DNA of 64,000 nt from Glycomyces buryatensis (lineage in GTDB: Bacteria > Actinomycetota > Actinomycetes > Mycobacteriales > Micromonosporaceae). The DNA lies in the NCBI RefSeq assembly GCF_004912275.1, contig NZ_STGY01000025.1:124001-188000 (forward strand). Direction: 5' to 3'. Under the pieces are notes generated by a model. The model made no database searches. It was not told the DNA's origin and saw only the letters and a program-made list of their open reading frames with translations. The position numbers and the translations under genes were made by a program. Every line of letters begins with the position of its first letter. Within the stretch, counting starts at the first letter, position 1. This document shows positions 1 through 64,000 of this stretch, one piece after another.

Positions 1-206
1 AGGCGTCCGTGCTTGATCCGAAGTTCATCGAGGCGCCTGAGGCATTCGCGGGCGAACCAGCCGAGTTCCGGGTGGTGCCGCTTGGCCTCGAGTTCGCTGA
101 TGACGACGAGGGGGATGACCACATGATGTTCGTCGAACCGTGAGAACGCTCCAGGATCCGATAGGAGAACCGAGGTATCGAGGACGTAGGTGCGCTGTGT
201 TAGCAC
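1..206 (-). CDS. phoH: PhoH-like protein, N-terminal PIN-domain part (partial, runs off the left edge)
   Basis: Only the first 68 codons are inside the window. Read on the minus strand from a GTG at 204-206, the peptide contains [14 protein letters not shown] and [14 protein letters not shown]. This is the start of the PIN domain that precedes the PhoH ATPase in YlaK/PhoH2-type proteins, a toxin-like RNase fused to an RNA helicase-type P-loop ATPase. The conserved early Asp of PIN nucleases (VLDTS) and the Glu of SELEAK are visible. The start is supported by GGGAGG five bases upstream of the GTG. The ATPase part is outside the window, so the full assignment rests on this N-terminus alone. Confidence 0.8.
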
Positions 207-241
207 GGTCGCCTCCCGGGTGTCGATGTGTGGGGGACTTA

Positions 242-300
242 GATGAGCGGTCGTCAATTGGGAAGGACCTGCGGACCTCCCCAATTGACGACCCCTCATC
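242..300. repeat. Large imperfect inverted repeat between divergent genes
   Basis: The arms GATGAG-x-GGTCGTCAATTGGG and CCCAATTGACGACC-x-CTCATC pair over 20 positions outside a short central segment, with only one mismatched position between the two paired blocks. The repeat lies in the gap between the PhoH-like gene (minus) and the small helical gene (plus). It has no U-tract, so it is not an obvious intrinsic terminator. An 18-base copy of the right arm recurs at 12061-12078 in another intergenic gap. It could be an operator or a small dispersed repeat. Confidence 0.6.
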
Positions 301-480
301 TGGCCCCGTTGGTACTCACACTGTAGTTGGGAGGTGTGTCACTTCGCCACCGTTAAATGCATTGAAACCATGACTCCAGGTCACGGGCATGTCGGGAATC
401 CGACAAAGCAGACACGCTGTGCGATCGGTCAATCACGGAAAGTCGACGGGATTTCGGTGAGAATGAGAATCGTGTCAACC

Positions 481-738
481 GTGAGCGTCGCCGAACTCAA
501 GTCGGCCATCGCCGCCGCGCTCCAGCAGGTCCGCGACGGCCAGTCCGCCATCACCACTGCCAGCCAGAACATCGAAGCCGCCCAGGGAAGCCTCACCGCC
601 GTCACCGCCGGGTCGGGCCACGACGCCGTCGCCACCGCCCAGGCCGCGCTCGCCCAGGCCGCCACCGAGCTCGAGCAGTCCCTCGCCGCCACCTTCGCCG
701 CCGCCGAGCAGGCCGAAGCCTACGCCGCCACCCTCTAG
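481..738 (+). CDS. Small alanine-rich helical protein heading the FtsK-like cassette
   Basis: An 85-residue protein made almost entirely of predicted amphipathic helix, rich in Ala, Gln and Glu, with two likely long helices separated near SGSGHD. I do not recognise a catalytic motif. The GTG at 481 gives an N-terminus of the form MSVAELKS; an in-frame ATG at 463 and a GTG at 472 are alternatives, and none has a strong ribosome binding site. It ends 14 bases before the next gene and is probably co-transcribed with the FtsK-like ATPase gene. Small coiled-coil proteins of this kind are common next to actinobacterial FtsK/SpoIIIE-type ATPases, but its role is unknown. Confidence 0.65.
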   Translation: MSVAELKSAIAAALQQVRDGQSAITTASQNIEAAQGSLTAVTAGSGHDAVATAQAALAQAATELEQSLAATFAAAEQAEAYAATL

Positions 739-752
739 AACGGAGACCCCTC

Positions 753-1538
753 TTGGACGTCGCCGCCCTCGCCGGCCACCTTCGCACCCTCGCCGCCGAC
801 TTCCCCTCGCCCGGGCTCGCCGCCGCCGACGCGCACCTGGAGGCCGCCCAGGCCGAGCTCAAAGATGCCGCCCGCGAATCGAACGCCGAGGTCGGCCTCC
901 ACCGGCTCGGCACCGCCCGCGAGAAACTCGCCGACGCGCGGAAGCGACTGGCCGACGCCGCCGGAGCCGTGGACGACTACCTCGACTCGATCGGCGCCGG
1001 AGCCGCCGCCTCGAGCTCCAGGGCGGCCCCGACCGGAACGGCACCGGCCGCACCCGCCCCGGTCGACCCGAAGCGCTGGTGGACCGACCAGATCAACGAA
1101 CTGTGCGACCGCTCCGGCGACGCCGACCCCCAGAACGTCCCGCCCACCCGACTGTTCAACGACCTGCTGCGCTGCGCCGCCGACGGCAACGCCGACGGTT
1201 ATCACAAGCGCCTGCGCGACGCCGGTCCCGGCGCCGGGGTGAAACTGCCCGGCCTGGCCTGGCCACTGGTGCGCACCCTTGCCGCCGAGCACCTGGGCCG
1301 CACTCCGGGCGGCGGCGACGTGGGCACCCTGCGCGACCGGTGCTCCGCGAAGGTCCGCTCCCTCGTGCCCCGCGCCGAACCCGACCACATCGCGGCCGCG
1401 CTGGCCTCCGCGTGCACCCTCGGCCCGCCGCCGCCCCAAGACGGCGAGGACCACGCCGCCGCGGCCCGCACCGCCGCGATCGGCCCGGCCCTGGTCGCCG
1501 CGCTCCACCGACTGGGTAAGACCGACCGGAAGGCCTGA
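753..1538 (+). CDS. Unknown helical protein in FtsK-like cassette
   Basis: A 261-residue protein starting at TTG, chosen because GGAG lies seven bases upstream. Residues 1-80 are a predicted coiled-coil-like helical region. A Pro/Ala-rich linker follows at about 85-105. Residues 105-255 form a second, probably globular helical domain beginning PKRWWTDQINELC. No enzymatic motif, signal peptide or membrane segment is visible. The stop is three bases before the FtsK-like gene, which suggests translational coupling and a physical or regulatory link to that ATPase. Function not recognised. Confidence 0.7.
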   Translation: MDVAALAGHLRTLAADFPSPGLAAADAHLEAAQAELKDAARESNAEVGLHRLGTAREKLADARKRLADAAGAVDDYLDSIGAGAAASSSRAAPTGTAPAAPAPVDPKRWWTDQINELCDRSGDADPQNVPPTRLFNDLLRCAADGNADGYHKRLRDAGPGAGVKLPGLAWPLVRTLAAEHLGRTPGGGDVGTLRDRCSAKVRSLVPRAEPDHIAAALASACTLGPPPPQDGEDHAAAARTAAIGPALVAALHRLGKTDRKA

Positions 1539-1541
1539 ACC

Positions 1542-4139
1542 ATGAGCAGCTGGCGCCGACGACTGGTGGTCGCGATGGGCGACGAGCTCGGGAGGGCCCG
1601 GGCCGAGGCCCGCGCCCTCGCCGAGCACACCGCCGCCGCATCCGAGGCCGTGCGCGCCGAAGCGGACGCGCTCATCACCGGCTCCACCCGCAAGCAGGCC
1701 AAGCTCGGCGCCATCCACCGCCGCATGATCGAAACCCTGGAGGCCCGCCGGGAGAACGCCGTCGCCGCCAGTGTCCAAGCCGTTCGCGACGCCGCCGCCG
1801 CATGCGCCCCGGCCGCCGCCGGAACCGACTGGGCCAGTTGGGAACCCGCCTCCGGTCTCGGCCGCGGCGCCGCACCGCTGCTGCGGATCGGCCGCCTGGC
1901 AGGCGACGCCGACCTGCCCGCGCTCGTGCCGCTGCTCGACCGCGCCCACCTGTGCGTCGACGCGGGCGCCGCCGCCGCGCTCCCCGGACTCCTCCTGCGC
2001 GCCATCGGATCCGTCCCGGCCGGGCGCGTCCGCTGCCACGTCTACGACCCCGAACACCTCGGCGGGCCCCTGTCGGCCTTCGCGCCCCTCGGCAAGGCGG
2101 GCCTGCTGTCCTTCGTCGGACCCTCGGGCCTGCGCGAAACCCTCGACTCCCTGGTCGAAGAGGTCCGCCGCGTCAACGCCGACGTCCTCGCCGGCGAACA
2201 CGCCTCCCTCGCCGAACTCGCCGCCGCCACCGGCCGCCGCCCCGAACCGTGGCGCGTCCTCGTCCTCCAGGGCGCGAGCCTGTCCGAATGGCACGCCCAC
2301 GAGAAGGCCCAGCTCGCCCGCCTGCGCCGCACCGGCATCGCCGCCGGCGTCCACCTCGTCGTCGTCGGCGACCAGGTCGAAGACGTGCCCCGCCTCGAGA
2401 CCGCTGGTTACTCCGGGCTCGGCGCTCCCGTCCGGCTCGACGCGGCGCCGCCCCTGCCGCTCATCACCGCCGCCGCCAAGTCCATCGCCGAGAAGCACAG
2501 CGCCGGAAGGGAACCGGCCCGCCTGGTCGACCTCCTCCCGCAGCGACTGTGGGCCGAGTCCTCCGCCACCGGACTGGAGGCCGCGCTCGGCGAACGCCCC
2601 ACCGGCGAGATCGCCCGCGTCACGCTCGGCGACAACCCGCCCCACGCCCTCGTCGGCGGCCCGTCCGGCTCGGGCAAGACCAACCTGCTGTACGCCTGGA
2701 TCGCCGCCCTCGCCTCCACCTACCACCCCGACGAACTCGCCCTCTACCTCCTCGACTTCAAAGAGGGCGTCTCCTTCGCGCGCTTCGCCGCCGGTAGACG
2801 GGACCCGTCGTGGCTGCCGCACGTGCGCCTCGTCGGCGTCAATATCAACGACGACCGCGAATTCGGGCTCGCCCTCCTGCGCCACCTCAAGGCCGAACTG
2901 CGCCGCCGCGCCGAGGCCGCCAAGGCCCACGAGGCCACCAAACTCGAAGAGCTCCGCGCCGCCGACCCCGCCGGCCACTGGCCCCGCATCGTCGCCGTCG
3001 TCGACGAATTCCAGGTCCTCCTCGAAGCCCGCGACGCCGTCACCGAAGAGGCCGTAGGGCTCCTCGAAGACCTCGCCCGCCGCGGCCGCAGCCAGGGCAT
3101 TCATCTCGTCCTCGCCTCACAGGACATCGCCGGGATCGAAGCGCTGTGGGGCCGACCCAGCCTCGTCGCCCAGTTCACCCTCCGCATCGCCCTGCCCAAG
3201 GCCCGCCGCGTCCTCGCCGAGAACAACCACGCCGCCGACACCGTCCCCCGCTTCCACGCCATCGTCAACGACGAATCCGGGCACTCGGGCGCCAACAAAT
3301 GCGTTGCTATACCCAACGCCGGCCACGCCGACGCCTGGGAACCGCTCCAAAAACGACTGTGGGAGGGCCGCCCCGCCGACAACGAACCACCCGCCCTCTT
3401 CGACGGCGACCACATCCCCGAACTCTCCGGCCGCACCCCGCGGCCGGAGACCGCGATCCTCGGCCAGACCATCGACCTCGGCGCCGCCGGCGCCGAACTC
3501 GCGCTCCACCGCGCGCCCGGCCGCAACCTCGCCATCCTCGGCACCCGCTCCGGCGAGGCCGCCGACATCCTCGCCGCCGCCGCACTCACCGCCGCCCGAG
3601 CCCAGCCCATCGCCGTCGACCTGTGCTGCCTCGAAACCGACGCCGCCTCCGGCGCGCTCAACCTCGCCGCCGCCCTCGAAGCCGAAGGCGCCCAAGTCAA
3701 CTGGCACGACAGCCTGACCGACGCCTGCAAGGACTGGGAATCGCGCTGCGACGGCACCCTCCGCCTCGCCCTCTGGTACGCCGTCGACGCCGGCTCCGCC
3801 CGACTCGACGCCGCCGGACGAGAAGCCATGCGCGACATGCTCCTCAACGGCCCCGAACGGCACCTGCACACCCTCGGCTGGTGGCGGTCCGTGCCGCGCC
3901 TGCGCGAAGACCTCGGCGGATACGCCGCCCGCTTCGACGCCGTCGACGCCTGGCTCGCCCTCGACGTCCAAGGCCCCGAACTCGCCCCGCTCTCGCCCGC
4001 CTCCGGCGGGCCCGCCTGGTACCCGAGGCCGCGACGCGGCCTCTACTTCGACCGCGCCCGCCACCGCGCCCCGCAGGTCGTCATCCCCTATATGACGTGC
4101 GCCCACCTGCCGAACGCCGTCCTCGACAGCCTCGCCTAG
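1542..4139 (+). CDS. FtsK/SpoIIIE-domain ATPase
   Basis: An 865-residue soluble protein with one clear FtsK/SpoIIIE-type motor domain. Walker A is GGPSGSGKT at residues 372-380, a LYLLDFKEGVSF segment follows about 30 residues later, and Walker B is IVAVVDEF with D488-E489. A LASQD segment near 525 fits the sensor region of the family. Residues 1-350 are helical and probably a recognition or oligomerisation part. After about 620 there is a further domain without an intact P-loop, possibly a degenerate ATPase repeat. Unlike chromosomal FtsK it has no N-terminal membrane segments and no evident gamma DNA-binding domain. It may pump DNA or protein. It belongs to an operon with small helical proteins and a membrane protein that could supply an anchor. 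Confidence 0.85.
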   Translation: MSSWRRRLVVAMGDELGRARAEARALAEHTAAASEAVRAEADALITGSTRKQAKLGAIHRRMIETLEARRENAVAASVQAVRDAAAACAPAAAGTDWASWEPASGLGRGAAPLLRIGRLAGDADLPALVPLLDRAHLCVDAGAAAALPGLLLRAIGSVPAGRVRCHVYDPEHLGGPLSAFAPLGKAGLLSFVGPSGLRETLDSLVEEVRRVNADVLAGEHASLAELAAATGRRPEPWRVLVLQGASLSEWHAHEKAQLARLRRTGIAAGVHLVVVGDQVEDVPRLETAGYSGLGAPVRLDAAPPLPLITAAAKSIAEKHSAGREPARLVDLLPQRLWAESSATGLEAALGERPTGEIARVTLGDNPPHALVGGPSGSGKTNLLYAWIAALASTYHPDELALYLLDFKEGVSFARFAAGRRDPSWLPHVRLVGVNINDDREFGLALLRHLKAELRRRAEAAKAHEATKLEELRAADPAGHWPRIVAVVDEFQVLLEARDAVTEEAVGLLEDLARRGRSQGIHLVLASQDIAGIEALWGRPSLVAQFTLRIALPKARRVLAENNHAADTVPRFHAIVNDESGHSGANKCVAIPNAGHADAWEPLQKRLWEGRPADNEPPALFDGDHIPELSGRTPRPETAILGQTIDLGAAGAELALHRAPGRNLAILGTRSGEAADILAAAALTAARAQPIAVDLCCLETDAASGALNLAAALEAEGAQVNWHDSLTDACKDWESRCDGTLRLALWYAVDAGSARLDAAGREAMRDMLLNGPERHLHTLGWWRSVPRLREDLGGYAARFDAVDAWLALDVQGPELAPLSPASGGPAWYPRPRRGLYFDRARHRAPQVVIPYMTCAHLPNAVLDSLA

Positions 4140-4166
4140 CCAAGGCGCGCAACACCAAGGGGTGCC

Positions 4167-4838
4167 ATGCCAGACAACTACACCGCCGCCGTCGAGACCT
4201 ACCTGCGCGAACGCGCCGCCACCGCCGCCGAGATCGAAGCCGCCCACGACGCCTACCGCACCGAGACCGCCGACCTCGCGGGCACCGTCGCCGCTTCTCG
4301 CGCCCGCCGCGACGAGGCCAACCGCGCCGCCGTCGAAGCCTCCACACTGGTCGCCGAGACCGACAAGACCGTCGCCGTCCTCTGGAGGGCCCTCGGCGAA
4401 TTCGTCGGCCACCGCCGCACCGGCCCCACCCCCCACGCCGCCCACTCGGGCCGCATCCCCACCGCCGCCGGCATCCGCGCCCGCCTCAAACGAGCCGACC
4501 GCCTCCTGAGCCTCGCCCGACGGGGTGAACTCCCCATCGAAGCGCCCCGTCACACCGAGATCACCGCCGCTGCCATCGGCGCCGCGGTCGGCGCACTCGC
4601 CGTCGCGGCCGCCGCCTGGATCCTCAGCACGGCAGCGGACGGATCCGGCGGAGTCGTCCGCGGGGCCTTCGCCGCCGCCACCCTCTTCGCGGGTATCGGC
4701 ACCGGTCCCATCGTCCTGGGCGTCTGGCTGTCCTGGCAGTACCGGGTCCGGCCCCGGCCGGGCCAGATGCTCGCCTGCGTCGGTGCCGCCATCGTCTGCA
4801 CCTGCGCGCTGGCGGGGGCGTTTCTCCGAAACATGTGA
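4167..4838 (+). CDS. Small membrane protein with N-terminal coiled coil
   Basis: A 223-residue protein. Residues 1-75 are an Ala/Glu/Arg-rich predicted coiled coil. Residues 100-130 are basic. Three hydrophobic segments follow at about 135-153, 163-187 and 198-218. The ATG is preceded by AAGGGG. It lies 27 bases after the FtsK-like gene and on the same strand, so it is probably the last core gene of that operon. It may be the membrane partner of the soluble ATPase; this is inferred from position only. Confidence 0.7.
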   Translation: MPDNYTAAVETYLRERAATAAEIEAAHDAYRTETADLAGTVAASRARRDEANRAAVEASTLVAETDKTVAVLWRALGEFVGHRRTGPTPHAAHSGRIPTAAGIRARLKRADRLLSLARRGELPIEAPRHTEITAAAIGAAVGALAVAAAAWILSTAADGSGGVVRGAFAAATLFAGIGTGPIVLGVWLSWQYRVRPRPGQMLACVGAAIVCTCALAGAFLRNM

Positions 4839-4918
4839 ACACAGACTCAGGGGCATGTGAGTCCGGTTTGCCTCCATGCTGTACACAGGAGTCCTCGGAA
4901 ACGTGAGGAGATCCGTCC

Positions 4919-5476
4919 ATGGCACCAGGCATCGACGACACCGGCTCGTGGCATTACGGCCCCCTGCCGTCCACCGACGACGCCCCGGCCTGGATCTTCG
5001 GAATAGTGCCCGACGGGTGGATCGCCGGGATGCCCGAGGTGACCGCCGATCGCGACGAGATGATCGTCATCTGCCCGCTCCCGGCCCCGGACCACCCGGC
5101 CGACGCCACCGAGTCCGACAGGGCCGCAACCGAAGAGGGCCGCATCTCCCGCTTCCGCGAAGCCACCCGCGACATGCGCGTCCAGATCGCCCAGCAGCTC
5201 CAGTACCGCTACCACCGCCAGGCCTCCTGGGGCGCGCGCTGCGGGGCGACCACCATGGTCTTCACCCACCAGTCCCTGCCGGTCACCACCAGGCTCCGCC
5301 AGCCCGAGCGCCTCGTCCTGGACACCCTCGTCGGCTCCGGCGTCGCCGCCTCCCGCTCCGACGCCCTCGCCTGGTGCGTCCGGCTGGTCGAGCAGCACGC
5401 CCAGGACTGGCTCAAGGAGCTGCGCGAGGCCATGACGAGCGTGGACGACCTGCGCCGCCGCGGTCCGTCCGTCTGA
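4919..5476 (+). CDS. Unknown protein with ribbon-helix-helix-like C-terminus
   Basis: A 185-residue soluble protein starting at an ATG with AGGAGA about eight bases upstream. Residues 1-110 show no recognised fold. The C-terminal part (RLVLDTLVGSGVAASRSDAL followed by AWCVRLV) has the strand-helix-helix pattern of a MetJ/Arc/CopG DNA-binding domain, so it may be a regulator. It follows the membrane gene by 80 bases, with a possible promoter in the gap. Function is unknown; the DNA-binding suggestion is an inference from pattern only. Confidence 0.65.
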   Translation: MAPGIDDTGSWHYGPLPSTDDAPAWIFGIVPDGWIAGMPEVTADRDEMIVICPLPAPDHPADATESDRAATEEGRISRFREATRDMRVQIAQQLQYRYHRQASWGARCGATTMVFTHQSLPVTTRLRQPERLVLDTLVGSGVAASRSDALAWCVRLVEQHAQDWLKELREAMTSVDDLRRRGPSV

Positions 5477-5539
5477 CGACGACCCGACCTGACGGCCCCT
5501 CCCGCTGAGCGCGAACGTGCCCGGCGCCATGCGCGCCCG

Positions 5540-5659
5540 TTAAAAGGCCCGGTAGACCAGCCACGCCGCGAGCAGAATCGCGACCGGAATCGCCAGCGCG
5601 ATGATCCAGACCTTGGCGCGGCCACTGCGGGCGTTCGATTCGGTTTCGCGGTGTGACAT
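5540..5659 (-). CDS. 39-residue single-pass membrane peptide
   Basis: Minus-strand ORF of 39 residues. It has a polar basic N-terminus (MSHRETESNARSGRAK) and one hydrophobic segment of about 20 residues (VWIIALAIPVAILLAAWLVY). The start is supported by GGAGG five bases upstream of the ATG. The positive-inside rule predicts a cytoplasmic N-terminus. It is convergent with the 4919 gene and has no recognised family. Confidence 0.55.
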   Translation of the reverse strand: MSHRETESNARSGRAKVWIIALAIPVAILLAAWLVYRAF

Positions 5660-6105
5660 CGGTGCCTCCGTACTCGGGCCGAACTGGGTGTGCAGTGAAT
5701 CCTGTAATACCTCGCCCCGCCGTGCGCCGGAATGGGCGAAACCTGGCGCTGTTCGCCCCAGTAACCCATTCGAGACGGCGATCTAACGCGCTCGTTCGCT
5801 GCGCGAAACAGATCGCTTTAGTTGGGGGAATGAGACCAATTCATTACATCGTGCTCGATGCTGCTCGGTCACGCTGAAAACACCGATATATATGCTTGTT
5901 TCGAGCTTGAATAAGCACGTTGTAGGTATCCGCAGGCGGAGTCCCTGTTCAACTGCTCCCTCTTCGATCATGAGTTCCTGCGCGGAAGCGTGCGCTCACG
6001 TAGCGTCCAAGACACCGGCCGGGGCCCTGAACCTGCCCGCGACCGGCACTGCCCTCGACGGTGAAGCATGCGAGCCGTCAATGAGCACCAGACGAAGGAG
6101 CGACA
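5660..6105. other. Intergenic region upstream of pckG
   Basis: About 450 bases without a convincing gene. The stretch around 5880-5930 is locally AT-rich (ATATATATG), unlike its surroundings, and could hold promoter elements for pckG. I see no tRNA, terminator hairpin or clear repeat. GAAGGAG close to the pckG start is its ribosome binding site. Confidence 0.4.
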
Positions 6106-7944
6106 GTGAGCGCACAAGTCACGACCGCCGCCGAACCCGCCACCGGGCTTACGAGCCCGCCCACCCGCCACGCGCGACTGCTCGCCTGGGTCGCCGAGAT
6201 CGCCGACCTCACGACCCCCGACCAGGTCGTCTGGTGCGACGGCTCCCGCGCCGAGTGGGAGCGCCTGACCGCCGAACTGGTCGCCTTCGGAACCCTCGAG
6301 CCCGTTCCGGGCAAGCCGGACTCGTTCATCGCCCGCACCGACCCCGATGACGTCGCGCGGGTCGAGGAGCGCACCTTCATCTGCTCGGTCGATCCGGAGG
6401 ACGCCGGGCCCACGAATAACTGGACCGCGCCGGACTACATGCGCGAGACCATGACCGACCTGTACCGGGGTTCGATGCGCGGGCGCACGATGTACGTCGT
6501 CCCGTTCTGCATGGGCTCGCTCGAGGCCGAGAAGCCGATGTTCGGCGTGGAGATCACCGACTCGGCCTACGTCGCGGTCTCGATGCACATCATGACGCGC
6601 ATGGGCGCCGAGGCGCTCGAGAAGATGGGCGAGAACGCGGACTTCGTGCCGTGCCTGCACTCGGTCGGCGCGCCGCTGGAACCGGGCCAGGCCGACGTGC
6701 CGTGGCCGTGCAACGAGACGAAGTACATCTCGCACTTCCCCGGGGACCGGGAGATCTGGTCGTTCGGTTCGGGCTACGGCGGGAACTCGCTGCTGGGCAA
6801 GAAGTGCTACTCGCTGCGCATCGGCTCGGCGATCGGCCGTGAGGAGGGCTGGCTCGCCGAGCACATGCTCATCCTGCGTCTGACCAGCCCGGAAGGGAAG
6901 GTCTTCCACGTGACCGGCGCGTTCCCCTCGGCGTGCGGGAAGACGAACCTGGCGATGCTGGAGCCGACGATCCCGGGGTGGAAGGTCGAGACGCTCGGCG
7001 ACGACATCGCGTGGCTCCGCTTCGGCGAGGACGGCCGGCTGTGGGCCTCGAACCCGGAGTACGGCTTCTTCGGGGTCGCCCCGGGCACCGACTACAGGAC
7101 CAACCCGAACGCGATGCGCACCATCGAGAAGGGCCACACGCTGTTCACGAACGTGGCGCTCACCGAGGACGGCGACGTCTGGTGGGAGGGCATGGGGGAG
7201 CCCCCGGCCCACGCCACCGACTGGAAGGGCCAGCCCTGGACGCCCGATACGGGGACGCTCTCCAGCCACCCGAACAGCCGCTTCTGCACGCCGATCCGGC
7301 AGTGCCCGGTGCTGGCCGACGAGTACGACGACCCGCGGGGCGTCCCGATCGACGCGATCCTGTTCGGCGGCAGGCGGGCCGACACGATCCCGCTGGTGAC
7401 GCAATCCCGCGACTGGGTGCACGGGGTCTACATGGGCGCGACGCTCTCGTCCGAGACCACGGCCGCCGCGAAGGGCAAGGTCGGGGTCGTGCGCCGCGAC
7501 CCGATGGCGATGCTGCCGTTCATCGGCTACAACGCGGCCGACTACTTCGGGCACTGGATCGAGATGGGCAAGGCGGCCGTGGACGAGGACCTGATGCCGA
7601 AGGTCTTCTACGTCAACTGGTTCCGCCGCGACGACGACGGCAAGTTCCTGTGGCCGGGCTTCGGCGAGAACTCGCGGGTCCTGAAGTGGGTGACCGAGCG
7701 CCTCGACGGCACGGCCGAGGCGGTCGAGACCCCGATCGGGTACTGCCCGACGCCGAACTCGCTCGACGTCTCCGGCCTGGGCATGAGCGACGAGGACCTG
7801 GAGGCGGCGCTGAAGGTCGACCTCGACGAGTGGACCGCCGAGATCCCCCTCATCGAGAGCTGGTTCGCCCGCTTCGGCGACAAGCTCCCGGCCACGCTCT
7901 GGAGCGAGCTGGACGCGCTCAAGCACCGCCTGGGGCTGGAGTAG
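6106..7944 (+). CDS. pckG: Phosphoenolpyruvate carboxykinase (GTP)
   Basis: A 612-residue cytosolic enzyme that converts oxaloacetate plus GTP to phosphoenolpyruvate, CO2 and GDP at the entry to gluconeogenesis. The family P-loop is seen as SACGKTN, with the hyper-reactive cysteine at position 277 and the lysine at 279. Further family segments are [10 protein letters not shown], the active-site stretch [20 protein letters not shown], and RRADTIPLV. Length matches the family norm of about 600 residues. The start is a GTG preceded by GAAGGAG. It is monocistronic: a hairpin follows the stop and the next gene has its own promoter-like element. Confidence 0.97.
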
Positions 7945-7978
7945 TCGGGTGTTATTAACCGAAAGGTCACAACCCTCG

Positions 7979-8003
7979 GGGCCGGGACGCTGCACGTCCC
8001 GGC
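7979..8003 (+). terminator. Hairpin after pckG
   Basis: A perfect 10-base stem, GGCCGGGACG paired with CGTCCCGGCC around the loop CTGCA, lies 34 bases after the pckG stop. It lacks a T-tract, as is common in high-GC actinobacteria. Confidence 0.6.
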
Positions 8004-8004
8004 C

Positions 8005-8010
8005 TACAAT
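8005..8010 (+). promoter_or_regulatory. Candidate -10 element for a leaderless prenyltransferase transcript
   Basis: TACAAT sits eight bases before the GTG at 8019. This is the spacing expected when transcription starts at the start codon. No ribosome binding site is present in front of the GTG, which agrees with a leaderless mRNA. No -35 match is visible because the upstream bases form the pckG hairpin. Confidence 0.4.
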
Positions 8011-8018
8011 TGCTCGTT

Positions 8019-8789
8019 GTGGCGATCTCGAACCTGCTCTACCGCATTTACGAACGGCGTCTGACCCGTGAACTGGTCGGCGACGCCGCCCTGCCCCGCC
8101 ATATCGGCGTCATGGTCGACGGCAATCGACGCTGGGCGCGCGACATGGGATACACCGACCCCAATGACGGCCACCGGGCCGGGGCGAAGCACATCGAGCG
8201 GTTCCTGGGCTGGTGCGATGAGCTCGGCGTCGCTCACGTGACGATCTACATGCTCTCCACCGAGAACCTCGAGCGCCCCGCCGACGAGCTCGATCCGCTG
8301 CTCGACATCATCTGCGACCTCGCCGTCGAGCTGGCCGGCGACGACCAGCCGTGGCGCGTGGGCATGGTCGGCGCGCTCGACCTGCTCCCGACCGAGCACC
8401 AGAAGCGCCTCAAGCACGCCCAGCAGCGTGCCGCCGGCAAGCAGGGCATCCAGGTCAACCTGGCGATCTGCTACGGCGGCCAGCGCGAGATCGCCGACGC
8501 GGTGCGCTCGTACATGCTCGAACAGGCCGCGACGGGCGCGAGCCTGGAGCAGGTGGCCGAGTCCATCGACGCCGAGGGAATCGCGGGGCACCTCTACACC
8601 GCCGGCCAACCCGACCCCGACCTGGTCATCCGCACGTCGGGGGAGCAGCGGCTGTCCGGTTTCCTGCTGTGGCAGTCGGCCTATTCGGAGTACTTCTTCT
8701 GCGACTCGAACTGGCCGGACTTCCGCCGCGTCGACTTCCTGAGGGCGGTCCGCTCCTTCGCCACCAGGGACCGCCGCTTCGGCAAGTAG
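8019..8789 (+). CDS. Short-chain cis-prenyltransferase (UppS family, Z-farnesyl diphosphate synthase-like)
   Basis: A 256-residue cytosolic enzyme of the undecaprenyl diphosphate synthase family, which condenses isopentenyl diphosphate onto an allylic primer in cis. The catalytic Asp-Gly-Asn-Arg block (MVDGNRRWARD, D34), the ICYGGQREI segment and the IRTSGEQRLSGFLLWQSAY block with the substrate-binding Arg and Glu are present. The N-terminus LLYRIYERRL resembles the mycobacterial short-chain enzyme that makes Z,E-farnesyl diphosphate rather than the long-chain synthase. Chain length cannot be read from sequence with certainty. The GTG at 8019 was chosen over an in-frame TTG at 8010 because the latter overlaps a likely -10 element. 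Confidence 0.88.
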   Translation: MAISNLLYRIYERRLTRELVGDAALPRHIGVMVDGNRRWARDMGYTDPNDGHRAGAKHIERFLGWCDELGVAHVTIYMLSTENLERPADELDPLLDIICDLAVELAGDDQPWRVGMVGALDLLPTEHQKRLKHAQQRAAGKQGIQVNLAICYGGQREIADAVRSYMLEQAATGASLEQVAESIDAEGIAGHLYTAGQPDPDLVIRTSGEQRLSGFLLWQSAYSEYFFCDSNWPDFRRVDFLRAVRSFATRDRRFGK

Positions 8790-8795
8790 TCGCGC

Positions 8796-9179
8796 TCAAT
8801 AGAGACGGACTTCGATGGTTCTCGATCCGCGTTCGATCTTCGCGTCGGTGGTCACCAACGGGCATCCGAGATACTCCGCCAGCGCCACGTAGCTGGCGTC
8901 GTAGGGATTAAAATTGTCCTTCAGGTCCCAGGCCCGGCGACCTGTAACCGACTCGGGGTATCGCACGAAGGGCAGGGTTTCCTTGATCATGATCGCTCCT
9001 TCTGCGCGGGTTCGGATGATCTTGCCACCCAGCAGCATTCCGCGAAGCGCGTTCCGAAACTCATAGTCGATCAAGTGTGGAACGTGCAGCTCTTGACCTA
9101 CGAGTTCCTGGTCGAGGCCCGGCCGGTCGTCGTGGCCGATCGTCGCTTCGATGAGCGCCGAGTTGTCGAGGACGATCAC
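8796..9179 (-). CDS. vapC: VapC-type PIN-domain toxin
   Basis: A 127-residue PIN-domain ribonuclease. The four acidic positions of the fold are recognisable: D5 (VLDNS), E40 (DYEFRNAL), D94 (YDASYVALAE) and D112 (LVTTD). It is the downstream gene of a two-gene toxin-antitoxin operon. Its GTG start overlaps the antitoxin stop in the sequence GTGA, giving translational coupling. In the family such toxins cut tRNA or rRNA when the labile antitoxin is lost. The gene is convergent with the prenyltransferase gene, with only six bases between the stops. Confidence 0.88.
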   Translation of the reverse strand: MIVLDNSALIEATIGHDDRPGLDQELVGQELHVPHLIDYEFRNALRGMLLGGKIIRTRAEGAIMIKETLPFVRYPESVTGRRAWDLKDNFNPYDASYVALAEYLGCPLVTTDAKIERGSRTIEVRLY

Positions 9180-9412
9180 GATTCGCGGATTCTGCGGATC
9201 TCTTCCATGATGTCCTCATGGCTCGCACCGCCGCCGAGCTCGCGTAGCGCCTTAAGGCGTTCCAGAAGATCATCTGGGCTCGGGTGTGAAACGGCCTCGG
9301 CGAGGATCTGTCCGGCGTAGGTCGATAGGGACTGCCGGGCGCGGGCGGCCCGGGCCTTGAGTTCGGCGACGACTTCCTCATCGAGATCGCGGACTTGCAG
9401 GTTCTTTGGCAT
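9176..9412 (-). CDS. vapB: VapB-type ribbon-helix-helix antitoxin
   Basis: A 78-residue protein starting MPKNLQVRDLDEEVVAELK, the strand-helix-helix pattern of FitA/VapB antitoxins, with an acidic helical C-terminus that would wrap the toxin. The ATG at 9410-9412 was chosen because GGAGAG lies seven bases upstream. Longer in-frame starts at 9430 and 9475 add residues that do not fit the family. Such operons are usually autoregulated by the VapBC complex binding the promoter region upstream of this gene. Confidence 0.85.
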   Translation of the reverse strand: MPKNLQVRDLDEEVVAELKARAARARQSLSTYAGQILAEAVSHPSPDDLLERLKALRELGGGASHEDIMEEIRRIRES

Positions 9413-9510
9413 CGTGCTCTCCAATGACATACCCGGACGGTACCAATCTCGATGGTACATATACGGGACGTGCAATGGGCGTGTCGTCTATGTTCAGCGT
9501 CACATTATGG

Positions 9511-10065
9511 TCAGGCTAGGGTGACGCCGGCCCGCGTGAGCTCGTCTAGAGCCTTTGCCCTGGTCTCTTCCGCCACTGCCGCGGTGTAGTCGAGCAGGAC
9601 CGTGGACTTGAAGCCCTCGGTGGCCGCGTCGAGCGCGGTGGCCCGGACGCAGTGGTCGGTGGCGATGCCGACGACCTCGACCTCGGTGACGGCGCGGGCG
9701 CGCAGCCACTGGGCCAGGCTCGTCTCGCCGCTCGATCCCTCGAAGCCCGAGTACGCGGCCTCGTAGGCGCCCTTGTCGAAGACCGCTTCGGCGAGCGAGG
9801 CGTCGAAGTCCGGGTGAAAATCCGAGCCGGGGGTGCCGACCACGCAGTGGGGCGGCCAGGAGTCGAGGAAGTCGGGTTCGGCCGAGAAGTGCGCGCCGGG
9901 GTCGATGTGCCAGTCGCGGGTGGCGACCACGTGGTCCCAGCGCCCCGCTGAGTCGTTGATGAGTTCCGTGACCGCACGGGCCACGGCAGCACCTCCCGCC
10001 ACGGCGAGCGATCCGCCCTCGCAGAAGTCGTTCTGCACGTCCACCACAATCAATGCCCGGCTCAT
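9511..10065 (-). CDS. pncA: Nicotinamidase / pyrazinamidase-type amidohydrolase
   Basis: A 184-residue isochorismatase-fold hydrolase that deamidates nicotinamide to nicotinate for NAD salvage. The catalytic triad D9 (VVDVQNDF), K98 (FDKGAY) and C139 (TDHCVRAT) is complete. The metal-site residues of PncA match D51, H53, H59 and H73. Length and spacing agree with mycobacterial PncA. It is a single gene on the minus strand, separated from ctaD by the terminator at 10118-10144. Confidence 0.93.
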   Translation of the reverse strand: MSRALIVVDVQNDFCEGGSLAVAGGAAVARAVTELINDSAGRWDHVVATRDWHIDPGAHFSAEPDFLDSWPPHCVVGTPGSDFHPDFDASLAEAVFDKGAYEAAYSGFEGSSGETSLAQWLRARAVTEVEVVGIATDHCVRATALDAATEGFKSTVLLDYTAAVAEETRAKALDELTRAGVTLA

Positions 10066-10117
10066 GTCCCCGATCCTAGTGATATCGAGGCCTCGGTAAC
10101 AGGGGCTGGCAAGGAAA

Positions 10118-10144
10118 AAGCCCGGGAGCTCGGCTCCCGGGCTT
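10118..10144 (-). terminator. Intrinsic terminator of ctaD
   Basis: AAGCCCGGGAGC pairs perfectly with GCTCCCGGGCTT around a three-base loop. On the minus strand the hairpin is followed by a TTTTT run (plus-strand AAAAA at 10115-10119), just after the ctaD stop. Confidence 0.85.
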
Positions 10145-10156
10145 CGTCTTGCGGCG

Positions 10157-11833
10157 TTAGTGGCCTTTGACTTCCTTGACCAGGTGGCCCCACTTCTCGT
10201 CGAAGACGGGGCGCTCCGAGCGGATGCGCGGAAGGCGGTCGAAGTTGCGCAGCGGCGGCGGGCAGGAGGTGGCCCACTCCAGCGAGCCTCCGTAGCCCCA
10301 CGGGTCGTTGGTCTCGACGATCCGGCCGGCCTTCCAGGACTTAAACAGGTTCCAGATGAACGGCAGCGTGGACAGGCCCAGGATGAACGCGCCGACCGTC
10401 GAGATCATGTTCAGCGTCGTGAATCCGTCGCCGGCCTGGTAGTCGGCGTAGCGGCGGGGGAAGCCCTCGGCGCCGAGCCAGTGCTGGACCAGGAAGGTGG
10501 TGTGGAAGCCGATGAAGGTCAACCAGAAGTGGACCTTGCCGAGTCGCTCGTCGTACATGCGTCCGGCGACCTTCGGGAACCAGAAGTACACGCCGGCGTA
10601 GACGGCGAACACGATGGTGCCGAACAGGACGTAGTGGAAGTGCGCCACCACGAAGTAGGAGTCCGAGACGTGGAAGTCGACCGGCGGGCTGGCCAGCAGG
10701 ACGCCCGAGAGGCCGCCCAGCAGGAACGTCACCAGGAAGCCGACGCTGAACAGCATCGGGGTCTCGAACGTCAACTGGCCGCGCCACATGGTGCCGATCC
10801 AGTTGAAGAACTTGACGCCGGTGGGCACAGCGATCAGGAAGGTCATGAGCGAGAAGAACGGCAGCATGACCGAGCCGGTGGCGTACATGTGGTGGGCCCA
10901 CACCGCCATCGACAGGGCCGCGATCGACAGCGTCGCGTACACTAGGGTCTTGTAGCCGAAGATGGGCTTGCGGCTGAAGACCGGGAAGATCTCGGAGACG
11001 ATGCCGAAGAACGGCAGGGCCACGATGTACACCTCGGGGTGTCCGAAGAACCAGAACAGGTGCTGCCACAGGATGGCGCCGCCGGTCTCGGAGTCGAAGA
11101 CGTGCGCGCCCAGTTGGCGGTCGGCGACGACGGCGAGGAGGGCGGCGGCCAGGATCGGGAACACCAGGACCATGAGCAGGCTGGTGATGAGGATGTTCCA
11201 GGTGAGGATCGGCATCCGGAACATGAGCATGCCCGGGGCGCGCATCGTCACGATCGTGGTGATCATGTTGACCGCGCCGAGGATCGTGCCCAGACCGGAG
11301 ATGGTCAGGCCGACGAACCACAGGTCAGCGCCGATGCCGGGGGAGTTGATCGCGTTCGACAGGGGCTGGTAGGCGAACCAGCCGAAGGCCGCGGCGCCGC
11401 CGGGGGTGATGAAGCCGCTGACGGCCATGATCGAGCCCAGCAGGTACAGCCAGTAGGCAAAGGCGTTCAGGCGCGGGAACGCCACGTCCGGGGCGCCGAT
11501 CTGCAAGGGCACCAGGTAGTTGCCGAACGCGAACACGATGGGCGTCGCGAACATCAGCAGCATGATGGTGCCGTGCATGGTGAACAGCTGGTTGAACTGC
11601 TCGGACGAGACGATCTGGAGGCCGGGCTGGAACAGCTCGGCGCGGATCAGGAGCGCGAGGATGCCGCCGATCGCGAAGAACGCGAACGACGTCACGAAGT
11701 ACAGCAGCCCAATCTGCTTGGCGTCCGTGGTGCGCAGCGTCCGGGCGAGCCAGGAGCCCTTGGGTTCGCGACGCACCGGCCAGGGCCGCGCAACGATGGG
11801 CGTGGGTTCGACCTTGGGTTCAACCGTGGTCAC
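10157..11833 (-). CDS. ctaD: Cytochrome c oxidase subunit I (aa3 type)
   Basis: A 558-residue integral membrane protein with twelve predicted helices, the heme-copper catalytic subunit of the aa3 terminal oxidase. Visible family features are [13 protein letters not shown] with the low-spin heme ligand His in helix [17 protein letters not shown] with the CuB His and cross-linked Tyr in helix [11 protein letters not shown] with two further CuB His, and [13 protein letters not shown] with the heme a3 and heme a ligands in helix X. The start is a GTG with GGAGG seven bases upstream. The other oxidase subunits are not next to it, which is common in actinobacteria. Confidence 0.97.
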
Positions 11834-12060
11834 CGGTGGGCCTCCAGATTTCTATTACCAGGTAGCGAACGCAGAATAGCCTCCCGATCGCCCGCACGTG
11901 CGGAGGGCCGGGCGTCAAGCGGCGTTTCCGAGCGTCACTCACTCATCGGCGTTCGGTGGTTGTCGCAGGTGGAGAGTGCAACACCGGCTTCGGCCGTCGG
12001 ACGCCGGAGCGGCCGCCCCGAGGGACGGCCGGGCACAGGTGAGCAAAGTCCCAGAGGAAT

Positions 12061-12078
12061 GGTCGTCAATTGGGGAGG
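12061..12078 (+). repeat. Second copy of the 242-300 repeat arm
   Basis: GGTCGTCAATTGGGGAGG is identical over 18 bases to the reverse complement of 276-293. Here only one arm is present. It lies in the gap between ctaD and the roadblock gene, immediately downstream of the roadblock stop. Confidence 0.6.
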
Positions 12079-12081
12079 TCG

Positions 12082-12480
12082 TCAGGCGCGCGCGTCGGGT
12101 TCGAGGGCGGCGTAGACGCGCTTGACGAGCAGCGCGGTCTCGTAGCCGACCTGGCCGAGGTCGCAGCCGGCGTTGGCCAGCACGGCCACCTGGGCGCGGT
12201 CGCCGACGGCCATGAGCAGCAGTACGCCCTCGTCCATGTCGATCACGGACTGGCGGATGCGGCCGGCATCGAGGACCTTGGCCGCGCCGGTGGTGAGGCT
12301 CGCGAGCCCCGAGGTGATCGCGGCGAGCTGGTCGGCCCGATCGGTCGTCAAGCCCTGGGAGGCGGCGATGGCGAGGCCGTCGACGGAGACGGTGAGCGCC
12401 TCGGAAACGTCAGGCACTTTCTCCACGAAGGAGGTGAGGAGCCAGTCGAGGTCGCCGACGTTCTTTTCCTTGGTGTCCAT
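12082..12480 (-). CDS. Roadblock/LC7-domain protein (conservon CvnB-like)
   Basis: A 132-residue roadblock/LC7-fold protein. Typical segments are LDWLLTSFVEKVPDVSEALTV, VSVDGLAIAAS and GVLLLMAVGDRAQVAVLAN. In streptomycete conservons CvnB acts with a sensor kinase (CvnA), a DUF742 protein (CvnC) and a Ras-like GTPase (CvnD) as a membrane-associated G-protein-like switch. It lies 16 bases downstream of the kinase gene, so the two are co-transcribed. The expected DUF742 and GTPase genes do not follow; ctaD is next. Confidence 0.92.
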   Translation of the reverse strand: MDTKEKNVGDLDWLLTSFVEKVPDVSEALTVSVDGLAIAASQGLTTDRADQLAAITSGLASLTTGAAKVLDAGRIRQSVIDMDEGVLLLMAVGDRAQVAVLANAGCDLGQVGYETALLVKRVYAALEPDARA

Positions 12481-12496
12481 CTCGCTGCTTTCTACG

Positions 12497-14983
12497 TTAT
12501 TGGCGCTGTTCGTGTTCCGATGCGGCCGCGATTCCGGAAGCGAATCCGGTCAAGCGGTCGCGGATCTCTGCGGGGTCCAGGTCGACCCCGTTGCCACTCG
12601 GACGGGAACCGGGTACGGAGCCGGGAAGCAGCTTCGATCCGGGCGCCCGGCGCGGCAATGCCGAACCGTTCTCCCTGCCGGTGGATTCGAGTGCTCTGTT
12701 CACCTTCCTGAAGGTAACATCCACCGGCTCGCCGCCGGGCCCCGCAGTGGCCGGGGCCGAGGTTGCAAGCGTAGGCGTCACGGCACCAGGAGTGCCGGTG
12801 GCGCCGCGAGAACGACCCGCTTGAGGGATGCTTCCGGAGCGCGCGGGCACCGGGTCCGGCTCGCCGAACGCGTCGCCGGCCTTGCGGGGCCTGGGAACGA
12901 TGGGTTCGGTCGCCCCGGCGGCCGCGCCGTCGGTGCCCGTCCCGGTGATCGGCAGGTTCGCCGCTCGCGCCGACAGGGCCAGCCGCGCGGCGGCTCCGCC
13001 GCCGTGCTGCGGGACGAGCCCGACCGGGTCCTCGGCGTGGGCGGCGGCGGGGATGCGCACCAGCGCCAGCGTGCCCTTGCCCATCGTCGAATGGAGCTGG
13101 ACGCTGATGGCGTGCTCGGCGGCGAGCCGCCCGACCACCAACAGGCCCATGGTGGCCGTCAGTTCGGAGTTCAGCTGGGTCGGCTCGGCCAGGCGGCGGT
13201 TGATCGCCGACATCTGGTCGGGCCCGAGGCCGATGCCGTCGTCGGCGATGGAGATGACGATCTCCGAGCCCGAGCGGCGGGAGGTGACCCGGACGGCCTG
13301 CGTCGGCGGGGAGTAGGACGCGGCATTGTCGAGCAGCTCGGCGAGGATGCGGACGACGTCGCCGGCGGGCTTGGTGTCGAGGCGCGCCCCGACCTGGTTC
13401 TCGACCACGACCCGGCCGGCGTCCTCGATCTCGGAGACGGCGTCGCGGATGATCGTCTCCACGTCCGAGGGGTGGTTGTAGCGCCGCTGCGGGTCGCCGC
13501 CCGCGAGCAGCAGCAGGTTCTCCTCGTTGCGGCGCATGCGCGACAGCAGGTGGTAGACGCTGCGCCACTCGTCGGGGATGCGGGAACCCCCGCTGTCGTC
13601 CACAAGGGATTCCATGACCTGCTGCTGGCGCCGGATGAGGCTCTGGCCCCGGCGGGCGAGCGTCTTCATCATCGCCTCGACGTCGATGCGCAGCAGCGCC
13701 TGGTTCGCGGTCTGGCGCAGCGCCTGGTGGTGGGCGGCGCTGAAGGCCTCCGCGAGGGAGTCCAGCTCGTCGGAGTAGCGCGAGTCCGTGGCGATGACCG
13801 TCTGCTTCTTGGCGGACTGCAAGAGGCGGTCGACATCGTCGGCGTTGCCCGCCTGCGAGACCGCGGCGACGGTCTTCGGCAGCGTGTCGTACGCGGCGGT
13901 CAGGGTCGCCTCGCGGACGCCGTCGACGCGCAGGCTGATGCGGCGGGCCAGCATGGCCGCCGAGATGATCGCGGTGAGCGACAGGGCGATGATGAGCGCG
14001 AACGTGGTCAGCAGCGTCCGCGTCGAGGACTGCCCGAGGTCCTCCACGTCCTGGCGCAGGTACATCATCGCGGTGTTCGTGGTCCGGTTCCACGAGTCCA
14101 CGATCTCGCCCTGCGCGGCAGAGAACTCGGGGGGCGAGATCGTGGGGATCGAACCGTTGAGGTAGATCCCGAGCGCCTCGCTCGCGGACCTCGGCCCGTC
14201 GCCCTCGGCCAGGTCCTGGAAGGCGTCGATGACCTGATCGGAGGCGTTGTTCTGGAAGTCGGTGAGCTGTCGGTCGTAGGCGCCGGCCCGGACGGCCACG
14301 TTGCCCAGCGTCTCGCGGTCGACCGTCAGCGCCTGTTCGACGGCGATGAACGCCAGGTCGGCGGTCACCCGGAACTGGATCTCGGCGGCGAGCCGGCCGA
14401 GTTGCATGGCCGAGGCGATGGAGTCGAGCTGCGCGGAGATCCGCGCGTCGTTCACCAATGTGGGCAGTAGCGACGAGAGCTCGACGATCTTGTCGGCGAT
14501 CGCCGTGTACGTGCCGAAGGCGCCCAGGACCTCTTCGCCGGAGAACTCCAGCTCCCCGGCGGCGAGGCCGTCCAGCGAGGTACGGGCCGCGCCCAACTCG
14601 TCGGCCCGTTCGAGCAGGTCCTCGATCTCCGAATCCAGCGACGGGAAACGCGTGGCGGCCGTGCTCCCGACGGACTCGAAGTCGTCGATCGCCTCATCGG
14701 TGTCCGCCCGCGCCGCGGCGGCGTCGAACCCCTCCATGTCCTGCGTCAGCACCGCCTCGAGGAACGGACCGCCCTCGTTCTGGTGGCCGTCGAGGACCCG
14801 GTTGAGCGAGCCGGCCAGATCCGCCAGCACCTCCGCGTCACCCGAGTCCTGGTACTGGTCCCATACAGTGACGGTCTGGAACAGCCCGAGCACGAGCATG
14901 CCCATGAGCGCCGCCGCGATCGGCAGCATGAGCTGCATGCGGATCGGGAGCCTACTGGTGCGCTGCCGGGCTTTACGGGACAT
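12497..14983 (-). CDS. Nitrate/sulfonate-sensing-like histidine kinase (conservon CvnA-like)
   Basis: An 828-residue membrane protein. A signal-anchor helix lies at about 18-38. A large extracytoplasmic helical domain (NIT-like) spans roughly 40-330, and a second membrane helix lies near 335-360. After a HAMP-like region there is a kinase core with YHLLSRMRRNEENLLLLAGG, then the HATPase N box ELLDNAASYSPP and the G box ADDGIGLGPDQ. The last 200 residues are a Pro/Ala/Gly-rich tail. The ATG at 14981-14983 was chosen because it starts a clean MSRKARQRTSRLP membrane-protein N-terminus; an ORF extension upstream has no membrane-protein character. The gene is in operon with the roadblock gene. Confidence 0.9.
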   Translation of the reverse strand: MSRKARQRTSRLPIRMQLMLPIAAALMGMLVLGLFQTVTVWDQYQDSGDAEVLADLAGSLNRVLDGHQNEGGPFLEAVLTQDMEGFDAAAARADTDEAIDDFESVGSTAATRFPSLDSEIEDLLERADELGAARTSLDGLAAGELEFSGEEVLGAFGTYTAIADKIVELSSLLPTLVNDARISAQLDSIASAMQLGRLAAEIQFRVTADLAFIAVEQALTVDRETLGNVAVRAGAYDRQLTDFQNNASDQVIDAFQDLAEGDGPRSASEALGIYLNGSIPTISPPEFSAAQGEIVDSWNRTTNTAMMYLRQDVEDLGQSSTRTLLTTFALIIALSLTAIISAAMLARRISLRVDGVREATLTAAYDTLPKTVAAVSQAGNADDVDRLLQSAKKQTVIATDSRYSDELDSLAEAFSAAHHQALRQTANQALLRIDVEAMMKTLARRGQSLIRRQQQVMESLVDDSGGSRIPDEWRSVYHLLSRMRRNEENLLLLAGGDPQRRYNHPSDVETIIRDAVSEIEDAGRVVVENQVGARLDTKPAGDVVRILAELLDNAASYSPPTQAVRVTSRRSGSEIVISIADDGIGLGPDQMSAINRRLAEPTQLNSELTATMGLLVVGRLAAEHAISVQLHSTMGKGTLALVRIPAAAHAEDPVGLVPQHGGGAAARLALSARAANLPITGTGTDGAAAGATEPIVPRPRKAGDAFGEPDPVPARSGSIPQAGRSRGATGTPGAVTPTLATSAPATAGPGGEPVDVTFRKVNRALESTGRENGSALPRRAPGSKLLPGSVPGSRPSGNGVDLDPAEIRDRLTGFASGIAAASEHEQRQ

Positions 14984-15074
14984 CGGGGGGCGTCCTTTCC
15001 TAAGCGACGATCCGCGCTGCGGCGTGCTGGTGACCATCTTCGCTTGTGCAGGGGTACGGGCTCGACCGGGGGGC

Positions 15075-16424
15075 TCAGCCGACCAGCGGACGCCCTTCGG
15101 GATAACGGTACAGCCGCTGCCTCGTGCGCATCGCCAGGGACGTCGCCAACAGCACCGGCCCGATCCTGCCGACGAACATAAGGAACACAATGAGCAATCT
15201 GGACGGTGTGCTCAGGTCGGCGGTGATGCCCGTCGACTGGCCCACGGTGGCCAGAGCGCTGGTCACCTCGAACATGATCTCGTGCAGCGCGAACTGCGGC
15301 TCGAACATCTGCATCGTGACGATGGCGGCCGCGTTGGCGGCCACATAGATCAGCGCGATCGTCAGCGACTGGCGGATGACGGCGACGCTCAACCGGGTGC
15401 GGAAGGCCGAGGCGTCGGGCTCGCCGCGCACCTCGGACCAGATGACCCACAGCAGCACGAAGAACGTCGTGACCTTGATGCCGCCGGAGGTCGAGGCCGA
15501 CCCGCCGCCGATGAACATGAGCACGATCGAGGTCAGCAGGGAGTGCTCCTGCATCGCACCGACGTCGATGGAGTTGAAACCGGTGGTGCGCAGCATGGCC
15601 GACTGGAAGAACGCCGGCCAGAGCTTCTCGTGCCAGCCCATCGGACCGAGCGTGGCGGGGTTGGACCACTCGAAGGCCAGGAACACGACCATGCCGCCGG
15701 CGAACAGGATCGAGGTCCCGGCGAGCGTCATCTTGGTGTGCAGGGTCCATTTACGCCGGCCCCAGCCGCGCCGGGTGAGCTCGAAGATCACCGGCATGCC
15801 GAGCGAACCGATGATGGAGGCGGCCGCGACCGGGCCGATCACCCACGGGTCGTTCACGAACCCCATGAGGGAGTCGGAGAAGAGGCTGAAGCCGCCGTTG
15901 TTGAACGAGCTGACCCCGTGGAACAGGCCCTGCCACATCGCCTCGCCGGTCGGCATGCCGTAGTGGAAGTGGAATCGCAGCGTCAGAATCACCGCGACGG
16001 TCAGCTCCACGAGCCCCGCGACGACGAAGGCGCGCAGGATGACCCCGCGCAGGTCGCCGAGGCTGACCGAGGTGTGCAGCTCGGCCTGGGCGATCAGGCG
16101 CGAGCGCAGGCCGAGCTTCTTGGACACCAGGAGGCCCAGGAACGCGGCGCTGGTCATGATGCCCAGGCCGCCGACCTGCATGGCGACCATGATGACGCCC
16201 TCGCCGAACATCGTCCAGTGCACCGGGGTGTCGAGGGTGACCAGCCCGGTCACGGTGATGGCGCTGGTGGAGGTGAAGAACGCGTCGACCCAGTGCGTGG
16301 AACCCGGGTCGGCCTGCGCCACCGGCAGCATGAGCAGTCCGCCCGCGGCCAGGATGACCACCACGAACGTGATGGGCACCAGGCGGATCGGGTGCCGGGC
16401 GATTCTCGCGAAGAGCTTGGACAT
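15075..16424 (-). CDS. ktrB: KtrB/TrkH-family potassium channel subunit
   Basis: A 449-residue integral membrane protein of the SKT superfamily that moves potassium with sodium or as a channel. Four pore-loop segments with the selectivity glycine are visible: AITVTGLVTL, SSFNNGGFSL, LRTTGFNSID and TVGQSTGITA. The gated loop region FIGGGSASTSGGIKVTTF is also present. It starts one base after the stop of ktrA, so the two are translated from one message. In the family KtrA controls the channel in response to nucleotides and cyclic di-AMP. Confidence 0.94.
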   Translation of the reverse strand: MSKLFARIARHPIRLVPITFVVVILAAGGLLMLPVAQADPGSTHWVDAFFTSTSAITVTGLVTLDTPVHWTMFGEGVIMVAMQVGGLGIMTSAAFLGLLVSKKLGLRSRLIAQAELHTSVSLGDLRGVILRAFVVAGLVELTVAVILTLRFHFHYGMPTGEAMWQGLFHGVSSFNNGGFSLFSDSLMGFVNDPWVIGPVAAASIIGSLGMPVIFELTRRGWGRRKWTLHTKMTLAGTSILFAGGMVVFLAFEWSNPATLGPMGWHEKLWPAFFQSAMLRTTGFNSIDVGAMQEHSLLTSIVLMFIGGGSASTSGGIKVTTFFVLLWVIWSEVRGEPDASAFRTRLSVAVIRQSLTIALIYVAANAAAIVTMQMFEPQFALHEIMFEVTSALATVGQSTGITADLSTPSRLLIVFLMFVGRIGPVLLATSLAMRTRQRLYRYPEGRPLVG

Positions 16425-16425
16425 A

Positions 16426-17106
16426 TCAGGTGGTGGAGGCGAAGGCCTCGACCTTTGTGGTCGCTCCAGAGACGATGAGGGTGTCGCCCTCGGCGACCAC
16501 CGTTTCGGCCGTGGCGTAGGTGAAGTCCTCTCCGGTCTTCTTGACGCCCACGACGGTCACGCCGTACTTCGAGCGCAGCCGGGAGTCGCCCAGGCGCTTG
16601 TCGACCGCTTCCGTCGGCGCCTTGGTCTTGACGATCGCGAAACCGTCGTCGAACTCGATGAAGTCCATCATCTTGCCGCTCACCAGGTGTGCGACTCGCT
16701 CACCCATGGCCGCCTCGGGGTAGACGACGTGGTGCGCGCCGGTGCGGTGCAGGATCTGGCCGTGCTTGGCGTTGATGGCCTTGGCCCAGATCTCGCGGAC
16801 GCCGACCTCCTCGCACGCCAGGACGGTCAGCACGCTCGCCTCGATGTCAGTGCCGATGGCGACGACGACGTGGTCGAACTCGCCGAGGCCCAGCTGCGCG
16901 AGCACCGCCGATTCGGTCGAGTCGGCCTGCACGACGTGGGCGAGCGACTCGGCCGACCGCTGCACGATATCGGCGCGTTCGTCGATGGCCAGGACCTCGT
17001 GGCCGAGGCGGGTGAGGGAATCGGCCACGGCCGAGCCGAAGCGGCCCAGGCCGATGACGGCCACGGCTTCCTCGGGGGTGACTTCGCCTCTACCGAACAG
17101 ATTCAT
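16426..17106 (-). CDS. ktrA: KtrA/TrkA-family regulator of potassium uptake
   Basis: A 226-residue cytosolic RCK protein. The N-terminal Rossmann domain has the nucleotide-binding pattern VIGLGRFGSAVADSL near residues 18-32, with acidic residues at the end of strand 2 (AIDERADIV). The C-terminal RCK_C part lies after about residue 140. It forms the octameric ring that gates KtrB. It is the first gene of the ktrAB operon. Confidence 0.94.
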   Translation of the reverse strand: MNLFGRGEVTPEEAVAVIGLGRFGSAVADSLTRLGHEVLAIDERADIVQRSAESLAHVVQADSTESAVLAQLGLGEFDHVVVAIGTDIEASVLTVLACEEVGVREIWAKAINAKHGQILHRTGAHHVVYPEAAMGERVAHLVSGKMMDFIEFDDGFAIVKTKAPTEAVDKRLGDSRLRSKYGVTVVGVKKTGEDFTYATAETVVAEGDTLIVSGATTKVEAFASTT

Positions 17107-17273
17107 CGGCTCGCTGGCTCACTTTCTGGCTACTAGGTCTGGCGACTGAGTCTGGGTGCCGGGAGTCGACACGAAGTTAGATTCTGCCACTCACGCGATG
17201 TGACCGCATCCCATACCCAGCGGCTTCGCTCGGGCGCGAGACCGAGCCGAGGAACCGGGCCACGTTCTGGACG

Positions 17274-17321
17274 CAAAAAAATGAGGGGGACGGCCTTAAA
17301 ACCCCTCTGGCCGTCCCCCTC
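17274..17321 (-). terminator. Intrinsic terminator of the ehu-like operon
   Basis: GAGGGGGACGGCC (17283-17295) pairs with GGCCGTCCCCCTC (17309-17321). On the minus strand a run of seven T follows (plus-strand A-run at about 17275-17281). It lies about 40 bases after the ehuA stop and also separates the operon from ktrA. Confidence 0.88.
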
Positions 17322-17362
17322 GAACACCCCTAACACTCTCCAAGGATGGAGGAGCATTCAGT

Positions 17363-18155
<793 letters not shown>

Positions 18156-18175
<20 letters not shown>

Positions 18176-18824
18176 GACGGTTCTCCAATCTCCGCGCTGC
18201 GACCGCCACCGGGTAGGAGGCGGCCAGGAACAGGATTCCTGCGATGGTGTAGCCCTCGACAACGCCGGTGTAGTTCTGGCCCTGGTACTTCTGGGCTTGG
18301 GCGATCATCTCCAGCACGCCGATGGCGAACAGCGTCGGGACCTCTTTGAACATGGCGATGACCCAGTTGGCGACCGCCGCGGTCGAGCGCCGCAGCATCT
18401 GCGGCAGGATGATCGCGCCCCACACCCGGTGGGTGGGCAGGCTCAGCGCTGTCGCGGCCTCCCACTGGCCCTTCGGGATCGCTTCGATCCCGGCCCGGTA
18501 GGACTCCGAGGTGTAGGAGGCGTAGTGGACGCCCAGCACCGCCGAGCCGACCGCGAAGGCGGTCCACTCGGGGTTGATGTACAGGCTCGTGGCGGTCCAG
18601 ACGAACAGCACCTGCACCAGCAGGGGGGTGTTGCGGATGAACTGGAAGAAACCGGAGAGGACGCGCTTCAGCCACGGAGGGCCGCTGCGCTCGCCGATCG
18701 CCACCAACAGGCCCAGGAGCACGGCGATGATGCCGGCGACCAGGGTGACCTGGAGAACGACCAGGAAGCCATCCCAGATGGCCGGGAAGATCTCGACGAC
18801 GGTCTCGTTGTTCCACTCTTGCAT
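18156..18824 (-). CDS. ehuD: EhuD-like ABC permease
   Basis: A 222-residue polar-amino-acid/ectoine-type permease with about five membrane helices. The EAA loop that contacts the ATPase is seen as GQWEAATALSLPTHRVWGAI. The start ATG overlaps the stop of the upstream permease gene in TGATG, so the two subunits are translationally coupled in a likely 1:1 ratio. It forms the membrane channel with EhuC. Confidence 0.9.
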
Positions 18825-19561
18825 CAGGCCGCACCTCCCCCGCCGGCGGCGGCCGCCGGCGCGTCGATCGCTCGGTTCTTGGGAAGCTTCGCGTCAATGC
18901 CGACGCCCCGCTTGGCCTTGCGCTCCAGCGCTCGCATCCCGTTCCAGATGAGCCAGGCCAGCACGAAGTAGATGACCAGGATGAGGGCGAGGTGCGGCAA
19001 TTGATTGACGCCGCCGCCCTGTCCGCCGATGAGGGTGGCCATTCTGGTGATGTCGGTGACGCTGATGAGCGAGACCAGGGCGCTGGCCTTGAGCAGCATG
19101 ATCGCGAAGGAGCACAGCGAGGGGATCATCTCGGGCCAGGCCTGCGGGAGGATCACCAGCCGCATCCGCTGAATCGGGGTGAAGTTCAGCGCGGTGCAGG
19201 CCTCCAATTGTCCCTTGGGGACCGAGGCGATGGCGCTCCGCACCACCTCAGAAGAGTAGGAACCGTAGTTGAGGGCGAGCGCGATGATCGCGGCGGCGAT
19301 GGCGTAGTCGAACTGGATGCCCAGGATCACCGGCATGGCGATCGCGAACCAGAACAGCTGCACTACGACCGAGGAACCGCGGAAGAACTCCACGACCACG
19401 CGGGCCGGGGTGCGCACCACCAGGTGCTTCGAACTCGTCATGAGGCCCAGTGCGAACGCCACGAGCAGCGCCAGGGCCGCCGAGGCGACGGTGACCTGAA
19501 TGGTCACCAGCAGCGGCTCGGCGTACCTGGGCAGCGAGTCAATGACCGCTTGAAAGTCCAT
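18824..19561 (-). CDS. ehuC: EhuC-like ABC permease
   Basis: A 245-residue permease with five to six predicted helices and the EAA-loop sequence KGQLEACTALNFTPIQRMRL. The start lies four bases after the stop of the binding-protein gene. The C-terminal 25 residues are an unusual Ala/Pro/Gly-rich cytoplasmic tail. It pairs with EhuD to form the heterodimeric channel. Confidence 0.9.
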   Translation of the reverse strand: MDFQAVIDSLPRYAEPLLVTIQVTVASAALALLVAFALGLMTSSKHLVVRTPARVVVEFFRGSSVVVQLFWFAIAMPVILGIQFDYAIAAAIIALALNYGSYSSEVVRSAIASVPKGQLEACTALNFTPIQRMRLVILPQAWPEMIPSLCSFAIMLLKASALVSLISVTDITRMATLIGGQGGGVNQLPHLALILVIYFVLAWLIWNGMRALERKAKRGVGIDAKLPKNRAIDAPAAAAGGGGAA

Positions 19562-19565
19562 GGGG

Positions 19566-20480
19566 CTACTGGTAGGAGTCCCCGCACAGGTCCTGCGCGG
19601 TCAGTCCGTCGGGGTGGTTGTCCTCGACGGTGAACTGGTATTTGCCGACCAGGCCCTCCCACGTGGCGGTGTCCTCCAGGAGCTCGGCGAGCTTCTCGTT
19701 GACCGCGTCGCGGAAGTCGGTGTCCTTGGGCTGGAACACCGCGGCGCCGGCGCCGATGATGTCCTCGCCGGACTCGGGGTCGACCAGCCAGAAGTCCTCT
19801 GTCACTTCGAGTTCGCCGTCGGCCTCGGCGGCGAGCTTGAGGTTCGCCCCGGTCAGGCCGATGGCGTCGCAGCGTCCGGCCTTGAGCTCCAGGATGAGGG
19901 CGGGAAGGTCGGCCCCGACGTTGATCCTGTCCTCTTCGAAGAGCTGATCGGCCACCTCCTGCTCGCTGGTGGCGTTCATGACGCCGATGGTGCCGCCTTC
20001 GTCGGCCATCGCGTTGAGGGTGGTCCACCCGCCCGGATTGTCCTTCAGGACCAGCAGTGCGTCCGGCATGATGTAGTCCGGGTCTGCGAACGCGACGTTC
20101 GCACAGCGCTCAGGGGTGACGTACATGCCCGCGATGACCATGTCGTGGGTGCTGCCCAGGCCACCGATGAGGGAGTCCCACTCGGTGAAGATCCACTCGA
20201 TCTGGCCGGGTTCGATGCCGAGCTCGCCGAGCAGGTGGGTGTGGACGTCGACGGACTGGCCGGTGACCGACTCGTCGTCGGCCGTGTAGGCGTAGGGGTT
20301 CTCATCGGCGTAGGCGACGCGGATGGTGCCGCCGTCTTGCGCGTCTGCCAAGAGGCCGCCACCGTCTTCACCGTCGCCTCCTTCGTCCACACGGGAGCAG
20401 GCTCCCAGGGCGGAGGCGGCAGCGATGCCGGATGCGCCGAGCATCAGGCTGCGGCGGTTGAGATTCAATTTATCGGACAC
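19566..20480 (-). CDS. ehuB: EhuB-like substrate-binding lipoprotein
   Basis: A 304-residue periplasmic-type binding protein of the polar amino acid/ectoine family. The N-terminus carries twin arginines (NRRSLMLGASG) followed by a lipobox ALGAC with the lipidated cysteine at position 28, so it looks like a Tat-exported lipoprotein. The GTG at 20480 was chosen because GGAGGAG lies six bases upstream; an ATG eleven codons earlier lacks such a site. It is the first gene of the four-gene importer operon, consistent with the need for excess binding protein. Confidence 0.9.
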   Translation of the reverse strand: MSDKLNLNRRSLMLGASGIAAASALGACSRVDEGGDGEDGGGLLADAQDGGTIRVAYADENPYAYTADDESVTGQSVDVHTHLLGELGIEPGQIEWIFTEWDSLIGGLGSTHDMVIAGMYVTPERCANVAFADPDYIMPDALLVLKDNPGGWTTLNAMADEGGTIGVMNATSEQEVADQLFEEDRINVGADLPALILELKAGRCDAIGLTGANLKLAAEADGELEVTEDFWLVDPESGEDIIGAGAAVFQPKDTDFRDAVNEKLAELLEDTATWEGLVGKYQFTVEDNHPDGLTAQDLCGDSYQ

Positions 20481-20540
20481 GTTGGGCTCCTCCAGAAACT
20501 TACTCGTGTTCATTGCCGACCCTAGCCGTCTAATGTAAGT

Positions 20541-20550
20541 TTGTCGACAA
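20541..20550. promoter_or_regulatory. Candidate GntR operator between ehuB and its divergent regulator
   Basis: TTGTCGACAA is a perfect 10-base palindrome in the 209-base gap between the divergent importer operon and the GntR-family gene. GntR/FadR regulators usually bind short palindromes in this position. Confidence 0.4.
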
Positions 20551-20689
20551 TCTGATTATCGACGTTCGGTAACGAAAACGTTGTCAAACCTTGTCCTGTC
20601 GGCGCGTGCAACCGGGGCTTTAGACGGAGCGTGGTTTTCGGGTGGCGCTAAGATCCTGGCCAGAGCGGACAGAAGGAGAACAGACAGCC

Positions 20690-21484
20690 GTGTCAGATCG
20701 CAAGAGCGGTATTTCGGGCACTCGCCAGGTCGGGCGTTTGGCCCCTGTGCGGCGCACGTCGACGGTGGACCTCATCGCCGACACCATCCGCGACGCGATC
20801 GTCGACGGCTCACTGCCGCCCGGCGCTCCGCTGGGCGAGGCCGAGATGGCCTACCAGCTGGGCGTCAGTCGCGGGCCGCTGCGGGAGGCCATGCAGCGCT
20901 TGGCCGCCGAGGGGCTGCTGATCATCCGGGGCCGCCGCGGCCTCGCGGTGCGCACCATGACCGCCGAGGACGTGCGCGACGTCCACTGGCTGCGCTCGCG
21001 CATCGAGCCCGAACTGGGCCGGCGCCTCTTGGGGCTGCCGCTGGCCGAACGCAAGGCCGTCATCAAAGACCTTGGGGGAGAGGTCAAGCGGATGCAGCGT
21101 GCGCTCCGCACCGATGACGCGCGCATCCTGGGCGACGCGTATCTCGCCTTCCACCGCATGCTCTCCGACGCGGCCGGTTCGCCCCGTCTGGGCCGCATGA
21201 TGGGCACCCTCCTCATCGAGACCCGGCTGAGCACCTTCTCGATGTACGAGCACTTCGAGGTCCACCGCGACCTCGTCGGCGAGCACGAGGATCTCCTGGC
21301 CGCGCTCTCGGCCGGCGACTCCGAGTGCTTCGGTTCGCTCCTGCGCGCCCACCTGGAGGCCGAGGTGGAACGGCTGCTGGTCGGTCCCGGTGAGGCCAAG
21401 GAGGACGAGGACGAGCGCCTGCTCGCCGAGACCCCCGACGAACCCCAGCCGCTCGACCGGCTCGACCTGCCCGAGGGACTCTGA
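20690..21484 (+). CDS. GntR-family (FCD) transcriptional regulator
   Basis: A 264-residue regulator. The winged helix-turn-helix lies at about residues 25-95 (DLIADTIRDAIVDGSLPPG and YQLGVSRGPLREAMQRLAAEG). An FCD-type helical ligand-binding domain follows at about 100-235. The GTG start at 20690 is preceded by AAGGAG at a somewhat long spacing. The gene is divergent from the ehu-like operon, so the simplest inference is that it controls that operon in response to the imported solute or a degradation product. The C-terminus is acidic. Confidence 0.88.
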   Translation: MSDRKSGISGTRQVGRLAPVRRTSTVDLIADTIRDAIVDGSLPPGAPLGEAEMAYQLGVSRGPLREAMQRLAAEGLLIIRGRRGLAVRTMTAEDVRDVHWLRSRIEPELGRRLLGLPLAERKAVIKDLGGEVKRMQRALRTDDARILGDAYLAFHRMLSDAAGSPRLGRMMGTLLIETRLSTFSMYEHFEVHRDLVGEHEDLLAALSAGDSECFGSLLRAHLEAEVERLLVGPGEAKEDEDERLLAETPDEPQPLDRLDLPEGL

Positions 21485-21671
21485 CCCTCGCTGGTCCACT
21501 TACAACAGCACCGGCTCCGCCTCCCGTCCTCGGGGCGCGGAGCCGCTGGCGTGCAACGGGAACGTTCGGCGTCAATTTTCCGACTCGCCGCGTTCCGTTG
21601 GTGGATCATTCGTTATCGAATTGCTATAAACAGGGCTCCACTACCCGGACAAAATTCGAGATGGAGCCCGA

Positions 21672-22469
21672 ATGACCCACCCCCGGAGAATCTCCACAAT
21701 GGTGGCGAGCTTGGTCGTAGCCACCCTGACGACCCTCCTAGCCGCCACCGGAACCGCACAGGCGCAGACCACCGAATACGTCGCACTCGGCGACTCCTAC
21801 GCCTCCGGTGTCGGAACCCGCGAGTACATCGAGGACGGCTCCGGTTGCAGCCGTTCCACCTACGCCTACCCCTCGCTGATCGCCGCCGGGACCGGCGCGG
21901 ACTTCACCTTTGCGGCCTGCTCGGGCGCCGAGACCGGCGACCTCATCGCCAACCAGCTCGGAGCCCTCTCCGACAGCACCGACCTCGTCACGGTCACCAT
22001 CGGCGGCAACGACACCGGCTGGGCGAGCGTCATCCAGCAGTGCGCCTACCCGTCCCCCTGGACCTGCGACGCCGAGATCGCCGCCGCCGAGCGGTATATC
22101 GACGAGCAGCTTCCGACCGACCTCAGCGCCGCCTACGACGCCATCGCAGCGGCCGCTCCGAACGCCCGCGTCATCGTCCTGGGCTACCCGCGCCTGTTCA
22201 ACGGCGAGGAGTGCAACGCCATCACCCGCATCAGCTCCGCCGAGCAGGCGGCCCTCAATAACGCCGCCGACCACCTCGGCCGGGCCATCGCCTCGGTCGC
22301 CGGCGGCTACGGCTTCGAGTACATCGACGTGCGCGATTCCTTTGAAGGACATGCCATCTGCGACGACACGGAGTGGCTCAACGGCTTCTCCTGGCCGGTC
22401 GCGGAGTCCTACCACCCGAACCGGGCCGGCCAGGCTGGCTATTACGACCTGCTGTCCGCCCTCGTCTAA
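21672..22469 (+). CDS. Secreted SGNH/GDSL-family esterase
   Basis: A 265-residue enzyme with a Sec signal peptide (basic MTHPRR, hydrophobic core, cleavage likely after AQA at about residue 31). The SGNH blocks are present: GDSYASGVG with the nucleophile Ser, GGNDTGW with the oxyanion Gly and Asn, and SYHPNRAGQ with the catalytic His. Several cysteines in the mature part suggest disulphides, as in the Streptomyces secreted lipase of this type. It is probably exported to act on extracellular esters or lipids. It is monocistronic, with a terminator just after the stop. Confidence 0.9.
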   Translation: MTHPRRISTMVASLVVATLTTLLAATGTAQAQTTEYVALGDSYASGVGTREYIEDGSGCSRSTYAYPSLIAAGTGADFTFAACSGAETGDLIANQLGALSDSTDLVTVTIGGNDTGWASVIQQCAYPSPWTCDAEIAAAERYIDEQLPTDLSAAYDAIAAAAPNARVIVLGYPRLFNGEECNAITRISSAEQAALNNAADHLGRAIASVAGGYGFEYIDVRDSFEGHAICDDTEWLNGFSWPVAESYHPNRAGQAGYYDLLSALV

Positions 22470-22487
22470 CGCCTTGAGACGCAAAGC

Positions 22488-22519
22488 GAAGGCCCCGCCG
22501 GTTTTCTGGCGGGGCCTTC
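22488..22519. terminator. Bidirectional terminator
   Basis: GAAGGCCCCGCC pairs with GGCGGGGCCTTC around GGTTTTCT, between two convergent genes. Confidence 0.85.
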
Positions 22520-22536
22520 ACTTCGCTTGCGGGGGT

Positions 22537-23421
22537 TTACTCCTCGCCGCCACCACCCATGAACGTGGCATCGCAGACGACCCAGACGTCGTTCTCCTTG
22601 ACCATGTCGAGGGTTTCGTCCGACTCGGTGGGCTCCCCGGTCCAACCGGTGATGTTGTACTCGTCGTCGAACTCCGGGGTCGGGACGTTCATGCTGGTGT
22701 GGACGTCGACGGTGGCCGTATCGCCATCGATCTTCTCGCCGGTGACCTCGTACTGGATGTCCATGTCGACGTCCATCTCCGGGAGGTCCGTCTGACCGAG
22801 TTCCTCGGCCGCCGACTCCATGTCGGCTTCTGCCAGCGACGACTCCATGTCAGACACCGCCTCGGCGCAGAAGTAAGGCTTGATGTCCTCGACGAGTGCG
22901 GCGGCGTCGGCGTTGTCGCCGCCGGAGTACATCGCAACGAGGACCTCGGACATGACCGGAAGGAACTTCTCCGCCACCTCTGTGGGGGAATCCGACGCCG
23001 ACGGCGCGCCCGCGCCGTCCCACGGCTTCAGGACGAGCAGCACGATCGCGACGACCAGGACCAGGACGCCCGCGCCGATGCTGACGAACAGGCCGGTCTT
23101 GGACTTCTTCGGCGCCTGCCCGGGAACGCCGGGGCCGCCGAAACCGGGCTGGGCCCCGTAGCCGGGCTGCTGACCGGGTTGTCCTGGCTGACCCGGCTGC
23201 TGCCCGAAGCCGCCGGGCTGCTGCTGGCCGTAGCCGGGCTGTTGCGGCTGTTGACCATAGCCGGGTTGCTGCGGCTGCTGGCCGTAACCGGGTTGCTGGC
23301 CGTATCCGGGCTGTTGCGGCTGCTGGCCGTATCCCGGCTGCTGCGGCGAGTACCCGCCCGGCTGGCCTTGGGGCGGTTGCTGATTGGGGTCGAACCCAGG
23401 CTGCTGGGGCGGGAAGGTCAT
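22537..23421 (-). CDS. Membrane-anchored protein with cytosolic Pro/Gln/Gly-Tyr repeat tail
   Basis: A 294-residue protein. Residues 1-105 are a low-complexity cytosolic region built on repeats of PGYGQQPQQ. A single membrane segment lies at about 111-133 (GLFVSIGAGVLVLVVAIVLLVL). The extracytoplasmic domain of about 160 residues begins DSPTEVAEKFLPVMSEVLVAMYSG and resembles the DUF4878/lumazine-binding-like fold (NTF2-like), with two cysteines. Proteins with this layout are frequent beside actinobacterial ESX loci. It lies next to eccB on the same strand but is separated by a terminator, so it is its own unit. Function unknown. Confidence 0.75.
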   Translation of the reverse strand: MTFPPQQPGFDPNQQPPQGQPGGYSPQQPGYGQQPQQPGYGQQPGYGQQPQQPGYGQQPQQPGYGQQQPGGFGQQPGQPGQPGQQPGYGAQPGFGGPGVPGQAPKKSKTGLFVSIGAGVLVLVVAIVLLVLKPWDGAGAPSASDSPTEVAEKFLPVMSEVLVAMYSGGDNADAAALVEDIKPYFCAEAVSDMESSLAEADMESAAEELGQTDLPEMDVDMDIQYEVTGEKIDGDTATVDVHTSMNVPTPEFDDEYNITGWTGEPTESDETLDMVKENDVWVVCDATFMGGGGEE

Positions 23422-23442
23422 TGTGAGTCCTCGGGTTGTGGA

Positions 23443-23464
23443 GTGTTAGGCGACAGGCTAACAC
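23443..23464. promoter_or_regulatory. Operator-like inverted repeat upstream of the repeat-tail protein
   Basis: GTGTTAG and CTAACAC form a seven-base inverted repeat with an eight-base spacer, 22 bases upstream of the gene at 23421. It may be an operator or overlap the promoter. Confidence 0.35.
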
Positions 23465-23476
23465 GGTGGAACCAAT

Positions 23477-23509
23477 GGCACCGCCCACCAAAATCTGGTG
23501 AGCGGTGCC
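23477..23509 (-). terminator. Terminator after eccB
   Basis: GGCACCGC-C-CACCA pairs with TGGTG-A-GCGGTGCC around AAATC, starting 11 bases after the eccB stop. Confidence 0.75.
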
Positions 23510-23519
23510 GCCGGTGCGC

Positions 23520-25160
23520 TTATTCGCCGCCCTCGTCTGCGGCAGGCGACTCGCCTTCGGCGCCCTCGGATTCGCCTTCGGAACCGCCGGTGCCGTCGTC
23601 GGCGGCCGGGTCGCCGCCCGTGTCGTACTCGGGGACCTCGGCGTCCGGGTTCTGCTCCTTCTTCGCGTCCTCGGGGTCGAGGTCGGCGCCCTTGGGAATC
23701 AGATCGAGCATGACCTGCGGAACCCCGGTCGAGGTCACGCCGTCATAGCCGAGCATCTTCTTGGTCGACCCCGTAATCTCGTGGTCCACGATGCCGAAGC
23801 GGTAACCCCGGTCGTCGATCAGATACGTGGCCATCTCGAAACTCTGGCCCGGACTCGACTGCGACTTCACCAGCGCCGCCGTCCCGGCGGGTAGCACGGT
23901 CTGCGCGGTCTGGCCCGCGATGTTGGAGATGATCTCACCGTTTTCGTCGAGCGTGATCTCCTTCGCCCGGGTGGTCAGCGTGCTGGGAGCCGAGTCGTAC
24001 AGGTTGATCTCGACCTTGGCCTCCTCAGCAGAGGTGGCCGGGTCGAAGACCGCGCAGACTGCGGACTGCTCGGGGCGGGCCGTCCACAGCTCCTGGACGC
24101 CCTGCGGGAACGACTCGGAGTCCGCTCGGTACTGGGCCTGCGAACCAGTACCGGAGACGACCGAGGACTGGACCGGGAGCCGGTCCCCGGTGTTCTCGAT
24201 GCCCGCGCCCTCGAGCAGCGTCACATCGGTCTCGGAGATCGGAGCGAACTGGGCCTCCCCGCCGTCCTGCATCAGCACGAAATACGACCCGCTGGCCTCG
24301 ACCGTCTGGCCGAAGTACAGGAACTGTCCCTCACTCTCGACCTCGGAGGGGGTGCCGAAGTACTCGTAGTCGGAGGTCTTGGCGGCCAGCGGCGGCCCGG
24401 GAGAGATCGTGTTCATCACGTTCTCGTTGATGGGAACCGCATCAGCCCGTTGCAGGTTCAGGAGGTCCAGGTCCGGGATCTCGAACTTCAGGTCGTTCCA
24501 CAGCAGGAAGTAGTCCGGTTCCTCGGTCTCCTCATGCACTGCGGTCTTGGCCAGCATCCATTGCTCGGTTCCGAGCTTCTGCCCACCGGTCATGTCCGCG
24601 ACGACCAGCTGGGTCAGGTACAGGTGGGGGTCGGAGCCCGGCTCGCTCGGCATCGAGCAGGCGTTCCAGTTCTCGTTCTGGAGCAGGTCCTCCTTGCCCG
24701 GAGGAATGCTCGGGGCGCCGGGGATGCCGACGGTGAAGCCGCGCGGCCGGTCCTCCAGCGACGAGAGTTTCAGGTTCTGCACGGTGGGCATGCCATTGTC
24801 GCCGGGCTGGGCCAGCAGCAGCGCGGAGGTGTAATTGTGCACCGGCCACAGCATGGCCGGGTTGTCGTCGGTCGCCTCCTGGCCGTCCTGCGTCGTGTAG
24901 ACGTAGACCGCGCTGGTGCCCTTGACGACGATGATATTGCCCACGACCGGCTCTTCATTGCCCTTGCCCAGCAGCGCCGCGATCGCGAAGCCACCGAAGA
25001 CCAGCACCATGATCATCACGGACACGAAGATCGATACCCCGATGCGCCGCAGCGGACGCTCGACGGAGTCGGGGTTGGCCAGCACCAGCGCCTGGTTCAT
25101 CCGCGAGGTTATGAACTTGTGGGCGTCCACCTGTTCGCGGCGGGAACGCATCTGTGCCAT
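23520..25160 (-). CDS. eccB: ESX type VII secretion protein EccB
   Basis: A 546-residue core component of the ESX membrane complex. The N-terminus (MRSRREQVDAHKFITSRMN, then ALVLANPDS) is the EccB signature. One membrane helix lies at about residues 42-65. The rest is the large extracytoplasmic domain with repeats and the conserved core LPAGTAALV, and an acidic Pro/Gly/Glu-rich C-terminus. In mycobacteria EccB is the periplasmic part of the EccBCDE pore. It lies 28 bases after eccD and shares its transcript. Confidence 0.95.
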   Translation of the reverse strand: MAQMRSRREQVDAHKFITSRMNQALVLANPDSVERPLRRIGVSIFVSVMIMVLVFGGFAIAALLGKGNEEPVVGNIIVVKGTSAVYVYTTQDGQEATDDNPAMLWPVHNYTSALLLAQPGDNGMPTVQNLKLSSLEDRPRGFTVGIPGAPSIPPGKEDLLQNENWNACSMPSEPGSDPHLYLTQLVVADMTGGQKLGTEQWMLAKTAVHEETEEPDYFLLWNDLKFEIPDLDLLNLQRADAVPINENVMNTISPGPPLAAKTSDYEYFGTPSEVESEGQFLYFGQTVEASGSYFVLMQDGGEAQFAPISETDVTLLEGAGIENTGDRLPVQSSVVSGTGSQAQYRADSESFPQGVQELWTARPEQSAVCAVFDPATSAEEAKVEINLYDSAPSTLTTRAKEITLDENGEIISNIAGQTAQTVLPAGTAALVKSQSSPGQSFEMATYLIDDRGYRFGIVDHEITGSTKKMLGYDGVTSTGVPQVMLDLIPKGADLDPEDAKKEQNPDAEVPEYDTGGDPAADDGTGGSEGESEGAEGESPAADEGGE

Positions 25161-25188
25161 CAGATATCCCTTTCAGAGGTGGGAGAAA

Positions 25189-26598
25189 CTAGCCCCGGAG
25201 CGTCAGCGCAAAGGTGTACAGGCCGCAGATCCAACCGACCAGCGGCAGGATCGCCACGATCAGGAGCGCCTCGCAGATGTCGAGCGAGCGGCCCCACGTC
25301 GGGGCGATCTTCTTGCCGGCCACGGCCAGGCCGTAGACCATCGCGATCACCGTGAGCAGCACCAGCGAGCCGAGGATCGCCGCGAGCTGGACGACCATCG
25401 AGTTGGTGCCGATGAAGATCGCCGTCAGCACCAGGGCCAGGCTGCCCATGCCCGAGGCCAGCATGACGATGCGGGCCGGGCGGTCCTCGACGGTGCGGGA
25501 GCGGCTGAGCATGATCAGGCCGACGATGGTGGCCAGGAGGACGCCGGGCAGGGTGCCCGAGAAGGCCAGGGCGATCGAGGAGACCAGGCCGACCACGGCG
25601 GCGAAGGAGTACAGGGCCTCCAGGTAGTTGCCGGCGTGCTCGGAGAGCTTGAGGATCCGCTTGCCGTCGATGGCCTCCGTGTCGCCCTCTTTGAGCTCCT
25701 CGGTGGTCGTCGGCAGGGTCGGGGTGGGGACCATCGCCATCGTCAGCGCCAGTCGCGGCGCCGAGGGCAGGATCGTCATGGCCAGCGGGGCGGCCAGGGC
25801 GGCGCCCGCCGCGGCGGTTCCACTCTCCTGCAAGGCCATCATGAAGCCCACGGCGATGCCGAGGACGACCGCGCCGAGGATGGTCACGATGAACACCGGT
25901 GCCGAGGCCATATCGCCGACGGCGACCATCGACAACACACTGAACAGCAGGACCGCACTGGCGGCGATCATGACGTGCGGTGCGGCCAGATCCCACAGGC
26001 TCTCGTCGCCGGCGGCGATGAGCAGCCCGCCGACCCCGCTGTAAATGACGGCGACGACGCCGAAGTAGGTGGCCGCGCGGGAGTCGCCGACGGCCCGCGA
26101 CAGCAGCGCCGAGGCGCCGACGAGGACCGCGGCCACGCCGAGGGCGACGATCGCACCGGGCAGGTGGTTCGGCCCGGTGAACAGGATCGCGATGGCGCCC
26201 GCCGCCAGGGCCGCGGTGCCGACGCCGATGCTGAAGCGCTTCGTGGCCACGTGGTCCCAGCGATTGCCGCGGGAGTCGGTGGCGGTGGCGACCGCGTCGA
26301 TGATGTCGTCGAAGACGACCTCGGGCTTGGCCGCGTCGGCCGGGTTGAGGTACAACATCTCGCCGTCGGTGATCGACAGCTGGGAGCAGGAATGCCCGAT
26401 GTCCACGGCGTCCTCGCCGAGGCGGGACAGGATCCAACCGCCGTTGTCGCCTGCCTCGTCGATGTAGTACTCACCGGCCTGATGCAGGATCGTAGGCAGC
26501 AGGTCCGACAGGGGGACATCTGAGGGCAATGCGAGGTCGATCCTGGTGCGAGGACTGACGATCGTCACCCTGCTTAGGGTGGCCGACTTGGTGCTCAC
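25189..26598 (-). CDS. eccD: ESX type VII secretion integral membrane protein EccD
   Basis: A 469-residue protein. Residues 1-90 form the ubiquitin-like (YukD) cytosolic domain (TIVSPRTRIDLALPSDVPLS). About eleven membrane helices follow from residue 125 onward. In ESX systems EccD dimers form the membrane scaffold of the pore. The GTG start at 26598 has GGAGG eight bases upstream; a longer in-frame ATG exists at 26637. The gene is divergent from eccC and leads the eccD-eccB operon. Confidence 0.95.
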   Translation of the reverse strand: MSTKSATLSRVTIVSPRTRIDLALPSDVPLSDLLPTILHQAGEYYIDEAGDNGGWILSRLGEDAVDIGHSCSQLSITDGEMLYLNPADAAKPEVVFDDIIDAVATATDSRGNRWDHVATKRFSIGVGTAALAAGAIAILFTGPNHLPGAIVALGVAAVLVGASALLSRAVGDSRAATYFGVVAVIYSGVGGLLIAAGDESLWDLAAPHVMIAASAVLLFSVLSMVAVGDMASAPVFIVTILGAVVLGIAVGFMMALQESGTAAAGAALAAPLAMTILPSAPRLALTMAMVPTPTLPTTTEELKEGDTEAIDGKRILKLSEHAGNYLEALYSFAAVVGLVSSIALAFSGTLPGVLLATIVGLIMLSRSRTVEDRPARIVMLASGMGSLALVLTAIFIGTNSMVVQLAAILGSLVLLTVIAMVYGLAVAGKKIAPTWGRSLDICEALLIVAILPLVGWICGLYTFALTLRG

Positions 26599-26773
26599 CG
26601 CACGAACCTCCGGGTCGGGTTGAAAATCGGGGGACATACACAGGATAAACGCATTGCGCCAACGACCGAGTACCGCATGAGTGGCGATGCGGCTCTACCC
26701 TGTTAAGTGCGATACTCGTACAGAGCGCGCTTCGTTCGGCAGGGCGCATCCCCGGTGAGTACAAGGACCCAGT

Positions 26774-29700
26774 GTGACGACCAAACTCTTCCGCAGGCCG
26801 CCGCGTAAACGCGGTCCGCAGGCGCCGCGTGGCGACATCTTGCTCGAGTCGCCGCCCGACATGCCCGACCCGCAGCCCAAGAACATCGCCCAGTATCTGA
26901 TGATATTGCCGATGCTCGCGGGCGCTGCTGCCATGGCGCTCATGATGATGAGCCGCTCCGGCATGGGCGGCGGTGGCGGTGGCGGCAACAACACGCTGCG
27001 CATCGCCATGGGCGCGATGATGGGCATCTCGATGGTCGGCATGATGGCCACGAGCATGACCTCGAACCGCGGCCAGAAGAAGGCCGAGTTCAACGCGGAC
27101 CGGCGCGACTACATGCGCTACCTCAACCAGGTGCGGCGCCGCGCCCGCAAGGGCGCCGAGCGGCAGTGGCGGGCGGCGCGCTGGCGCCACCCCGACCCGA
27201 AGGCGCTGTGGTCGCTGGTGGGTTCGCGGCGCATGTGGGAGCGCCGTGCCAAGGACGATGACGCCCTGGACATCAGGGTGGGCATCGGCAAGCAGCGCAT
27301 GACGATGAAACTGGTGCCTCCCGAGACGAAACCGGTCGAGGACCTGGAGCCGATGACGTCGATGGCGCTGCGAAGATTCGTTGCCGCCCATTCGAACGTG
27401 ATCGACATCCCACGTTCAATGAGCTATACCGAGGCCGGGCGCGTGGTCCTGCGCGGCGACCGGCAGATCGTCATGGAGAACCTCCGGGCGCAGCTGTGTC
27501 AGCTGGCGGTCCTGCACTCGCCCGACGATGTGCTCATTGCGGTTGTCGCCGACCAGGAGCGGATGCCCGACTGGCACTGGGCCAAGTGGCTGCCGCACCT
27601 CCAGCACCCCAGCGACGAGGACGGCGCCGGGCCGGTCCGCATGTTCTACAACTCGACCGGGAAGCTCGAAGCCGCCCTGCGCGATCAGCTGTCCAGCCGT
27701 GGCGGCTGGTCGCCGGGAGCGACCTCCGGTGACGGCGAGAAGCACCTGGTGATCATTCTCGACGGCGGCGAGGTCGACCCGACGGGCATCGTCGCGGCCG
27801 ATGGCATGGCCGGCGTCACCGTCTTCGACTTCTCCGGTTACCTGCCCCGCAAGCCCGGGGCGCACATCAAGCTGTTCGACGTCGCCGTCGAGGAGGTCCG
27901 CACCGAGCAGGCCGGGCGCCGCCGCGTGCTGGGCAAGCCGGACCGCCTCTCTACCAACGAGGCCGAGGGCGTCGCCCGCAGCCTGAGCCCGTGGAGGCTG
28001 ACGCTCAAGGGCGCCGGCGGCTCCACCGAATCCGGCGACGAGGACGCCTCGCCGATGTCGAACCCGTCGGGTCTTCCCGAGATGCTGGGATTCAACGACG
28101 CCGCCGCGATGGACCCGGCGGTGCACTGGCGCGAGAAGCCCATCAAGGACTACCTGAAGGTGCCGATCGGGCCCGGCCCGGACGGTGCGCTCGTCGACAT
28201 CGACTTCAAGGAGGCGGCGGTCGGCGGGATGGGCCCGCACGGCCTGCTCATCGGCGCGACCGGTTCCGGTAAGTCCGAGGTGCTCCGCACCATGGTCGGT
28301 GCCCTGATCGCCACGCACTCTTCCGAAGAGCTCAACTTCATCCTCGTCGACTTCAAGGGTGGCGCCACGTTCGCGGCCCTGGACGACCTGCCGCACGTCT
28401 CGGCGGTCATCACCAACCTCGCCGACGAGATCGAGCTGGTCGACCGCATGCAGGACGCCCTCGAGGGCGAACTGGTTCGGCGCCAGGAAGAACTGCGCAA
28501 GGCGGGCAACTTCACCAACCGGTGGGAGTACGAGAAGGCCCGCCTCGCGGGCCAGCCGCTCGACCCGATGCCGACCCTGATGATCATCTCGGACGAGTTC
28601 TCCGAAATGCTCGTCGCCAAGCCCGAGTTCATCAACCTGTTCCTGCAGATCGGCCGCATCGGCCGTTCGATCGGCGTGCACATGCTGCTCGCCTCGCAGC
28701 GACTGGAAGAGGGCAAGCTCAAGGGCCTGGACACGTTCCTGTCCTACCGGGTCGCGCTGCGCACGTTCTCCGCGCAGGAGTCGCGCACCGTGATCGGTTC
28801 CGGTGCGGCCTACGAGCTTCCGCAGGCGCCCGGCCACGGTTACCTCCAGGTCGGCACCGAGGAACTGGTGCGCTTCCGTGCCGCCTACGTCGGTGGCACC
28901 TACAAGCCGCCGAAGAAGGTCGCCTCCCGCGCCGAGCGGATCGCCGCGGTGTCGCAGAAGGTGCAGCGGTTCCTGCCCGGCTTCGTCGAGCTCCCGCCCG
29001 AGCCGGAGCCCGAGGAGGAGCCGGAAGAGGAGATCGAGGAAGAGGAAGAGGAGGAGAGCAAGCTCTCCGTCCTCGAGGTCATCGTCCAGAACTGCATCGG
29101 CATGGGCCGCCCGGCCCACGAGGTGTGGCTGCCGCCGCTGCTCGACCCGCCGACGCTCGACCAGCTGTTCCCGCCGCTGGAGGCCGACCCGGTTCGCGGC
29201 CTGACGCCGAAGAACTTCGCGCTCAACGGAAAGCTCCACGCCGTCCTCGGCGAGGAGGACCGCCCGTTCGAGCAGACCCGGTCCCCGTTCATCGTGGACC
29301 TGTCGGGCGCCCAGGGCACGGTCGCCATCGCCGGCGGTGCCGTCTCCGGTAAGTCGACGATGCTGCGTTCGCTCATCGGATCGCTGGCGCTGACGCACAC
29401 GCCTCGGGAAGTCCAGTTCTACTGCCTCGACTTCGGTGGCGGTTCTCTGCGCGGCATCGAGGAGCTGCCCCACGTGGCCGGCGTCTTCGGCCGCCAGGAG
29501 GAAGAGGGCGTGCGGCGCACGATCCAGGAGGTCTCGACCATCCTGGACGAGCGCGAGGCGTTCTTCACCGCCAACAAGATCGACGGCATGGGCACCTACC
29601 GCCGCATGAAGGCCGACGGCAGGTACCAAGAGGACCCGTACGGCGACGTCTTCCTCGTCATCGACAACTGGATGACGCTGCGGGAGGACTTCGAGCCGTT

Positions 29701-30808
29701 CGTGGACTCCATCCGCGCCATCGGTAACCGCGGTCTGTCCTACGGCGTGCACGTCATGGTCACCTGCACCCGCTGGGGCGACATCCGCATGAACATGCGC
29801 GACATGTTCGGCCTGAAGCTGGAGCTCAAGCTCTCGGACAATATGGAATCCGAGATCGACCGGAAGGCCGCGGCGAACGTGCCGAAGGGCCGCCCGGGCC
29901 GGGGCCTGTCGCTCCAGAAGCTGCACTTCCTCTCGGGTGTGCCGCGCATCGACGGCATTCGTGACGGCGACGACTTGCAGCCGGGCGTGGAGGACTTCGT
30001 CAAGAAGGTCAAGCAGGCCTGGCGCGCCGCGCCTTGCCCGCCCGTGCGACTGCTGCCGCGCGAGCTGCACGTCGAAGGGTTCCTGCAGGCCGTCGACCGC
30101 TCCAAGCCGGGCATTCCGATCGGCCTCAACGAGGCCGGCCTCAAGCCCGTCTACCTGGACTTCCAGACGGAGCCGCACCTATTGGTGTTCGGCGACTCGG
30201 AGTGCGGAAAGACGAACCTGCTGCGGCACATCGCCCGTCAGATCCAGGCGACGTACACGGACAAGGAAGCCAAGGTCATCATGGCCGACTACCGGCGCGG
30301 CATGCTGGAGGAGATCTCCAAGCCGACGCTGTTGGACTACGCCATGTCGGGCAAGCAGTTCGAGAACTCGATCAAGAACCTCAAGGGCCCGATCGAACGG
30401 CGAATGCCCGGCGACGACGTGACGCCGCAGGCGCTGCGCGACCGCTCCTGGTGGACCGGCCCGGACCTGTACCTGATCGTGGACGACTACGAGATGGTCG
30501 GGACCAGGCAGAACCCCATGGCGCCCATCGCAGAGCTGATCCCGCAGGGCCGCGACATCGGCTTCCACGTGATCGTCGCCCGACGTGCGACCGGCGCCAG
30601 CAGGTCCATGATGGACCCGATCGTGGGCCAGATTAAGCAGCTCGAATCGCCGGGCCTGCTCATGAGCGGACGCAAGGAGGAGGGCGCGATCTTCGGCAAG
30701 CTCCGCCCGAGCCCGCAACCCGCCGGCCGCGGCACCCTGGTGCGCCGCAAGGACGGCGAACAGCTCATCCAGACGACCCTGCTGCCGCCCAACGGCAGCG
30801 GTCAATAA
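26774..30808 (+). CDS. eccC: ESX type VII secretion ATPase EccC
   Basis: A 1344-residue motor that recruits and drives ESX substrates. Two membrane helices lie at about residues 42-60 and 72-92. Three FtsK/SpoIIIE-type ATPase domains follow: Walker A GATGSGKS at 494-501, GGAVSGKS at 854-861 and GDSECGKTN at 1140-1148. ATPase 1 has a full Walker B (LMIISDEF). ATPase 2 (VFLVIDNW) and ATPase 3 (YLIVDDYE) lack the catalytic Glu, as in known EccC proteins where they act as regulatory and substrate-binding domains. An unusual run rich in Glu joins ATPase 1 to ATPase 2 at about 740-765. EccCa and EccCb are fused. The start is a GTG. Confidence 0.97.
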   Translation: MTTKLFRRPPRKRGPQAPRGDILLESPPDMPDPQPKNIAQYLMILPMLAGAAAMALMMMSRSGMGGGGGGGNNTLRIAMGAMMGISMVGMMATSMTSNRGQKKAEFNADRRDYMRYLNQVRRRARKGAERQWRAARWRHPDPKALWSLVGSRRMWERRAKDDDALDIRVGIGKQRMTMKLVPPETKPVEDLEPMTSMALRRFVAAHSNVIDIPRSMSYTEAGRVVLRGDRQIVMENLRAQLCQLAVLHSPDDVLIAVVADQERMPDWHWAKWLPHLQHPSDEDGAGPVRMFYNSTGKLEAALRDQLSSRGGWSPGATSGDGEKHLVIILDGGEVDPTGIVAADGMAGVTVFDFSGYLPRKPGAHIKLFDVAVEEVRTEQAGRRRVLGKPDRLSTNEAEGVARSLSPWRLTLKGAGGSTESGDEDASPMSNPSGLPEMLGFNDAAAMDPAVHWREKPIKDYLKVPIGPGPDGALVDIDFKEAAVGGMGPHGLLIGATGSGKSEVLRTMVGALIATHSSEELNFILVDFKGGATFAALDDLPHVSAVITNLADEIELVDRMQDALEGELVRRQEELRKAGNFTNRWEYEKARLAGQPLDPMPTLMIISDEFSEMLVAKPEFINLFLQIGRIGRSIGVHMLLASQRLEEGKLKGLDTFLSYRVALRTFSAQESRTVIGSGAAYELPQAPGHGYLQVGTEELVRFRAAYVGGTYKPPKKVASRAERIAAVSQKVQRFLPGFVELPPEPEPEEEPEEEIEEEEEEESKLSVLEVIVQNCIGMGRPAHEVWLPPLLDPPTLDQLFPPLEADPVRGLTPKNFALNGKLHAVLGEEDRPFEQTRSPFIVDLSGAQGTVAIAGGAVSGKSTMLRSLIGSLALTHTPREVQFYCLDFGGGSLRGIEELPHVAGVFGRQEEEGVRRTIQEVSTILDEREAFFTANKIDGMGTYRRMKADGRYQEDPYGDVFLVIDNWMTLREDFEPFVDSIRAIGNRGLSYGVHVMVTCTRWGDIRMNMRDMFGLKLELKLSDNMESEIDRKAAANVPKGRPGRGLSLQKLHFLSGVPRIDGIRDGDDLQPGVEDFVKKVKQAWRAAPCPPVRLLPRELHVEGFLQAVDRSKPGIPIGLNEAGLKPVYLDFQTEPHLLVFGDSECGKTNLLRHIARQIQATYTDKEAKVIMADYRRGMLEEISKPTLLDYAMSGKQFENSIKNLKGPIERRMPGDDVTPQALRDRSWWTGPDLYLIVDDYEMVGTRQNPMAPIAELIPQGRDIGFHVIVARRATGASRSMMDPIVGQIKQLESPGLLMSGRKEEGAIFGKLRPSPQPAGRGTLVRRKDGEQLIQTTLLPPNGSGQ

Positions 30809-30825
30809 CCACCGACAGAACAAGG

Positions 30826-30853
30826 GGGCCGTCGATCTTCGGATCGGCGGCCC
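30826..30853 (+). terminator. Terminator after eccC
   Basis: GGGCCGTCGATC pairs with GATCGGCGGCCC around TTCG, with one wobble pair, 18 bases after the eccC stop. Confidence 0.8.
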
Positions 30854-30876
30854 TCGCCTTTGTAGGAGCCCCTTGC

Positions 30877-31545
30877 ATGGACGACGATCAGGTCCGCCCC
30901 GCTCGCGGCGGATGGTGGACGGCGCTCTGCTGGACCCCGCTCGCCGCGGCCGTCGTCTTCGGCGCATTCTGGCTGAACGCTTTCTACGGCGGCAGTGGAT
31001 ATCCGACCGGCGCCGTCATTCTGGCCTTCTGCATCACGTCGGCCTTCGGCATTGCCGACAGCGTGAAGTATCGCCATCGCGCCGCCTGGCTCATGAACCT
31101 GCCGCTGATCGGGGTGTTCGTCTGCTCCGGTTTCGCCGTCTACGACATCGCGATGGACTACCGCGGCATTGTCGACCAGTGCGTGGTCTTGGACGTGACC
31201 GACCGGGAGGTGAGCGGTCGATTCGGCTCTCACATGGAGAGCGAACTCGCGGTGGACTGCTACGGCTTCGCCACCGAGGTGACCGTGGGCTTCGGCGAGT
31301 TCGAAGACCCGAACGGCTACGGACTCTCCGATGACCACGGCCTCGAAACGGACCCATTGGACGGCTGTTGCTTCTCGGATTCGGTGCCCGAGCAGGCCAT
31401 CGAGGTCGAATACGATCCCCGCGAGATCCTGGACTCCCGCGCATCCCACATCGAGCGGGATCCGGCCGACTTCGGCGTCTACGTTTTCGTGTTCCTCGGG
31501 CTGGCCCTCTTCGTCCGCATCGCCTTCGCGATCAAACCGCCGTGA
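30877..31545 (+). CDS. Unknown four-TM protein with extracytoplasmic loop
   Basis: A 222-residue protein with predicted helices at about 14-32, 42-60, 70-88 and 203-220. The segment between helices 3 and 4 is a 110-residue Asp/Glu-rich domain with four cysteines, predicted outside the cell. No family recognised. It follows eccC after a terminator on the same strand and is convergent with the next gene. Its position suggests an ESX accessory protein, but nothing in the sequence proves this. Confidence 0.65.
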   Translation: MDDDQVRPARGGWWTALCWTPLAAAVVFGAFWLNAFYGGSGYPTGAVILAFCITSAFGIADSVKYRHRAAWLMNLPLIGVFVCSGFAVYDIAMDYRGIVDQCVVLDVTDREVSGRFGSHMESELAVDCYGFATEVTVGFGEFEDPNGYGLSDDHGLETDPLDGCCFSDSVPEQAIEVEYDPREILDSRASHIERDPADFGVYVFVFLGLALFVRIAFAIKPP

Positions 31546-31588
31546 GCCGAGCCCCCGCATCGAAAATCGATAACACCGGGGCGACGTA

Positions 31589-32839
31589 CTACGCCGCGAT
31601 CGAGCAGACGCTGTTGAAGTCGAAGCCGCCGTCCCAATCCTCGGCATCCTCATCGGTGGCGCTCTCGACCTGGCCGTTCTCCCATGGGGCAATGAGATAG
31701 CGGCCCTCCTCGTCGTACTCGACCCAGAACCGGCTGACGTCGATATCGCATTCGAGCACCGCGGTATCGTCGGTCTCCTCAGAGGTCAGCGTGACCGCCG
31801 CCAGCCCCGGCGTGCGGTTGACGATGTGGAGGTCAGAGGTGGCGTTCACCATTTCCTCGGTCGTGCCCACGCTCACCTCGGGATAGGTCAGGACCTCCCA
31901 GGACCGCTCATCGTGGATCGAGAACTGATCGGGGAGATCGCTGATCTCCGACCAGCCGAGCCCGAACGGGCAGCCGTAGCCGACCGATCCGTCCTCCGCG
32001 GCCAGACAGTCATCGAGGAAGGTGTGAACGCGGGCGTTCAGGTCCTCCTCGTTCACTCCGGAGACCGTGAAGCCCCCGATGTCGGAGAGTTGCAACCCAT
32101 AGCCCATGGCCTCGGCAACCGCCAACTTCTCGGCGGTGACCTCGTCAATCTCGCCGTCTACGACGAACTTGTCCCCGAGCGAGAGCAGCGCGGGCACTTC
32201 GAATTCGAGGCCTTCGGGGGCATCGGCGTAGAACTCGTACAGGCCGGGGAGCACATCGAATTCCACCGACTCGGAGGTGAACATGTCCTCCGACTCGTCA
32301 GCCGCGTTCTCCAGCGGCGCAACGAACCCGTTCACTTCGAAGTACGGGACCGGCTGACTTGAGACGGTGAGCGTCCCGAACGGGTGCGACAGCTTCCATT
32401 CGCCGTCGACGCGGTCCAGCTCGAACTGCTCGGTCGCGCTCGCGCCGGCGGGCCCGGTGATGGTCGCCCGCACCACGGCCGAGTCGTACTGGAAGCTCGG
32501 ATTCTCGGCCTCCTCGAAGACCTCCAGCTCGAGCTCGCCGATCTCCCAGTCGGCGCTGGCGGCCTCGGCGGTGAGGAGGTCGTCGCGGTTCTCATTCTGG
32601 CCAGCGGCCAAGGCCCGCGCGGTCTCGACGTCGCCGCTGCGAGAGGCCTCCAGGAACTCCCGCACCGTCTCCACCGGTTCATGCGCGATGGTGCGGGACT
32701 GAAACCACCCGCGGGTGAACCCGGCCGCGGCAGCCAGGAGCAGCAACGCGAGCACCGTCGCGGCGATGACTCGCGCCCGGGAGGGCCGGTAGTCAAGAGC
32801 CGGTTCATCGTGGTTCTCTTGTGATGCTGGGGATGGCAT
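31589..32839 (-). CDS. Class A membrane-anchored extracytoplasmic protein, copy 1
   Basis: A 416-residue protein with a short cytosolic N-terminus, one membrane helix at about 24-45 and a large extracytoplasmic part. The first extracytoplasmic segment (HEPVETVREFLEASRSGDVE) looks like a DUF4878/NTF2-like domain. A PGLYEFYADAPEG segment follows, then a region with DDCLAAEDG and GCPFGL, and a C-terminal domain ending in a cysteine-containing tail. It is clearly paralogous to the gene at 36879 (EPVETVRAFLEASRDGNVDT, DDCLSAEDG, GCPFGL). A likely -10 TAGAAT stands at 32878-32883 on the minus strand, and GAGGAT precedes the ATG. Divergent from a class C gene. Function unknown. Confidence 0.75.
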   Translation of the reverse strand: MPSPASQENHDEPALDYRPSRARVIAATVLALLLLAAAAGFTRGWFQSRTIAHEPVETVREFLEASRSGDVETARALAAGQNENRDDLLTAEAASADWEIGELELEVFEEAENPSFQYDSAVVRATITGPAGASATEQFELDRVDGEWKLSHPFGTLTVSSQPVPYFEVNGFVAPLENAADESEDMFTSESVEFDVLPGLYEFYADAPEGLEFEVPALLSLGDKFVVDGEIDEVTAEKLAVAEAMGYGLQLSDIGGFTVSGVNEEDLNARVHTFLDDCLAAEDGSVGYGCPFGLGWSEISDLPDQFSIHDERSWEVLTYPEVSVGTTEEMVNATSDLHIVNRTPGLAAVTLTSEETDDTAVLECDIDVSRFWVEYDEEGRYLIAPWENGQVESATDEDAEDWDGGFDFNSVCSIAA

Positions 32840-32923
32840 GGGGATCCTCGGGGGTCACGGAGGGTGGGGCGAGGGCCATTCTATGTGGTCTCGGCGAGGC
32901 CTGTGGTCCTCGCGGGAACCGGT

Positions 32924-32929
32924 TATCTT
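32924..32929 (+). promoter_or_regulatory. Candidate -10 element, leaderless class C gene
   Basis: TATCTT lies seven bases before the ATG at 32937, which has no ribosome binding site. The mirror-image paralog has TATCAT at nearly the same distance. Confidence 0.45.
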
Positions 32930-32936
32930 GGGACTC

Positions 32937-33809
32937 ATGCACCCTCGCCTGCGATCTTTCGCTCACACCGTCGACCGTGTCCTGGAACGCGTGCCTTACC
33001 CGGTAACGGTCCTTGCCTGGATTTTCGTGGTGCTCGCCCTGATCGTCGGGTCCTCCTGGCAGCCTGACCCAGCAGTGTTCGCGAATCCGACCCCGGCCGA
33101 GTCCACTGAGTCGCCTGCGGCGGAAGAGGAACCGGTGCAACCGAACACCGATCCGGTGCAGCTGGACGAGGACGAGATCGGGCTCGGTGTGGGCATGGGC
33201 AACTCGGGGTTCACGATCTTGCAGGACGATTTCCGCCAGGGCGCCGATGTGAGCTGGGGTGTGCTGCTGGCCAATGACCACCCCGACTATGTTGCCCTGG
33301 TTTCCGTGGCACTGACGGTCGAAGCCGAGAACGGTGACTTCGCGGTACCGCGCGTGCTCTCCGTGGCGCTGGAACCGGGCGGGACCAGCTGGGCAGGTGA
33401 CTCCGGCGAGACCTACCTGGAGGACGAGTCGGTGTTCGACGCCGCCGAGCCGGTGCGGGCCGTGGACGCGACCCTCGAGGTGGACGAGATCACCTGGTAC
33501 GAACCGGAAGGCGTGACGGGTTGGGAGGTCTCCGACGCGGATTTGCAGGTGACCGAGTTCGAGGACGAACCGCGTGGCGGAGAGCAGTTGCTGACGGTCA
33601 CGGTGGAGAACGACAGCGGGCTGGCCGTGAGCCTCGGCAATCCCACGATCGTCTACCGGGATGAGGAAGGCAATATTCTCGGGGCCGAGAGTGGTCTCCA
33701 CAGTCTGGGTTGGATGCCGACCGGTTCGGCGACGAGAACCCTGCGGGTCGACGCCGAACGAATCCCGCCCGGAACCGATCTCACCCTGACGGCCTTCGGC
33801 ACCGGCTGA
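32937..33809 (+). CDS. Class C membrane-anchored protein with two FxLYD-like domains, copy 1
   Basis: A 290-residue protein. Residues 1-20 are cytosolic and basic, one helix lies at about 22-42, and a Pro/Glu-rich linker follows. Two beta-sandwich-like repeats come next: the first around VSWGVLLANDHPDYVALVSV, the second around LLTVTVENDSGLAVSLGNPT. Both end with a GxxxT-type turn before a final strand, as in FxLYD domains. It is paralogous to the gene at 35966. The ATG at 32937 fits a leaderless transcript; an upstream in-frame extension is coding-poor. It is divergent from class A copy 1 and convergent with class B2 copy a. Confidence 0.7.
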   Translation: MHPRLRSFAHTVDRVLERVPYPVTVLAWIFVVLALIVGSSWQPDPAVFANPTPAESTESPAAEEEPVQPNTDPVQLDEDEIGLGVGMGNSGFTILQDDFRQGADVSWGVLLANDHPDYVALVSVALTVEAENGDFAVPRVLSVALEPGGTSWAGDSGETYLEDESVFDAAEPVRAVDATLEVDEITWYEPEGVTGWEVSDADLQVTEFEDEPRGGEQLLTVTVENDSGLAVSLGNPTIVYRDEEGNILGAESGLHSLGWMPTGSATRTLRVDAERIPPGTDLTLTAFGTG

Positions 33810-33850
33810 CCGGTCATCGAAATCCGTTGCGAGAACACGCTAGAGGCGAA

Positions 33851-34816
33851 CTACTCGAACTCGTCGGTGCCTGCCGAAAGACAGTCGGAGAAGCTGCCTT
33901 CCGCGAACCCGCGAAACTCGAAGGTGCCATCCGGCGTGAGAACCGGAGTCACGTGCCCCGGATCGAGTTCGCAACTGGCATGGAACGCGACCGGCTCTGA
34001 TTCGCCATCCGGAATGCCTTCGGCGTCAAGGTTGAGCGTGACCCCGGTGTAGCCCAGGCTGAACTCGTTTCGGTTCACCGCCAGGGCGACCGCCCCCGTC
34101 GCGCCGATCGACCAGACATGGCTCGTGACCTCGTCGTACTGCTTCAGGTCAACGAACACTGTGTCCCGGTCGAAGCGCGTGAAGCTCAGGCACTCTGCGG
34201 ACTCGTCCCCCTCGGGTACACACCCTTCTAGGTAGGCGTCGAAGTCGGCCAGAACCTGAGCCTCGACCTCCTCGAGCGACGCGGCCAGAGCTTCCCGGTA
34301 CACCGCTTCCAGGTCGACGGTTCCTCCCGGTTGCACGACGACCGTGGCCGGTTCGATGAAGGGGGCGAACTCGAATCGGTAGACGCCGGCCGGAACGTAG
34401 AGGCCGCCGTCACCTTCCTCATCCACCAGCTCGGAAAAGTCGACGCTCTCGCCATTGACGGTCGCCGCCGAGAACAACTCGGAGGACACGCCGGCGAGAT
34501 CGCCGCCCATGACACCTACATCATCGTCTGGTTGGTGGAACGCGATCTCATACTCGGCCCCGCCGGATTGGACGGTCGCGACCACGGTGCGCCGGCCGCG
34601 CTGTTCGACGTCGAGGAGTTCCCAGTCGCCCAATGGCAGGGGCGATTCGTTCTGGGACTCGAAGTATTCGGTGACAGCCTGTTCTTGCTGGGTCGGTTCG
34701 GGCTCGAGTTCCAGGGCGAACAGGAACGATGTGGCGGCGAGGGCGATCACCATCGCCTCGGCTCCCAGCGAGAAGCGCCGTCCGATGCTCAAAGTCTTCA
34801 TTTTCATCGGGTTCAT
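33851..34816 (-). CDS. Class B2 membrane-anchored protein, copy a
   Basis: A 321-residue protein with one N-terminal helix at about 16-36 and an extracytoplasmic domain. Landmarks are ESPLPLGDWELLDVEQRGRR, the YVPAGVYRFEFAPFIEP block, a helical stretch, and a C-terminal domain with paired cysteines. It is paralogous to the gene at 39480 (YLRPGVYAVEFAPFIES). Its ATG overlaps the stop of the upstream B1 gene in ATGA, so the two are coupled. Last gene of a three-gene operon C2-B1a-B2a. Function unknown. Confidence 0.72.
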   Translation of the reverse strand: MNPMKMKTLSIGRRFSLGAEAMVIALAATSFLFALELEPEPTQQEQAVTEYFESQNESPLPLGDWELLDVEQRGRRTVVATVQSGGAEYEIAFHQPDDDVGVMGGDLAGVSSELFSAATVNGESVDFSELVDEEGDGGLYVPAGVYRFEFAPFIEPATVVVQPGGTVDLEAVYREALAASLEEVEAQVLADFDAYLEGCVPEGDESAECLSFTRFDRDTVFVDLKQYDEVTSHVWSIGATGAVALAVNRNEFSLGYTGVTLNLDAEGIPDGESEPVAFHASCELDPGHVTPVLTPDGTFEFRGFAEGSFSDCLSAGTDEFE

Positions 34817-35964
34817 GGGAGTACCTCGCAGCCCTCGTGGATTGTGGGGCCAGAGATTCCGTTCGGGTGGCTCACCTCTGGGGCCTCGGCATGCACAACG
34901 GGGTACGCGATCAGGTCCGGGAAATCGCAGGCCAGGTGAAACGCGTGCCGATACTTCTCACCTTCAGGCTCGTCTCGGTAGAAGGCGTGGCCGGAAACCT
35001 CCATCCGGAGGGGTGCGATTGAGTTGGCGACGAGAACCCCGTTGGCGTCGACTTCGAGGCGCCATTCCGGGTACTCGATGACCGTCCATTCCACGTCGAA
35101 CGGGTCCCACAGGCCCATCATGAACAGATCGAGTTCGAGCTGGTCAATACCGAACGGGCAGCTGTCCCAGGCTGAGGCGGTGCCCACAATTGGTTCCGGG
35201 ACCGATTGCGTCGCACAGTCTTCGATGACATTCGTGGCCGTATTGTGGGCCACTTCGGCGAAGTCGCCCGGATTGAGCGGAGGCGTCGCTGTCGCATCCG
35301 CAGGCGGATCGTCCCCGGGGAAGAGTGCGACCCGCCCGGCCTCGGCACCGAAGTCGTAGACACCCGGCAGCACGGTCAACTCGACCGTGCTGCCAGTGAT
35401 TGCGAGGCCGTTGACTTGCACGAAGTCGCGCGAGACACCGGCCTCAAGGATGAACATGTTGGTGGCAGGGTCCATGATGTACGGACCGTTCGCCCCTTCT
35501 CTAACAGTGAACTGGCCGGTCTCGGTCTGGCCGTCGAAGTCGAGGTCGACGTCCACGGTCGCCTCAGCTGTCACGCCCATCGGCAGTTCGGCAGCCTCAC
35601 TGGTCCCGACAGTCTCGACGCGGCCGACGGACCAGTCCTCGCCGATCACCTCGGGGTCAAGGTACTCCGGGTGACTGGGGTCCGGGACGTAATCGGTCAG
35701 TGCGAGTGCCGACTGGATGTCCTTGTCCTGCAGTGCTTCAAAGTAGGAGGTCACCGTCTCCTCCGCGATCCGCGAGAAGTCGCTCTCGTACTGGTGACGC
35801 CAGATGAACGCGGTGCAGGTCAGCACCAGCGAGACGACGACGACCCACACCGTCACCCGGAATTCGCGCCTGGCGCGATCGGGTCCGGACTTCGGGGCTG
35901 TCGGCGGCTTCGAGGTCGGGTCAGCCATAGGGGTATGGGACACGCTTCCGTCGTTGATTTCCAT
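34813..35964 (-). CDS. Class B1 membrane-anchored protein, copy a
   Basis: A 383-residue protein. Residues 1-35 are polar and cytosolic, one helix lies at about 37-56, and the extracytoplasmic part follows. The first domain (VTSYFEALQDKDIQSALALT) is a DUF4878/NTF2-like segment, followed by VLPGVYDFGAEAGR and a C-terminal domain with DSCPFGIDQLEL and HAFHLACD. It is paralogous to the gene at 40514 (FFDALQAKDIDAALALTD, LLPGVYDFGSEAAGR). Its ATG lies one base after the stop of the class C gene and its stop overlaps B2a, giving a tight operon. Confidence 0.72.
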   Translation of the reverse strand: MEINDGSVSHTPMADPTSKPPTAPKSGPDRARREFRVTVWVVVVSLVLTCTAFIWRHQYESDFSRIAEETVTSYFEALQDKDIQSALALTDYVPDPSHPEYLDPEVIGEDWSVGRVETVGTSEAAELPMGVTAEATVDVDLDFDGQTETGQFTVREGANGPYIMDPATNMFILEAGVSRDFVQVNGLAITGSTVELTVLPGVYDFGAEAGRVALFPGDDPPADATATPPLNPGDFAEVAHNTATNVIEDCATQSVPEPIVGTASAWDSCPFGIDQLELDLFMMGLWDPFDVEWTVIEYPEWRLEVDANGVLVANSIAPLRMEVSGHAFYRDEPEGEKYRHAFHLACDFPDLIAYPVVHAEAPEVSHPNGISGPTIHEGCEVLP

Positions 35965-35965
35965 T

Positions 35966-36793
35966 TCAGATCGCCAAGATCATGGTGTTCTCGAAGTCGG
36001 CGCCCGCGGGCGGTTCGGAGAACCGGGGAATCTCCAACACGCGAGTGGAGGTGCCGGGCGGCAGCACATCGCCCATCGAGCCGCTCGCCTCAGCGCCGCC
36101 GAGGAGCGCGCCGTCCGCGTCGTAGAACAGGGCGAAATAGTCGACCTCGTACGCGTAGGCCGCGACGTTGTCGACCGTGAGGTGGAAGGTCACCGTGGAA
36201 CGGTCGGAGGCGATCTCGATCTCTTCGACCAGGAATCCGATGGCGGTCCGAGCCTGGAGTGGTTCGGCGTTTTTGGTCTCGAACCACGCGAGCTCGGTGA
36301 TCGATACGGTCACCTCGGTCACGTCAGGGAGGCCATAGATCGACATGGCGTTGCCGAACGTGACCGACTCGCCCGACCGCAGCGGGGACTCGAGCGTGAA
36401 CACCTCGAACTCCTCCGTCTCGGTCTCGTCTCCGCCGACCGCCGTCACCTCGATGACGAAGGTCGCGGCATATTCGGTGTGCGGGTTGGAGAAAGAGGCC
36501 GCCCAACTGACGTACTCGCCGTCTTCTGAAGCGCGGAACACGATGTCGGCGACGCTGATCTCCGCGCCCACCTCCGCATCCTCGACCAACTGATACTCGC
36601 TGACGACATACGGCGGGTCATTGGCCTCCTCATAGTGTTGTTGATCAACGAAGCTGTCCTGCTTCGGAGTCCAGCCGAGGACCATGAGGAAGATGAGGAC
36701 GACCAAGACCGCCCCCACGACGAGCACCCGGTCTGGCAATCGGGAGAAGACTCGGGCGGGATTAAGGTGGCGAGGGATTCGGGGCAGCCGCAC
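35966..36793 (-). CDS. Class C membrane-anchored protein with two FxLYD-like domains, copy 2
   Basis: A 275-residue paralog of the gene at 32937, with one helix at about 22-42 and two beta-sandwich-like repeats (YVSWAASFSNPHTEYAATFV and VTFHLTVDNVAAYAYEVDYF). The GTG at 36793 was chosen because TATCAT stands six bases before it, as in the leaderless copy 1; an ATG nine codons upstream overlaps that element. It leads the operon with B1a and B2a and is divergent from class A copy 2. Function unknown. Confidence 0.7.
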   Translation of the reverse strand: MRLPRIPRHLNPARVFSRLPDRVLVVGAVLVVLIFLMVLGWTPKQDSFVDQQHYEEANDPPYVVSEYQLVEDAEVGAEISVADIVFRASEDGEYVSWAASFSNPHTEYAATFVIEVTAVGGDETETEEFEVFTLESPLRSGESVTFGNAMSIYGLPDVTEVTVSITELAWFETKNAEPLQARTAIGFLVEEIEIASDRSTVTFHLTVDNVAAYAYEVDYFALFYDADGALLGGAEASGSMGDVLPPGTSTRVLEIPRFSEPPAGADFENTMILAI

Positions 36794-36799
36794 CGGTCC

Positions 36800-36805
36800 A
36801 TGATA
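36800..36805 (-). promoter_or_regulatory. Candidate -10 element, leaderless class C copy 2
   Basis: On the minus strand TATCAT is followed by six bases and then the GTG start, with no ribosome binding site. Confidence 0.42.
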
Positions 36806-36878
36806 GGAGCACGACACCACCGAATGGAAACATCGTTGTACGGTGAGTGCCGAATGCCCCTGAGCCCCTGGGAAAGTA

Positions 36879-38042
36879 ATGGTCGCCCGCAGAATTCAAC
36901 CGCAGGAACGCCGCCGCCGACACTGGCCCGACGCGCCCCTGCGCTCCAGCACCCGTCGCATCCTCGCCCTGGTCATCGCGCTCGCTTTGACGGCCGGCGT
37001 CGCAGTTGTCGTCGGACGGTGGACGACCGCCCGCGGGTACGCGGATGAACCGGTCGAAACGGTGCGTGCGTTCTTGGAGGCCTCCCGGGACGGCAATGTG
37101 GACACCGCGCTGGCAATCGCGCTGGACGAGCCGACGGGTCGCACCGACTTCATTGCCCCGGACGCGATCAGCGGCGACTGGGAGATCACCGAGCTCGGCC
37201 TCCATGTCTGGTCACCGGACTCCGGCTCAGCGGTGGTTCTGGCGACGATCACAGGTCCGGAGGCGACGGCCGTGACCGAAGCGTACGAATTGGATCGCGT
37301 CGACGGTGCATGGCGCATCGAGAACGCGTTCGCCGAGCTGGAAATCTCGCAGCCATTGCTCCCTTACTTCGAGCTGAACGGCCACTCGGTGCCGGTGGAA
37401 CCGGATGCCGGCGTCCTCTCCTTCTCGTTCCTGCCCGGGGTCTATCAGCCCTACCGAGAGACGTCGCCGGACATATTGGAATCTCACAGCCCACCGGTGA
37501 TCGTCTTGGGCGACACGGTGTTCAAACACCCCAACGATGAGACTCCAATGTGGGGTGATCAGTTCTTCAACTTCGCGATCACGATTGGGGCCGAAGACGC
37601 GGTGAACGAGCGCCTCGCCGCATACCTGGACGACTGCCTCTCAGCCGAAGACGGGCCCGAACGATTCGGCTGTCCCTTCGGCCTCCCGGACCACCGGGTC
37701 AATGACCATTTCGGGGGCGAGGGCGACGACTTCGAGAAGTCCTGGGAGATAACCACATATCCGCGGGCTGCCGTCACCAGCCTGAGCGGCGTCATCACCT
37801 CCCCCGAAGAGATGATCTTCGCGACGAGGGAGCCCGGGACCGCCAGGCTCACCGCGACTGATGCGGACACCGGTGAGGAGGCCGTGATCGACTGCGATAT
37901 CCCGCTGGCGGCCCTGTACCCGTACTTCGGCGCGGACGGCGGCTTCGGGATCGGCCCGAACGAGGACCCGGAGGGAGAGTCGAGCGGCAAGGCGAGCTGG
38001 TGGAGTTCCGACTTCGACTCCGGCTGCGAGGGCGCCGAGTGA
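36879..38042 (+). CDS. Class A membrane-anchored extracytoplasmic protein, copy 2
   Basis: A 387-residue paralog of the gene at 31589, with a basic cytosolic N-terminus, one helix at about 29-47, then the same domain order. The motif sets EPVETVRAFLEASRDGNV, GDWEITELGLHVW, VVLATITGPEATAVTEAYEL, LPYFELNG, DDCLSAEDG and GCPFGL match copy 1 almost position for position. GGGAAAG precedes the ATG. The stop overlaps the GTG of the following gene. It is divergent from class C copy 2, the mirror image of the A1/C1 arrangement. Confidence 0.75.
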   Translation: MVARRIQPQERRRRHWPDAPLRSSTRRILALVIALALTAGVAVVVGRWTTARGYADEPVETVRAFLEASRDGNVDTALAIALDEPTGRTDFIAPDAISGDWEITELGLHVWSPDSGSAVVLATITGPEATAVTEAYELDRVDGAWRIENAFAELEISQPLLPYFELNGHSVPVEPDAGVLSFSFLPGVYQPYRETSPDILESHSPPVIVLGDTVFKHPNDETPMWGDQFFNFAITIGAEDAVNERLAAYLDDCLSAEDGPERFGCPFGLPDHRVNDHFGGEGDDFEKSWEITTYPRAAVTSLSGVITSPEEMIFATREPGTARLTATDADTGEEAVIDCDIPLAALYPYFGADGGFGIGPNEDPEGESSGKASWWSSDFDSGCEGAE

Positions 38043-39166
38043 GCATCGATCCGTATGTCGAGTTCCAAGCCGACGAACCCGTTCCGGATGAGTTGATCCC
38101 GGTCCGTTTCCGCCGCAGTTGGGTGGTGATCCTCCTGGTGGTCATGGCCGTGCTCGTTGCGGCCTTCTCCTTCATCCTCGTGAAAGATTTCGAGTGGCTG
38201 GCCTTGGGGCCGTTCACGTCATGCGTCGGTGTATTCCTGCTCTTCAGCAGGTGGTTGCGGCACCCGTGGACCTACTACGATCCGCGCTCCAACAGCCTGG
38301 TCAACCCGACCATCTTCGGCATCTTCGACCACCGGACCCGCTTGCCGCGCACACCGGACCGGGGACGCTTGATCACCAGTGGCGATCGCATCCTGCTGGA
38401 GCTGCCGAGCGGAAAACGCCGCTCGCCAATGCGGCAGATGTTCACCGATGACGACGACTTCCTCGCGGTGCATTGGGCCATCCAGGAGCGCCACGATTCA
38501 GTGGTCGAGCCGGGACCCCCACTGCCGGCTCCCAAGCTGGGCAAGGGAACCAGCATCATCCTGGTCACGGTGCTGGTGGTCATGCTCGTGGGCCCGCTGA
38601 CCGGCTTGTCAATACAACTCGTGTCCGACCGAGAAGAAGACCGCATGACGGACCTGGCCGCGTCCGTGTCGCTCGACCTGTGCGACAGGGAACGCTGGGA
38701 AACGGCGCTCGCGCCGTTCGAGGAGGCGGAGCTGAACAGAACCGAATCCGACCCCAGGCCATGGCCGTCCGCCAGCTGCGATCTCGAAGTCACGATGGAT
38801 TTGCCCTCGGGCGAGCGCCTCGAGGAGATGGGGGTGTCGTTCGAGGTCGATCTGGCGGACGACCCGAATCGCTGGACCGAATACACCTGCGACGAGGTCG
38901 AACCCATTACCTGGCGTTCGTTCGCGGACCGATTCGAGGCGCTGGACGCCGGTGCGCCGCAACCGCTCTGTATGGGATCCGGCATCGCCGACCTCGAAGT
39001 CATGGAAGCCGGATTCGTCAAGGGAGCGTGGATTGTCACGGCCCGGATCAACTACGGCGCGAGCAACAGTGACCCAACCCAGGAAGATATTGAACGGATC
39101 GAGGAGCTGTTCCTCGAAGCGATCGTCCCCTCGATAGACCAGTACCCGTTCGAGCTCATCGACTGA
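38039..39166 (+). CDS. Unknown three-TM protein, coupled to class A copy 2
   Basis: A 375-residue protein. Two close helices lie at about 30-50 and 57-73. A cytosolic stretch of about 90 residues follows (RLPRTPDRGRLITSGDRILL), then a third helix at about 165-187 and an extracytoplasmic C-terminal domain of about 185 residues with three cysteines (SLDLCDRERWE, SASCDLEV, YTCDEVEP). The GTG start overlaps the stop of the class A gene in GTGA. No counterpart follows class A copy 1. The extracytoplasmic part resembles DUF3558-type actinobacterial domains only loosely. Confidence 0.65.
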   Translation: MSIDPYVEFQADEPVPDELIPVRFRRSWVVILLVVMAVLVAAFSFILVKDFEWLALGPFTSCVGVFLLFSRWLRHPWTYYDPRSNSLVNPTIFGIFDHRTRLPRTPDRGRLITSGDRILLELPSGKRRSPMRQMFTDDDDFLAVHWAIQERHDSVVEPGPPLPAPKLGKGTSIILVTVLVVMLVGPLTGLSIQLVSDREEDRMTDLAASVSLDLCDRERWETALAPFEEAELNRTESDPRPWPSASCDLEVTMDLPSGERLEEMGVSFEVDLADDPNRWTEYTCDEVEPITWRSFADRFEALDAGAPQPLCMGSGIADLEVMEAGFVKGAWIVTARINYGASNSDPTQEDIERIEELFLEAIVPSIDQYPFELID

Positions 39167-39215
39167 GCGCTGTCCTGCAAGCTTGATGTCGCACCTCGAT
39201 GGCAATATCGCGAGC

Positions 39216-39479
39216 ATGACCGACACCAAGGCACGGCTGCACCGCGATCTCCGCAACGCCCGCGAAAGCCTGCTGTGGAAACTCGACGGCCTGGGCGAAT
39301 ACGATCTGCGCCGTCCCATGACTCCGACCGGAACCAACCTCCTCGGCCTGGTCAAGCGCATCAGCGGCACCGCCGGACTGCGTCCCGACTTCAACGGCCT
39401 GCCCGAAGGCGACGAGGGCTGGTGGTCCGACTACCGCGACCGCCTCGAACAAGCCGCCGACAAGGCCGCCGGGCAATAG
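39216..39479 (+). pseudogene. DinB/DUF664-family protein with a large internal deletion
   Basis: An 87-residue ORF. Its N-terminus (RESLLWKLDGLGEYDLRRPM, then TPTGTNLLGLVKR) is the first helix region of the mycothiol-dependent DUF664/DinB fold. The sequence then jumps directly to GTAGLRPDFNGLPEGDEGWW and a final helix typical of the C-terminus of the same family. About 85-90 central residues, including the expected metal-binding histidines, are missing while the frame is kept. The family is normally about 170 residues long. It is probably a non-functional remnant. Its stop abuts the stop of the convergent B2b gene with no gap. Confidence 0.65.
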
Positions 39480-40517
39480 TCAGGTGCGACCCATGCCGTC
39501 GCAGGATTCCGCATGGCCGGGATCGGGGAATGCGATGGTGTCGCTTCCGTTGATCACCGCAGTGGTGGCACGGAAATCGGTGACGAGGAGACACCGACTC
39601 CTGACGGTCGTGGACCGCCCTTCGTTATCCTCGCCGGTCGCGGTGAGTTGCAGCTCCGCGCCGTAGAACCCGAACTGGGCGGTGGCCCCGGCATATTGCA
39701 GGACCTCGATGACCTCGGGCGGCACGACCGTCCACTCGTGGCCCTCCAGATTGTCGTACCCGTCGTCGTCGATAGTGACCTCCTCGAGGACGGGATCCGG
39801 CAGGCCGGTGCAGTCGGCGTCGGATTCGCCGGAGTAGCAGTTCTCCAGCAGCGCAGTGAGATCGGCGGCGATCTGTTCCTGGAGGGCAGCGGAATCGGCC
39901 GCGGCGGCGTCGGCGAAGAGCTGGTTCAGATTGAGATTGTCCCAGGGGCCGAGGGCCACCGTCACGCTTTCGATGAAGGGCGCGAACTCGACGGCGTAGA
40001 CCCCGGGGCGGAGGTAGATGGTGCCCTGCGAGCCCACAGATTCGGCCTCAGGCAGGTCGATCTCGGTGCCGTTGAACTTGACCGGGCCGGTGAAATCTCC
40101 GGGGGAGTAGTTGACGGGAACCACAGGGACCCAGAGCAGGAGCTCGTCGCCTTCAGTGTCGACGCGGAAGGAGAAGAGGTGCTCTTCCTCGCCGTGCCTG
40201 ATTGTTGCCTGGACCACGCTGCTGTCGCGGGTGCGTTGGGTGACCTCGCCGATTTCCCAGTCCCCGCTAGGCGGGGCCTCTTCGTGTATCGGAATTTCGG
40301 AGGATGCAACGGTCAGGGCGTCGGCGGCGTCGAAATCTCCACCGCGAAGGGCCTCAAGGTATTCGGTGACCAGCTCGACCTTCTCGGTATCGACTTCGAC
40401 GATGTCGGAAGAAGCGAGCTGGAGCAGGCTGAGGCCCCCGAATCCGAGAGCGATCGCCACCGTCACCGCGATGTCCGCGGCGAGCAATTTGCGCCCCGGT
40501 CCAGTCAATATCCTCAT
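39480..40517 (-). CDS. Class B2 membrane-anchored protein, copy b
   Basis: A 345-residue paralog of the gene at 33851, with one helix at about 14-34, a first domain with VTEYLEALRGGDFDAADALT and PSGDWEIGEV, the YLRPGVYAVEFAPFIES block and a cysteine-containing C-terminal part. The ATG at 40517 was chosen because it overlaps the B1b stop in ATGA, exactly as in the copy-a pair; an in-frame ATG five codons upstream also exists. It keeps an N-terminal DUF4878-like segment that copy a has largely lost. Confidence 0.72.
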   Translation of the reverse strand: MRILTGPGRKLLAADIAVTVAIALGFGGLSLLQLASSDIVEVDTEKVELVTEYLEALRGGDFDAADALTVASSEIPIHEEAPPSGDWEIGEVTQRTRDSSVVQATIRHGEEEHLFSFRVDTEGDELLLWVPVVPVNYSPGDFTGPVKFNGTEIDLPEAESVGSQGTIYLRPGVYAVEFAPFIESVTVALGPWDNLNLNQLFADAAAADSAALQEQIAADLTALLENCYSGESDADCTGLPDPVLEEVTIDDDGYDNLEGHEWTVVPPEVIEVLQYAGATAQFGFYGAELQLTATGEDNEGRSTTVRSRCLLVTDFRATTAVINGSDTIAFPDPGHAESCDGMGRT

Positions 40518-41575
40518 TGGATGAACTCGCATTCGGAGTCGTAACCTGGGGCGAGGCCCGGGAAGTACCCTTCCCCGTCCGCGTCGATCGCCATATCGAA
40601 ATAGCCGGTGTTGATCTCGCAGCGGAGATGGAATGCCTGCCGCTCACCGGTTTCGCCGGAGTCGGCCCGGTAGAAGGCCGAACCGGACACCTCCACGCTC
40701 CCCGCCTCGACCGTGTTCACGGTGAAAAAGTAGACGCCATCATCGGTGCTGACCTGCGGATACTCCACGATCTCCCAGTCGAGGTCGGTCACATCATGCA
40801 GATTCGGCAGGTCATCCTCAAAGTATTCGAGGCCCGCGGGGCATCCGCGAGGTACCGGGAAGGCCCACTCCGCGCAGCGATCGAGGTCGGCCTCCACTAG
40901 ACGCTGAGCGGCATCGGTGTACTCGGACGGATCGGGAAGGTTGACAGTCTCGCCCGCTGAGAGCTCGGTGTCGGGAAACACCGCATGGCGTCCGGCCGCC
41001 TCGGATCCGAAGTCGTAGACCCCGGGAAGCAGGAAGATCGAGTCGAACTCGGTGGGCTCGACGGCCTCGCCATTGACGGTGATCCAATCGAAAGCGCGCT
41101 CGCTCTCGACTCGAGTCTCGTTGAGCGGCATCTTGATATGCGGAACGTCATCCGTCTTTCCGACCTCCATCACCCCTGAGTCGGACTCCCCGTCGAACTC
41201 GAGGATCACCGTCACGTCGGCGCCGGAACTGGATTCGGTGCCGGCGGCGGCGATGGTCGTGACCTGCCAGTCGTCCGCGATGATCTCGGGCCGCAGGAAC
41301 TCAAGGTGCTGGTCGGTCAGATCCAGATCGGTCAAGGCCAAGGCGGCATCGATGTCCTTGGCCTGGAGCGCATCGAAGAACTCCCCGACGATCTCCGAGG
41401 CCTCATCGTTGGTGAGCGGGGGATCCGAGCTGGCCGGACCGGTCAGGACGACGAGGCTGAAGATGACCGAGATGAACACAATCGAGGTGACAATGTGGAC
41501 CTCGCGGTCGGCCTTGCCCTGGGGCTTCGGGGGTTTGTAGGGGGGAGGGGGCGGGGGATCGTGCAGTGTGACCAC
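40514..41575 (-). CDS. Class B1 membrane-anchored protein, copy b
   Basis: A 353-residue paralog of the gene at 34813. It has a Pro-rich cytosolic N-terminus, one helix at about 28-48, then VGEFFDALQAKDIDAALALT, LLPGVYDFGSEAAGR, VPRGCPAGLEYFED and QAFHLRCEINTG. The GTG start lies seven bases after a TACACT -10 element, so it is probably leaderless. It heads the two-gene B1b-B2b operon. Unlike copy a, no class C gene precedes it. Confidence 0.72.
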   Translation of the reverse strand: MVTLHDPPPPPPYKPPKPQGKADREVHIVTSIVFISVIFSLVVLTGPASSDPPLTNDEASEIVGEFFDALQAKDIDAALALTDLDLTDQHLEFLRPEIIADDWQVTTIAAAGTESSSGADVTVILEFDGESDSGVMEVGKTDDVPHIKMPLNETRVESERAFDWITVNGEAVEPTEFDSIFLLPGVYDFGSEAAGRHAVFPDTELSAGETVNLPDPSEYTDAAQRLVEADLDRCAEWAFPVPRGCPAGLEYFEDDLPNLHDVTDLDWEIVEYPQVSTDDGVYFFTVNTVEAGSVEVSGSAFYRADSGETGERQAFHLRCEINTGYFDMAIDADGEGYFPGLAPGYDSECEFIQ

Positions 41576-41582
41576 GACGGAG

Positions 41583-41588
41583 AGTGTA
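41583..41588 (-). promoter_or_regulatory. Candidate -10 element, leaderless B1b gene
   Basis: On the minus strand TACACT is followed by seven bases and the GTG start, with no ribosome binding site. Confidence 0.4.
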
Positions 41589-41856
41589 ATTCACCGGTGC
41601 CGCTCCGTCAGGACGCCGAATTCCACCTCGAACTTCGTCCCCAAGCGAGGGCCGTGAACTGAGACGGCATGAGCACTTGGGGTTGCTTTGTGTCGCTACG
41701 ATACCCATCAGTAACCATTGGTACTCGACAGCGGATGGTTCCGGCGAACTCGGATGCACCTCAACGAGGATCGCGATCCGCGATGATCGAAGACGATCAC
41801 ATCCACCACCCGACCCCGCAGCCCGACCTCCACCGATCCCCTGGAGCGACGTCGAT

Positions 41857-42231
41857 ATGTCCTACCCTCCCCCGCAAGGCACCCCACCGAACCGGTTCTC
41901 CCAGCCGGAACCGCAACCCGGCCACCCGGGTCCGCAATCCGGTCCGCCGCTCGGTCGGCCCGGCCCCCCACCGGGCCAACCCGGCCCGCTCCCGGTATGG
42001 GAACCGTCAACCGGCCCGACGAATCCCCGACCCCCGGGCCAGCCGTCCCAGCCGCCCTACCCGCCCGTGCCGGGAAACGTCCCATCCCGCCCGCCGCCAT
42101 ACGGACCACCCGGTCCCCCGCCACCTCCCAAGATGTACCACCGCCGCCACATCCTCAGGGTGGTCCTGATGATCGTGCTGCTCCTCGGCGGCGGAACCGC
42201 CGCGGGGTGGTGGGCGGCACGCAACAGCTGA
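41857..42231 (+). CDS. Pro-rich cytosolic region with one C-terminal TM helix (possibly truncated)
   Basis: A 124-residue protein. Residues 1-95 are Pro/Gly/Gln-rich (for example MSYPPPQGTPPNRFSQPEPQ) and one helix lies at about 98-118, ending AAGWWAARNS. The layout equals the first part of the gene at 43740, but the extracytoplasmic domain is missing. Just after the stop, the +1 frame from about 42230 to 42320 reads an acidic, coding-like tail (TSTCPSEPVEADDFDFPDP). A frameshift may therefore have shortened a longer protein. The ATG was chosen because the upstream ORF extension has no coding character. Confidence 0.55.
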   Translation: MSYPPPQGTPPNRFSQPEPQPGHPGPQSGPPLGRPGPPPGQPGPLPVWEPSTGPTNPRPPGQPSQPPYPPVPGNVPSRPPPYGPPGPPPPPKMYHRRHILRVVLMIVLLLGGGTAAGWWAARNS

Positions 42232-42327
42232 CCGACGTCCCACGTCCACCTGCCCCTCCGAACCCGTCGAAGCGGACGACTTCGACTTCCCGGACCCGAT
42301 TTCGATCACTGAAAAGGTAATTCGACG

Positions 42328-43527
42328 ATGAATAGCCCCCACCCCGGCCGGAACCGACCGGTCGAACCGCGTGACGCACAGAGCGCGTCGCGGCACCACG
42401 CCATACAGCGCGGCGACGGCACGATCGATTGGAGCCGTGGCGAACGCATCAGTCCGAAATGGCGCATGGGCGCCGTGCTCCTCGGGGCGCTGCTATTGCT
42501 CGGGGGTTCGGTGCAGCCCAGTACATTCGTGCCGACCGACGAGGTCTTCGCCAGCACCGATCCAATTCCCTTCTCGCCCGAGGGTTCCGAGCACTTCTGC
42601 GCCACCGTAGGCGCCGACATGCCCTTTGAAGTCGATCCCTCGGTTGAGACGGTCGTGGACGACTGGTACGAGCCCTACGTGGTCGGTCTGGAGTGCTGGT
42701 TGGCAGTGGCGGATGAGGAAGGCGTCGATTTCGAGCTGGAGTTCTTTCAAGACCCGCAGGACTGGCGCGAGGACGTCGCGGACGCCTACGAGGACTTCAA
42801 GAGTTTCGCCGACGGATCGGATGCCTACGTTTCCGGGATCGATCTCGGGGACTTTGGCGACCAGGCGCTCCTGCTCCATTCCCAGTACGACGACGGCTCC
42901 GGCGGCTATCGACTCTTCACATCGGTCGGGAATGTCGCGATGGTGTTCTACGCGAGTTCCGCTTCGACGCAACGGGAACTCGACCTGACCCTCCATGCGG
43001 CAAACCTGGTGATGGCCGAGTTCGACCCCGACACCCAAGCTCGCCCCACCCTCCCCGAGACGCCGCGTCGCTCCGAGCTGCTTCCGGACCTGTGCGACTC
43101 AATGTCGTTGGAGGGCTGGGAACTCGCGGCGGACCAGGCGCCAGTGCAGGGCCGAACCGAAGACGACGGCGCCCGATGCGACTGGACTGGAACCGGATCG
43201 AACGATCTCACGACATTGACCGCGGACATCGAGCTCCTAAAGGCGGTCCCGATTCAGGAGCTCACCGACGAGGACGCCGCAATCTCCCGCTGGTACGAGC
43301 TGTGCGAGGTTCCCGGCAGGGAGTTCGTCAACGACCGCCTGGCGTTCCTGCATTACGACCGCTCGGTGAAGTACGGCTACTTCGAAGCGGAGATCTTCTG
43401 GTACTTCGAGAATATCGTCATGCGAATCGAAGTCGTCCAGCCGAACGACTCCGACGCCGAGCCGCAGGCCCAGGCCGTGGCTGTCTCCCAACTGGTGGCC
43501 AACGAACTGCGAGCGCACCTTGAATGA
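42328..43527 (+). CDS. Membrane-anchored protein with two DUF3558-like halves
   Basis: A 399-residue protein with a polar cytosolic N-terminus, one helix at about 48-64, and an extracytoplasmic part with two related halves. Each half begins with a cysteine-containing segment (SEHFCATVGADMP and LLPDLCDSMSLEGWEL) and continues to a second cysteine (LECWLAV and GARCDW), a pattern resembling DUF3558-type actinobacterial lipoproteins. AAAGG precedes the ATG. It follows the Pro-rich gene by 96 bases. Function unknown. Confidence 0.65.
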   Translation: MNSPHPGRNRPVEPRDAQSASRHHAIQRGDGTIDWSRGERISPKWRMGAVLLGALLLLGGSVQPSTFVPTDEVFASTDPIPFSPEGSEHFCATVGADMPFEVDPSVETVVDDWYEPYVVGLECWLAVADEEGVDFELEFFQDPQDWREDVADAYEDFKSFADGSDAYVSGIDLGDFGDQALLLHSQYDDGSGGYRLFTSVGNVAMVFYASSASTQRELDLTLHAANLVMAEFDPDTQARPTLPETPRRSELLPDLCDSMSLEGWELAADQAPVQGRTEDDGARCDWTGTGSNDLTTLTADIELLKAVPIQELTDEDAAISRWYELCEVPGREFVNDRLAFLHYDRSVKYGYFEAEIFWYFENIVMRIEVVQPNDSDAEPQAQAVAVSQLVANELRAHLE

Positions 43528-43553
43528 TGAGGCGAAGACCCGGCGCGCCTCAC

Positions 43554-43632
43554 CATGAGGACGCGATCTCGGCAAGCTCCGCCCGAGTCCGCGAGCCGCC
43601 GACCTCCGCACCCCGCTGCGCCGCAAAGGGCG
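43554..43632 (+). pseudogene. Decayed copy of the eccC 3' end
   Basis: The stretch matches the last part of eccC (about 30661-30752) with small gaps: CATGAG, GGCAAGCTCCGCCCGAG and GCGCCGCAA occur in the same order and spacing, including the codons for GKLRPSP. Frameshifts and substitutions remove any open frame. It lies between two intact plus-strand genes about 12.9 kb from the intact eccC end. Confidence 0.7.
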
Positions 43633-43739
43633 ATTCACGTGGACTGTGAAGGATGCGGGATTCTGTTACTGTCCGTCCGTGGCGAAGTGATCACGTTACC
43701 CGCCCAATCTCCTGCTCCGCACCCTTGAAGGACACTCCT

Positions 43740-44600
43740 GTGGCCGACCACAACCAGAACCCATACCAGCAACCCGGACCCCAGTCGGGTTTCCAACCTG
43801 GACCGCCACCGGGTTACCAACCCGGACCCCAGCAGCAACCCCAAGGCGGCCACCCCCAACAGGTCCCGCCCCCAGCCGGCTATTCGTCTGGGCCCCAAGC
43901 GCAATCCGGGTACCACCCTCCGCAGAACCAGCCGCCCCACGGGTACGGCCCCCAGCCGCCCGCCCCGCCGAAGAAATCGGCGGGCGGCAGGATCGTCCTC
44001 CTCCTGGCCCTCGTCCTGGTCCTGGTCGGATCCGGGGCCTGGGCATTGTGGATGATGCAACGTCCCGATACCACCTGCGCCTCCGGCGCCGAACTCCTGG
44101 CCTGCGACCCGCCGATCGAGTCGGGCTCCGGCGAGCCGACCCCCGACGAGAACCGCGTCGAGGACGTCGACGCCGGCATCTCCTACGAGCTCCCCGAGGG
44201 CTGGGAACAGCAGGAGTCCGGCGACCTGATCGAGGCCTTCTCCTCGGCCGCGGCCGGTCCCGACGGCGGATCGGTGGTCGCCTTCCACGGCGATCCGATG
44301 ACGGGGGAGGAGATGTCGTTCTCGACCTCCACCATCGCGGGCGAGAACTCGGAGTTCTTCTACCCCTATCCGGACGAGAGGGAAATCCTCATCTCCGAAG
44401 CCACCGAGGTCGACGGCGAGGAGGCCTACACCTTCACCTGGGAGGTGTCCACGGAAGGCGAGGACGCGATGTACGGCCACATCGTTCACGTCCTCACCGA
44501 GGACAGCTCGATCTTCCTCATGGGCATGGCGATGCCCGACACGGACGAGAACCGCACCGAGATCGACACCGTCGTATCCAGCATCGCCCTCCTAACCTGA
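43740..44600 (+). CDS. Membrane-anchored protein with cytosolic Pro/Gln-rich tail
   Basis: A 286-residue protein. Residues 1-80 are cytosolic and rich in Pro, Gln and Gly (YQQPGPQSGFQPGPPPGYQP). One helix lies at about 84-103. The extracytoplasmic domain of about 165 residues contains GISYELPEGWEQQESGDLIE and ends in SSIALLT, a pattern common in actinobacterial proteins of unknown function beside ESX loci. The GTG start has AAGGA upstream. The last codons and stop are part of a tandem 35-base duplication. It stands directly after the eccC remnant. Confidence 0.7.
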   Translation: MADHNQNPYQQPGPQSGFQPGPPPGYQPGPQQQPQGGHPQQVPPPAGYSSGPQAQSGYHPPQNQPPHGYGPQPPAPPKKSAGGRIVLLLALVLVLVGSGAWALWMMQRPDTTCASGAELLACDPPIESGSGEPTPDENRVEDVDAGISYELPEGWEQQESGDLIEAFSSAAAGPDGGSVVAFHGDPMTGEEMSFSTSTIAGENSEFFYPYPDEREILISEATEVDGEEAYTFTWEVSTEGEDAMYGHIVHVLTEDSSIFLMGMAMPDTDENRTEIDTVVSSIALLT

Positions 44601-44641
44601 TCCAGCTCGTATCCAGCATCGCCCTCCTAACCTGATCCAGC
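44572..44641 (+). repeat. Perfect tandem duplication of 35 bases at a gene end
   Basis: Two adjacent identical 35-base units, beginning TCGTATCCAGC, lie at 44572-44606 and 44607-44641. The first contains the last codons and TGA of the preceding gene; the second is its untranslated copy. Confidence 0.9.
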
Positions 44642-44691
44642 GCCATCGCCGGACTCATTGCAACCCAACGCATTAGAAGGAGCATCCAGAA

Positions 44692-45030
44692 GTGCCCGTC
44701 ACAGTCCCGAGCGCGGACCAGATCCTGGGAGAGACCGCGAGCCAGATGCGCGAGATCGCCGCCGACCCCCATTTCCGAGGCGACCCGGTAGCGACCGGCC
44801 TGTCTCGGAGCATGGTCACCGCCGCCTCCACCACCCACTCGATCGAGGCGACCATGTCCCTCGACCTCAAACTCTCGAACATCAGACTCCCGCACGACAT
44901 CGCCCGCTCGGTCTCCTTCTGCGAAGAGGTCTCCGCCGAGGCCGGAGTGGTCCTGACCGAACTCCACGCCGCCTGCGCCAGAGCCCGAACCAAGATCCTC
45001 GCGGCGGTCCGAGGGGAGGGCAAACGATGA
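44692..45030 (+). CDS. Small helical protein, possible ESX-type substrate or chaperone
   Basis: A 112-residue soluble protein with no signal peptide, predicted to be mostly helical (ADQILGETASQMREIAADPH, and ISVEEV-type helices at SFCEEVSAEAGVVLTELHAA). It lacks a WXG motif. The start is a GTG with AGAAGGAG upstream. Its stop overlaps the ATG of the next gene in ATGA. Size and context suggest an ESX-associated helical protein, but no family was recognised. Confidence 0.6.
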   Translation: MPVTVPSADQILGETASQMREIAADPHFRGDPVATGLSRSMVTAASTTHSIEATMSLDLKLSNIRLPHDIARSVSFCEEVSAEAGVVLTELHAACARARTKILAAVRGEGKR

Positions 45031-45293
45031 GCGATTCCGATGGGGGACTTGACGACCTCATGTCAGCGCTGGCCGAGGTCGGCTCGAGCCAGGTCTCGGT
45101 GGTCTCCGATACCCACGCAGCCAACGGCCTGGTTCGCCTCATAGTCCACTCCGACGCCACCGTCAGCGTCGAGATCGACCCCTACGCCGCCGAGGACTCC
45201 CCGGTGGCCGACATCGAGCGCTACCTGACCGACCTGTTCCGGGCCGCCCCCATCCCAGATCCGACCAGTGGTTCTAAGCCCACCGACCACTGA
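45027..45293 (+). CDS. Small YbaB/EbfC-like protein
   Basis: An 88-residue protein. A short N-terminal helix (LDDLMSALAEVGS) is followed by GLVRLIVHSDATVSVEIDPY and a final helix DSPVADIERYLTDLFRAA. This order of helix, beta hairpin with a V-x-I-D-P end, and helix is that of YbaB/EbfC-fold proteins, several of which accompany ESX genes (for example EspL in mycobacteria). It is translationally coupled to the preceding gene. The assignment is by pattern only. Confidence 0.5.
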   Translation: MSDSDGGLDDLMSALAEVGSSQVSVVSDTHAANGLVRLIVHSDATVSVEIDPYAAEDSPVADIERYLTDLFRAAPIPDPTSGSKPTDH

Positions 45294-45308
45294 GAACGAG
45301 GACGCGCC

Positions 45309-46358
45309 TTGATATCCGAGGACCCAGACAGCGGCGAAGCCGCGCCGCCGCAAGAAGAGCCGATCGCTCAGCAAGAGCGCACCCAAGGATCGGTGCTGGG
45401 CCTGCGCGTAGCCCTGTGGTCCATGGCCGGACTCACCGGCATCTGCGGCGTTCCGGCGATGACGATGATTCCCGGCCTTGAGCACGCTTTCAAGCCGGAT
45501 CCGCCCTTGGACGAGATGCACAGCACGGCGCTACTGGTGATCCTCGCATTCGGCACGGCGCTGCCGGTCTATCTGCTCGCGGCTATCCATGTCGGGTTGA
45601 CCGGGCGGGGGATGGTTTATCTGGGCTTGTCTGTGCCCGCTTTCGCGATCCAGATGGTGCTTGCCCTCAATGCTCAGGCCTTCCTTGGAATCATCACATT
45701 CCTGCCAGCGGCTATCGCGGGGATCTTCGCTCTCTACGAAGCGACCCGGGCCGACATTAAGCATCAGCTCGCAAACCCTCGCTCCCGCAAGCTGATCCTG
45801 TGGCCGGACCTGGTGGTCATCCCGGCAAGTATCGCGTTGGTTGCAGTGTTGATTGGCCACATCGACGCGGAATACGTTCCCGGGGAACCGAACACGCCGC
45901 GCGAATTCGATTCCTCCGAAGGCTGGCAGCGCCTCGATGCCGTGGTGCAGGACAGTCTGTCCGCGCTCGAAGCCGTCGAAGGATTTGCCGTGGCCAGGGG
46001 CCCGGACTACAGGGACTACTCGGGCCTCAACGAATGCGAGCACGGTGCCGCCCGGGACGAGGAATGGGTAGATCTCCAGATCGTCTACCGCTTCGGTGAA
46101 CTCGAACCGGACAGCGAGCTGAGCTTGGCGTACATGGAGAGCCTCAAGGAGTCATGGACGGAGCACGGATACACGATCACCGGTGATTCCTCCGCTGAGG
46201 CCGCCACCGGTGACCAGTCGCGCGGCTATCGGGTCTCGGCTGCCACGGATGAGGGCATCACCATCTCCTACACGGTCGGATACGGACAAGCCAAGCTCGA
46301 GGCGAGGACGGGGTGCATCCTCAAGATCGGCGAGATCGACACCGTGGATCCGCTGTGA
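45309..46358 (+). CDS. Four-TM protein fused to the extracytoplasmic domain found in effector-cassette lipoproteins
   Basis: A 349-residue protein. Four helices lie at about 32-52, 72-92, 100-135 and 158-178. The N-terminal half matches the free-standing 4-TM protein at 52950 (LPVYLLAAIHVG against LPLNLLAAIHVG). Residues 200-349 are extracytoplasmic and match the lipoprotein at 52080: WVDLQIVYRF, WTEHGYTIT and DEGITISYTVGYG correspond to NIEIRYRLS, WTSLGYEIT and EHGISISYAVGRYG. The start is TTG with GAGGA seven bases upstream. It thus unites two proteins that are separate neighbours in the first hydrolase cassette. Confidence 0.7.
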   Translation: MISEDPDSGEAAPPQEEPIAQQERTQGSVLGLRVALWSMAGLTGICGVPAMTMIPGLEHAFKPDPPLDEMHSTALLVILAFGTALPVYLLAAIHVGLTGRGMVYLGLSVPAFAIQMVLALNAQAFLGIITFLPAAIAGIFALYEATRADIKHQLANPRSRKLILWPDLVVIPASIALVAVLIGHIDAEYVPGEPNTPREFDSSEGWQRLDAVVQDSLSALEAVEGFAVARGPDYRDYSGLNECEHGAARDEEWVDLQIVYRFGELEPDSELSLAYMESLKESWTEHGYTITGDSSAEAATGDQSRGYRVSAATDEGITISYTVGYGQAKLEARTGCILKIGEIDTVDPL

Positions 46359-46418
46359 GCGGCGAACCTCGGTCACGATGGTTTCGCGGTTGGTGCTGGC
46401 ATGGATGCTTAGGTAGAA

Positions 46419-46449
46419 TTATTATACGTAGAATACTTCTACATAATAA
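46419..46449. promoter_or_regulatory. AT-rich operator-like inverted repeat upstream of the ATPase gene
   Basis: TTATTATACGTAGAA and TTCTACATAATAA form an inverted repeat around TAC, in a strikingly AT-rich stretch. GTAGAAT is also directly repeated 15 bases apart. It overlaps the expected promoter and lies just before the start codon. Confidence 0.55.
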
Positions 46450-46458
46450 GAGGTGCCT

Positions 46459-47928
46459 ATGAGCAGCGAATTTATCGGTAGAATACGCGAAATTCGAGTG
46501 TTGCAAAAACGGATTGAGCGAATCTCGAGCTCTGGCAGGGGCGCGGCGTTCACGATCCGCGGTCGTCGCCAGGTCGGCAAGTCCCGATTGGTGCAGGAGC
46601 TCTGCGACCGAGCCGGGCTCCCGTACTGCTTCTGGGCGGCATCCAAGGGGGCGGCCCCGGCGCTGGCGGTCGAGGACTTCGTTGCCGCGCTCGCGGGCTC
46701 CAGTCTGGGGGAGAACGCCCCGATTCCCTCGGTGAGAACCGGCAGTTGGCCCGACGCGTTCGCCGTGCTCGCCTCACTGTTGCCGGATACGCCGTCCATA
46801 GTCGTGATGGATGAACTCCCCTGGGCGGCCGAACAGGACCGAGCCTTCGACGGGGCCCTGCAGACCGCGTGGGATCGAATGCTCTCGAATAAGCCGGTTC
46901 TGCTGCTGCTCTTGGGATCCGATCTGCACATGATGGAACGCCTGACTGCTTACGACCGGCCTTTCTATGGACGAGCCGATACCCTCAGGCTGCTGCCGAT
47001 GAACCCGGCCGAAACGGCCGCCGCAACCGGCCTGGACGGGGCCGATGCGGTCGATGCCCATCTGCTCAGCGGAGGTCTCCCCGGCATTCTCCGAGTCTGG
47101 CCGTCCGGCATGACCGCCTTGGACTTTCTGCGCCAGGAATGCGATGATCCCGCTTCGCCGCTGTTCGGCGTCCCACAGCAGACATTGGCGGCCGAATTTC
47201 CCGCACCCGACCAGACCAGGCGAGTTCTGGAGGGCATCGGCAGCGGCAATCGGACGCGTCAGAACATCGCAGTCGCCTCCGGCAGCGTCGAAGGCGGTCT
47301 TCCTTCCGGAGCGCTCAGTCCGATCCTGCGACGTCTCGCCACGGAGAAGAAGGCGGTCGTGGAGGCGGTGCCACTATCGGTCCGTCCGGGCAAGCCCGCC
47401 GTGTACCGTATTGCCGACCCCAACCTCCAGCTTTACCTGGCCGCACTGCGCGGGGCGTTCGAGCTGGTGGAACGCGGGCATGCGGATCAGGCATTCCGTT
47501 TGGTGCAGCGGCGCTGGGATGCCTGGCGGGGACGTGCGGTCGAACCGCTCGTGCGTGAATCGCTCCAAATCGCGGGGGCGACCGGAGATCTCCCGTGGGA
47601 CGGTGTCGAGACCGTCGGTGGTTGGTGGAACCGGCAATTCGATCCCGAGTTGGACCTCGTGGGCGCGGACCGAGCTCCTGTCGCGGGAAGGGTGTTCTTC
47701 GTGGGATCGGTGAAGTGGCTGAATCGTCCGTTCGACCGGCATGACCGCGACGCGTTGCTGCGGGTGGCGCCGCAGGTGCCGGGCTACGACCCGGACACCA
47801 CCGGTCTGGTCGTGGCCAGCAGGTCCGGTTTGGATCGGCGGATCGACAGCGAGGGCATCGACCTCGTCTGGACTCCTGAAGAGCTGCTTTCCGCGTGGGG
47901 CGACCGACAGTTACACGGTCCGAGTTGA
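46459..47928 (+). CDS. AAA-type ATPase (ATPase_2 / archaeal-ATPase family) with DUF234-like C-terminus
   Basis: A 489-residue soluble protein. Walker A is FTIRGRRQVGKSRLVQE near residue 32 and Walker B is SIVVMDELPW near residue 115. A helical and winged-helix part follows (LSGGLPGILRVWP, LSPILRRLATEKK). The C-terminal 130 residues resemble DUF234, a degenerate PD-(D/E)XK nuclease-like fold (PELDLVGAD then FVGSVKW, where the usual E-x-K has Ser in place of Glu). ATG 46459 was preferred to GTG 46453 because AGAGG is correctly spaced. The family is scattered across archaea and bacteria and often horizontally acquired. Role unknown. Confidence 0.85.
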   Translation: MSSEFIGRIREIRVLQKRIERISSSGRGAAFTIRGRRQVGKSRLVQELCDRAGLPYCFWAASKGAAPALAVEDFVAALAGSSLGENAPIPSVRTGSWPDAFAVLASLLPDTPSIVVMDELPWAAEQDRAFDGALQTAWDRMLSNKPVLLLLLGSDLHMMERLTAYDRPFYGRADTLRLLPMNPAETAAATGLDGADAVDAHLLSGGLPGILRVWPSGMTALDFLRQECDDPASPLFGVPQQTLAAEFPAPDQTRRVLEGIGSGNRTRQNIAVASGSVEGGLPSGALSPILRRLATEKKAVVEAVPLSVRPGKPAVYRIADPNLQLYLAALRGAFELVERGHADQAFRLVQRRWDAWRGRAVEPLVRESLQIAGATGDLPWDGVETVGGWWNRQFDPELDLVGADRAPVAGRVFFVGSVKWLNRPFDRHDRDALLRVAPQVPGYDPDTTGLVVASRSGLDRRIDSEGIDLVWTPEELLSAWGDRQLHGPS

Positions 47929-48072
47929 CGGAACTGTACTTCCCATAAGTACAGTTCCGCGCTGAATGGTCGGCGAGCGTCGACGCGAAAGTTCGGGGAG
48001 GGGCCGGCCAATCCCCACCGATTGACCGGCCCTGAGGTGCCTCCCGGCCCGAGCCGCGTCGGGCCGGGAGGC
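47929..48072. terminator. Three successive hairpins between convergent genes
   Basis: Hairpin 1 (47929-47959) has 13-base perfect arms CGGAACTGTACTT/AAGTACAGTTCCG. Hairpin 2 (48001-48032) has arms GGGCCGG-x-CAATC/GATTG-x-CCGGCCC. Hairpin 3 (48039-48072) has arms GCCTCCCGGCCCG/CGGGCCGGGAGGC. The first ends the ATPase gene; the third ends the minus-strand pair. Confidence 0.75.
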
Positions 48073-48084
48073 GGTCTTCAAAGG

Positions 48085-48384
48085 TCAGCCGTCGCAGAAG
48101 CGAGTGCCGCGCTGCCAGATGCGGGCGGCTTCGGCCACAATGGCTTCGCGGTTGTTATTAGCCCATTCGGCGTGAAGCGGCGCCGAGATCCTCAGGTCGG
48201 GCCCGTCGGTGTCGAGACCGGTGACGGAACCGAGGGCGCCAGGCTGTCCGGTGTCGGCCTCCGGTTCCCAGGGAGGGTTGCCGCAGAAGGTGATGCGGAG
48301 CCGGGCCTGGTAGGGGAGGGACGTGTAGCGCAGGTACCGGCCGTCGACGCAGGCGATCCCGGTGAGGTGGAGGTGGGTCATCAT
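48085..48384 (-). CDS. Unknown 99-residue protein
   Basis: A small soluble protein with CVDGRYLRYTSLPYQARLRI and a C-terminal helix NREAIVAEAARIWQRG, with three cysteines. No family recognised. Its ATG overlaps the stop of the upstream 370-residue gene in ATGA, which indicates a coupled pair. A strong terminator follows at 48039-48072. Confidence 0.6.
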   Translation of the reverse strand: MMTHLHLTGIACVDGRYLRYTSLPYQARLRITFCGNPPWEPEADTGQPGALGSVTGLDTDGPDLRISAPLHAEWANNNREAIVAEAARIWQRGTRFCDG

Positions 48385-49493
48385 GCCACCGCCAGACTGA
48401 CGGGACGCCCGATCGGACCGGGTCGGGGCGGGTTCGCGCGTTCCAATCTGTAGCGCCGGGCCCCGGCGAGAGCAGAGGTCATCGAGCCGGTCCCAACCCC
48501 AGAAGCATTATGCTGTACCGAGGTTCGAGGATCGGCAACGCGTTGAACAGGGATCGCCGCAGAAACCACGCGGGTAGGCGGCCCGCCCGTGGAAGGCATC
48601 CCCCGCCCGCCCGCCGACGGAGCCGGGCCGGTACCCGGAACCGGCCGCAAAGGCCGAGGCGCGGTGACGGTGCCGAGAGCAAATACCCACAGCAGCCAGC
48701 GCGCCAACCAGCCGAGGCGTTCGCGCAGGGCGGGCGGGTCGGGTTCGAAGTGCGCGGCGGCCAGATCGGCGGAGTTCGCCATGAAGCGGGTGAAGGCTGC
48801 CTCCCGCATCCGGGAGAACCGGTGTGGCGCATCGCGATGGGGCCGCGGTCGACCGGCCCGCGGCACATCGGCGCTGGCCGCCTCACGCCGCAAGTTCGCC
48901 CGCATCGCAGACACCTTCCGCCCCGAATCGGCGGAGCACTCGGCATGGATGGCCTGAACCTCGTCCTCGGTCCAGCGGCGCACCGGAACCATTTCGATAC
49001 CGGCCCATCGAGGGCTCGGCATTTCCCTTTCGCTCGGAGGCACGGGATCCGGGAGTTCACCGTGGCGGTGCCGCCCGGTGCGCCTATCGGGTTGCCACCC
49101 CTGCGAACCGAAAGGCCCGGGATCGTCGGGATCGAAGGGCCGGCCGGAGTCGATGCTCCAGCCACCGCCGGTGCTGCGCAGGTAGGCGGGTTCGTACCGA
49201 GGCGAGACCGGATCGCCGTCCCAAGCGCGGGGGTCGCAGCACTCGGGCGAGTGCTGGTACCGATAGGCCCCAGAGGTGTCGGGGTCGGGAGAGCCGTCAA
49301 CCAAGAACAGTCGACGACCAGCCCAGTCGAAGAACCCATCGCCTTCGACGTATTCAAGCGGGTCACCCGTCCGCACGGGCCGGGCTCCGTAGCCGACCTC
49401 GAATTGCAGGGGAGGTGCCTCGAACGGGGTGGACGCCGGGGCGTTTCGACCTGGCGTGCTGGCAGGATTTTGGCGTACGCTGACGCTAACCAC
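48381..49493 (-). CDS. Unknown protein, coupled to the 99-residue gene
   Basis: A 370-residue protein starting at GTG with GGAAGGG upstream. Residues 30-120 are rich in Gly, Asp, Tyr and Trp (ARPVRTGDPLEYVEGDGFFD and SPECCDPRAWDGD) and could bind metal or nucleic acid. Residues 170-260 are basic and helical. A hydrophobic stretch near 265-285 (RLGWLARWLLWVFALGTV) may be one membrane helix, followed by a Pro/Ala-rich tail. This frame was chosen over overlapping Arg-rich frames because of its balanced composition and the ATGA coupling. No function recognised. Confidence 0.55.
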   Translation of the reverse strand: MVSVSVRQNPASTPGRNAPASTPFEAPPLQFEVGYGARPVRTGDPLEYVEGDGFFDWAGRRLFLVDGSPDPDTSGAYRYQHSPECCDPRAWDGDPVSPRYEPAYLRSTGGGWSIDSGRPFDPDDPGPFGSQGWQPDRRTGRHRHGELPDPVPPSEREMPSPRWAGIEMVPVRRWTEDEVQAIHAECSADSGRKVSAMRANLRREAASADVPRAGRPRPHRDAPHRFSRMREAAFTRFMANSADLAAAHFEPDPPALRERLGWLARWLLWVFALGTVTAPRPLRPVPGTGPAPSAGGRGMPSTGGPPTRVVSAAIPVQRVADPRTSVQHNASGVGTGSMTSALAGARRYRLERANPPRPGPIGRPVSLAVA

Positions 49494-49848
49494 GGGAGGG
49501 TTCCCTTCCTGGTGGTGAGTGACGGGTCGCCCCTGTCGCCAAACATGTCGGCGACCCGTCGCGGATTATTCAATTGGGATTCTGGATTCCGCGCACTGCG
49601 CGTCCTCCCACGGTGCCACACCGAAACCCCGTCACATAGGCATCGACACGCCGAATCCGAACCCTGTTCTTACGCGTCTAGAAGTTTTGGGTTACGACGC
49701 TCCCACGCTGGCACGATCTGAGGACCTCACGCCTCGCATCGCCTTGGTAGCATCACTCTCGGTGGTCCCAGACCACCACATCCCCGTCAAACCCGAATAG
49801 ATGGACTTCCCCTGATGTCGCACCACCTCTCCCGCACGGAGGCAGCCG
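49494..49848. other. Intergenic region between divergent genes
   Basis: About 355 bases without a gene. A hairpin GACGGGTCGCC/GGCGACCCGTC (49521-49560) lies in the leader of the minus-strand gene, and a shorter one, GGTGGTC/GACCACC, lies at 49761-49777. Promoters for both directions are expected here, but no clear -10/-35 pair stands out. Confidence 0.4.
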
Positions 49849-50199
49849 TTGTCTGGCGCTGACGTCTTCACCATGGAGCCCGATGAGGTCCACAAGTCAG
49901 TGGAGATCCTCTTCAACGTCGAATCCCAGATCGACACCCAGACCGAACGCCTCGCCAACGACACCCACCCGCTCATCACGCATCTCGTAGACTCCTCCAC
50001 CGCATACGGCCCGGCTCTGGCCGAGGCCGTCGAATGGTGGCGCCACGAGCGTGCGGGCGGATTCAAGCAACGCTGCGGCGACACCGGCGAATATCTGGCC
50101 GTCTGCACCGCCGAAGCCGTCGAAGTCGACGACTACACCGCCGGAGACTTCGAAACCTACGCAGACACCGACCGCTACCCCGGCCGCAGCGGCATCTAG
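49849..50199 (+). CDS. Small helical partner protein of DUF1023 effector, cassette 1
   Basis: A 116-residue soluble helical protein. The start is TTG with GGAGG six bases upstream. It contains ADVFTMEPDEVHKSVEILFN, an AEAVEWWRHERAGGF segment and a C-terminus ending DTDRYPGRSGI. The gene at 59496 encodes a close paralog (ADVFTMEPDSVHRAVEVLFD, TGEWWKIHRAGGF, DSDRYPGRD). Both stand directly in front of a hydrolase gene, the position occupied by small alpha-helical targeting partners of T7SS toxins. It may form a complex with the N-terminal helical part of the hydrolase for export. Function inferred from context. Confidence 0.75.
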   Translation: MSGADVFTMEPDEVHKSVEILFNVESQIDTQTERLANDTHPLITHLVDSSTAYGPALAEAVEWWRHERAGGFKQRCGDTGEYLAVCTAEAVEVDDYTAGDFETYADTDRYPGRSGI

Positions 50200-50220
50200 G
50201 GCCGACAGGAGGAGACGCTG

Positions 50221-52077
50221 ATGAGCGACATGACCTGGAAGGACCTGCTCGACCTCGACTGCGCGGCGATCAAAGAAGCGGGCGAATACTGGAAGTCCTA
50301 CGCGTCCACGATGATCGACCACACCGAAGTACTGCGCACCGAAGTCATCAACGGACACCTGAGCACCGACAACTACGAGTCAGACACCGCCGACCTGGTT
50401 CGCGAACACATCGACCTGTCCGCCGGACGGTTCGAGGACGACGTGTCCGACTACGCCGACATCCGCATCGCCACCTCCCTGCTGGAGCTCGCCGACGCGC
50501 TGGGGGCCGAGCAGACCGAGGTCGTCGAGGTGCTCGGCCTGATCGAGGAACATGACTTCGAAATCGAGAAAGGGCCGCACGACTACGAGGTCAACCCGAC
50601 CGGGCACCTGCACCGTGCTATCTTCCTGCACCTCGACCCGCCGCAGTGGCTGTGCGACCGCGTCGGAGTCGAAAAGCCCTCGGCCTGGTACGACCTCTTC
50701 AGCGAAGCCGAAGTGCTCGTCAAGATGAACGCCTTCTACGACTCCGCCTACGATTTGTGCGGGCAGTACCAGGACTGGCTGCGCGCGATCATGTCACGCG
50801 CCCACGACGCCGACGACGACGCAGCGGCCTCGCTGGCATCGATGAGTGAAAACCAGACCGAGCTCCCGCCACAGCTCGGAGGCGACTACGACGACCAGAT
50901 CGACGGCTACAAGGACAAGCTCAGCGAGGAAGTCGCCACCGAGATGGAGGCGATTGCCAATGGCGAGTCCGACATGTCACCCGAACAGGTCAACCAATGG
51001 TGGGACGACCTGACCGATGCCGAACGCGAGGCCTTGATTGCCGAGCACCCCGAATGGGTCGGTCCCACCGACGGCATCCCCGTGGAAGCCCGCGACGAGG
51101 CGAACCGAGTCGTCCTGACCGACCAGATTGACGACCTCGACAGCCAGATCACCGACATCGAGCAGCAGATTGCCCAGATGGAGGCTGATGGCACCGATCG
51201 AGGCGGTCGCGGAGGCAATGAATACGACACGGCAGAATATAGCGACCTCAAAGACCAACTCGCCGAACTCCAGGGGCAGTACGAAGGTCTCACCTACCTG
51301 CAAGACAAGATCACCGACGACGAGGGCCACCCGGCGGTGTACGACGGGACCGATCAGCCTTACTACCTGTTGGGCACTGGCACCGAGGGCAGTGGTCAGG
51401 CCATGGTCTCCATCGGCAACCCCGATGAAGCCGCCAATGTCCAGACCTACGTCCCCGGTACATATGCGGGGATCGACAACCTCGGCGGTGACATGAACCG
51501 TATCGAGACAATGGCCTACGACGCCGATTACTGGGGTGACGGGAGCGAGACAGCCACGGTCATGTGGCTCGGATACGACGCGCCCAGCAGCTTGGTCACC
51601 GAGGCGACGGACACAGAACAGGCCGAGGACGCCGCAGCAGACCTGGAATCGTTCACCCAGGGCCTCAGGGCCACCGCCGAGGGAGACCCGGCGAACCTGA
51701 CGCTCACCGGGCACTCGTACGGGTCCACGGTGATCGGCACCGCCGCGTCCACCGAGGGCGTGGACGCCGACAATCTGCTCTTCGTCGCTTCTCCCGGCAC
51801 CAACGTGGACACCGCCGACGCGCTCGGGGTAGGAGCGGAGAACGTCTATGCCACCCGGAATGACCAGGATGTCATCCAGCACACCGTGGTCCACGGGACC
51901 GATCCGACCGATACAAGCTTCGGAGCCAATGTGATCGAAAGCGAAGCTCAGGGAGGGTACAGCTGGTGGGACCAGTACAACGAAGGTAAGGATAACCACA
52001 GCACCTACTGGCAGGACGTGAATTTGGCCGGGCGAGAGCAGATGGCCAACGTCGTCACCGGACAAGCAGGAACCTGA
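50221..52077 (+). CDS. T7SS effector-like protein with DUF1023 alpha/beta hydrolase domain, cassette 1
   Basis: A 618-residue protein without a signal peptide. Residues 1-110 are helical (MTWKDLLDLDCAAIKEAGEY) and resemble WXG/LXG-type export modules. A helical middle and a coiled coil at about 300-345 follow. The C-terminal part is a DUF1023 (PF06259-type) hydrolase domain with the nucleophile elbow LTGHSYGST, Ser499. Further segments VMWLGYDAP, LLFVASPG and a final NHSTYW that could supply the catalytic His complete the fold. The substrate is unknown; lipids or cell-wall esters are possible. The paralog at 59877 matches throughout. It is followed two bases later by its lipoprotein partner gene. 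Confidence 0.85.
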   Translation: MSDMTWKDLLDLDCAAIKEAGEYWKSYASTMIDHTEVLRTEVINGHLSTDNYESDTADLVREHIDLSAGRFEDDVSDYADIRIATSLLELADALGAEQTEVVEVLGLIEEHDFEIEKGPHDYEVNPTGHLHRAIFLHLDPPQWLCDRVGVEKPSAWYDLFSEAEVLVKMNAFYDSAYDLCGQYQDWLRAIMSRAHDADDDAAASLASMSENQTELPPQLGGDYDDQIDGYKDKLSEEVATEMEAIANGESDMSPEQVNQWWDDLTDAEREALIAEHPEWVGPTDGIPVEARDEANRVVLTDQIDDLDSQITDIEQQIAQMEADGTDRGGRGGNEYDTAEYSDLKDQLAELQGQYEGLTYLQDKITDDEGHPAVYDGTDQPYYLLGTGTEGSGQAMVSIGNPDEAANVQTYVPGTYAGIDNLGGDMNRIETMAYDADYWGDGSETATVMWLGYDAPSSLVTEATDTEQAEDAAADLESFTQGLRATAEGDPANLTLTGHSYGSTVIGTAASTEGVDADNLLFVASPGTNVDTADALGVGAENVYATRNDQDVIQHTVVHGTDPTDTSFGANVIESEAQGGYSWWDQYNEGKDNHSTYWQDVNLAGREQMANVVTGQAGT

Positions 52078-52079
52078 CC

Positions 52080-52802
52080 ATGAGATACGAACCACAGCCA
52101 CAGGCCAGGCGAGTGAGCGCGCTCTTGGGAGGAATTGCCGTGTCCCTCGCGGCTCTCTTCACCACCGGCTGCTCATCAGCGGAGGACACTATGGATACCC
52201 CACCCAAAAGCGAATACACCCAGGCCGAGGCATACGGCCCGATGGAGGCCACCGCCGCGGACGCAGTCGCGGCCCTGCCCGACTTCCCTGGGTTTGAGCA
52301 ACGCTCATGGGATGAATTGCCGTGCACCCACAACGGCCAGGACGATCCGGATTACACGAACATCGAAATCAGATACCGCCTCTCGGCTGAGGATTCCGAG
52401 TCAGCACTTGTTCGCGAACAGTACGTCGATGTGCTGCGTGACCATTGGACTTCGCTCGGCTACGAAATTACCGCTGACAGCGTCACTGAGAAGAGCGAAC
52501 GTACCGACCGCCTTCTGGGTGTCGAGCTTGAACATGGCATTAGCATCTCGTACGCAGTCGGCAGGTACGGAGGGCTATTCGTTCAGTCAGGCTGCGTACC
52601 CGTAAGCGACCTCAGCGAATTCGAGTACATTCCCCCGGCTGGTGGCATCGAGCCTGGCAGTGAAGGTGACAAGGTCGAGGAATACTTCCCCGACGGCATC
52701 CCGAGCGCGGACGCCACCGCGATTGACCCGTTCGCGAACACCCAGTCCGTCGCAGCCCTGGCGCCGTTCGATTCGCCTGGCTCGTATGAGGGCCAGCTTT
52801 GA
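52080..52802 (+). CDS. Lipoprotein partner of the hydrolase, cassette 1
   Basis: A 240-residue protein with a lipoprotein signal peptide (RRVSALLGGIAVSLAALFTTGC, lipidated Cys near residue 31). The mature part begins with a Pro/Asp-rich linker, then a domain of about 130 residues (DYTNIEIRYRLSAEDSE, WTSLGYEIT, GISISYAVGRYGGL, SGCVPV) and a tail ending FDSPGSYEGQL. The same domain occurs in the genes at 45309 and 61679. Being outside, anchored and coupled to a secreted hydrolase, it could be an immunity or surface-retention protein; this is inference. The ATG lies two bases after the hydrolase stop. Confidence 0.75.
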   Translation: MRYEPQPQARRVSALLGGIAVSLAALFTTGCSSAEDTMDTPPKSEYTQAEAYGPMEATAADAVAALPDFPGFEQRSWDELPCTHNGQDDPDYTNIEIRYRLSAEDSESALVREQYVDVLRDHWTSLGYEITADSVTEKSERTDRLLGVELEHGISISYAVGRYGGLFVQSGCVPVSDLSEFEYIPPAGGIEPGSEGDKVEEYFPDGIPSADATAIDPFANTQSVAALAPFDSPGSYEGQL

Positions 52803-52949
52803 GCGGAAGTGGATCGCGGTACGAGCCCGCGCGGAGTATCCGCCGTCCCATGGTGCTCATCGCAGCGGTCTCAGCGCTCCTGTTGCTGCATTGGGGAATT
52901 GAGGTCGTGTTCCTCGGCAAGGCCATGAGAGAGACGAGAGCGATCCCCG
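52799..52949 (+). pseudogene. 5' fragment of a 4-TM protein gene
   Basis: Reading from the TTG that overlaps the lipoprotein stop, the first 45 or so codons give RRPMVLIAAVSALLLLHWGI and VFLGKAMRET. They match the N-terminus of the intact gene at 53560 (RRPWVIIAAVSVLIALHSCA, TLLGKAIHET). Similarity stops where the next gene begins. The remaining frame is an Arg-rich shadow of that gene. Confidence 0.65.
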
Positions 52950-53498
52950 ATGTCCCTCCCCTACTTCGACGGGCCGCCGCCTGGAGCTGTGTTCGCATTG
53001 CGCATCCTGCTCGTTGTCCACGCCATTGTGGCCATCTGCCTGGCCGCGAACGCGTATCTGCTGCTGCTTGCCTTCACCGTGATGGTCGGTGGGACGGACG
53101 AGGAAGTTGTCCAGATGATGATCGTCATGGCCATCCTGTTCCTACCGTCGCTGCCGCTCAATCTGCTCGCGGCCATCCATGTTGGCCAGCGTCCCGCGCG
53201 AGCCAGGGCCTTTCTAGGGCTTGCGGTGTTCGGGGCCGTGTTCCAGACCCTCGCTGGCGCGCTGTACGTGTTCTCCACCCGAGGTATCGGTCTCCTTTCG
53301 GCGGCCCTGGCAACAGGTCTGTTCATCGCTTGGGTGGTGGCCTCCAAGAGGGCGGAAGTCTGGTCGGCCCCCGATGAGTCACCAGAGCACCCGGTTCGAC
53401 TCGCGCTCCTGGACCTCGGGATCGGCATTGCGGCGATCGTTGTGGCGGCCGGGATAGGGGTCGGGACCATGTTGGTGCGTTTCGGATGGCCCTTGTAA
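52950..53498 (+). CDS. Four-TM protein related to the N-terminal half of the 45309 product
   Basis: A 182-residue protein with helices at about 12-45, 52-80, 88-120 and 150-178. The block LPLNLLAAIHVGQRPARARA and the following FLGLAVFGAVFQ match the gene at 45309 (LPVYLLAAIHVG, YLGLSVPAFAIQ). It appears to be inserted between a truncated and an intact copy of another 4-TM gene. No catalytic residues are visible. It may act with the neighbouring lipoprotein, since the two domains are fused at 45309. Confidence 0.65.
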   Translation: MSLPYFDGPPPGAVFALRILLVVHAIVAICLAANAYLLLLAFTVMVGGTDEEVVQMMIVMAILFLPSLPLNLLAAIHVGQRPARARAFLGLAVFGAVFQTLAGALYVFSTRGIGLLSAALATGLFIAWVVASKRAEVWSAPDESPEHPVRLALLDLGIGIAAIVVAAGIGVGTMLVRFGWPL

Positions 53499-53503
53499 TG
53501 CCG

Positions 53504-53560
53504 CCTGTTGCAGCACCTGCTCGATTCGACCCGCCCGGAACCTACGAGGGCCAGCTTTGA
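53504..53560 (+). pseudogene. Remnant of a duplicated lipoprotein 3' end
   Basis: The last 18 codons before the 4-TM gene read PVAAPARFDPPGTYEGQL and stop. This matches the end of the intact lipoprotein at 52802 (FDSPGSYEGQL). The stop overlaps the next ATG in TGATG. Confidence 0.65.
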
Positions 53561-54078
53561 TGACCAAGTCTCTTCGCGGGGCCGGTTCGCAGCGCCGGCC
53601 CTGGGTGATCATCGCTGCGGTCTCGGTGCTCATCGCCCTTCATTCGTGCGCCGAAATCACGCTCCTGGGCAAGGCCATCCATGAAACGACCTGCGCCCCT
53701 GGCGATTACGAGTGTGAGGTCTGGGTAGGCGCGTACGGGCTCTTCTTCGGCGCCGCGATCGTATTCGCGGTGCCGATGCTGATATTCGCGTTCCTGATCT
53801 GGCGCCGGGAGATCGCGGTCTGGTGGGTGGCCGTGGTCCACACCGGGGTAAACATGATCGCCGCGGCAGTCAAAATCTTCACGGCCGACCCCGGCCAGCA
53901 ACCACTTCTGCCTGGTCTGTTCTGGCCAGTGACGTGGATCGAACCGGCTGATAGACATGCCAGCCTGCTGATTCTCGCCTCCCTGGGACTGAACTGTCTG
54001 TGCTTGGCGCTACTCGTCCTTCCCCGGATGTACCAGTGGTACCGCGAACCTAAGCTGATCCCGACACCGACGATGTAG
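53560..54078 (+). CDS. Four-TM protein (intact copy)
   Basis: A 172-residue protein with helices at about 15-35, 57-80, 88-110 and 125-150. The N-terminus matches the truncated fragment at 52799. Its ATG overlaps the stop of the lipoprotein remnant, which shows that in the ancestral arrangement this gene followed the lipoprotein gene directly and was translationally coupled to it. Unknown function; a membrane partner of the effector cassette is likely from context. Confidence 0.62.
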   Translation: MTKSLRGAGSQRRPWVIIAAVSVLIALHSCAEITLLGKAIHETTCAPGDYECEVWVGAYGLFFGAAIVFAVPMLIFAFLIWRREIAVWWVAVVHTGVNMIAAAVKIFTADPGQQPLLPGLFWPVTWIEPADRHASLLILASLGLNCLCLALLVLPRMYQWYREPKLIPTPTM

Positions 54079-54232
54079 ACGACGTCGAAGCACCCGGTTA
54101 TGCCCTCGCCTTCCGCATCGGCAATGTCGTCCTTTAGGGCCGCAATACCGAAGGCACTGCGGACTCGTGCTCTGCGGCGATCGCTGCGGCCGAGATGATC
54201 GCCTCCCGAACTCAAGTGCTTTTGGAGAAACA

Positions 54233-55456
54233 GTGAGTCCTACCGCCCCTCCTGCGAGCGAACACGCAGCCCTTTCGTCGGCGCCGACCTGGATAGTGGG
54301 CGTGCTTGCGGCCGTCGGCGGGCTCTCACTCTCCTGCACGGCGCTGGCGCTGCCCCGCGGACGTGACCTGATGGGGGCAACCGAGCTTGCCGTGGCGGCA
54401 ATGAACTACCTGGCGGTGCTCATTGCCGCCGCGGGTGTGGTTCTGGTCGTAGCCGGGGCGATGGTGCTCGCCGGACGCGCCGGCGCTCGCGGGCCGCTCC
54501 TCGTGTCCGCCGCGCTCATGCTCTCGACCTTCATCCCGCAGTTCCCGGTCCCGCCCAAAGGCTGGGTCGAACTGGCGTGGTTCTGGGGTTCGCTGGGGAT
54601 GATCGGCCTGCTGTTCTTCCCCGACGCACGCCGGTGGTTCGACCAGCCCCGCTATCGCAGAGGGGACGGCAGGGCGATCCCGCAGATGCCCTTGACGGTG
54701 TCGGTGCCATTGACGGTGCTGTGGACAGGCATCGCTGTTTCGCTCCTATTCGCTCCGTTCCCGTTCCATGCGATCGATGCGCTCCGGGCCTCGGGTATGG
54801 ACGGCTCGGAGATTGCCCAGCTGCAGATGCTGACGCTGGTCGGCGCCGCGTGGTCCGGGCTCCTCGGCTTCCTGTCCGTGAGCGTTGCCCGGCGCAGCCG
54901 CGTCGGCCTGCGGCTGCTGATCGGGGCGGTGGTAGCCGGTGGACTCTTCCAGGTGGTCGCGCTGGCCGTCGGCCCGGCAACGGTGGGACTTCCGGGGCAG
55001 GCCGGAATGGACTCGGTCCAGGCCGGGATCGGATTCGGATCGGTCGCATTGAGCCTGGCCCTGCTCGCCATTCCCCGCAGCCGGGGCTGGTGCACCGAAT
55101 CAGCCTGGCGCGCACCGCTGTATGAGAAGCGGGAGGCCGCTCGTGAACGGAGGTCGATGCGGTCTCGGCGTCGCGCGAGGATCCGTGCGCAAGCCGCTGA
55201 GTACCGCCGGAATGCCGACGCGGAGCGGAAGAAGGCGCGCGCCCATCGTCTCGGGCGATGGCGCCGACTTGCCCGCCGGATGCCGAGCGCTCTGGCGAGT
55301 GTGGGAAGGAATCTGGTTGGCGACTGCATAGAAGCGGTTCGGAACGCCGCCAAGAAGGAGCGGCACCTGACGGAGGAAGGAGTGGCCGCGCTCATGACTC
55401 TGGGCGCAGTCGTCGTCGTGGTGCTCCTGGTTGTCGTCACCCAGCCCGGCCGGTGA
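54233..55456 (+). CDS. Polytopic membrane protein with basic cytosolic region
   Basis: A 407-residue protein with about eight helices in residues 18-290, then a strongly basic segment (REAARERRSMRSRRRARIRA) predicted in the cytosol, and a last helix near the C-terminus (GVAALMTLGAVVVVVLLVVV). The GTG start has GGAG five bases upstream. No family recognised. It lies between the hydrolase cassette and the mycosin gene, on the same strand. Confidence 0.65.
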   Translation: MSPTAPPASEHAALSSAPTWIVGVLAAVGGLSLSCTALALPRGRDLMGATELAVAAMNYLAVLIAAAGVVLVVAGAMVLAGRAGARGPLLVSAALMLSTFIPQFPVPPKGWVELAWFWGSLGMIGLLFFPDARRWFDQPRYRRGDGRAIPQMPLTVSVPLTVLWTGIAVSLLFAPFPFHAIDALRASGMDGSEIAQLQMLTLVGAAWSGLLGFLSVSVARRSRVGLRLLIGAVVAGGLFQVVALAVGPATVGLPGQAGMDSVQAGIGFGSVALSLALLAIPRSRGWCTESAWRAPLYEKREAARERRSMRSRRRARIRAQAAEYRRNADAERKKARAHRLGRWRRLARRMPSALASVGRNLVGDCIEAVRNAAKKERHLTEEGVAALMTLGAVVVVVLLVVVTQPGR

Positions 55457-55683
55457 CGGTGGGGCGACAGGTGAACCCGGCATTTCCCGATGCGGAAGGG
55501 TGGGGCAGCCTCGCGGAATCCGTCGAGACACAACTGCGAACCCCGAGAGACATTGAGGGATACGGAAGGCCAGTGGTCGTCGGAACCCCTCGGTTGCGGG
55601 GGCGCGGAGTGGGGGTCGGGTCGGTATTGTGTCCGATAGAGCGGGCTTCGCTGGACTTGTTTGCGCACGGAAGGGTCGGCCTC

Positions 55684-57267
55684 ATGGCTACACCTCTCAT
55701 CCATGAACCCTCACGATGGCCGCATCGGACCAGCGGCCTGGGCCGCAGAGCGATCGGAGCTGGACTCGGGGCTCTCGCACTGGCCGGGGCCATCGTTGCC
55801 ACCCCGAGCGCCGCCCTTGCGCAAGACGACCTCGCGGCCGCGAATGCCTGGGTCACCGATCAGATCCAAGCTGACGGCGCGTGGGCGACCACCAGAGGCG
55901 AGGGAGTCACCGTCGCCGTGGTCGACACGGGTGTCGGCGAGCATCCCTTCTTCGAGGACAAGGACATCCTGCCGGGCTACACGACTTTCTCTGAAGAAGG
56001 GGAAGGGGATGCCTGGAATGACACCGATGGGCACGGCAGTTCCGTCATCGCCGGGGTGCTGTACACGGCGCCCGAGGCCACCATCCTGCCCGTTCGCATT
56101 GCTACCAGCTGGGAAATTGAAGGCTTGACCGGCGGCGCGGGCGGTCAGACCGATATCGACGCCATCAAGTGGGCCGTCGATAACGGTGCGGATGTGGTGG
56201 CGTTTCCCTGGGGCATCATTAGTGGTGCTGGACCGGACGAGGCAATCCTTGAGGTCTTCCAATATGCCCTGGACCAGGGCGTGGTGATGGTTGCCAGTGC
56301 GGGTAACGATCCGGACCTGGAACCGGTGCCCTTTCCTGCGTCCATTCCGGGTGTCGTCGCGGTTTCGGGAGCCGACCAGAGCGGAGATTCATGGGATCTC
56401 AGTACGACCGGTCCTGAGGTCGTGGTTGCGGCTCCCGCTGATGAGATGACCCACCCCATTCCCCAGGGCGAAGAAGTGGGATGGGGCGATGATTCCAGCG
56501 CGCCCACCACCGAGAGCGGTGAAGGTGGTACCTCGTTGGGAGCTGGCATTGTCAGCGGCGTGGTCGCATTGACCTTGGCGGCGGATTCGAACTTGGATGG
56601 CAACAATGCCATCAACCGACTGATCCAGACTGCTGGTGATGGCAGTGGCGAGAACCATACCGAGGAGCTCGGATACGGCTTGGTGAACGCGGACCAGGCC
56701 GTCAATGCCGAGGGCATCGAGACCGTCGATGAGAACCCGCTGGGATACCCGCTGGGCGCTCCTAGTGCCAGTGGGGAGGGCGAGGGGGAAGATACTGAAT
56801 CCGAGGACGGATCGAACGCCGGCGAGCCTTCAGCCGCTGCTGCCGACGAGGATTCCGATTCCGGTCTCTCCGCGATCATCGTGGTCGCTGCCGCGGTTGT
56901 CTTGATCGGTGCGGCCATTGCCGTGTGGCTGGTGCTGCGGGGCCGTAGTCGGAAGACGGCAGCCGCCAATGGCCAGCCCGACGTCTTCAATCCTCAGAGC
57001 GGACCGGTCCAGGGCGGCTATCAGCAGCCTGGTCCTGGAATGCAGCAGGAAGCGGGGTCCGGCCAGCAGCAGTACAGCCCTCCGCCCATGAATCTCGGGC
57101 AGCCTGGGCAGCCCGGTCAGCCTGCGCCGCAGGGTTACGGCGGTCCGCCGTCCGGTGGTCCACAGGCTCCGAGCGGTGCGCCGGGATTCAGTCCCCCTCC
57201 CTCGCCACCCGCGAACAATGGGGAATCCGGCGCTCCTTGGGGACCGAGCGACCCGAACCGGCGCTGA
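55684..57267 (+). CDS. mycP: Mycosin-type ESX serine protease with long cytosolic tail
   Basis: A 527-residue subtilisin-family protease of ESX systems. A signal peptide (cleavage after ALA, about residue 47) is followed by the protease domain with the triad D81 (VAVVDTGVG), H117 (DGHGSSV) and S284 (GGTSLGAG). A membrane helix lies at about 400-422 (SAIIVVAAAVVLIGAAIAVW). Mycosins normally end just after this helix. Here about 100 further residues rich in Pro, Gln and Gly follow in the cytosol. The residues after the catalytic Ser (LGAG) deviate from the usual [FM]AAP. The ATG at 55684 is preceded by GGAAGGG. Confidence 0.9.
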   Translation: MATPLIHEPSRWPHRTSGLGRRAIGAGLGALALAGAIVATPSAALAQDDLAAANAWVTDQIQADGAWATTRGEGVTVAVVDTGVGEHPFFEDKDILPGYTTFSEEGEGDAWNDTDGHGSSVIAGVLYTAPEATILPVRIATSWEIEGLTGGAGGQTDIDAIKWAVDNGADVVAFPWGIISGAGPDEAILEVFQYALDQGVVMVASAGNDPDLEPVPFPASIPGVVAVSGADQSGDSWDLSTTGPEVVVAAPADEMTHPIPQGEEVGWGDDSSAPTTESGEGGTSLGAGIVSGVVALTLAADSNLDGNNAINRLIQTAGDGSGENHTEELGYGLVNADQAVNAEGIETVDENPLGYPLGAPSASGEGEGEDTESEDGSNAGEPSAAAADEDSDSGLSAIIVVAAAVVLIGAAIAVWLVLRGRSRKTAAANGQPDVFNPQSGPVQGGYQQPGPGMQQEAGSGQQQYSPPPMNLGQPGQPGQPAPQGYGGPPSGGPQAPSGAPGFSPPPSPPANNGESGAPWGPSDPNRR

Positions 57268-57351
57268 GCCTACTCCACTCGAATAGGCACCGAACCACGT
57301 TGGTCGCGCTGGCATTGAGCCCGTGTCATTTGCAAGCCGACCTGCTAACAC

Positions 57352-57397
57352 AAAGCGTGAGGGGCGAGCGGCCTAGGCCGCTCGCCCCTCACGCTTT
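57352..57397. terminator. Strong bidirectional terminator
   Basis: A perfect palindrome with 23-base arms centred on GGCCTAGGCC, bounded by AAAGCG and CGCTTT, between convergent genes. Confidence 0.92.
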
Positions 57398-57408
57398 ACT
57401 GTTTGGCT

Positions 57409-59184
57409 TTAGTCGTCGAGTTCCTCGTCCGGCGTGCGGTCGCCGCTGCGCCAGTCGATCTCGTCTTCCTTCAGCCACGTCTCGCGCGTGACTTCTTCTT
57501 CCTCGTCATCGTCGGCGTAGCCCGAACGGGTTCCCCCGCGAGGGTTACCGACTCCGGCCTTCCCGGCCCCGGCACGAGCGCCGGTACCGGTGCCGCGACC
57601 AGAGGTGCCGCCACTGCGGCCCGGAGCGGTCGAGCCGGCCTTGCCGGTCGTTGCGCCGCCGCGCCCCGGACTCGTTCCGGCCGTGGAAGTTGCTCCCATT
57701 GCTGGACCGAACAGGCCAGCGCTGCCGACCAAAGCGGCGCCGCCACCGCCGGCTCCCATGCCTCCCGCGGCAATGGTGCCGCCACTGACCGCTGAAACGC
57801 CGCCGGTTGTCAGACCGCCGGTGAGGCCCGAGTCCATATCGTCATAGGATCCGGGGTCCCAACCCTCATCAGTGGGCTCCAGGTCGTCATCGTGGCCTTG
57901 TCCGTCGAGGCTTCCGCCATCGGTACCGGACCCATCGCTTGCAGGTGGGGCGGACGGGGTCGACCCGGCCGTGGTCATGCCATCGGTGCCGAAGACGCCT
58001 CCGGTCGGGGGCTGGAAGGTCTCATTGCCGGGCATGCCCTCGGGCGGGGACTCCGGAGGCTTGTACCCGTTCGCTGCACGGGCGTACTTGTGCCCGAGGT
58101 TCCCGACAATGGCCGCCAGCGCCTCATGGCGCTGCGTCTGGTATTCCGCATACTCGGCCTTGTACTGTTCCTGCTTGTCGATGAGGTCAGCGTCCGAAGG
58201 CTTCGGATCCCTAACCTCGTCAACCCAGACTTCGTACGTGGGCTCATTGTCGGGGTTGAGGTCCTGATCTCGGGCCGCCTGCTGGGCCTCGGTCAACCAC
58301 GCTGCAATGTTAGGAATCGTGCGGGCAGAGGCCTCCATCATTTCTTCCTCGGCTACCTCGCTGTATTCGTAGACGAGTCGCATGCGCCGCTGGAACTCTT
58401 CGGAGGCGGGGCCCTGCCAGTAGTCGACCGTGGCCAACATGCTGGTATTTAGTTGGTCGCGGGCGGATTCAAGACCGCCCTTGGCGGTGCTCCAGACACT
58501 TCCGGCCTGCTCCACGCTCCAAGGGTCACCTTGGGTCATGAGCTTTTCCCAGAGTTCATGGGGCGTATAGGTACTGAAGTAGTACTCCTTGCCCTTGCCT
58601 TCTCCTTCAGACATAACAGGACTCCTTCCTCGGGGGTCAGGGCTGGGATTCTTGTCGTGACCGGATAAGGCCCGGGGAGTTCCGGAGTCCTCTTCGAGGT
58701 CGCTCTCGGTGATGCTGTTGCCGGAGTCGAACTCCGCGCCGACTGCTCCCACATCGGCGGCGACATTGCCGTCCTCGTCCAGGTAGGTCTGGGTGATGTC
58801 GCGGCTGACCTGTTCGCCGGTCGCATAGCCGTGGTTGATCCGCTCGATCTGCTCGGCCTTGCCCTTGTAGAACACTTCCCGGTACGCCTCTTGGAGCAGT
58901 TCGGCGTCTTCGAACGCGCCGAGCTTGAGGTTGATCGCATCGACCTGCTCGAACTGGAAGTCCGGCATGATGTGGAACGTCATCGACTTGATGCGGGTGA
59001 GGTTGCCGTTGGTGACGAGGTCGCGCGTCTCGGCGAGGTCCGTCTGGATGAGCACCAGGTTGCCGCTGAGCTCGTTGAGGGCGTCCTCGTCGACCTGGAC
59101 GAACTGGCCGGCCGAGGTCTTCTGGTAGTAGACGGTCTCGCCGGTAGCCGCGTCCTTCGACGCGTAGATCGGCTCTTCAACCAT
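57409..59184 (-). CDS. Large ESX-type protein: N-terminal unknown domain plus PPE/WXG-like domain, possibly two genes in one frame
   Basis: A 591-residue ORF. Residues 1-165 (EDALNELSGNLVLIQTDLAE, FHIMPDFQFEQVDAI) form one unknown helical part. Residue 191 is a Met preceded by GGAAGGAG at ideal spacing (ATG at 58612-58614), after which YFSTYTPHELWEKLMTQGDP and WQGPASEEFQRRMRLVYEYS give a PPE/WXG-like helical domain typical of T7SS substrates. The last 200 residues are Gly/Ala/Thr/Pro-rich, ending in an acidic tail. No stop separates the parts. It is either a fusion or an ORF with an internal second start. Minus strand, facing the mycosin gene. Confidence 0.75.
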   Translation of the reverse strand: MVEEPIYASKDAATGETVYYQKTSAGQFVQVDEDALNELSGNLVLIQTDLAETRDLVTNGNLTRIKSMTFHIMPDFQFEQVDAINLKLGAFEDAELLQEAYREVFYKGKAEQIERINHGYATGEQVSRDITQTYLDEDGNVAADVGAVGAEFDSGNSITESDLEEDSGTPRALSGHDKNPSPDPRGRSPVMSEGEGKGKEYYFSTYTPHELWEKLMTQGDPWSVEQAGSVWSTAKGGLESARDQLNTSMLATVDYWQGPASEEFQRRMRLVYEYSEVAEEEMMEASARTIPNIAAWLTEAQQAARDQDLNPDNEPTYEVWVDEVRDPKPSDADLIDKQEQYKAEYAEYQTQRHEALAAIVGNLGHKYARAANGYKPPESPPEGMPGNETFQPPTGGVFGTDGMTTAGSTPSAPPASDGSGTDGGSLDGQGHDDDLEPTDEGWDPGSYDDMDSGLTGGLTTGGVSAVSGGTIAAGGMGAGGGGAALVGSAGLFGPAMGATSTAGTSPGRGGATTGKAGSTAPGRSGGTSGRGTGTGARAGAGKAGVGNPRGGTRSGYADDDEEEEVTRETWLKEDEIDWRSGDRTPDEELDD

Positions 59185-59495
59185 GCGGGTCTCACCTCAA
59201 GGAAATCGAGTTCGGGGGTGCCGTGGCGGCTCGGCAGCGACGCTCGCCTTGGACTGCTACCAGGATAGCGACTCCGTGCGACAAGACCCCTACCGGAATC
59301 AGGCCATGGTGTGAATTGATGAGCCTGTGACACAAGAGAGTCAGCGGGTGGGGGTTGACATGCCGCAGAACTTCTGACCCAGACCGGATGGGCACGCACT
59401 GTTTATAGTGATTGTCAATTCCCGTCCCCTTTTTTCCCGGAGGAGATGTCTCATGCCCCTTCTGTGTTCCCCCAAGGTGATCGGGAAGGCCGCCC
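59185..59495. other. Intergenic region between divergent ESX-related genes
   Basis: About 310 bases. Locally AT-rich spots near 59400-59440 include TATAGT (59404-59409), a possible -10 for the plus-strand cassette, and a run of seven T at about 59430. GGGAAGG before the ATG at 59496 is the ribosome binding site. No gene is visible. Confidence 0.4.
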
Positions 59496-59870
59496 ATGGC
59501 CGGCGCTGATGTCTTCACAATGGAGCCGGATTCGGTTCACCGGGCCGTCGAGGTGCTCTTCGACGTCGAAGGCGAGGTCGACCGGCAGACCTTGACCGTC
59601 GCGGATCAGACCGCCGAAGCCGCCGAGACCCTGAAATCGGCGAATACCGCTCTCGGTGCGGCCCTTGCAGAAACGGGGGAGTGGTGGAAGATCCACCGCG
59701 CCGGCGGGTTCACCTCTCTGGTCGGCAATACCGGCGAATACCTCGCCACCTGCGCCGAAGAGGCCGTGGAGGTGGACGAGTACAACGCGGGAGCGTTCGC
59801 CTCCTTCGCCGACTCCGACCGCTACCCGGGCCGTGACAATGCCAATGCCTCCTCCCGGCCGGATTGGTAA
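59496..59870 (+). CDS. Small helical partner protein of DUF1023 effector, cassette 2
   Basis: A 124-residue paralog of the gene at 49849, with the same order of blocks (ADVFTMEPDSVHRAVEVLFD, TGEWWKIHRAGGF, GNTGEYLATCAEEAVEVDEY, DSDRYPGRD) and a slightly longer C-terminus. The stop is six bases before the hydrolase GTG. It is probably the export or folding partner of the hydrolase. Confidence 0.77.
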   Translation: MAGADVFTMEPDSVHRAVEVLFDVEGEVDRQTLTVADQTAEAAETLKSANTALGAALAETGEWWKIHRAGGFTSLVGNTGEYLATCAEEAVEVDEYNAGAFASFADSDRYPGRDNANASSRPDW

Positions 59871-59876
59871 GCACCC

Positions 59877-61679
59877 GTGAGCGAAATGACCTGGCAGGAC
59901 CTGCGCGGTCTCGACTGCGATGCCGTCCGGACCCTCGGAGACTCCTGGAAGTCATACTCGGACAACATGATTGGACAGTCGCAGCGGCTCCGCGATGAGG
60001 TCGTCAAGGGCCACCTCGGCACCGACTACTACGAGTCCGACACCGCCGACCTGGTCCGCGAGCAGATCGGCCTCACCGCCGACCGGTTCGAGGACGACCT
60101 GTCCGACTACGCCACCATCCGCCTCTCCACCGGCCTCCTCGAGGTCGCCGATGCGCTGGAGGCCGAACAGAACGAGCTCACCGAGCTGATTCCGCTCATC
60201 GAGTCCCACGACTTCGAGATCGCGGGCGGCCCTGCCGAGTACGACGTGAACATGTCCGGCGAACTGCACCGGGCGATCCTGACTACCAATCCTCCACAAT
60301 GGCTGTGCGACATGGTCGGGATCGAGAAACCTGACGGATTCTTCGACCTCGACCGCCTCAAGGCCGTCTTCAACGGCGTCGACCTCTACGGCACCGCAAT
60401 GGAACTGGCCGACCAGTACCAGGACTGGCTGCGCGCCGTCATGTCCCGGGCCCACGACGCCGACGACGACGCGGCCGCCGCGCTGGCCCAGATGCGCGAG
60501 AACCCCGCCGAGCTTCCCCCGCAGTTCGGCGAGACCTATGACGAACTGTTGCAGGAGTACAAGAGCGACCTCTCGAGCGAGGTCGCCGGCGAGATGCGGG
60601 CGATCGCGGCCGGCGAGTCCGGACTCTCTCCCGGACAGGTGAACGAGTGGTGGGACGGCCTGTCCGAGGCCGAGCGCGAGGCGCTCATCGCCGAGCACCC
60701 CGAGCTGGTCGGTCCCGTCGACGGCATCCCGGTCGAATCCCGCGACACCGCCAACCGCACGGTCTTGGACCGCGACATCAGCGGGCTCGACAGCCGGATC
60801 GCCGCGAAGGAGGACCAGCTCGCCGGCCTCGACCCCGATTCCGATGAGCACCAGCGACTCCAGGAGGAGATCGACGGCCTCAAGACCGATCGCACCGATC
60901 TGGCCCGCCTCCAGGACCGCATCACCGACGACGACGGCAATCCGGAGACCTACGACGAGACCGGGCAGTCCTATTACCTGCTCGACTTCGCCACCGAGGG
61001 CAGCGGCCAGGCCGTCGTCTCGATCGGCAATCCCGACACCGCCGACAATGTCAACGCCTACGTCCCCGGGACCGGCGGCGGCATCGCCGGCGCCGGCGGG
61101 GGACTGATGAACCGCGCCGAGACCATGGCCGCCGACGCGCAGGACGCCTCACCGGACACCGAGACTGCGACGGTCCTGTGGATGGGTTACGACGCACCGG
61201 ACGACCTGCTCCAGGCCACCGACGACAAGTGGGCCGAGCAGGGATCCGACGAGCTCGAATCGTTCACCGAGGGCGTGCGGGCGAGCGCCGAGGGCGAGGC
61301 GGCGAACCTGACCCTGACCGGGCATTCCTACGGCTCCACCATGGTCGGCACCGCCGCCGTCACCGAGGGCGTGGACGCCGACAATATGCTCTTCATCGGC
61401 TCCCCGGGCGTCGGCACCGACACCGCCGATGCGCTCGGCGCCCAAGACGTCTACGCCACCCGCAATGATTCGGACGTCATTCAATACGGCACGGTCCACG
61501 GCACCGACCCCGTCGACGGGTCCTTCGGCGCCGACACCATCCACAGCGACGTCGATGGCAAGGACTCCCCCTGGTACGAGGAGTACAAGGACCCCATCCG
61601 CAACCACAGCAGTTATTGGGACGACACCAACCTCCAGGGCCGCGAGGACATGGCCGACGTCGTGACCGGGAGGGCCTGA
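59877..61679 (+). CDS. T7SS effector-like protein with DUF1023 alpha/beta hydrolase domain, cassette 2
   Basis: A 600-residue paralog of the gene at 50221. The N-terminal helical module (MTWQDLRGLDCDAVRTLGDS), the middle region and a coiled coil at about 300-335 precede the DUF1023 domain with LTGHSYGSTMVG, nucleophile Ser484, LLFIGSPGVG and a closing NHSSYWDD. There is no signal peptide, in line with ESX export. The gap of the coiled-coil region is shorter than in copy 1. The stop overlaps the following ATG in TGATG. It lies directly upstream of the WXG100 pair. Confidence 0.86.
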   Translation: MSEMTWQDLRGLDCDAVRTLGDSWKSYSDNMIGQSQRLRDEVVKGHLGTDYYESDTADLVREQIGLTADRFEDDLSDYATIRLSTGLLEVADALEAEQNELTELIPLIESHDFEIAGGPAEYDVNMSGELHRAILTTNPPQWLCDMVGIEKPDGFFDLDRLKAVFNGVDLYGTAMELADQYQDWLRAVMSRAHDADDDAAAALAQMRENPAELPPQFGETYDELLQEYKSDLSSEVAGEMRAIAAGESGLSPGQVNEWWDGLSEAEREALIAEHPELVGPVDGIPVESRDTANRTVLDRDISGLDSRIAAKEDQLAGLDPDSDEHQRLQEEIDGLKTDRTDLARLQDRITDDDGNPETYDETGQSYYLLDFATEGSGQAVVSIGNPDTADNVNAYVPGTGGGIAGAGGGLMNRAETMAADAQDASPDTETATVLWMGYDAPDDLLQATDDKWAEQGSDELESFTEGVRASAEGEAANLTLTGHSYGSTMVGTAAVTEGVDADNMLFIGSPGVGTDTADALGAQDVYATRNDSDVIQYGTVHGTDPVDGSFGADTIHSDVDGKDSPWYEEYKDPIRNHSSYWDDTNLQGREDMADVVTGRA

Positions 61680-62308
61680 TGAAGGACGACACCGTGGAAT
61701 CGCCAATGGAATCCCCGCCGGAGACCGTGTACACCCAGGCCCAGGCCTACGCCCCGATGGAAGCGCTCGCCGCCGCCACCGCCGCGGCCCTGCCCGACTT
61801 CCCCGGCTTCGAACGGCGCAGTTGGGGCGAGATGCCATGCAGCCACGACGGAATCGACATTCCCGGCTACACCAATATCGAGATCCGATACCGCTTCTCG
61901 CTCGCCCACTCCGGGAGCGAGCTCGTGCGGGAGCACTACGTGCAGGTGCTGCGAGAGCACTGGGGCGGGCTCGGCTACGCGTTCACCGAGGACTCCGAGG
62001 ACCTCGACCCGGACGGGCGCATCGACCGCAACCTCGCGGTGACGCTCAAGGACGGCATCACCCTCTGGTACCGAGTCTGGGGCTACGTGGGCCTGCTGGT
62101 CCAGTCCGGCCCGGTCACCATCAGCGATGTCGACGAGTTCCAGTACATCCCCCCGACCGGCGGGGTCACACCCGGCGGCATCGGCGACCTCGTGAACCGG
62201 TACTTCCCCGACGGCATCCCCACCGGACCGGTCGTCCTGCCGTGCGAGGGCGACGGGCTCGCGGTGGACCCCTTCGACTCCCCGGTCACCTACGATGACC
62301 AGCTGTGA
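61679..62308 (+). CDS. Hydrolase partner protein, cassette 2 (no signal peptide)
   Basis: A 209-residue paralog of the lipoprotein at 52080. The shared part starts at TVYTQAQAYAPMEALAAATA and runs through DFPGFERRSW, YTNIEIRYRF, WGGLGYAFT and LVQSGPVTISDVDEFQYI to the end VTYDDQL. It begins MKDDTVESPMESPP, without any hydrophobic segment or lipobox. The cysteine of QSGCVP in copy 1 is replaced by a direct QSGPV here. As annotated it would stay in the cytosol, unlike its paralog. The ATG overlaps the hydrolase stop. Confidence 0.72.
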   Translation: MKDDTVESPMESPPETVYTQAQAYAPMEALAAATAAALPDFPGFERRSWGEMPCSHDGIDIPGYTNIEIRYRFSLAHSGSELVREHYVQVLREHWGGLGYAFTEDSEDLDPDGRIDRNLAVTLKDGITLWYRVWGYVGLLVQSGPVTISDVDEFQYIPPTGGVTPGGIGDLVNRYFPDGIPTGPVVLPCEGDGLAVDPFDSPVTYDDQL

Positions 62309-62570
62309 GGCCGGCCGGCTCACTGCGGCGCACGACCCGCCGGGTGCGGTCATTGCGGGCGGTTTCGGGATGGCTTGTGGGCCTTGGCACGATGTGGGGA
62401 TACACGCGATTGGTGACACCTAGTAAACTCAAAGACGCACCGCCAGCCCGGTGAGTTTGCACGGACGGGTTATGGTGACTGCGGAATCGATGAAAACACT
62501 CACTGGGATACCCCTGACGGCCTAGATCCCTAGTGCCTCAGCCCCCGGTTTTACCACTTGGAGGTGAATG

Positions 62571-62876
62571 ATGGCCGGTGTAGCAATGGACACAGAGACA
62601 GTCGCGCAAGGCGCGACTGACACTGTGAACGCCAAGCTGTCTGTCGACGGGAACCTTGACCGTCTGAAGGCGCTCTGCGACGAACTCGCTGCGTCCTGGA
62701 CCGGCGCGGGTGCCACCGCGTTCAACCAAGTCATGCAGCAGTGGGACGCCGAGTCGGCGAAGCTGCTCGAAGCCCTGCAGGAGATCGCGGACCAGCTCGA
62801 CTCGTCCTCGGCCGCCCAGGCTGAGATGGACGCCGACTCTCAGAGCGACTTCAGCAACTTCGACGGCGATCTCTAG
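62571..62876 (+). CDS. WXG100-family protein (EsxB/CFP-10-like)
   Basis: A 101-residue helical-hairpin protein with the turn motif W43-T-G45 (AASWTGAGATAFN). It is the first gene of the WXG100 pair. The second of two adjacent ATGs was taken as start because GGAGG is then six bases upstream. In ESX systems the pair is secreted as a heterodimer and is needed for export of other substrates. The C-terminus ends FSNFDGDL without a clear YxxxD/E signal. Confidence 0.93.
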   Translation: MAGVAMDTETVAQGATDTVNAKLSVDGNLDRLKALCDELAASWTGAGATAFNQVMQQWDAESAKLLEALQEIADQLDSSSAAQAEMDADSQSDFSNFDGDL

Positions 62877-62919
62877 AAACAACCCCCCCGATACCAAGCA
62901 AGGAAAGAGGTGAACCGTC

Positions 62920-63204
62920 ATGGGTCGCATTGCAATGAGCTACGAAGAGCTCGACGCAGCGTACTCCGAGATCCTGTCGCAGTCGGGCGAGATGGAAGGC
63001 ACCCTCAGTGACCTCCGTTCGCAGCTGGACAACATGGACTGGCAGGGTGCGGACCTTGAGGCTTACAACGAGTCCAAGGCGCAGTGGGATGCCGCGTTCG
63101 AAAAGATCAATGAGATCTTGCAGGGCGTCGGCAACGCTGTGAACAACGCCAAAGAGCGCTACCAGAACACCGAAGCCTCGAACGCGGCTCGTTTCGCTGG
63201 CTAG
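62920..63204 (+). CDS. WXG100-family protein (EsxA/ESAT-6-like) with YxxxE signal
   Basis: A 94-residue WXG100 protein with W41-Q-G43 at the hairpin turn and a C-terminal YQNTE (81-85), which fits the YxxxD/E general secretion signal of actinobacterial T7SS substrates. GAGGTGA stands six bases upstream of the ATG. It lies 43 bases after its partner and is followed by terminators. As the member with the export signal, it would lead the heterodimer to EccC. Confidence 0.94.
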   Translation: MGRIAMSYEELDAAYSEILSQSGEMEGTLSDLRSQLDNMDWQGADLEAYNESKAQWDAAFEKINEILQGVGNAVNNAKERYQNTEASNAARFAG

Positions 63205-63231
63205 AAACTTCCTCGTCGCGACGAGAAAGGG

Positions 63232-63267
63232 AAACCCGGGCAGATCGCGGGATCAGCCCGGGTTTCT
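63232..63267 (+). terminator. Terminator of the WXG100 operon
   Basis: GAAACCCGGGC pairs with GCCCGGGTTTC, starting 27 bases after the stop, followed by TTA. Confidence 0.8.
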
Positions 63268-63387
63268 TAGTGCCCGCATGACGCCGCATGGTGCCTGAGT
63301 TCGCTTCGGCATCGCAGCGACAAGGCCGCTGTAAGGCGGTGGCGAGTCAGCTGTAAGGCAATGGCCAGGTAGCGGCGAGACGGCATT

Positions 63388-63434
63388 GCAAAGGCGCGGA
63401 GCCCGACCAGAATGGTCGGGCTCCGCGCCTTTGC
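63388..63434. terminator. Bidirectional terminator between the WXG100 genes and the second mycosin gene
   Basis: A perfect 22-base stem (GCAAAGGCGCGG... paired with ...CCGCGCCTTTGC) around the loop GAA. The 308-base gap 63205-63512 otherwise holds only an imperfect direct repeat based on GCTGTAAGGC. Confidence 0.9.
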
Positions 63435-63512
63435 CTCAAGTCGGGCTCGCACTCTTCTAGAGGGTGACCTCGTCTGGACTGTGGCCCTGAAAAGCGCCTC
63501 TGCGCCGCGCCG

Positions 63513-64000
63513 CTAAGCGGTGTCCTCGGCCCCGGCCTTGACCGGTAGCCGGTCCACATCACGGGTGCCGGGGCGCCAACCGCGCTTGCGGCCATCGGGA
63601 ACGATCTTCCGCAGCACGAGCACCAGCGTGATGACGACGATCGCAATGCCGATGCTCGCCCAGGCGACCGTCTTCGCGGTCGAAAGCGGGTCGTAGTCGA
63701 CGTCGATGCCCGCGATGGAGCGCTGCTCGGCGTCGGCCGGCGGCGCCGGCGATTCGGACTCGCCATCCTCGCTCGGGTCCGGGGCGGTCAGCGCGGCCGC
63801 GACATTGAGGACTCCGTAACCCTGGTAGCGGTTGAAGTCGTCCGGTGGGGGGAGCGCGGTGTCCTTCAAACGGTCCGAGATCCACTTGACGTCCGTCGTC
63901 TTGCCGAACTCCCCCTTGAGCAGCGCGGCCGCCCCGGACACGAACGGCGCGGCGAAGCTGGTGCCCGAATCCGTGAACCAGCCGCCACCCGGGAATGGCA
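63513..64000 (-). CDS. mycP: Second mycosin-type protease, C-terminal part (runs off the right edge)
   Basis: About 162 codons are inside the window. The minus-strand frame enters with GTSFAAPFVSGAAALL, the catalytic-Ser block of subtilisin-like mycosins in its classical form. It continues with a YGVLNVAAAL segment, an acidic Pro-rich linker, and a single membrane helix (TVAWASIGIAIVVITLVLVL) followed by only about 30 cytosolic residues. This is the normal mycosin layout and contrasts with the gene at 55684. The catalytic Asp and His lie beyond the edge. The gene may belong to the eccE side of the ESX locus. Confidence 0.9.
   Translation of the reverse strand, partial: PFPGGGWFTDSGTSFAAPFVSGAAALLKGEFGKTTDVKWISDRLKDTALPPPDDFNRYQGYGVLNVAAALTAPDPSEDGESESPAPPADAEQRSIAGIDVDYDPLSTAKTVAWASIGIAIVVITLVLVLRKIVPDGRKRGWRPGTRDVDRLPVKAGAEDTA

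Follow-up and report, generated by a model that had tools for sequence, protein, structure and literature searches.

Glycomyces is a little-studied genus, and eight unnamed genes beside the ESX core of a soil actinomycete of this genus, Glycomyces buryatensis, raise the question of whether proteins encoded next to a secretion machine belong to it. The genes lie within a stretch of 64,000 nucleotides, which we call the window, in a cluster that begins 0.8 kb after the end of eccC. A sequence-only reading, which counted seven genes where there are eight, had taken them for ESX-linked envelope proteins. The literature library searched gave no match joining Glycomyces with type VII secretion, and nothing relevant among the broader matches listed. 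The features that the argument needs are as follows.

23520..30808: ESX core, with eccB (minus strand, 23520-25160), eccD (minus strand, 25189-26637) and eccC (plus strand, 26774-30808)
31589..32839, minus strand: A1, 416 aa; TM helix, predicted NTF2-like domain, four-cysteine ectodomain
32840..32936: intergenic region of the divergent A1/C1 pair, delimited from the sequence with the revised C1 start
32937..33809, plus strand: C1, 290 aa with the revised start; TM helix and predicted Ig-like ectodomain
33851..34816, minus strand: B2a, 321 aa; second gene of a tandem B1-B2 pair
34813..35964, minus strand: B1a, 383 aa; first gene of that pair
35966..36820, minus strand: C2, 284 aa; TM helix and two predicted Ig-like domains
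36821..36878: intergenic region of the divergent C2/A2 pair, 58 bp, containing a TACGGT element
36879..38042, plus strand: A2, 387 aa; TM helix, predicted NTF2-like domain, four-cysteine ectodomain
38000-39166: 388-aa protein with about three TM stretches; inside the cluster span, outside the A, B and C classes
39183-39479: 98-aa fragment matching positions 2-41 of 149 of mycothiol-S-transferase; inside the cluster span
39480..40532, minus strand: B2b, 350 aa; second gene of the second tandem pair
40514..41575, minus strand: B1b, 353 aa; first gene of that pair

C1 probably starts at 32937, since the open reading frame start at 32838 overlaps A1. In the tandem pairs the genes overlap, by 4 nt between the end of B1a and the start of B2a and by 19 nt between B1b and B2b.

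All four pairs are paralogous. In blastp, A1 and A2 share 37.3% identity over 394 aa (E 9e-71), B1a and B1b 32.4% over 321 aa (E 8e-43), B2a and B2b 28.0% over 325 aa (E 2e-21), and C1 and C2 24.4% over 275 aa (E 2e-6), and the motifs from which true duplication had been argued are found in the window proteins. The mirror image formed by the two A/C pairs is also present in the DNA, as an inverted match of 294 bp between the A1/C1 and A2/C2 segments (68% identity, E 1e-21) that falls within the A genes. Three paralogous classes had been proposed; the pairs hold, but by sequence similarity A, B1 and B2 are a single superfamily, with C a separate second family. A2 matches B1b (E 1e-9) and A1 matches B2b (E 3e-6) in blastp, and a profile made from 23 glyS-type A proteins, all of other Glycomyces, recovers A2, A1, B1b, B1a and B2b with E values from 3e-51 to 1e-8. 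The most divergent member, B2a, reaches only E 0.048 against this profile. With a C profile drawn from other genomes, C2 (E 7e-9) and C1 (E 1e-7) are recovered. Judged by identities of 24-40%, the duplications are old, so that the phrase "actively diversifying" suits the change in sequence and not recent copying.

By hydropathy, each of the eight proteins has a single TM helix, in keeping with the one helix and large C-terminal domain first proposed, a topology that is predicted. The A, B1 and B2 proteins share a common plan of one TM helix, a predicted NTF2-like domain, a V-N-G...P-G-x-Y segment and four ectodomain cysteines, and C has one TM helix followed by two predicted Ig-like domains. 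The suggested kinship of A and B through an NTF2-like segment and a P-G-x-Y motif was thus borne out; the associated match to DUF4878, which we take to be PF12870, was not, there being none at E 1 for the window proteins and none at E 0.05 for 28 members. In the A2 model (mean pLDDT 84.5), the domain after the TM helix is predicted to adopt the NTF2-like fold, which also serves many unrelated functions, such as the CaMKII hub and isomerases. Foldseek returned no match to A2 at E 0.001 or better and barely covered the model past residue 217; C2 gave 23 matches at that level, with low TM-scores over the whole model, and the C family profile found nothing useful among solved structures. The alignments used for modelling omit the A protein of one locus (L077) and the partial C proteins of another (L079). 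The family has no Pfam family and in this sense is undescribed, as had been claimed. No Pfam or NCBIfam match to Ecc, Esp, MycP, WXG100 or PE/PPE occurs among the eight window proteins, and a single-protein scan of genome contigs with A2 gave no match. A likeness to TcaA, suggested by the V-N-G...P-G-x-Y segment, was rejected, as Pfam gave no such match.

Judged by gene order and homology, the cluster is organised in two kinds of module, one a divergent A/C pair and the other a tandem B1-B2 pair whose genes overlap. The window holds two copies of each module, gathered, on the explanation below that we consider probable, in the variable cargo slot of the ESX locus. Among 42 places with a C, 36 adjoin an A; the other six all lie outside Glycomyces (G025 has four of them, G022 and G028 one apiece), and every C in the Glycomyces genomes covered by the search has an A next to it. 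A proximity count left 12 of 77 A/B places without C or a tandem partner, four of which do have a C by a separate analysis, leaving eight single. The A and C trees, compared by eye only, disagree in detail: the non-ESX locus L053 falls among the ESX-type C proteins (support 82/81), yet outside the ESX-type A proteins. In the C tree, C1 and L056 come with a long-branch warning. A divergent promoter-like region is conserved in sequence at the glyS-like site, and the TACGGT element of the C2/A2 gap also precedes the ESX-linked A genes of L033, L042, L044 and L045. The promoter dyad, counted on 24 pairs against a shuffle control that ignores common descent, was missed in five (L073, which differs by one base; three pairs of L079; and L089, where the chosen start leaves a longer gap). 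A search for a regulon carrying this dyad found none: across 22 genomes it gave ten exact matches, each of them in the A/C gap. It allowed no mismatches and so misses variants, the window's own genome included.

Do these modules serve ESX? The position of the cluster after eccC, and the presence of an A/C pair in the same slot in 4 of 21 other Glycomyces, would fit envelope components that aid the machine in substrate recognition or passage through the wall. However, eccB is present in one copy in each of the 22 Glycomyces genomes, yet in 17 of the 21 others the part of the ESX locus that was read contains no member of the family (3 of the 17 are limited by contig ends, which hide or shorten the post-eccC stretch in G007, G012 and G020 among the 21). 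Of 61 genomes, 28 hold strong A/B places, 77 in all, strong meaning at least 45 bits (12 of 89 places fell under this value and were dropped before counting). Ten of them, six in the window, lie within 20 kb of eccB, and 11 within 25 kb; 67 are not within 20 kb of any eccB entered, the count using the 37 eccB places of genomes with a strong A place. The constant ESX link that had been proposed is thus contradicted by related genomes, in which homologs are mostly far from ESX. The common site is another one, as the A/C pair adjoins a glyS-like gene in 20 of 21 loci. A place outside Glycomyces, about 22 kb from eccB (G032:C24), was rejected as a member of an ESX locus: about 20 gene models intervene, among them a homolog of the glyS-like gene and one of the dihydrouridine synthase gene. 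In a tree built after removing eleven duplicate rows, the A proteins linked to ESX group in a single clade (support 99/97), which probably reflects one insertion. A copy in the ESX slot of five species, this one and four others, could mean an ESX link after all; a role in aiding ESX nevertheless seems improbable to us. Because the genes stand beside ESX here but mostly elsewhere in relatives, they look free-standing rather than part of the secretion machinery, and they are probably a free-standing, fast-evolving envelope family. A tempting case of guilt by association is thereby corrected: the eight unnamed genes next to eccC probably do not belong to the ESX machine.

A and C also change much faster than the adjoining ESX and housekeeping genes, as the idea of diversification had implied. 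Their dN/dS values of 0.34-0.62 are well above those of EccC (0.07-0.08) and of a TPR control gene (0.12, one pair), by simple pairwise Nei-Gojobori estimates on chosen genomes (A, C and EccC with three pairs in each set, glyS-site A with ten more). Synonymous divergence is higher as well (0.24-0.63 versus 0.10-0.14 in EccC and the TPR gene), so recombination or codon selection may explain part of the difference.

The best explanation, and one that we consider probable, is a membrane-anchored envelope family, mostly of Glycomyces, built of two two-gene modules whose products would be neither parts nor substrates of the ESX machine. A and C would be made together and both would span the membrane; most likely they act as a membrane-anchored envelope complex, which would form on the outer face. 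By analogy with some cell-wall enzymes, the NTF2-like domain of A may bind a wall polymer or other envelope ligand, and B1 and B2 could form a pair analogous to A and C. Two clean, testable modules are thus defined in this genus. A further reading, possible but in our view unlikely, is that the A/C and B1/B2 pairs represent variants of one undescribed envelope system of actinobacteria made of two proteins. Such a pair would resemble a receptor, be driven by a shared symmetric promoter and expose its fast-changing ectodomains to an outside partner that itself changes, for example a phage, an effector of a competitor or a kin signal; it would also have been copied into the cargo slot of ESX.

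The same proteins could, in principle, be transmembrane anti-sigma or signalling proteins, with an ectodomain that senses wall damage and a short N-terminal tail that signals inside. Seven of 28 members weakly match NCBIfam NF052375 "anti-sigma factor" (best E 0.0022), the top chain aligned to A2 in the structure comparison is a bi-domain ectodomain piece of RsgI9, presumably an anti-sigma factor, and an I-D-L-G motif is common in the short N-terminal tail of many glyS-type A proteins. Moreover, a gene that is sigma-factor-like by eye lies about 4 kb from an A gene in G032 (L090:14846-15766). The cytoplasmic tail, however, has only about 15-60 residues, Pfam gives no anti-sigma domain, and no sigma factor is found among the 20 neighbour proteins, a part of all neighbours, that were scanned at six loci. 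This too seems improbable.

Several observations could be cited for immunity proteins against type VII effectors, in paralog arrays like those of firmicute T7SSb: two Abhydrolase_8 cargo modules 8-21 kb downstream in the window, an EspC-domain protein that shares the slot with A/C in G017 (L045), an AbiEii-like gene close to a B1-B2 pair elsewhere in the window's own genome (C84), the fast change in protein sequence, and the strings of immunity paralogues that firmicutes maintain, as sections of PMC9484751 describe. Such a role, raised by the sequence-only reading, is nevertheless very doubtful, as the Abhydrolase_8 cargo is absent from the ESX slot in all four relatives with A/C there and A/C is absent from it in all five with that cargo, the near-constant glyS-site pair does not behave as optional immunity genes would, and among the matches of ten neighbours at three glyS-site loci there is no toxin family, the neighbours scanned being housekeeping or transposase genes; PADLOC also gave no match for an anti-phage or immunity role.

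The family can be compared with the closest known systems. The T7SSb immunity arrays (EsaG, TsaI), in the sections of their literature consulted, likewise have a number of divergent paralogues next to a type VII locus, but most A, B and C genes lie away from ESX, are arranged as fixed two-gene modules and have no consistently linked toxin. The NTF2 domain of the Campylobacter cell-wall enzyme Pgp2 is described, in sections of PMC8038945, as a non-catalytic, NTF2-like domain that binds peptidoglycan. Pgp2, likened to A by description, is an LD-carboxypeptidase. Compared with a transpeptidase, the A proteins lack the transpeptidase domain, and the rest of A differs. A further system is the Rv0361 family (NF051431), whose profile is matched by 7 of 28 members at E 0.05 or better. 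A1 scores 29.7 bits and A2 15.9 bits, below the curated cut-off of 37 bits, and A extends for about 260 residues more, which include the P-G-x-Y segment and the four cysteines. Residues 21-149 of A1, comprising the TM helix and the NTF2-like part, match profile positions 2-137 of 140 (E 6e-7), and Rv0361 itself, according to sections of PMC2891697, has been found at the bacterial surface as well as in the membrane fraction.

The family cluster lies at 31.6-41.6 kb of the window, in a draft genome of 5.8 Mb, beyond an ESX core, and comprises A1(-)/C1(+), B1a-B2a(-), C2(-)/A2(+) and B1b-B2b(-) with two other genes. The sequence-only reading had counted seven genes; the cluster stands, and gene reading puts the genes of interest at eight.

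ESX core genes and the two other genes of the cluster
23520-25160, minus strand, eccB (ESX core; profile match)
25189-26637, minus strand, eccD (ESX core; profile match)
26774-30808, plus strand, eccC (ESX core; profile match)
38000-39166, strand not given, protein of 388 aa, roughly three TM stretches, within the cluster
39183-39479, strand not given, 98-aa mycothiol-S-transferase fragment, matching solely positions 2-41 of 149

Similarity within the paralogous pairs is, at the sequence level, beyond chance, which confirms them with small corrections (E 9e-71 for A1/A2, 8e-43 for B1a/B1b, 2e-21 for B2a/B2b and 2e-6 for C1/C2), and A2 matches B1b across classes (E 1e-9). An A profile built solely from other genomes recovers A2, A1, B1b, B1a and B2b at E-values from 3e-51 to 1e-8, while B2a scores E 0.048; the equivalent C profile recovers C2 (E 7e-9) and C1 (E 1e-7). 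Family members are the top matches of both profiles among the window's gene models. The proposed mirror image is also borne out, the A genes aligning as inverted DNA (294 bp, 68%, E 1e-21). Because A1 splits off before A2 and the four relatives within the ESX clade (93/67, moderate), A1/A2 is an old duplication. Between the 388-aa protein and a 399-aa protein at 42328-43527 there is a weak match of 44 residues (38.6%, E 0.001), so that the two may form a further small set of paralogs.

When 61 genomes were searched with a profile made from 28 A/B proteins, 32 of them yielded 89 places in all. Strong places, of at least 45 bits, number 77 in 28 genomes, with 64 of them in 21 of the 22 Glycomyces genomes, this one included; G001 is the sole Glycomyces genome without a strong A/B place. 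Counting weak or partial matches, the window's genome has 13, the highest among the 22 (next highest, 5). The suggested linkage of the family to ESX is not supported by this survey: ten of the 77 strong places lie within 20 kb of eccB, six of them in the window and the other four in G005, G014, G016 and G017, a single place per genome. An eleventh, in G032, is separated from eccB by about 22 kb that contain unrelated genes. ESX-linked A proteins form a single clade (99/97), nested in a broader group (98/93) that also contains non-ESX copies; a single insertion thus seems to account for the ESX position. That the family is an ESX component is unlikely given these counts. In G032, from another genus of the family, one contig (C24; L090-L091) has an ESX core, glyS and dihydrouridine synthase homologs and an A/C pair all inside some 35 kb, possibly a trace of an old neighbourhood.

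The usual A/C site adjoins a class II tRNA synthetase gene (glyS-like), with cobW, S14, L28 and dihydrouridine synthase genes close by, names inferred from profile matches in three scanned loci. Among 21 loci fetched through the neighbouring TPR gene, independently of A or C (20 from Glycomyces, one from a MAG of an Actinomycetes bacterium), every one has the glyS-like gene, and 20 have A together with C, the exception being a 7-kb contig (L074). The window's genome also has a glyS-site copy (L051), whose A gene adjoins a TnpB-like protein (L051:7234-8520; Cas12f1-like TNB and OrfB_IS605 domains). Across the survey, 36 of 42 C places are divergent and adjoin an A place; the six without a neighbouring A are all outside Glycomyces. 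Same-strand tandems make up 30 of the 77 A/B places, including B1-B2 pairs in G017 and on contig C84 of this genome, where an AbiEii-like nucleotidyl transferase (L052:10371-11036) lies one gene away.

A and C change fast, since their dN/dS is well above that of EccC and of the TPR control (0.12). In one set of three genomes, identity is 98-99% for EccC pairs (dN/dS 0.07-0.08), against 64-70% (0.36-0.60) for ESX-side A pairs and 54-55% (0.52-0.59) for ESX-side C pairs. At the glyS site the values are 0.44-0.49 for A and 0.38-0.52 for C, and ten further A pairs give 0.34-0.62. None of the A or C pairs compared has a whole-gene excess of replacement changes.

With no Pfam family for the cluster proteins and nothing relevant among the papers listed in literature searches, this is an undescribed, though not startling, envelope family. 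Its module structure, conservation and dispersal are established from sequence, and its folds are predicted. Taken as a whole, the explanation that we rather favor is that A and C would be co-expressed and anchored in the membrane, forming a complex on its outside. A possible role of the NTF2-like domain is to bind a wall polymer, as has been shown for the one in Pgp2 (PMC8038945). The anatomy is near certain; the ligand is the weakest step. Against such a complex, the A and C trees disagree in detail (L053), and no partner was found at 8 of the 77 places. That these are instead anti-sigma or signalling proteins strikes us as improbable.

In relatives, eccC and the gene after it are separated from a subtilase gene by a slot of variable content, which is empty or holds an Abhydrolase_8 protein and its small partner, an A/C pair or other genes. 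In G017 the A/C pair shares this slot with a protein of 523 aa that carries an EspC-like domain at its C terminus (L045:11036-12607; PF10824, E 2.6e-5). The window's slot holds both A/C and Abhydrolase_8 and, from eccC to the WXG100 pair, spans about 32 kb (30809-62567), against about 8 kb in L033; it is a hot spot for varied cargo. A second duplicated module (49849-52802 and 59496-62308), probably ESX cargo, encodes a small protein of 116/124 aa, an Abhydrolase_8 protein of 618/600 aa and, from one cluster, a protein of 240/230 aa, the first being lipoprotein-like. The suggestion that the family acts in immunity fares poorly and is very doubtful, as A/C and Abhydrolase_8 never occur together in relatives' slots (none of four with A/C, none of five with Abhydrolase_8).

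Of the family's features, the pairing within the genus and the promoter symmetry are most worth following. Two facing TANNNT elements, which we take from their consensus to be -10 elements, occur in 19 of 24 glyS-site A/C gaps (loci L069-L089; for example, the gap at 15409-15468 of L075), mostly 10 bp apart (0.08% in shuffled gaps). This dyad looks like a symmetric divergent promoter; across 22 genomes its exact form has ten occurrences, once each in 10 genomes and always in the A/C gap. The symmetry resembles that of published bidirectional promoters, at which one polymerase shuts out the other (PMC12825309).
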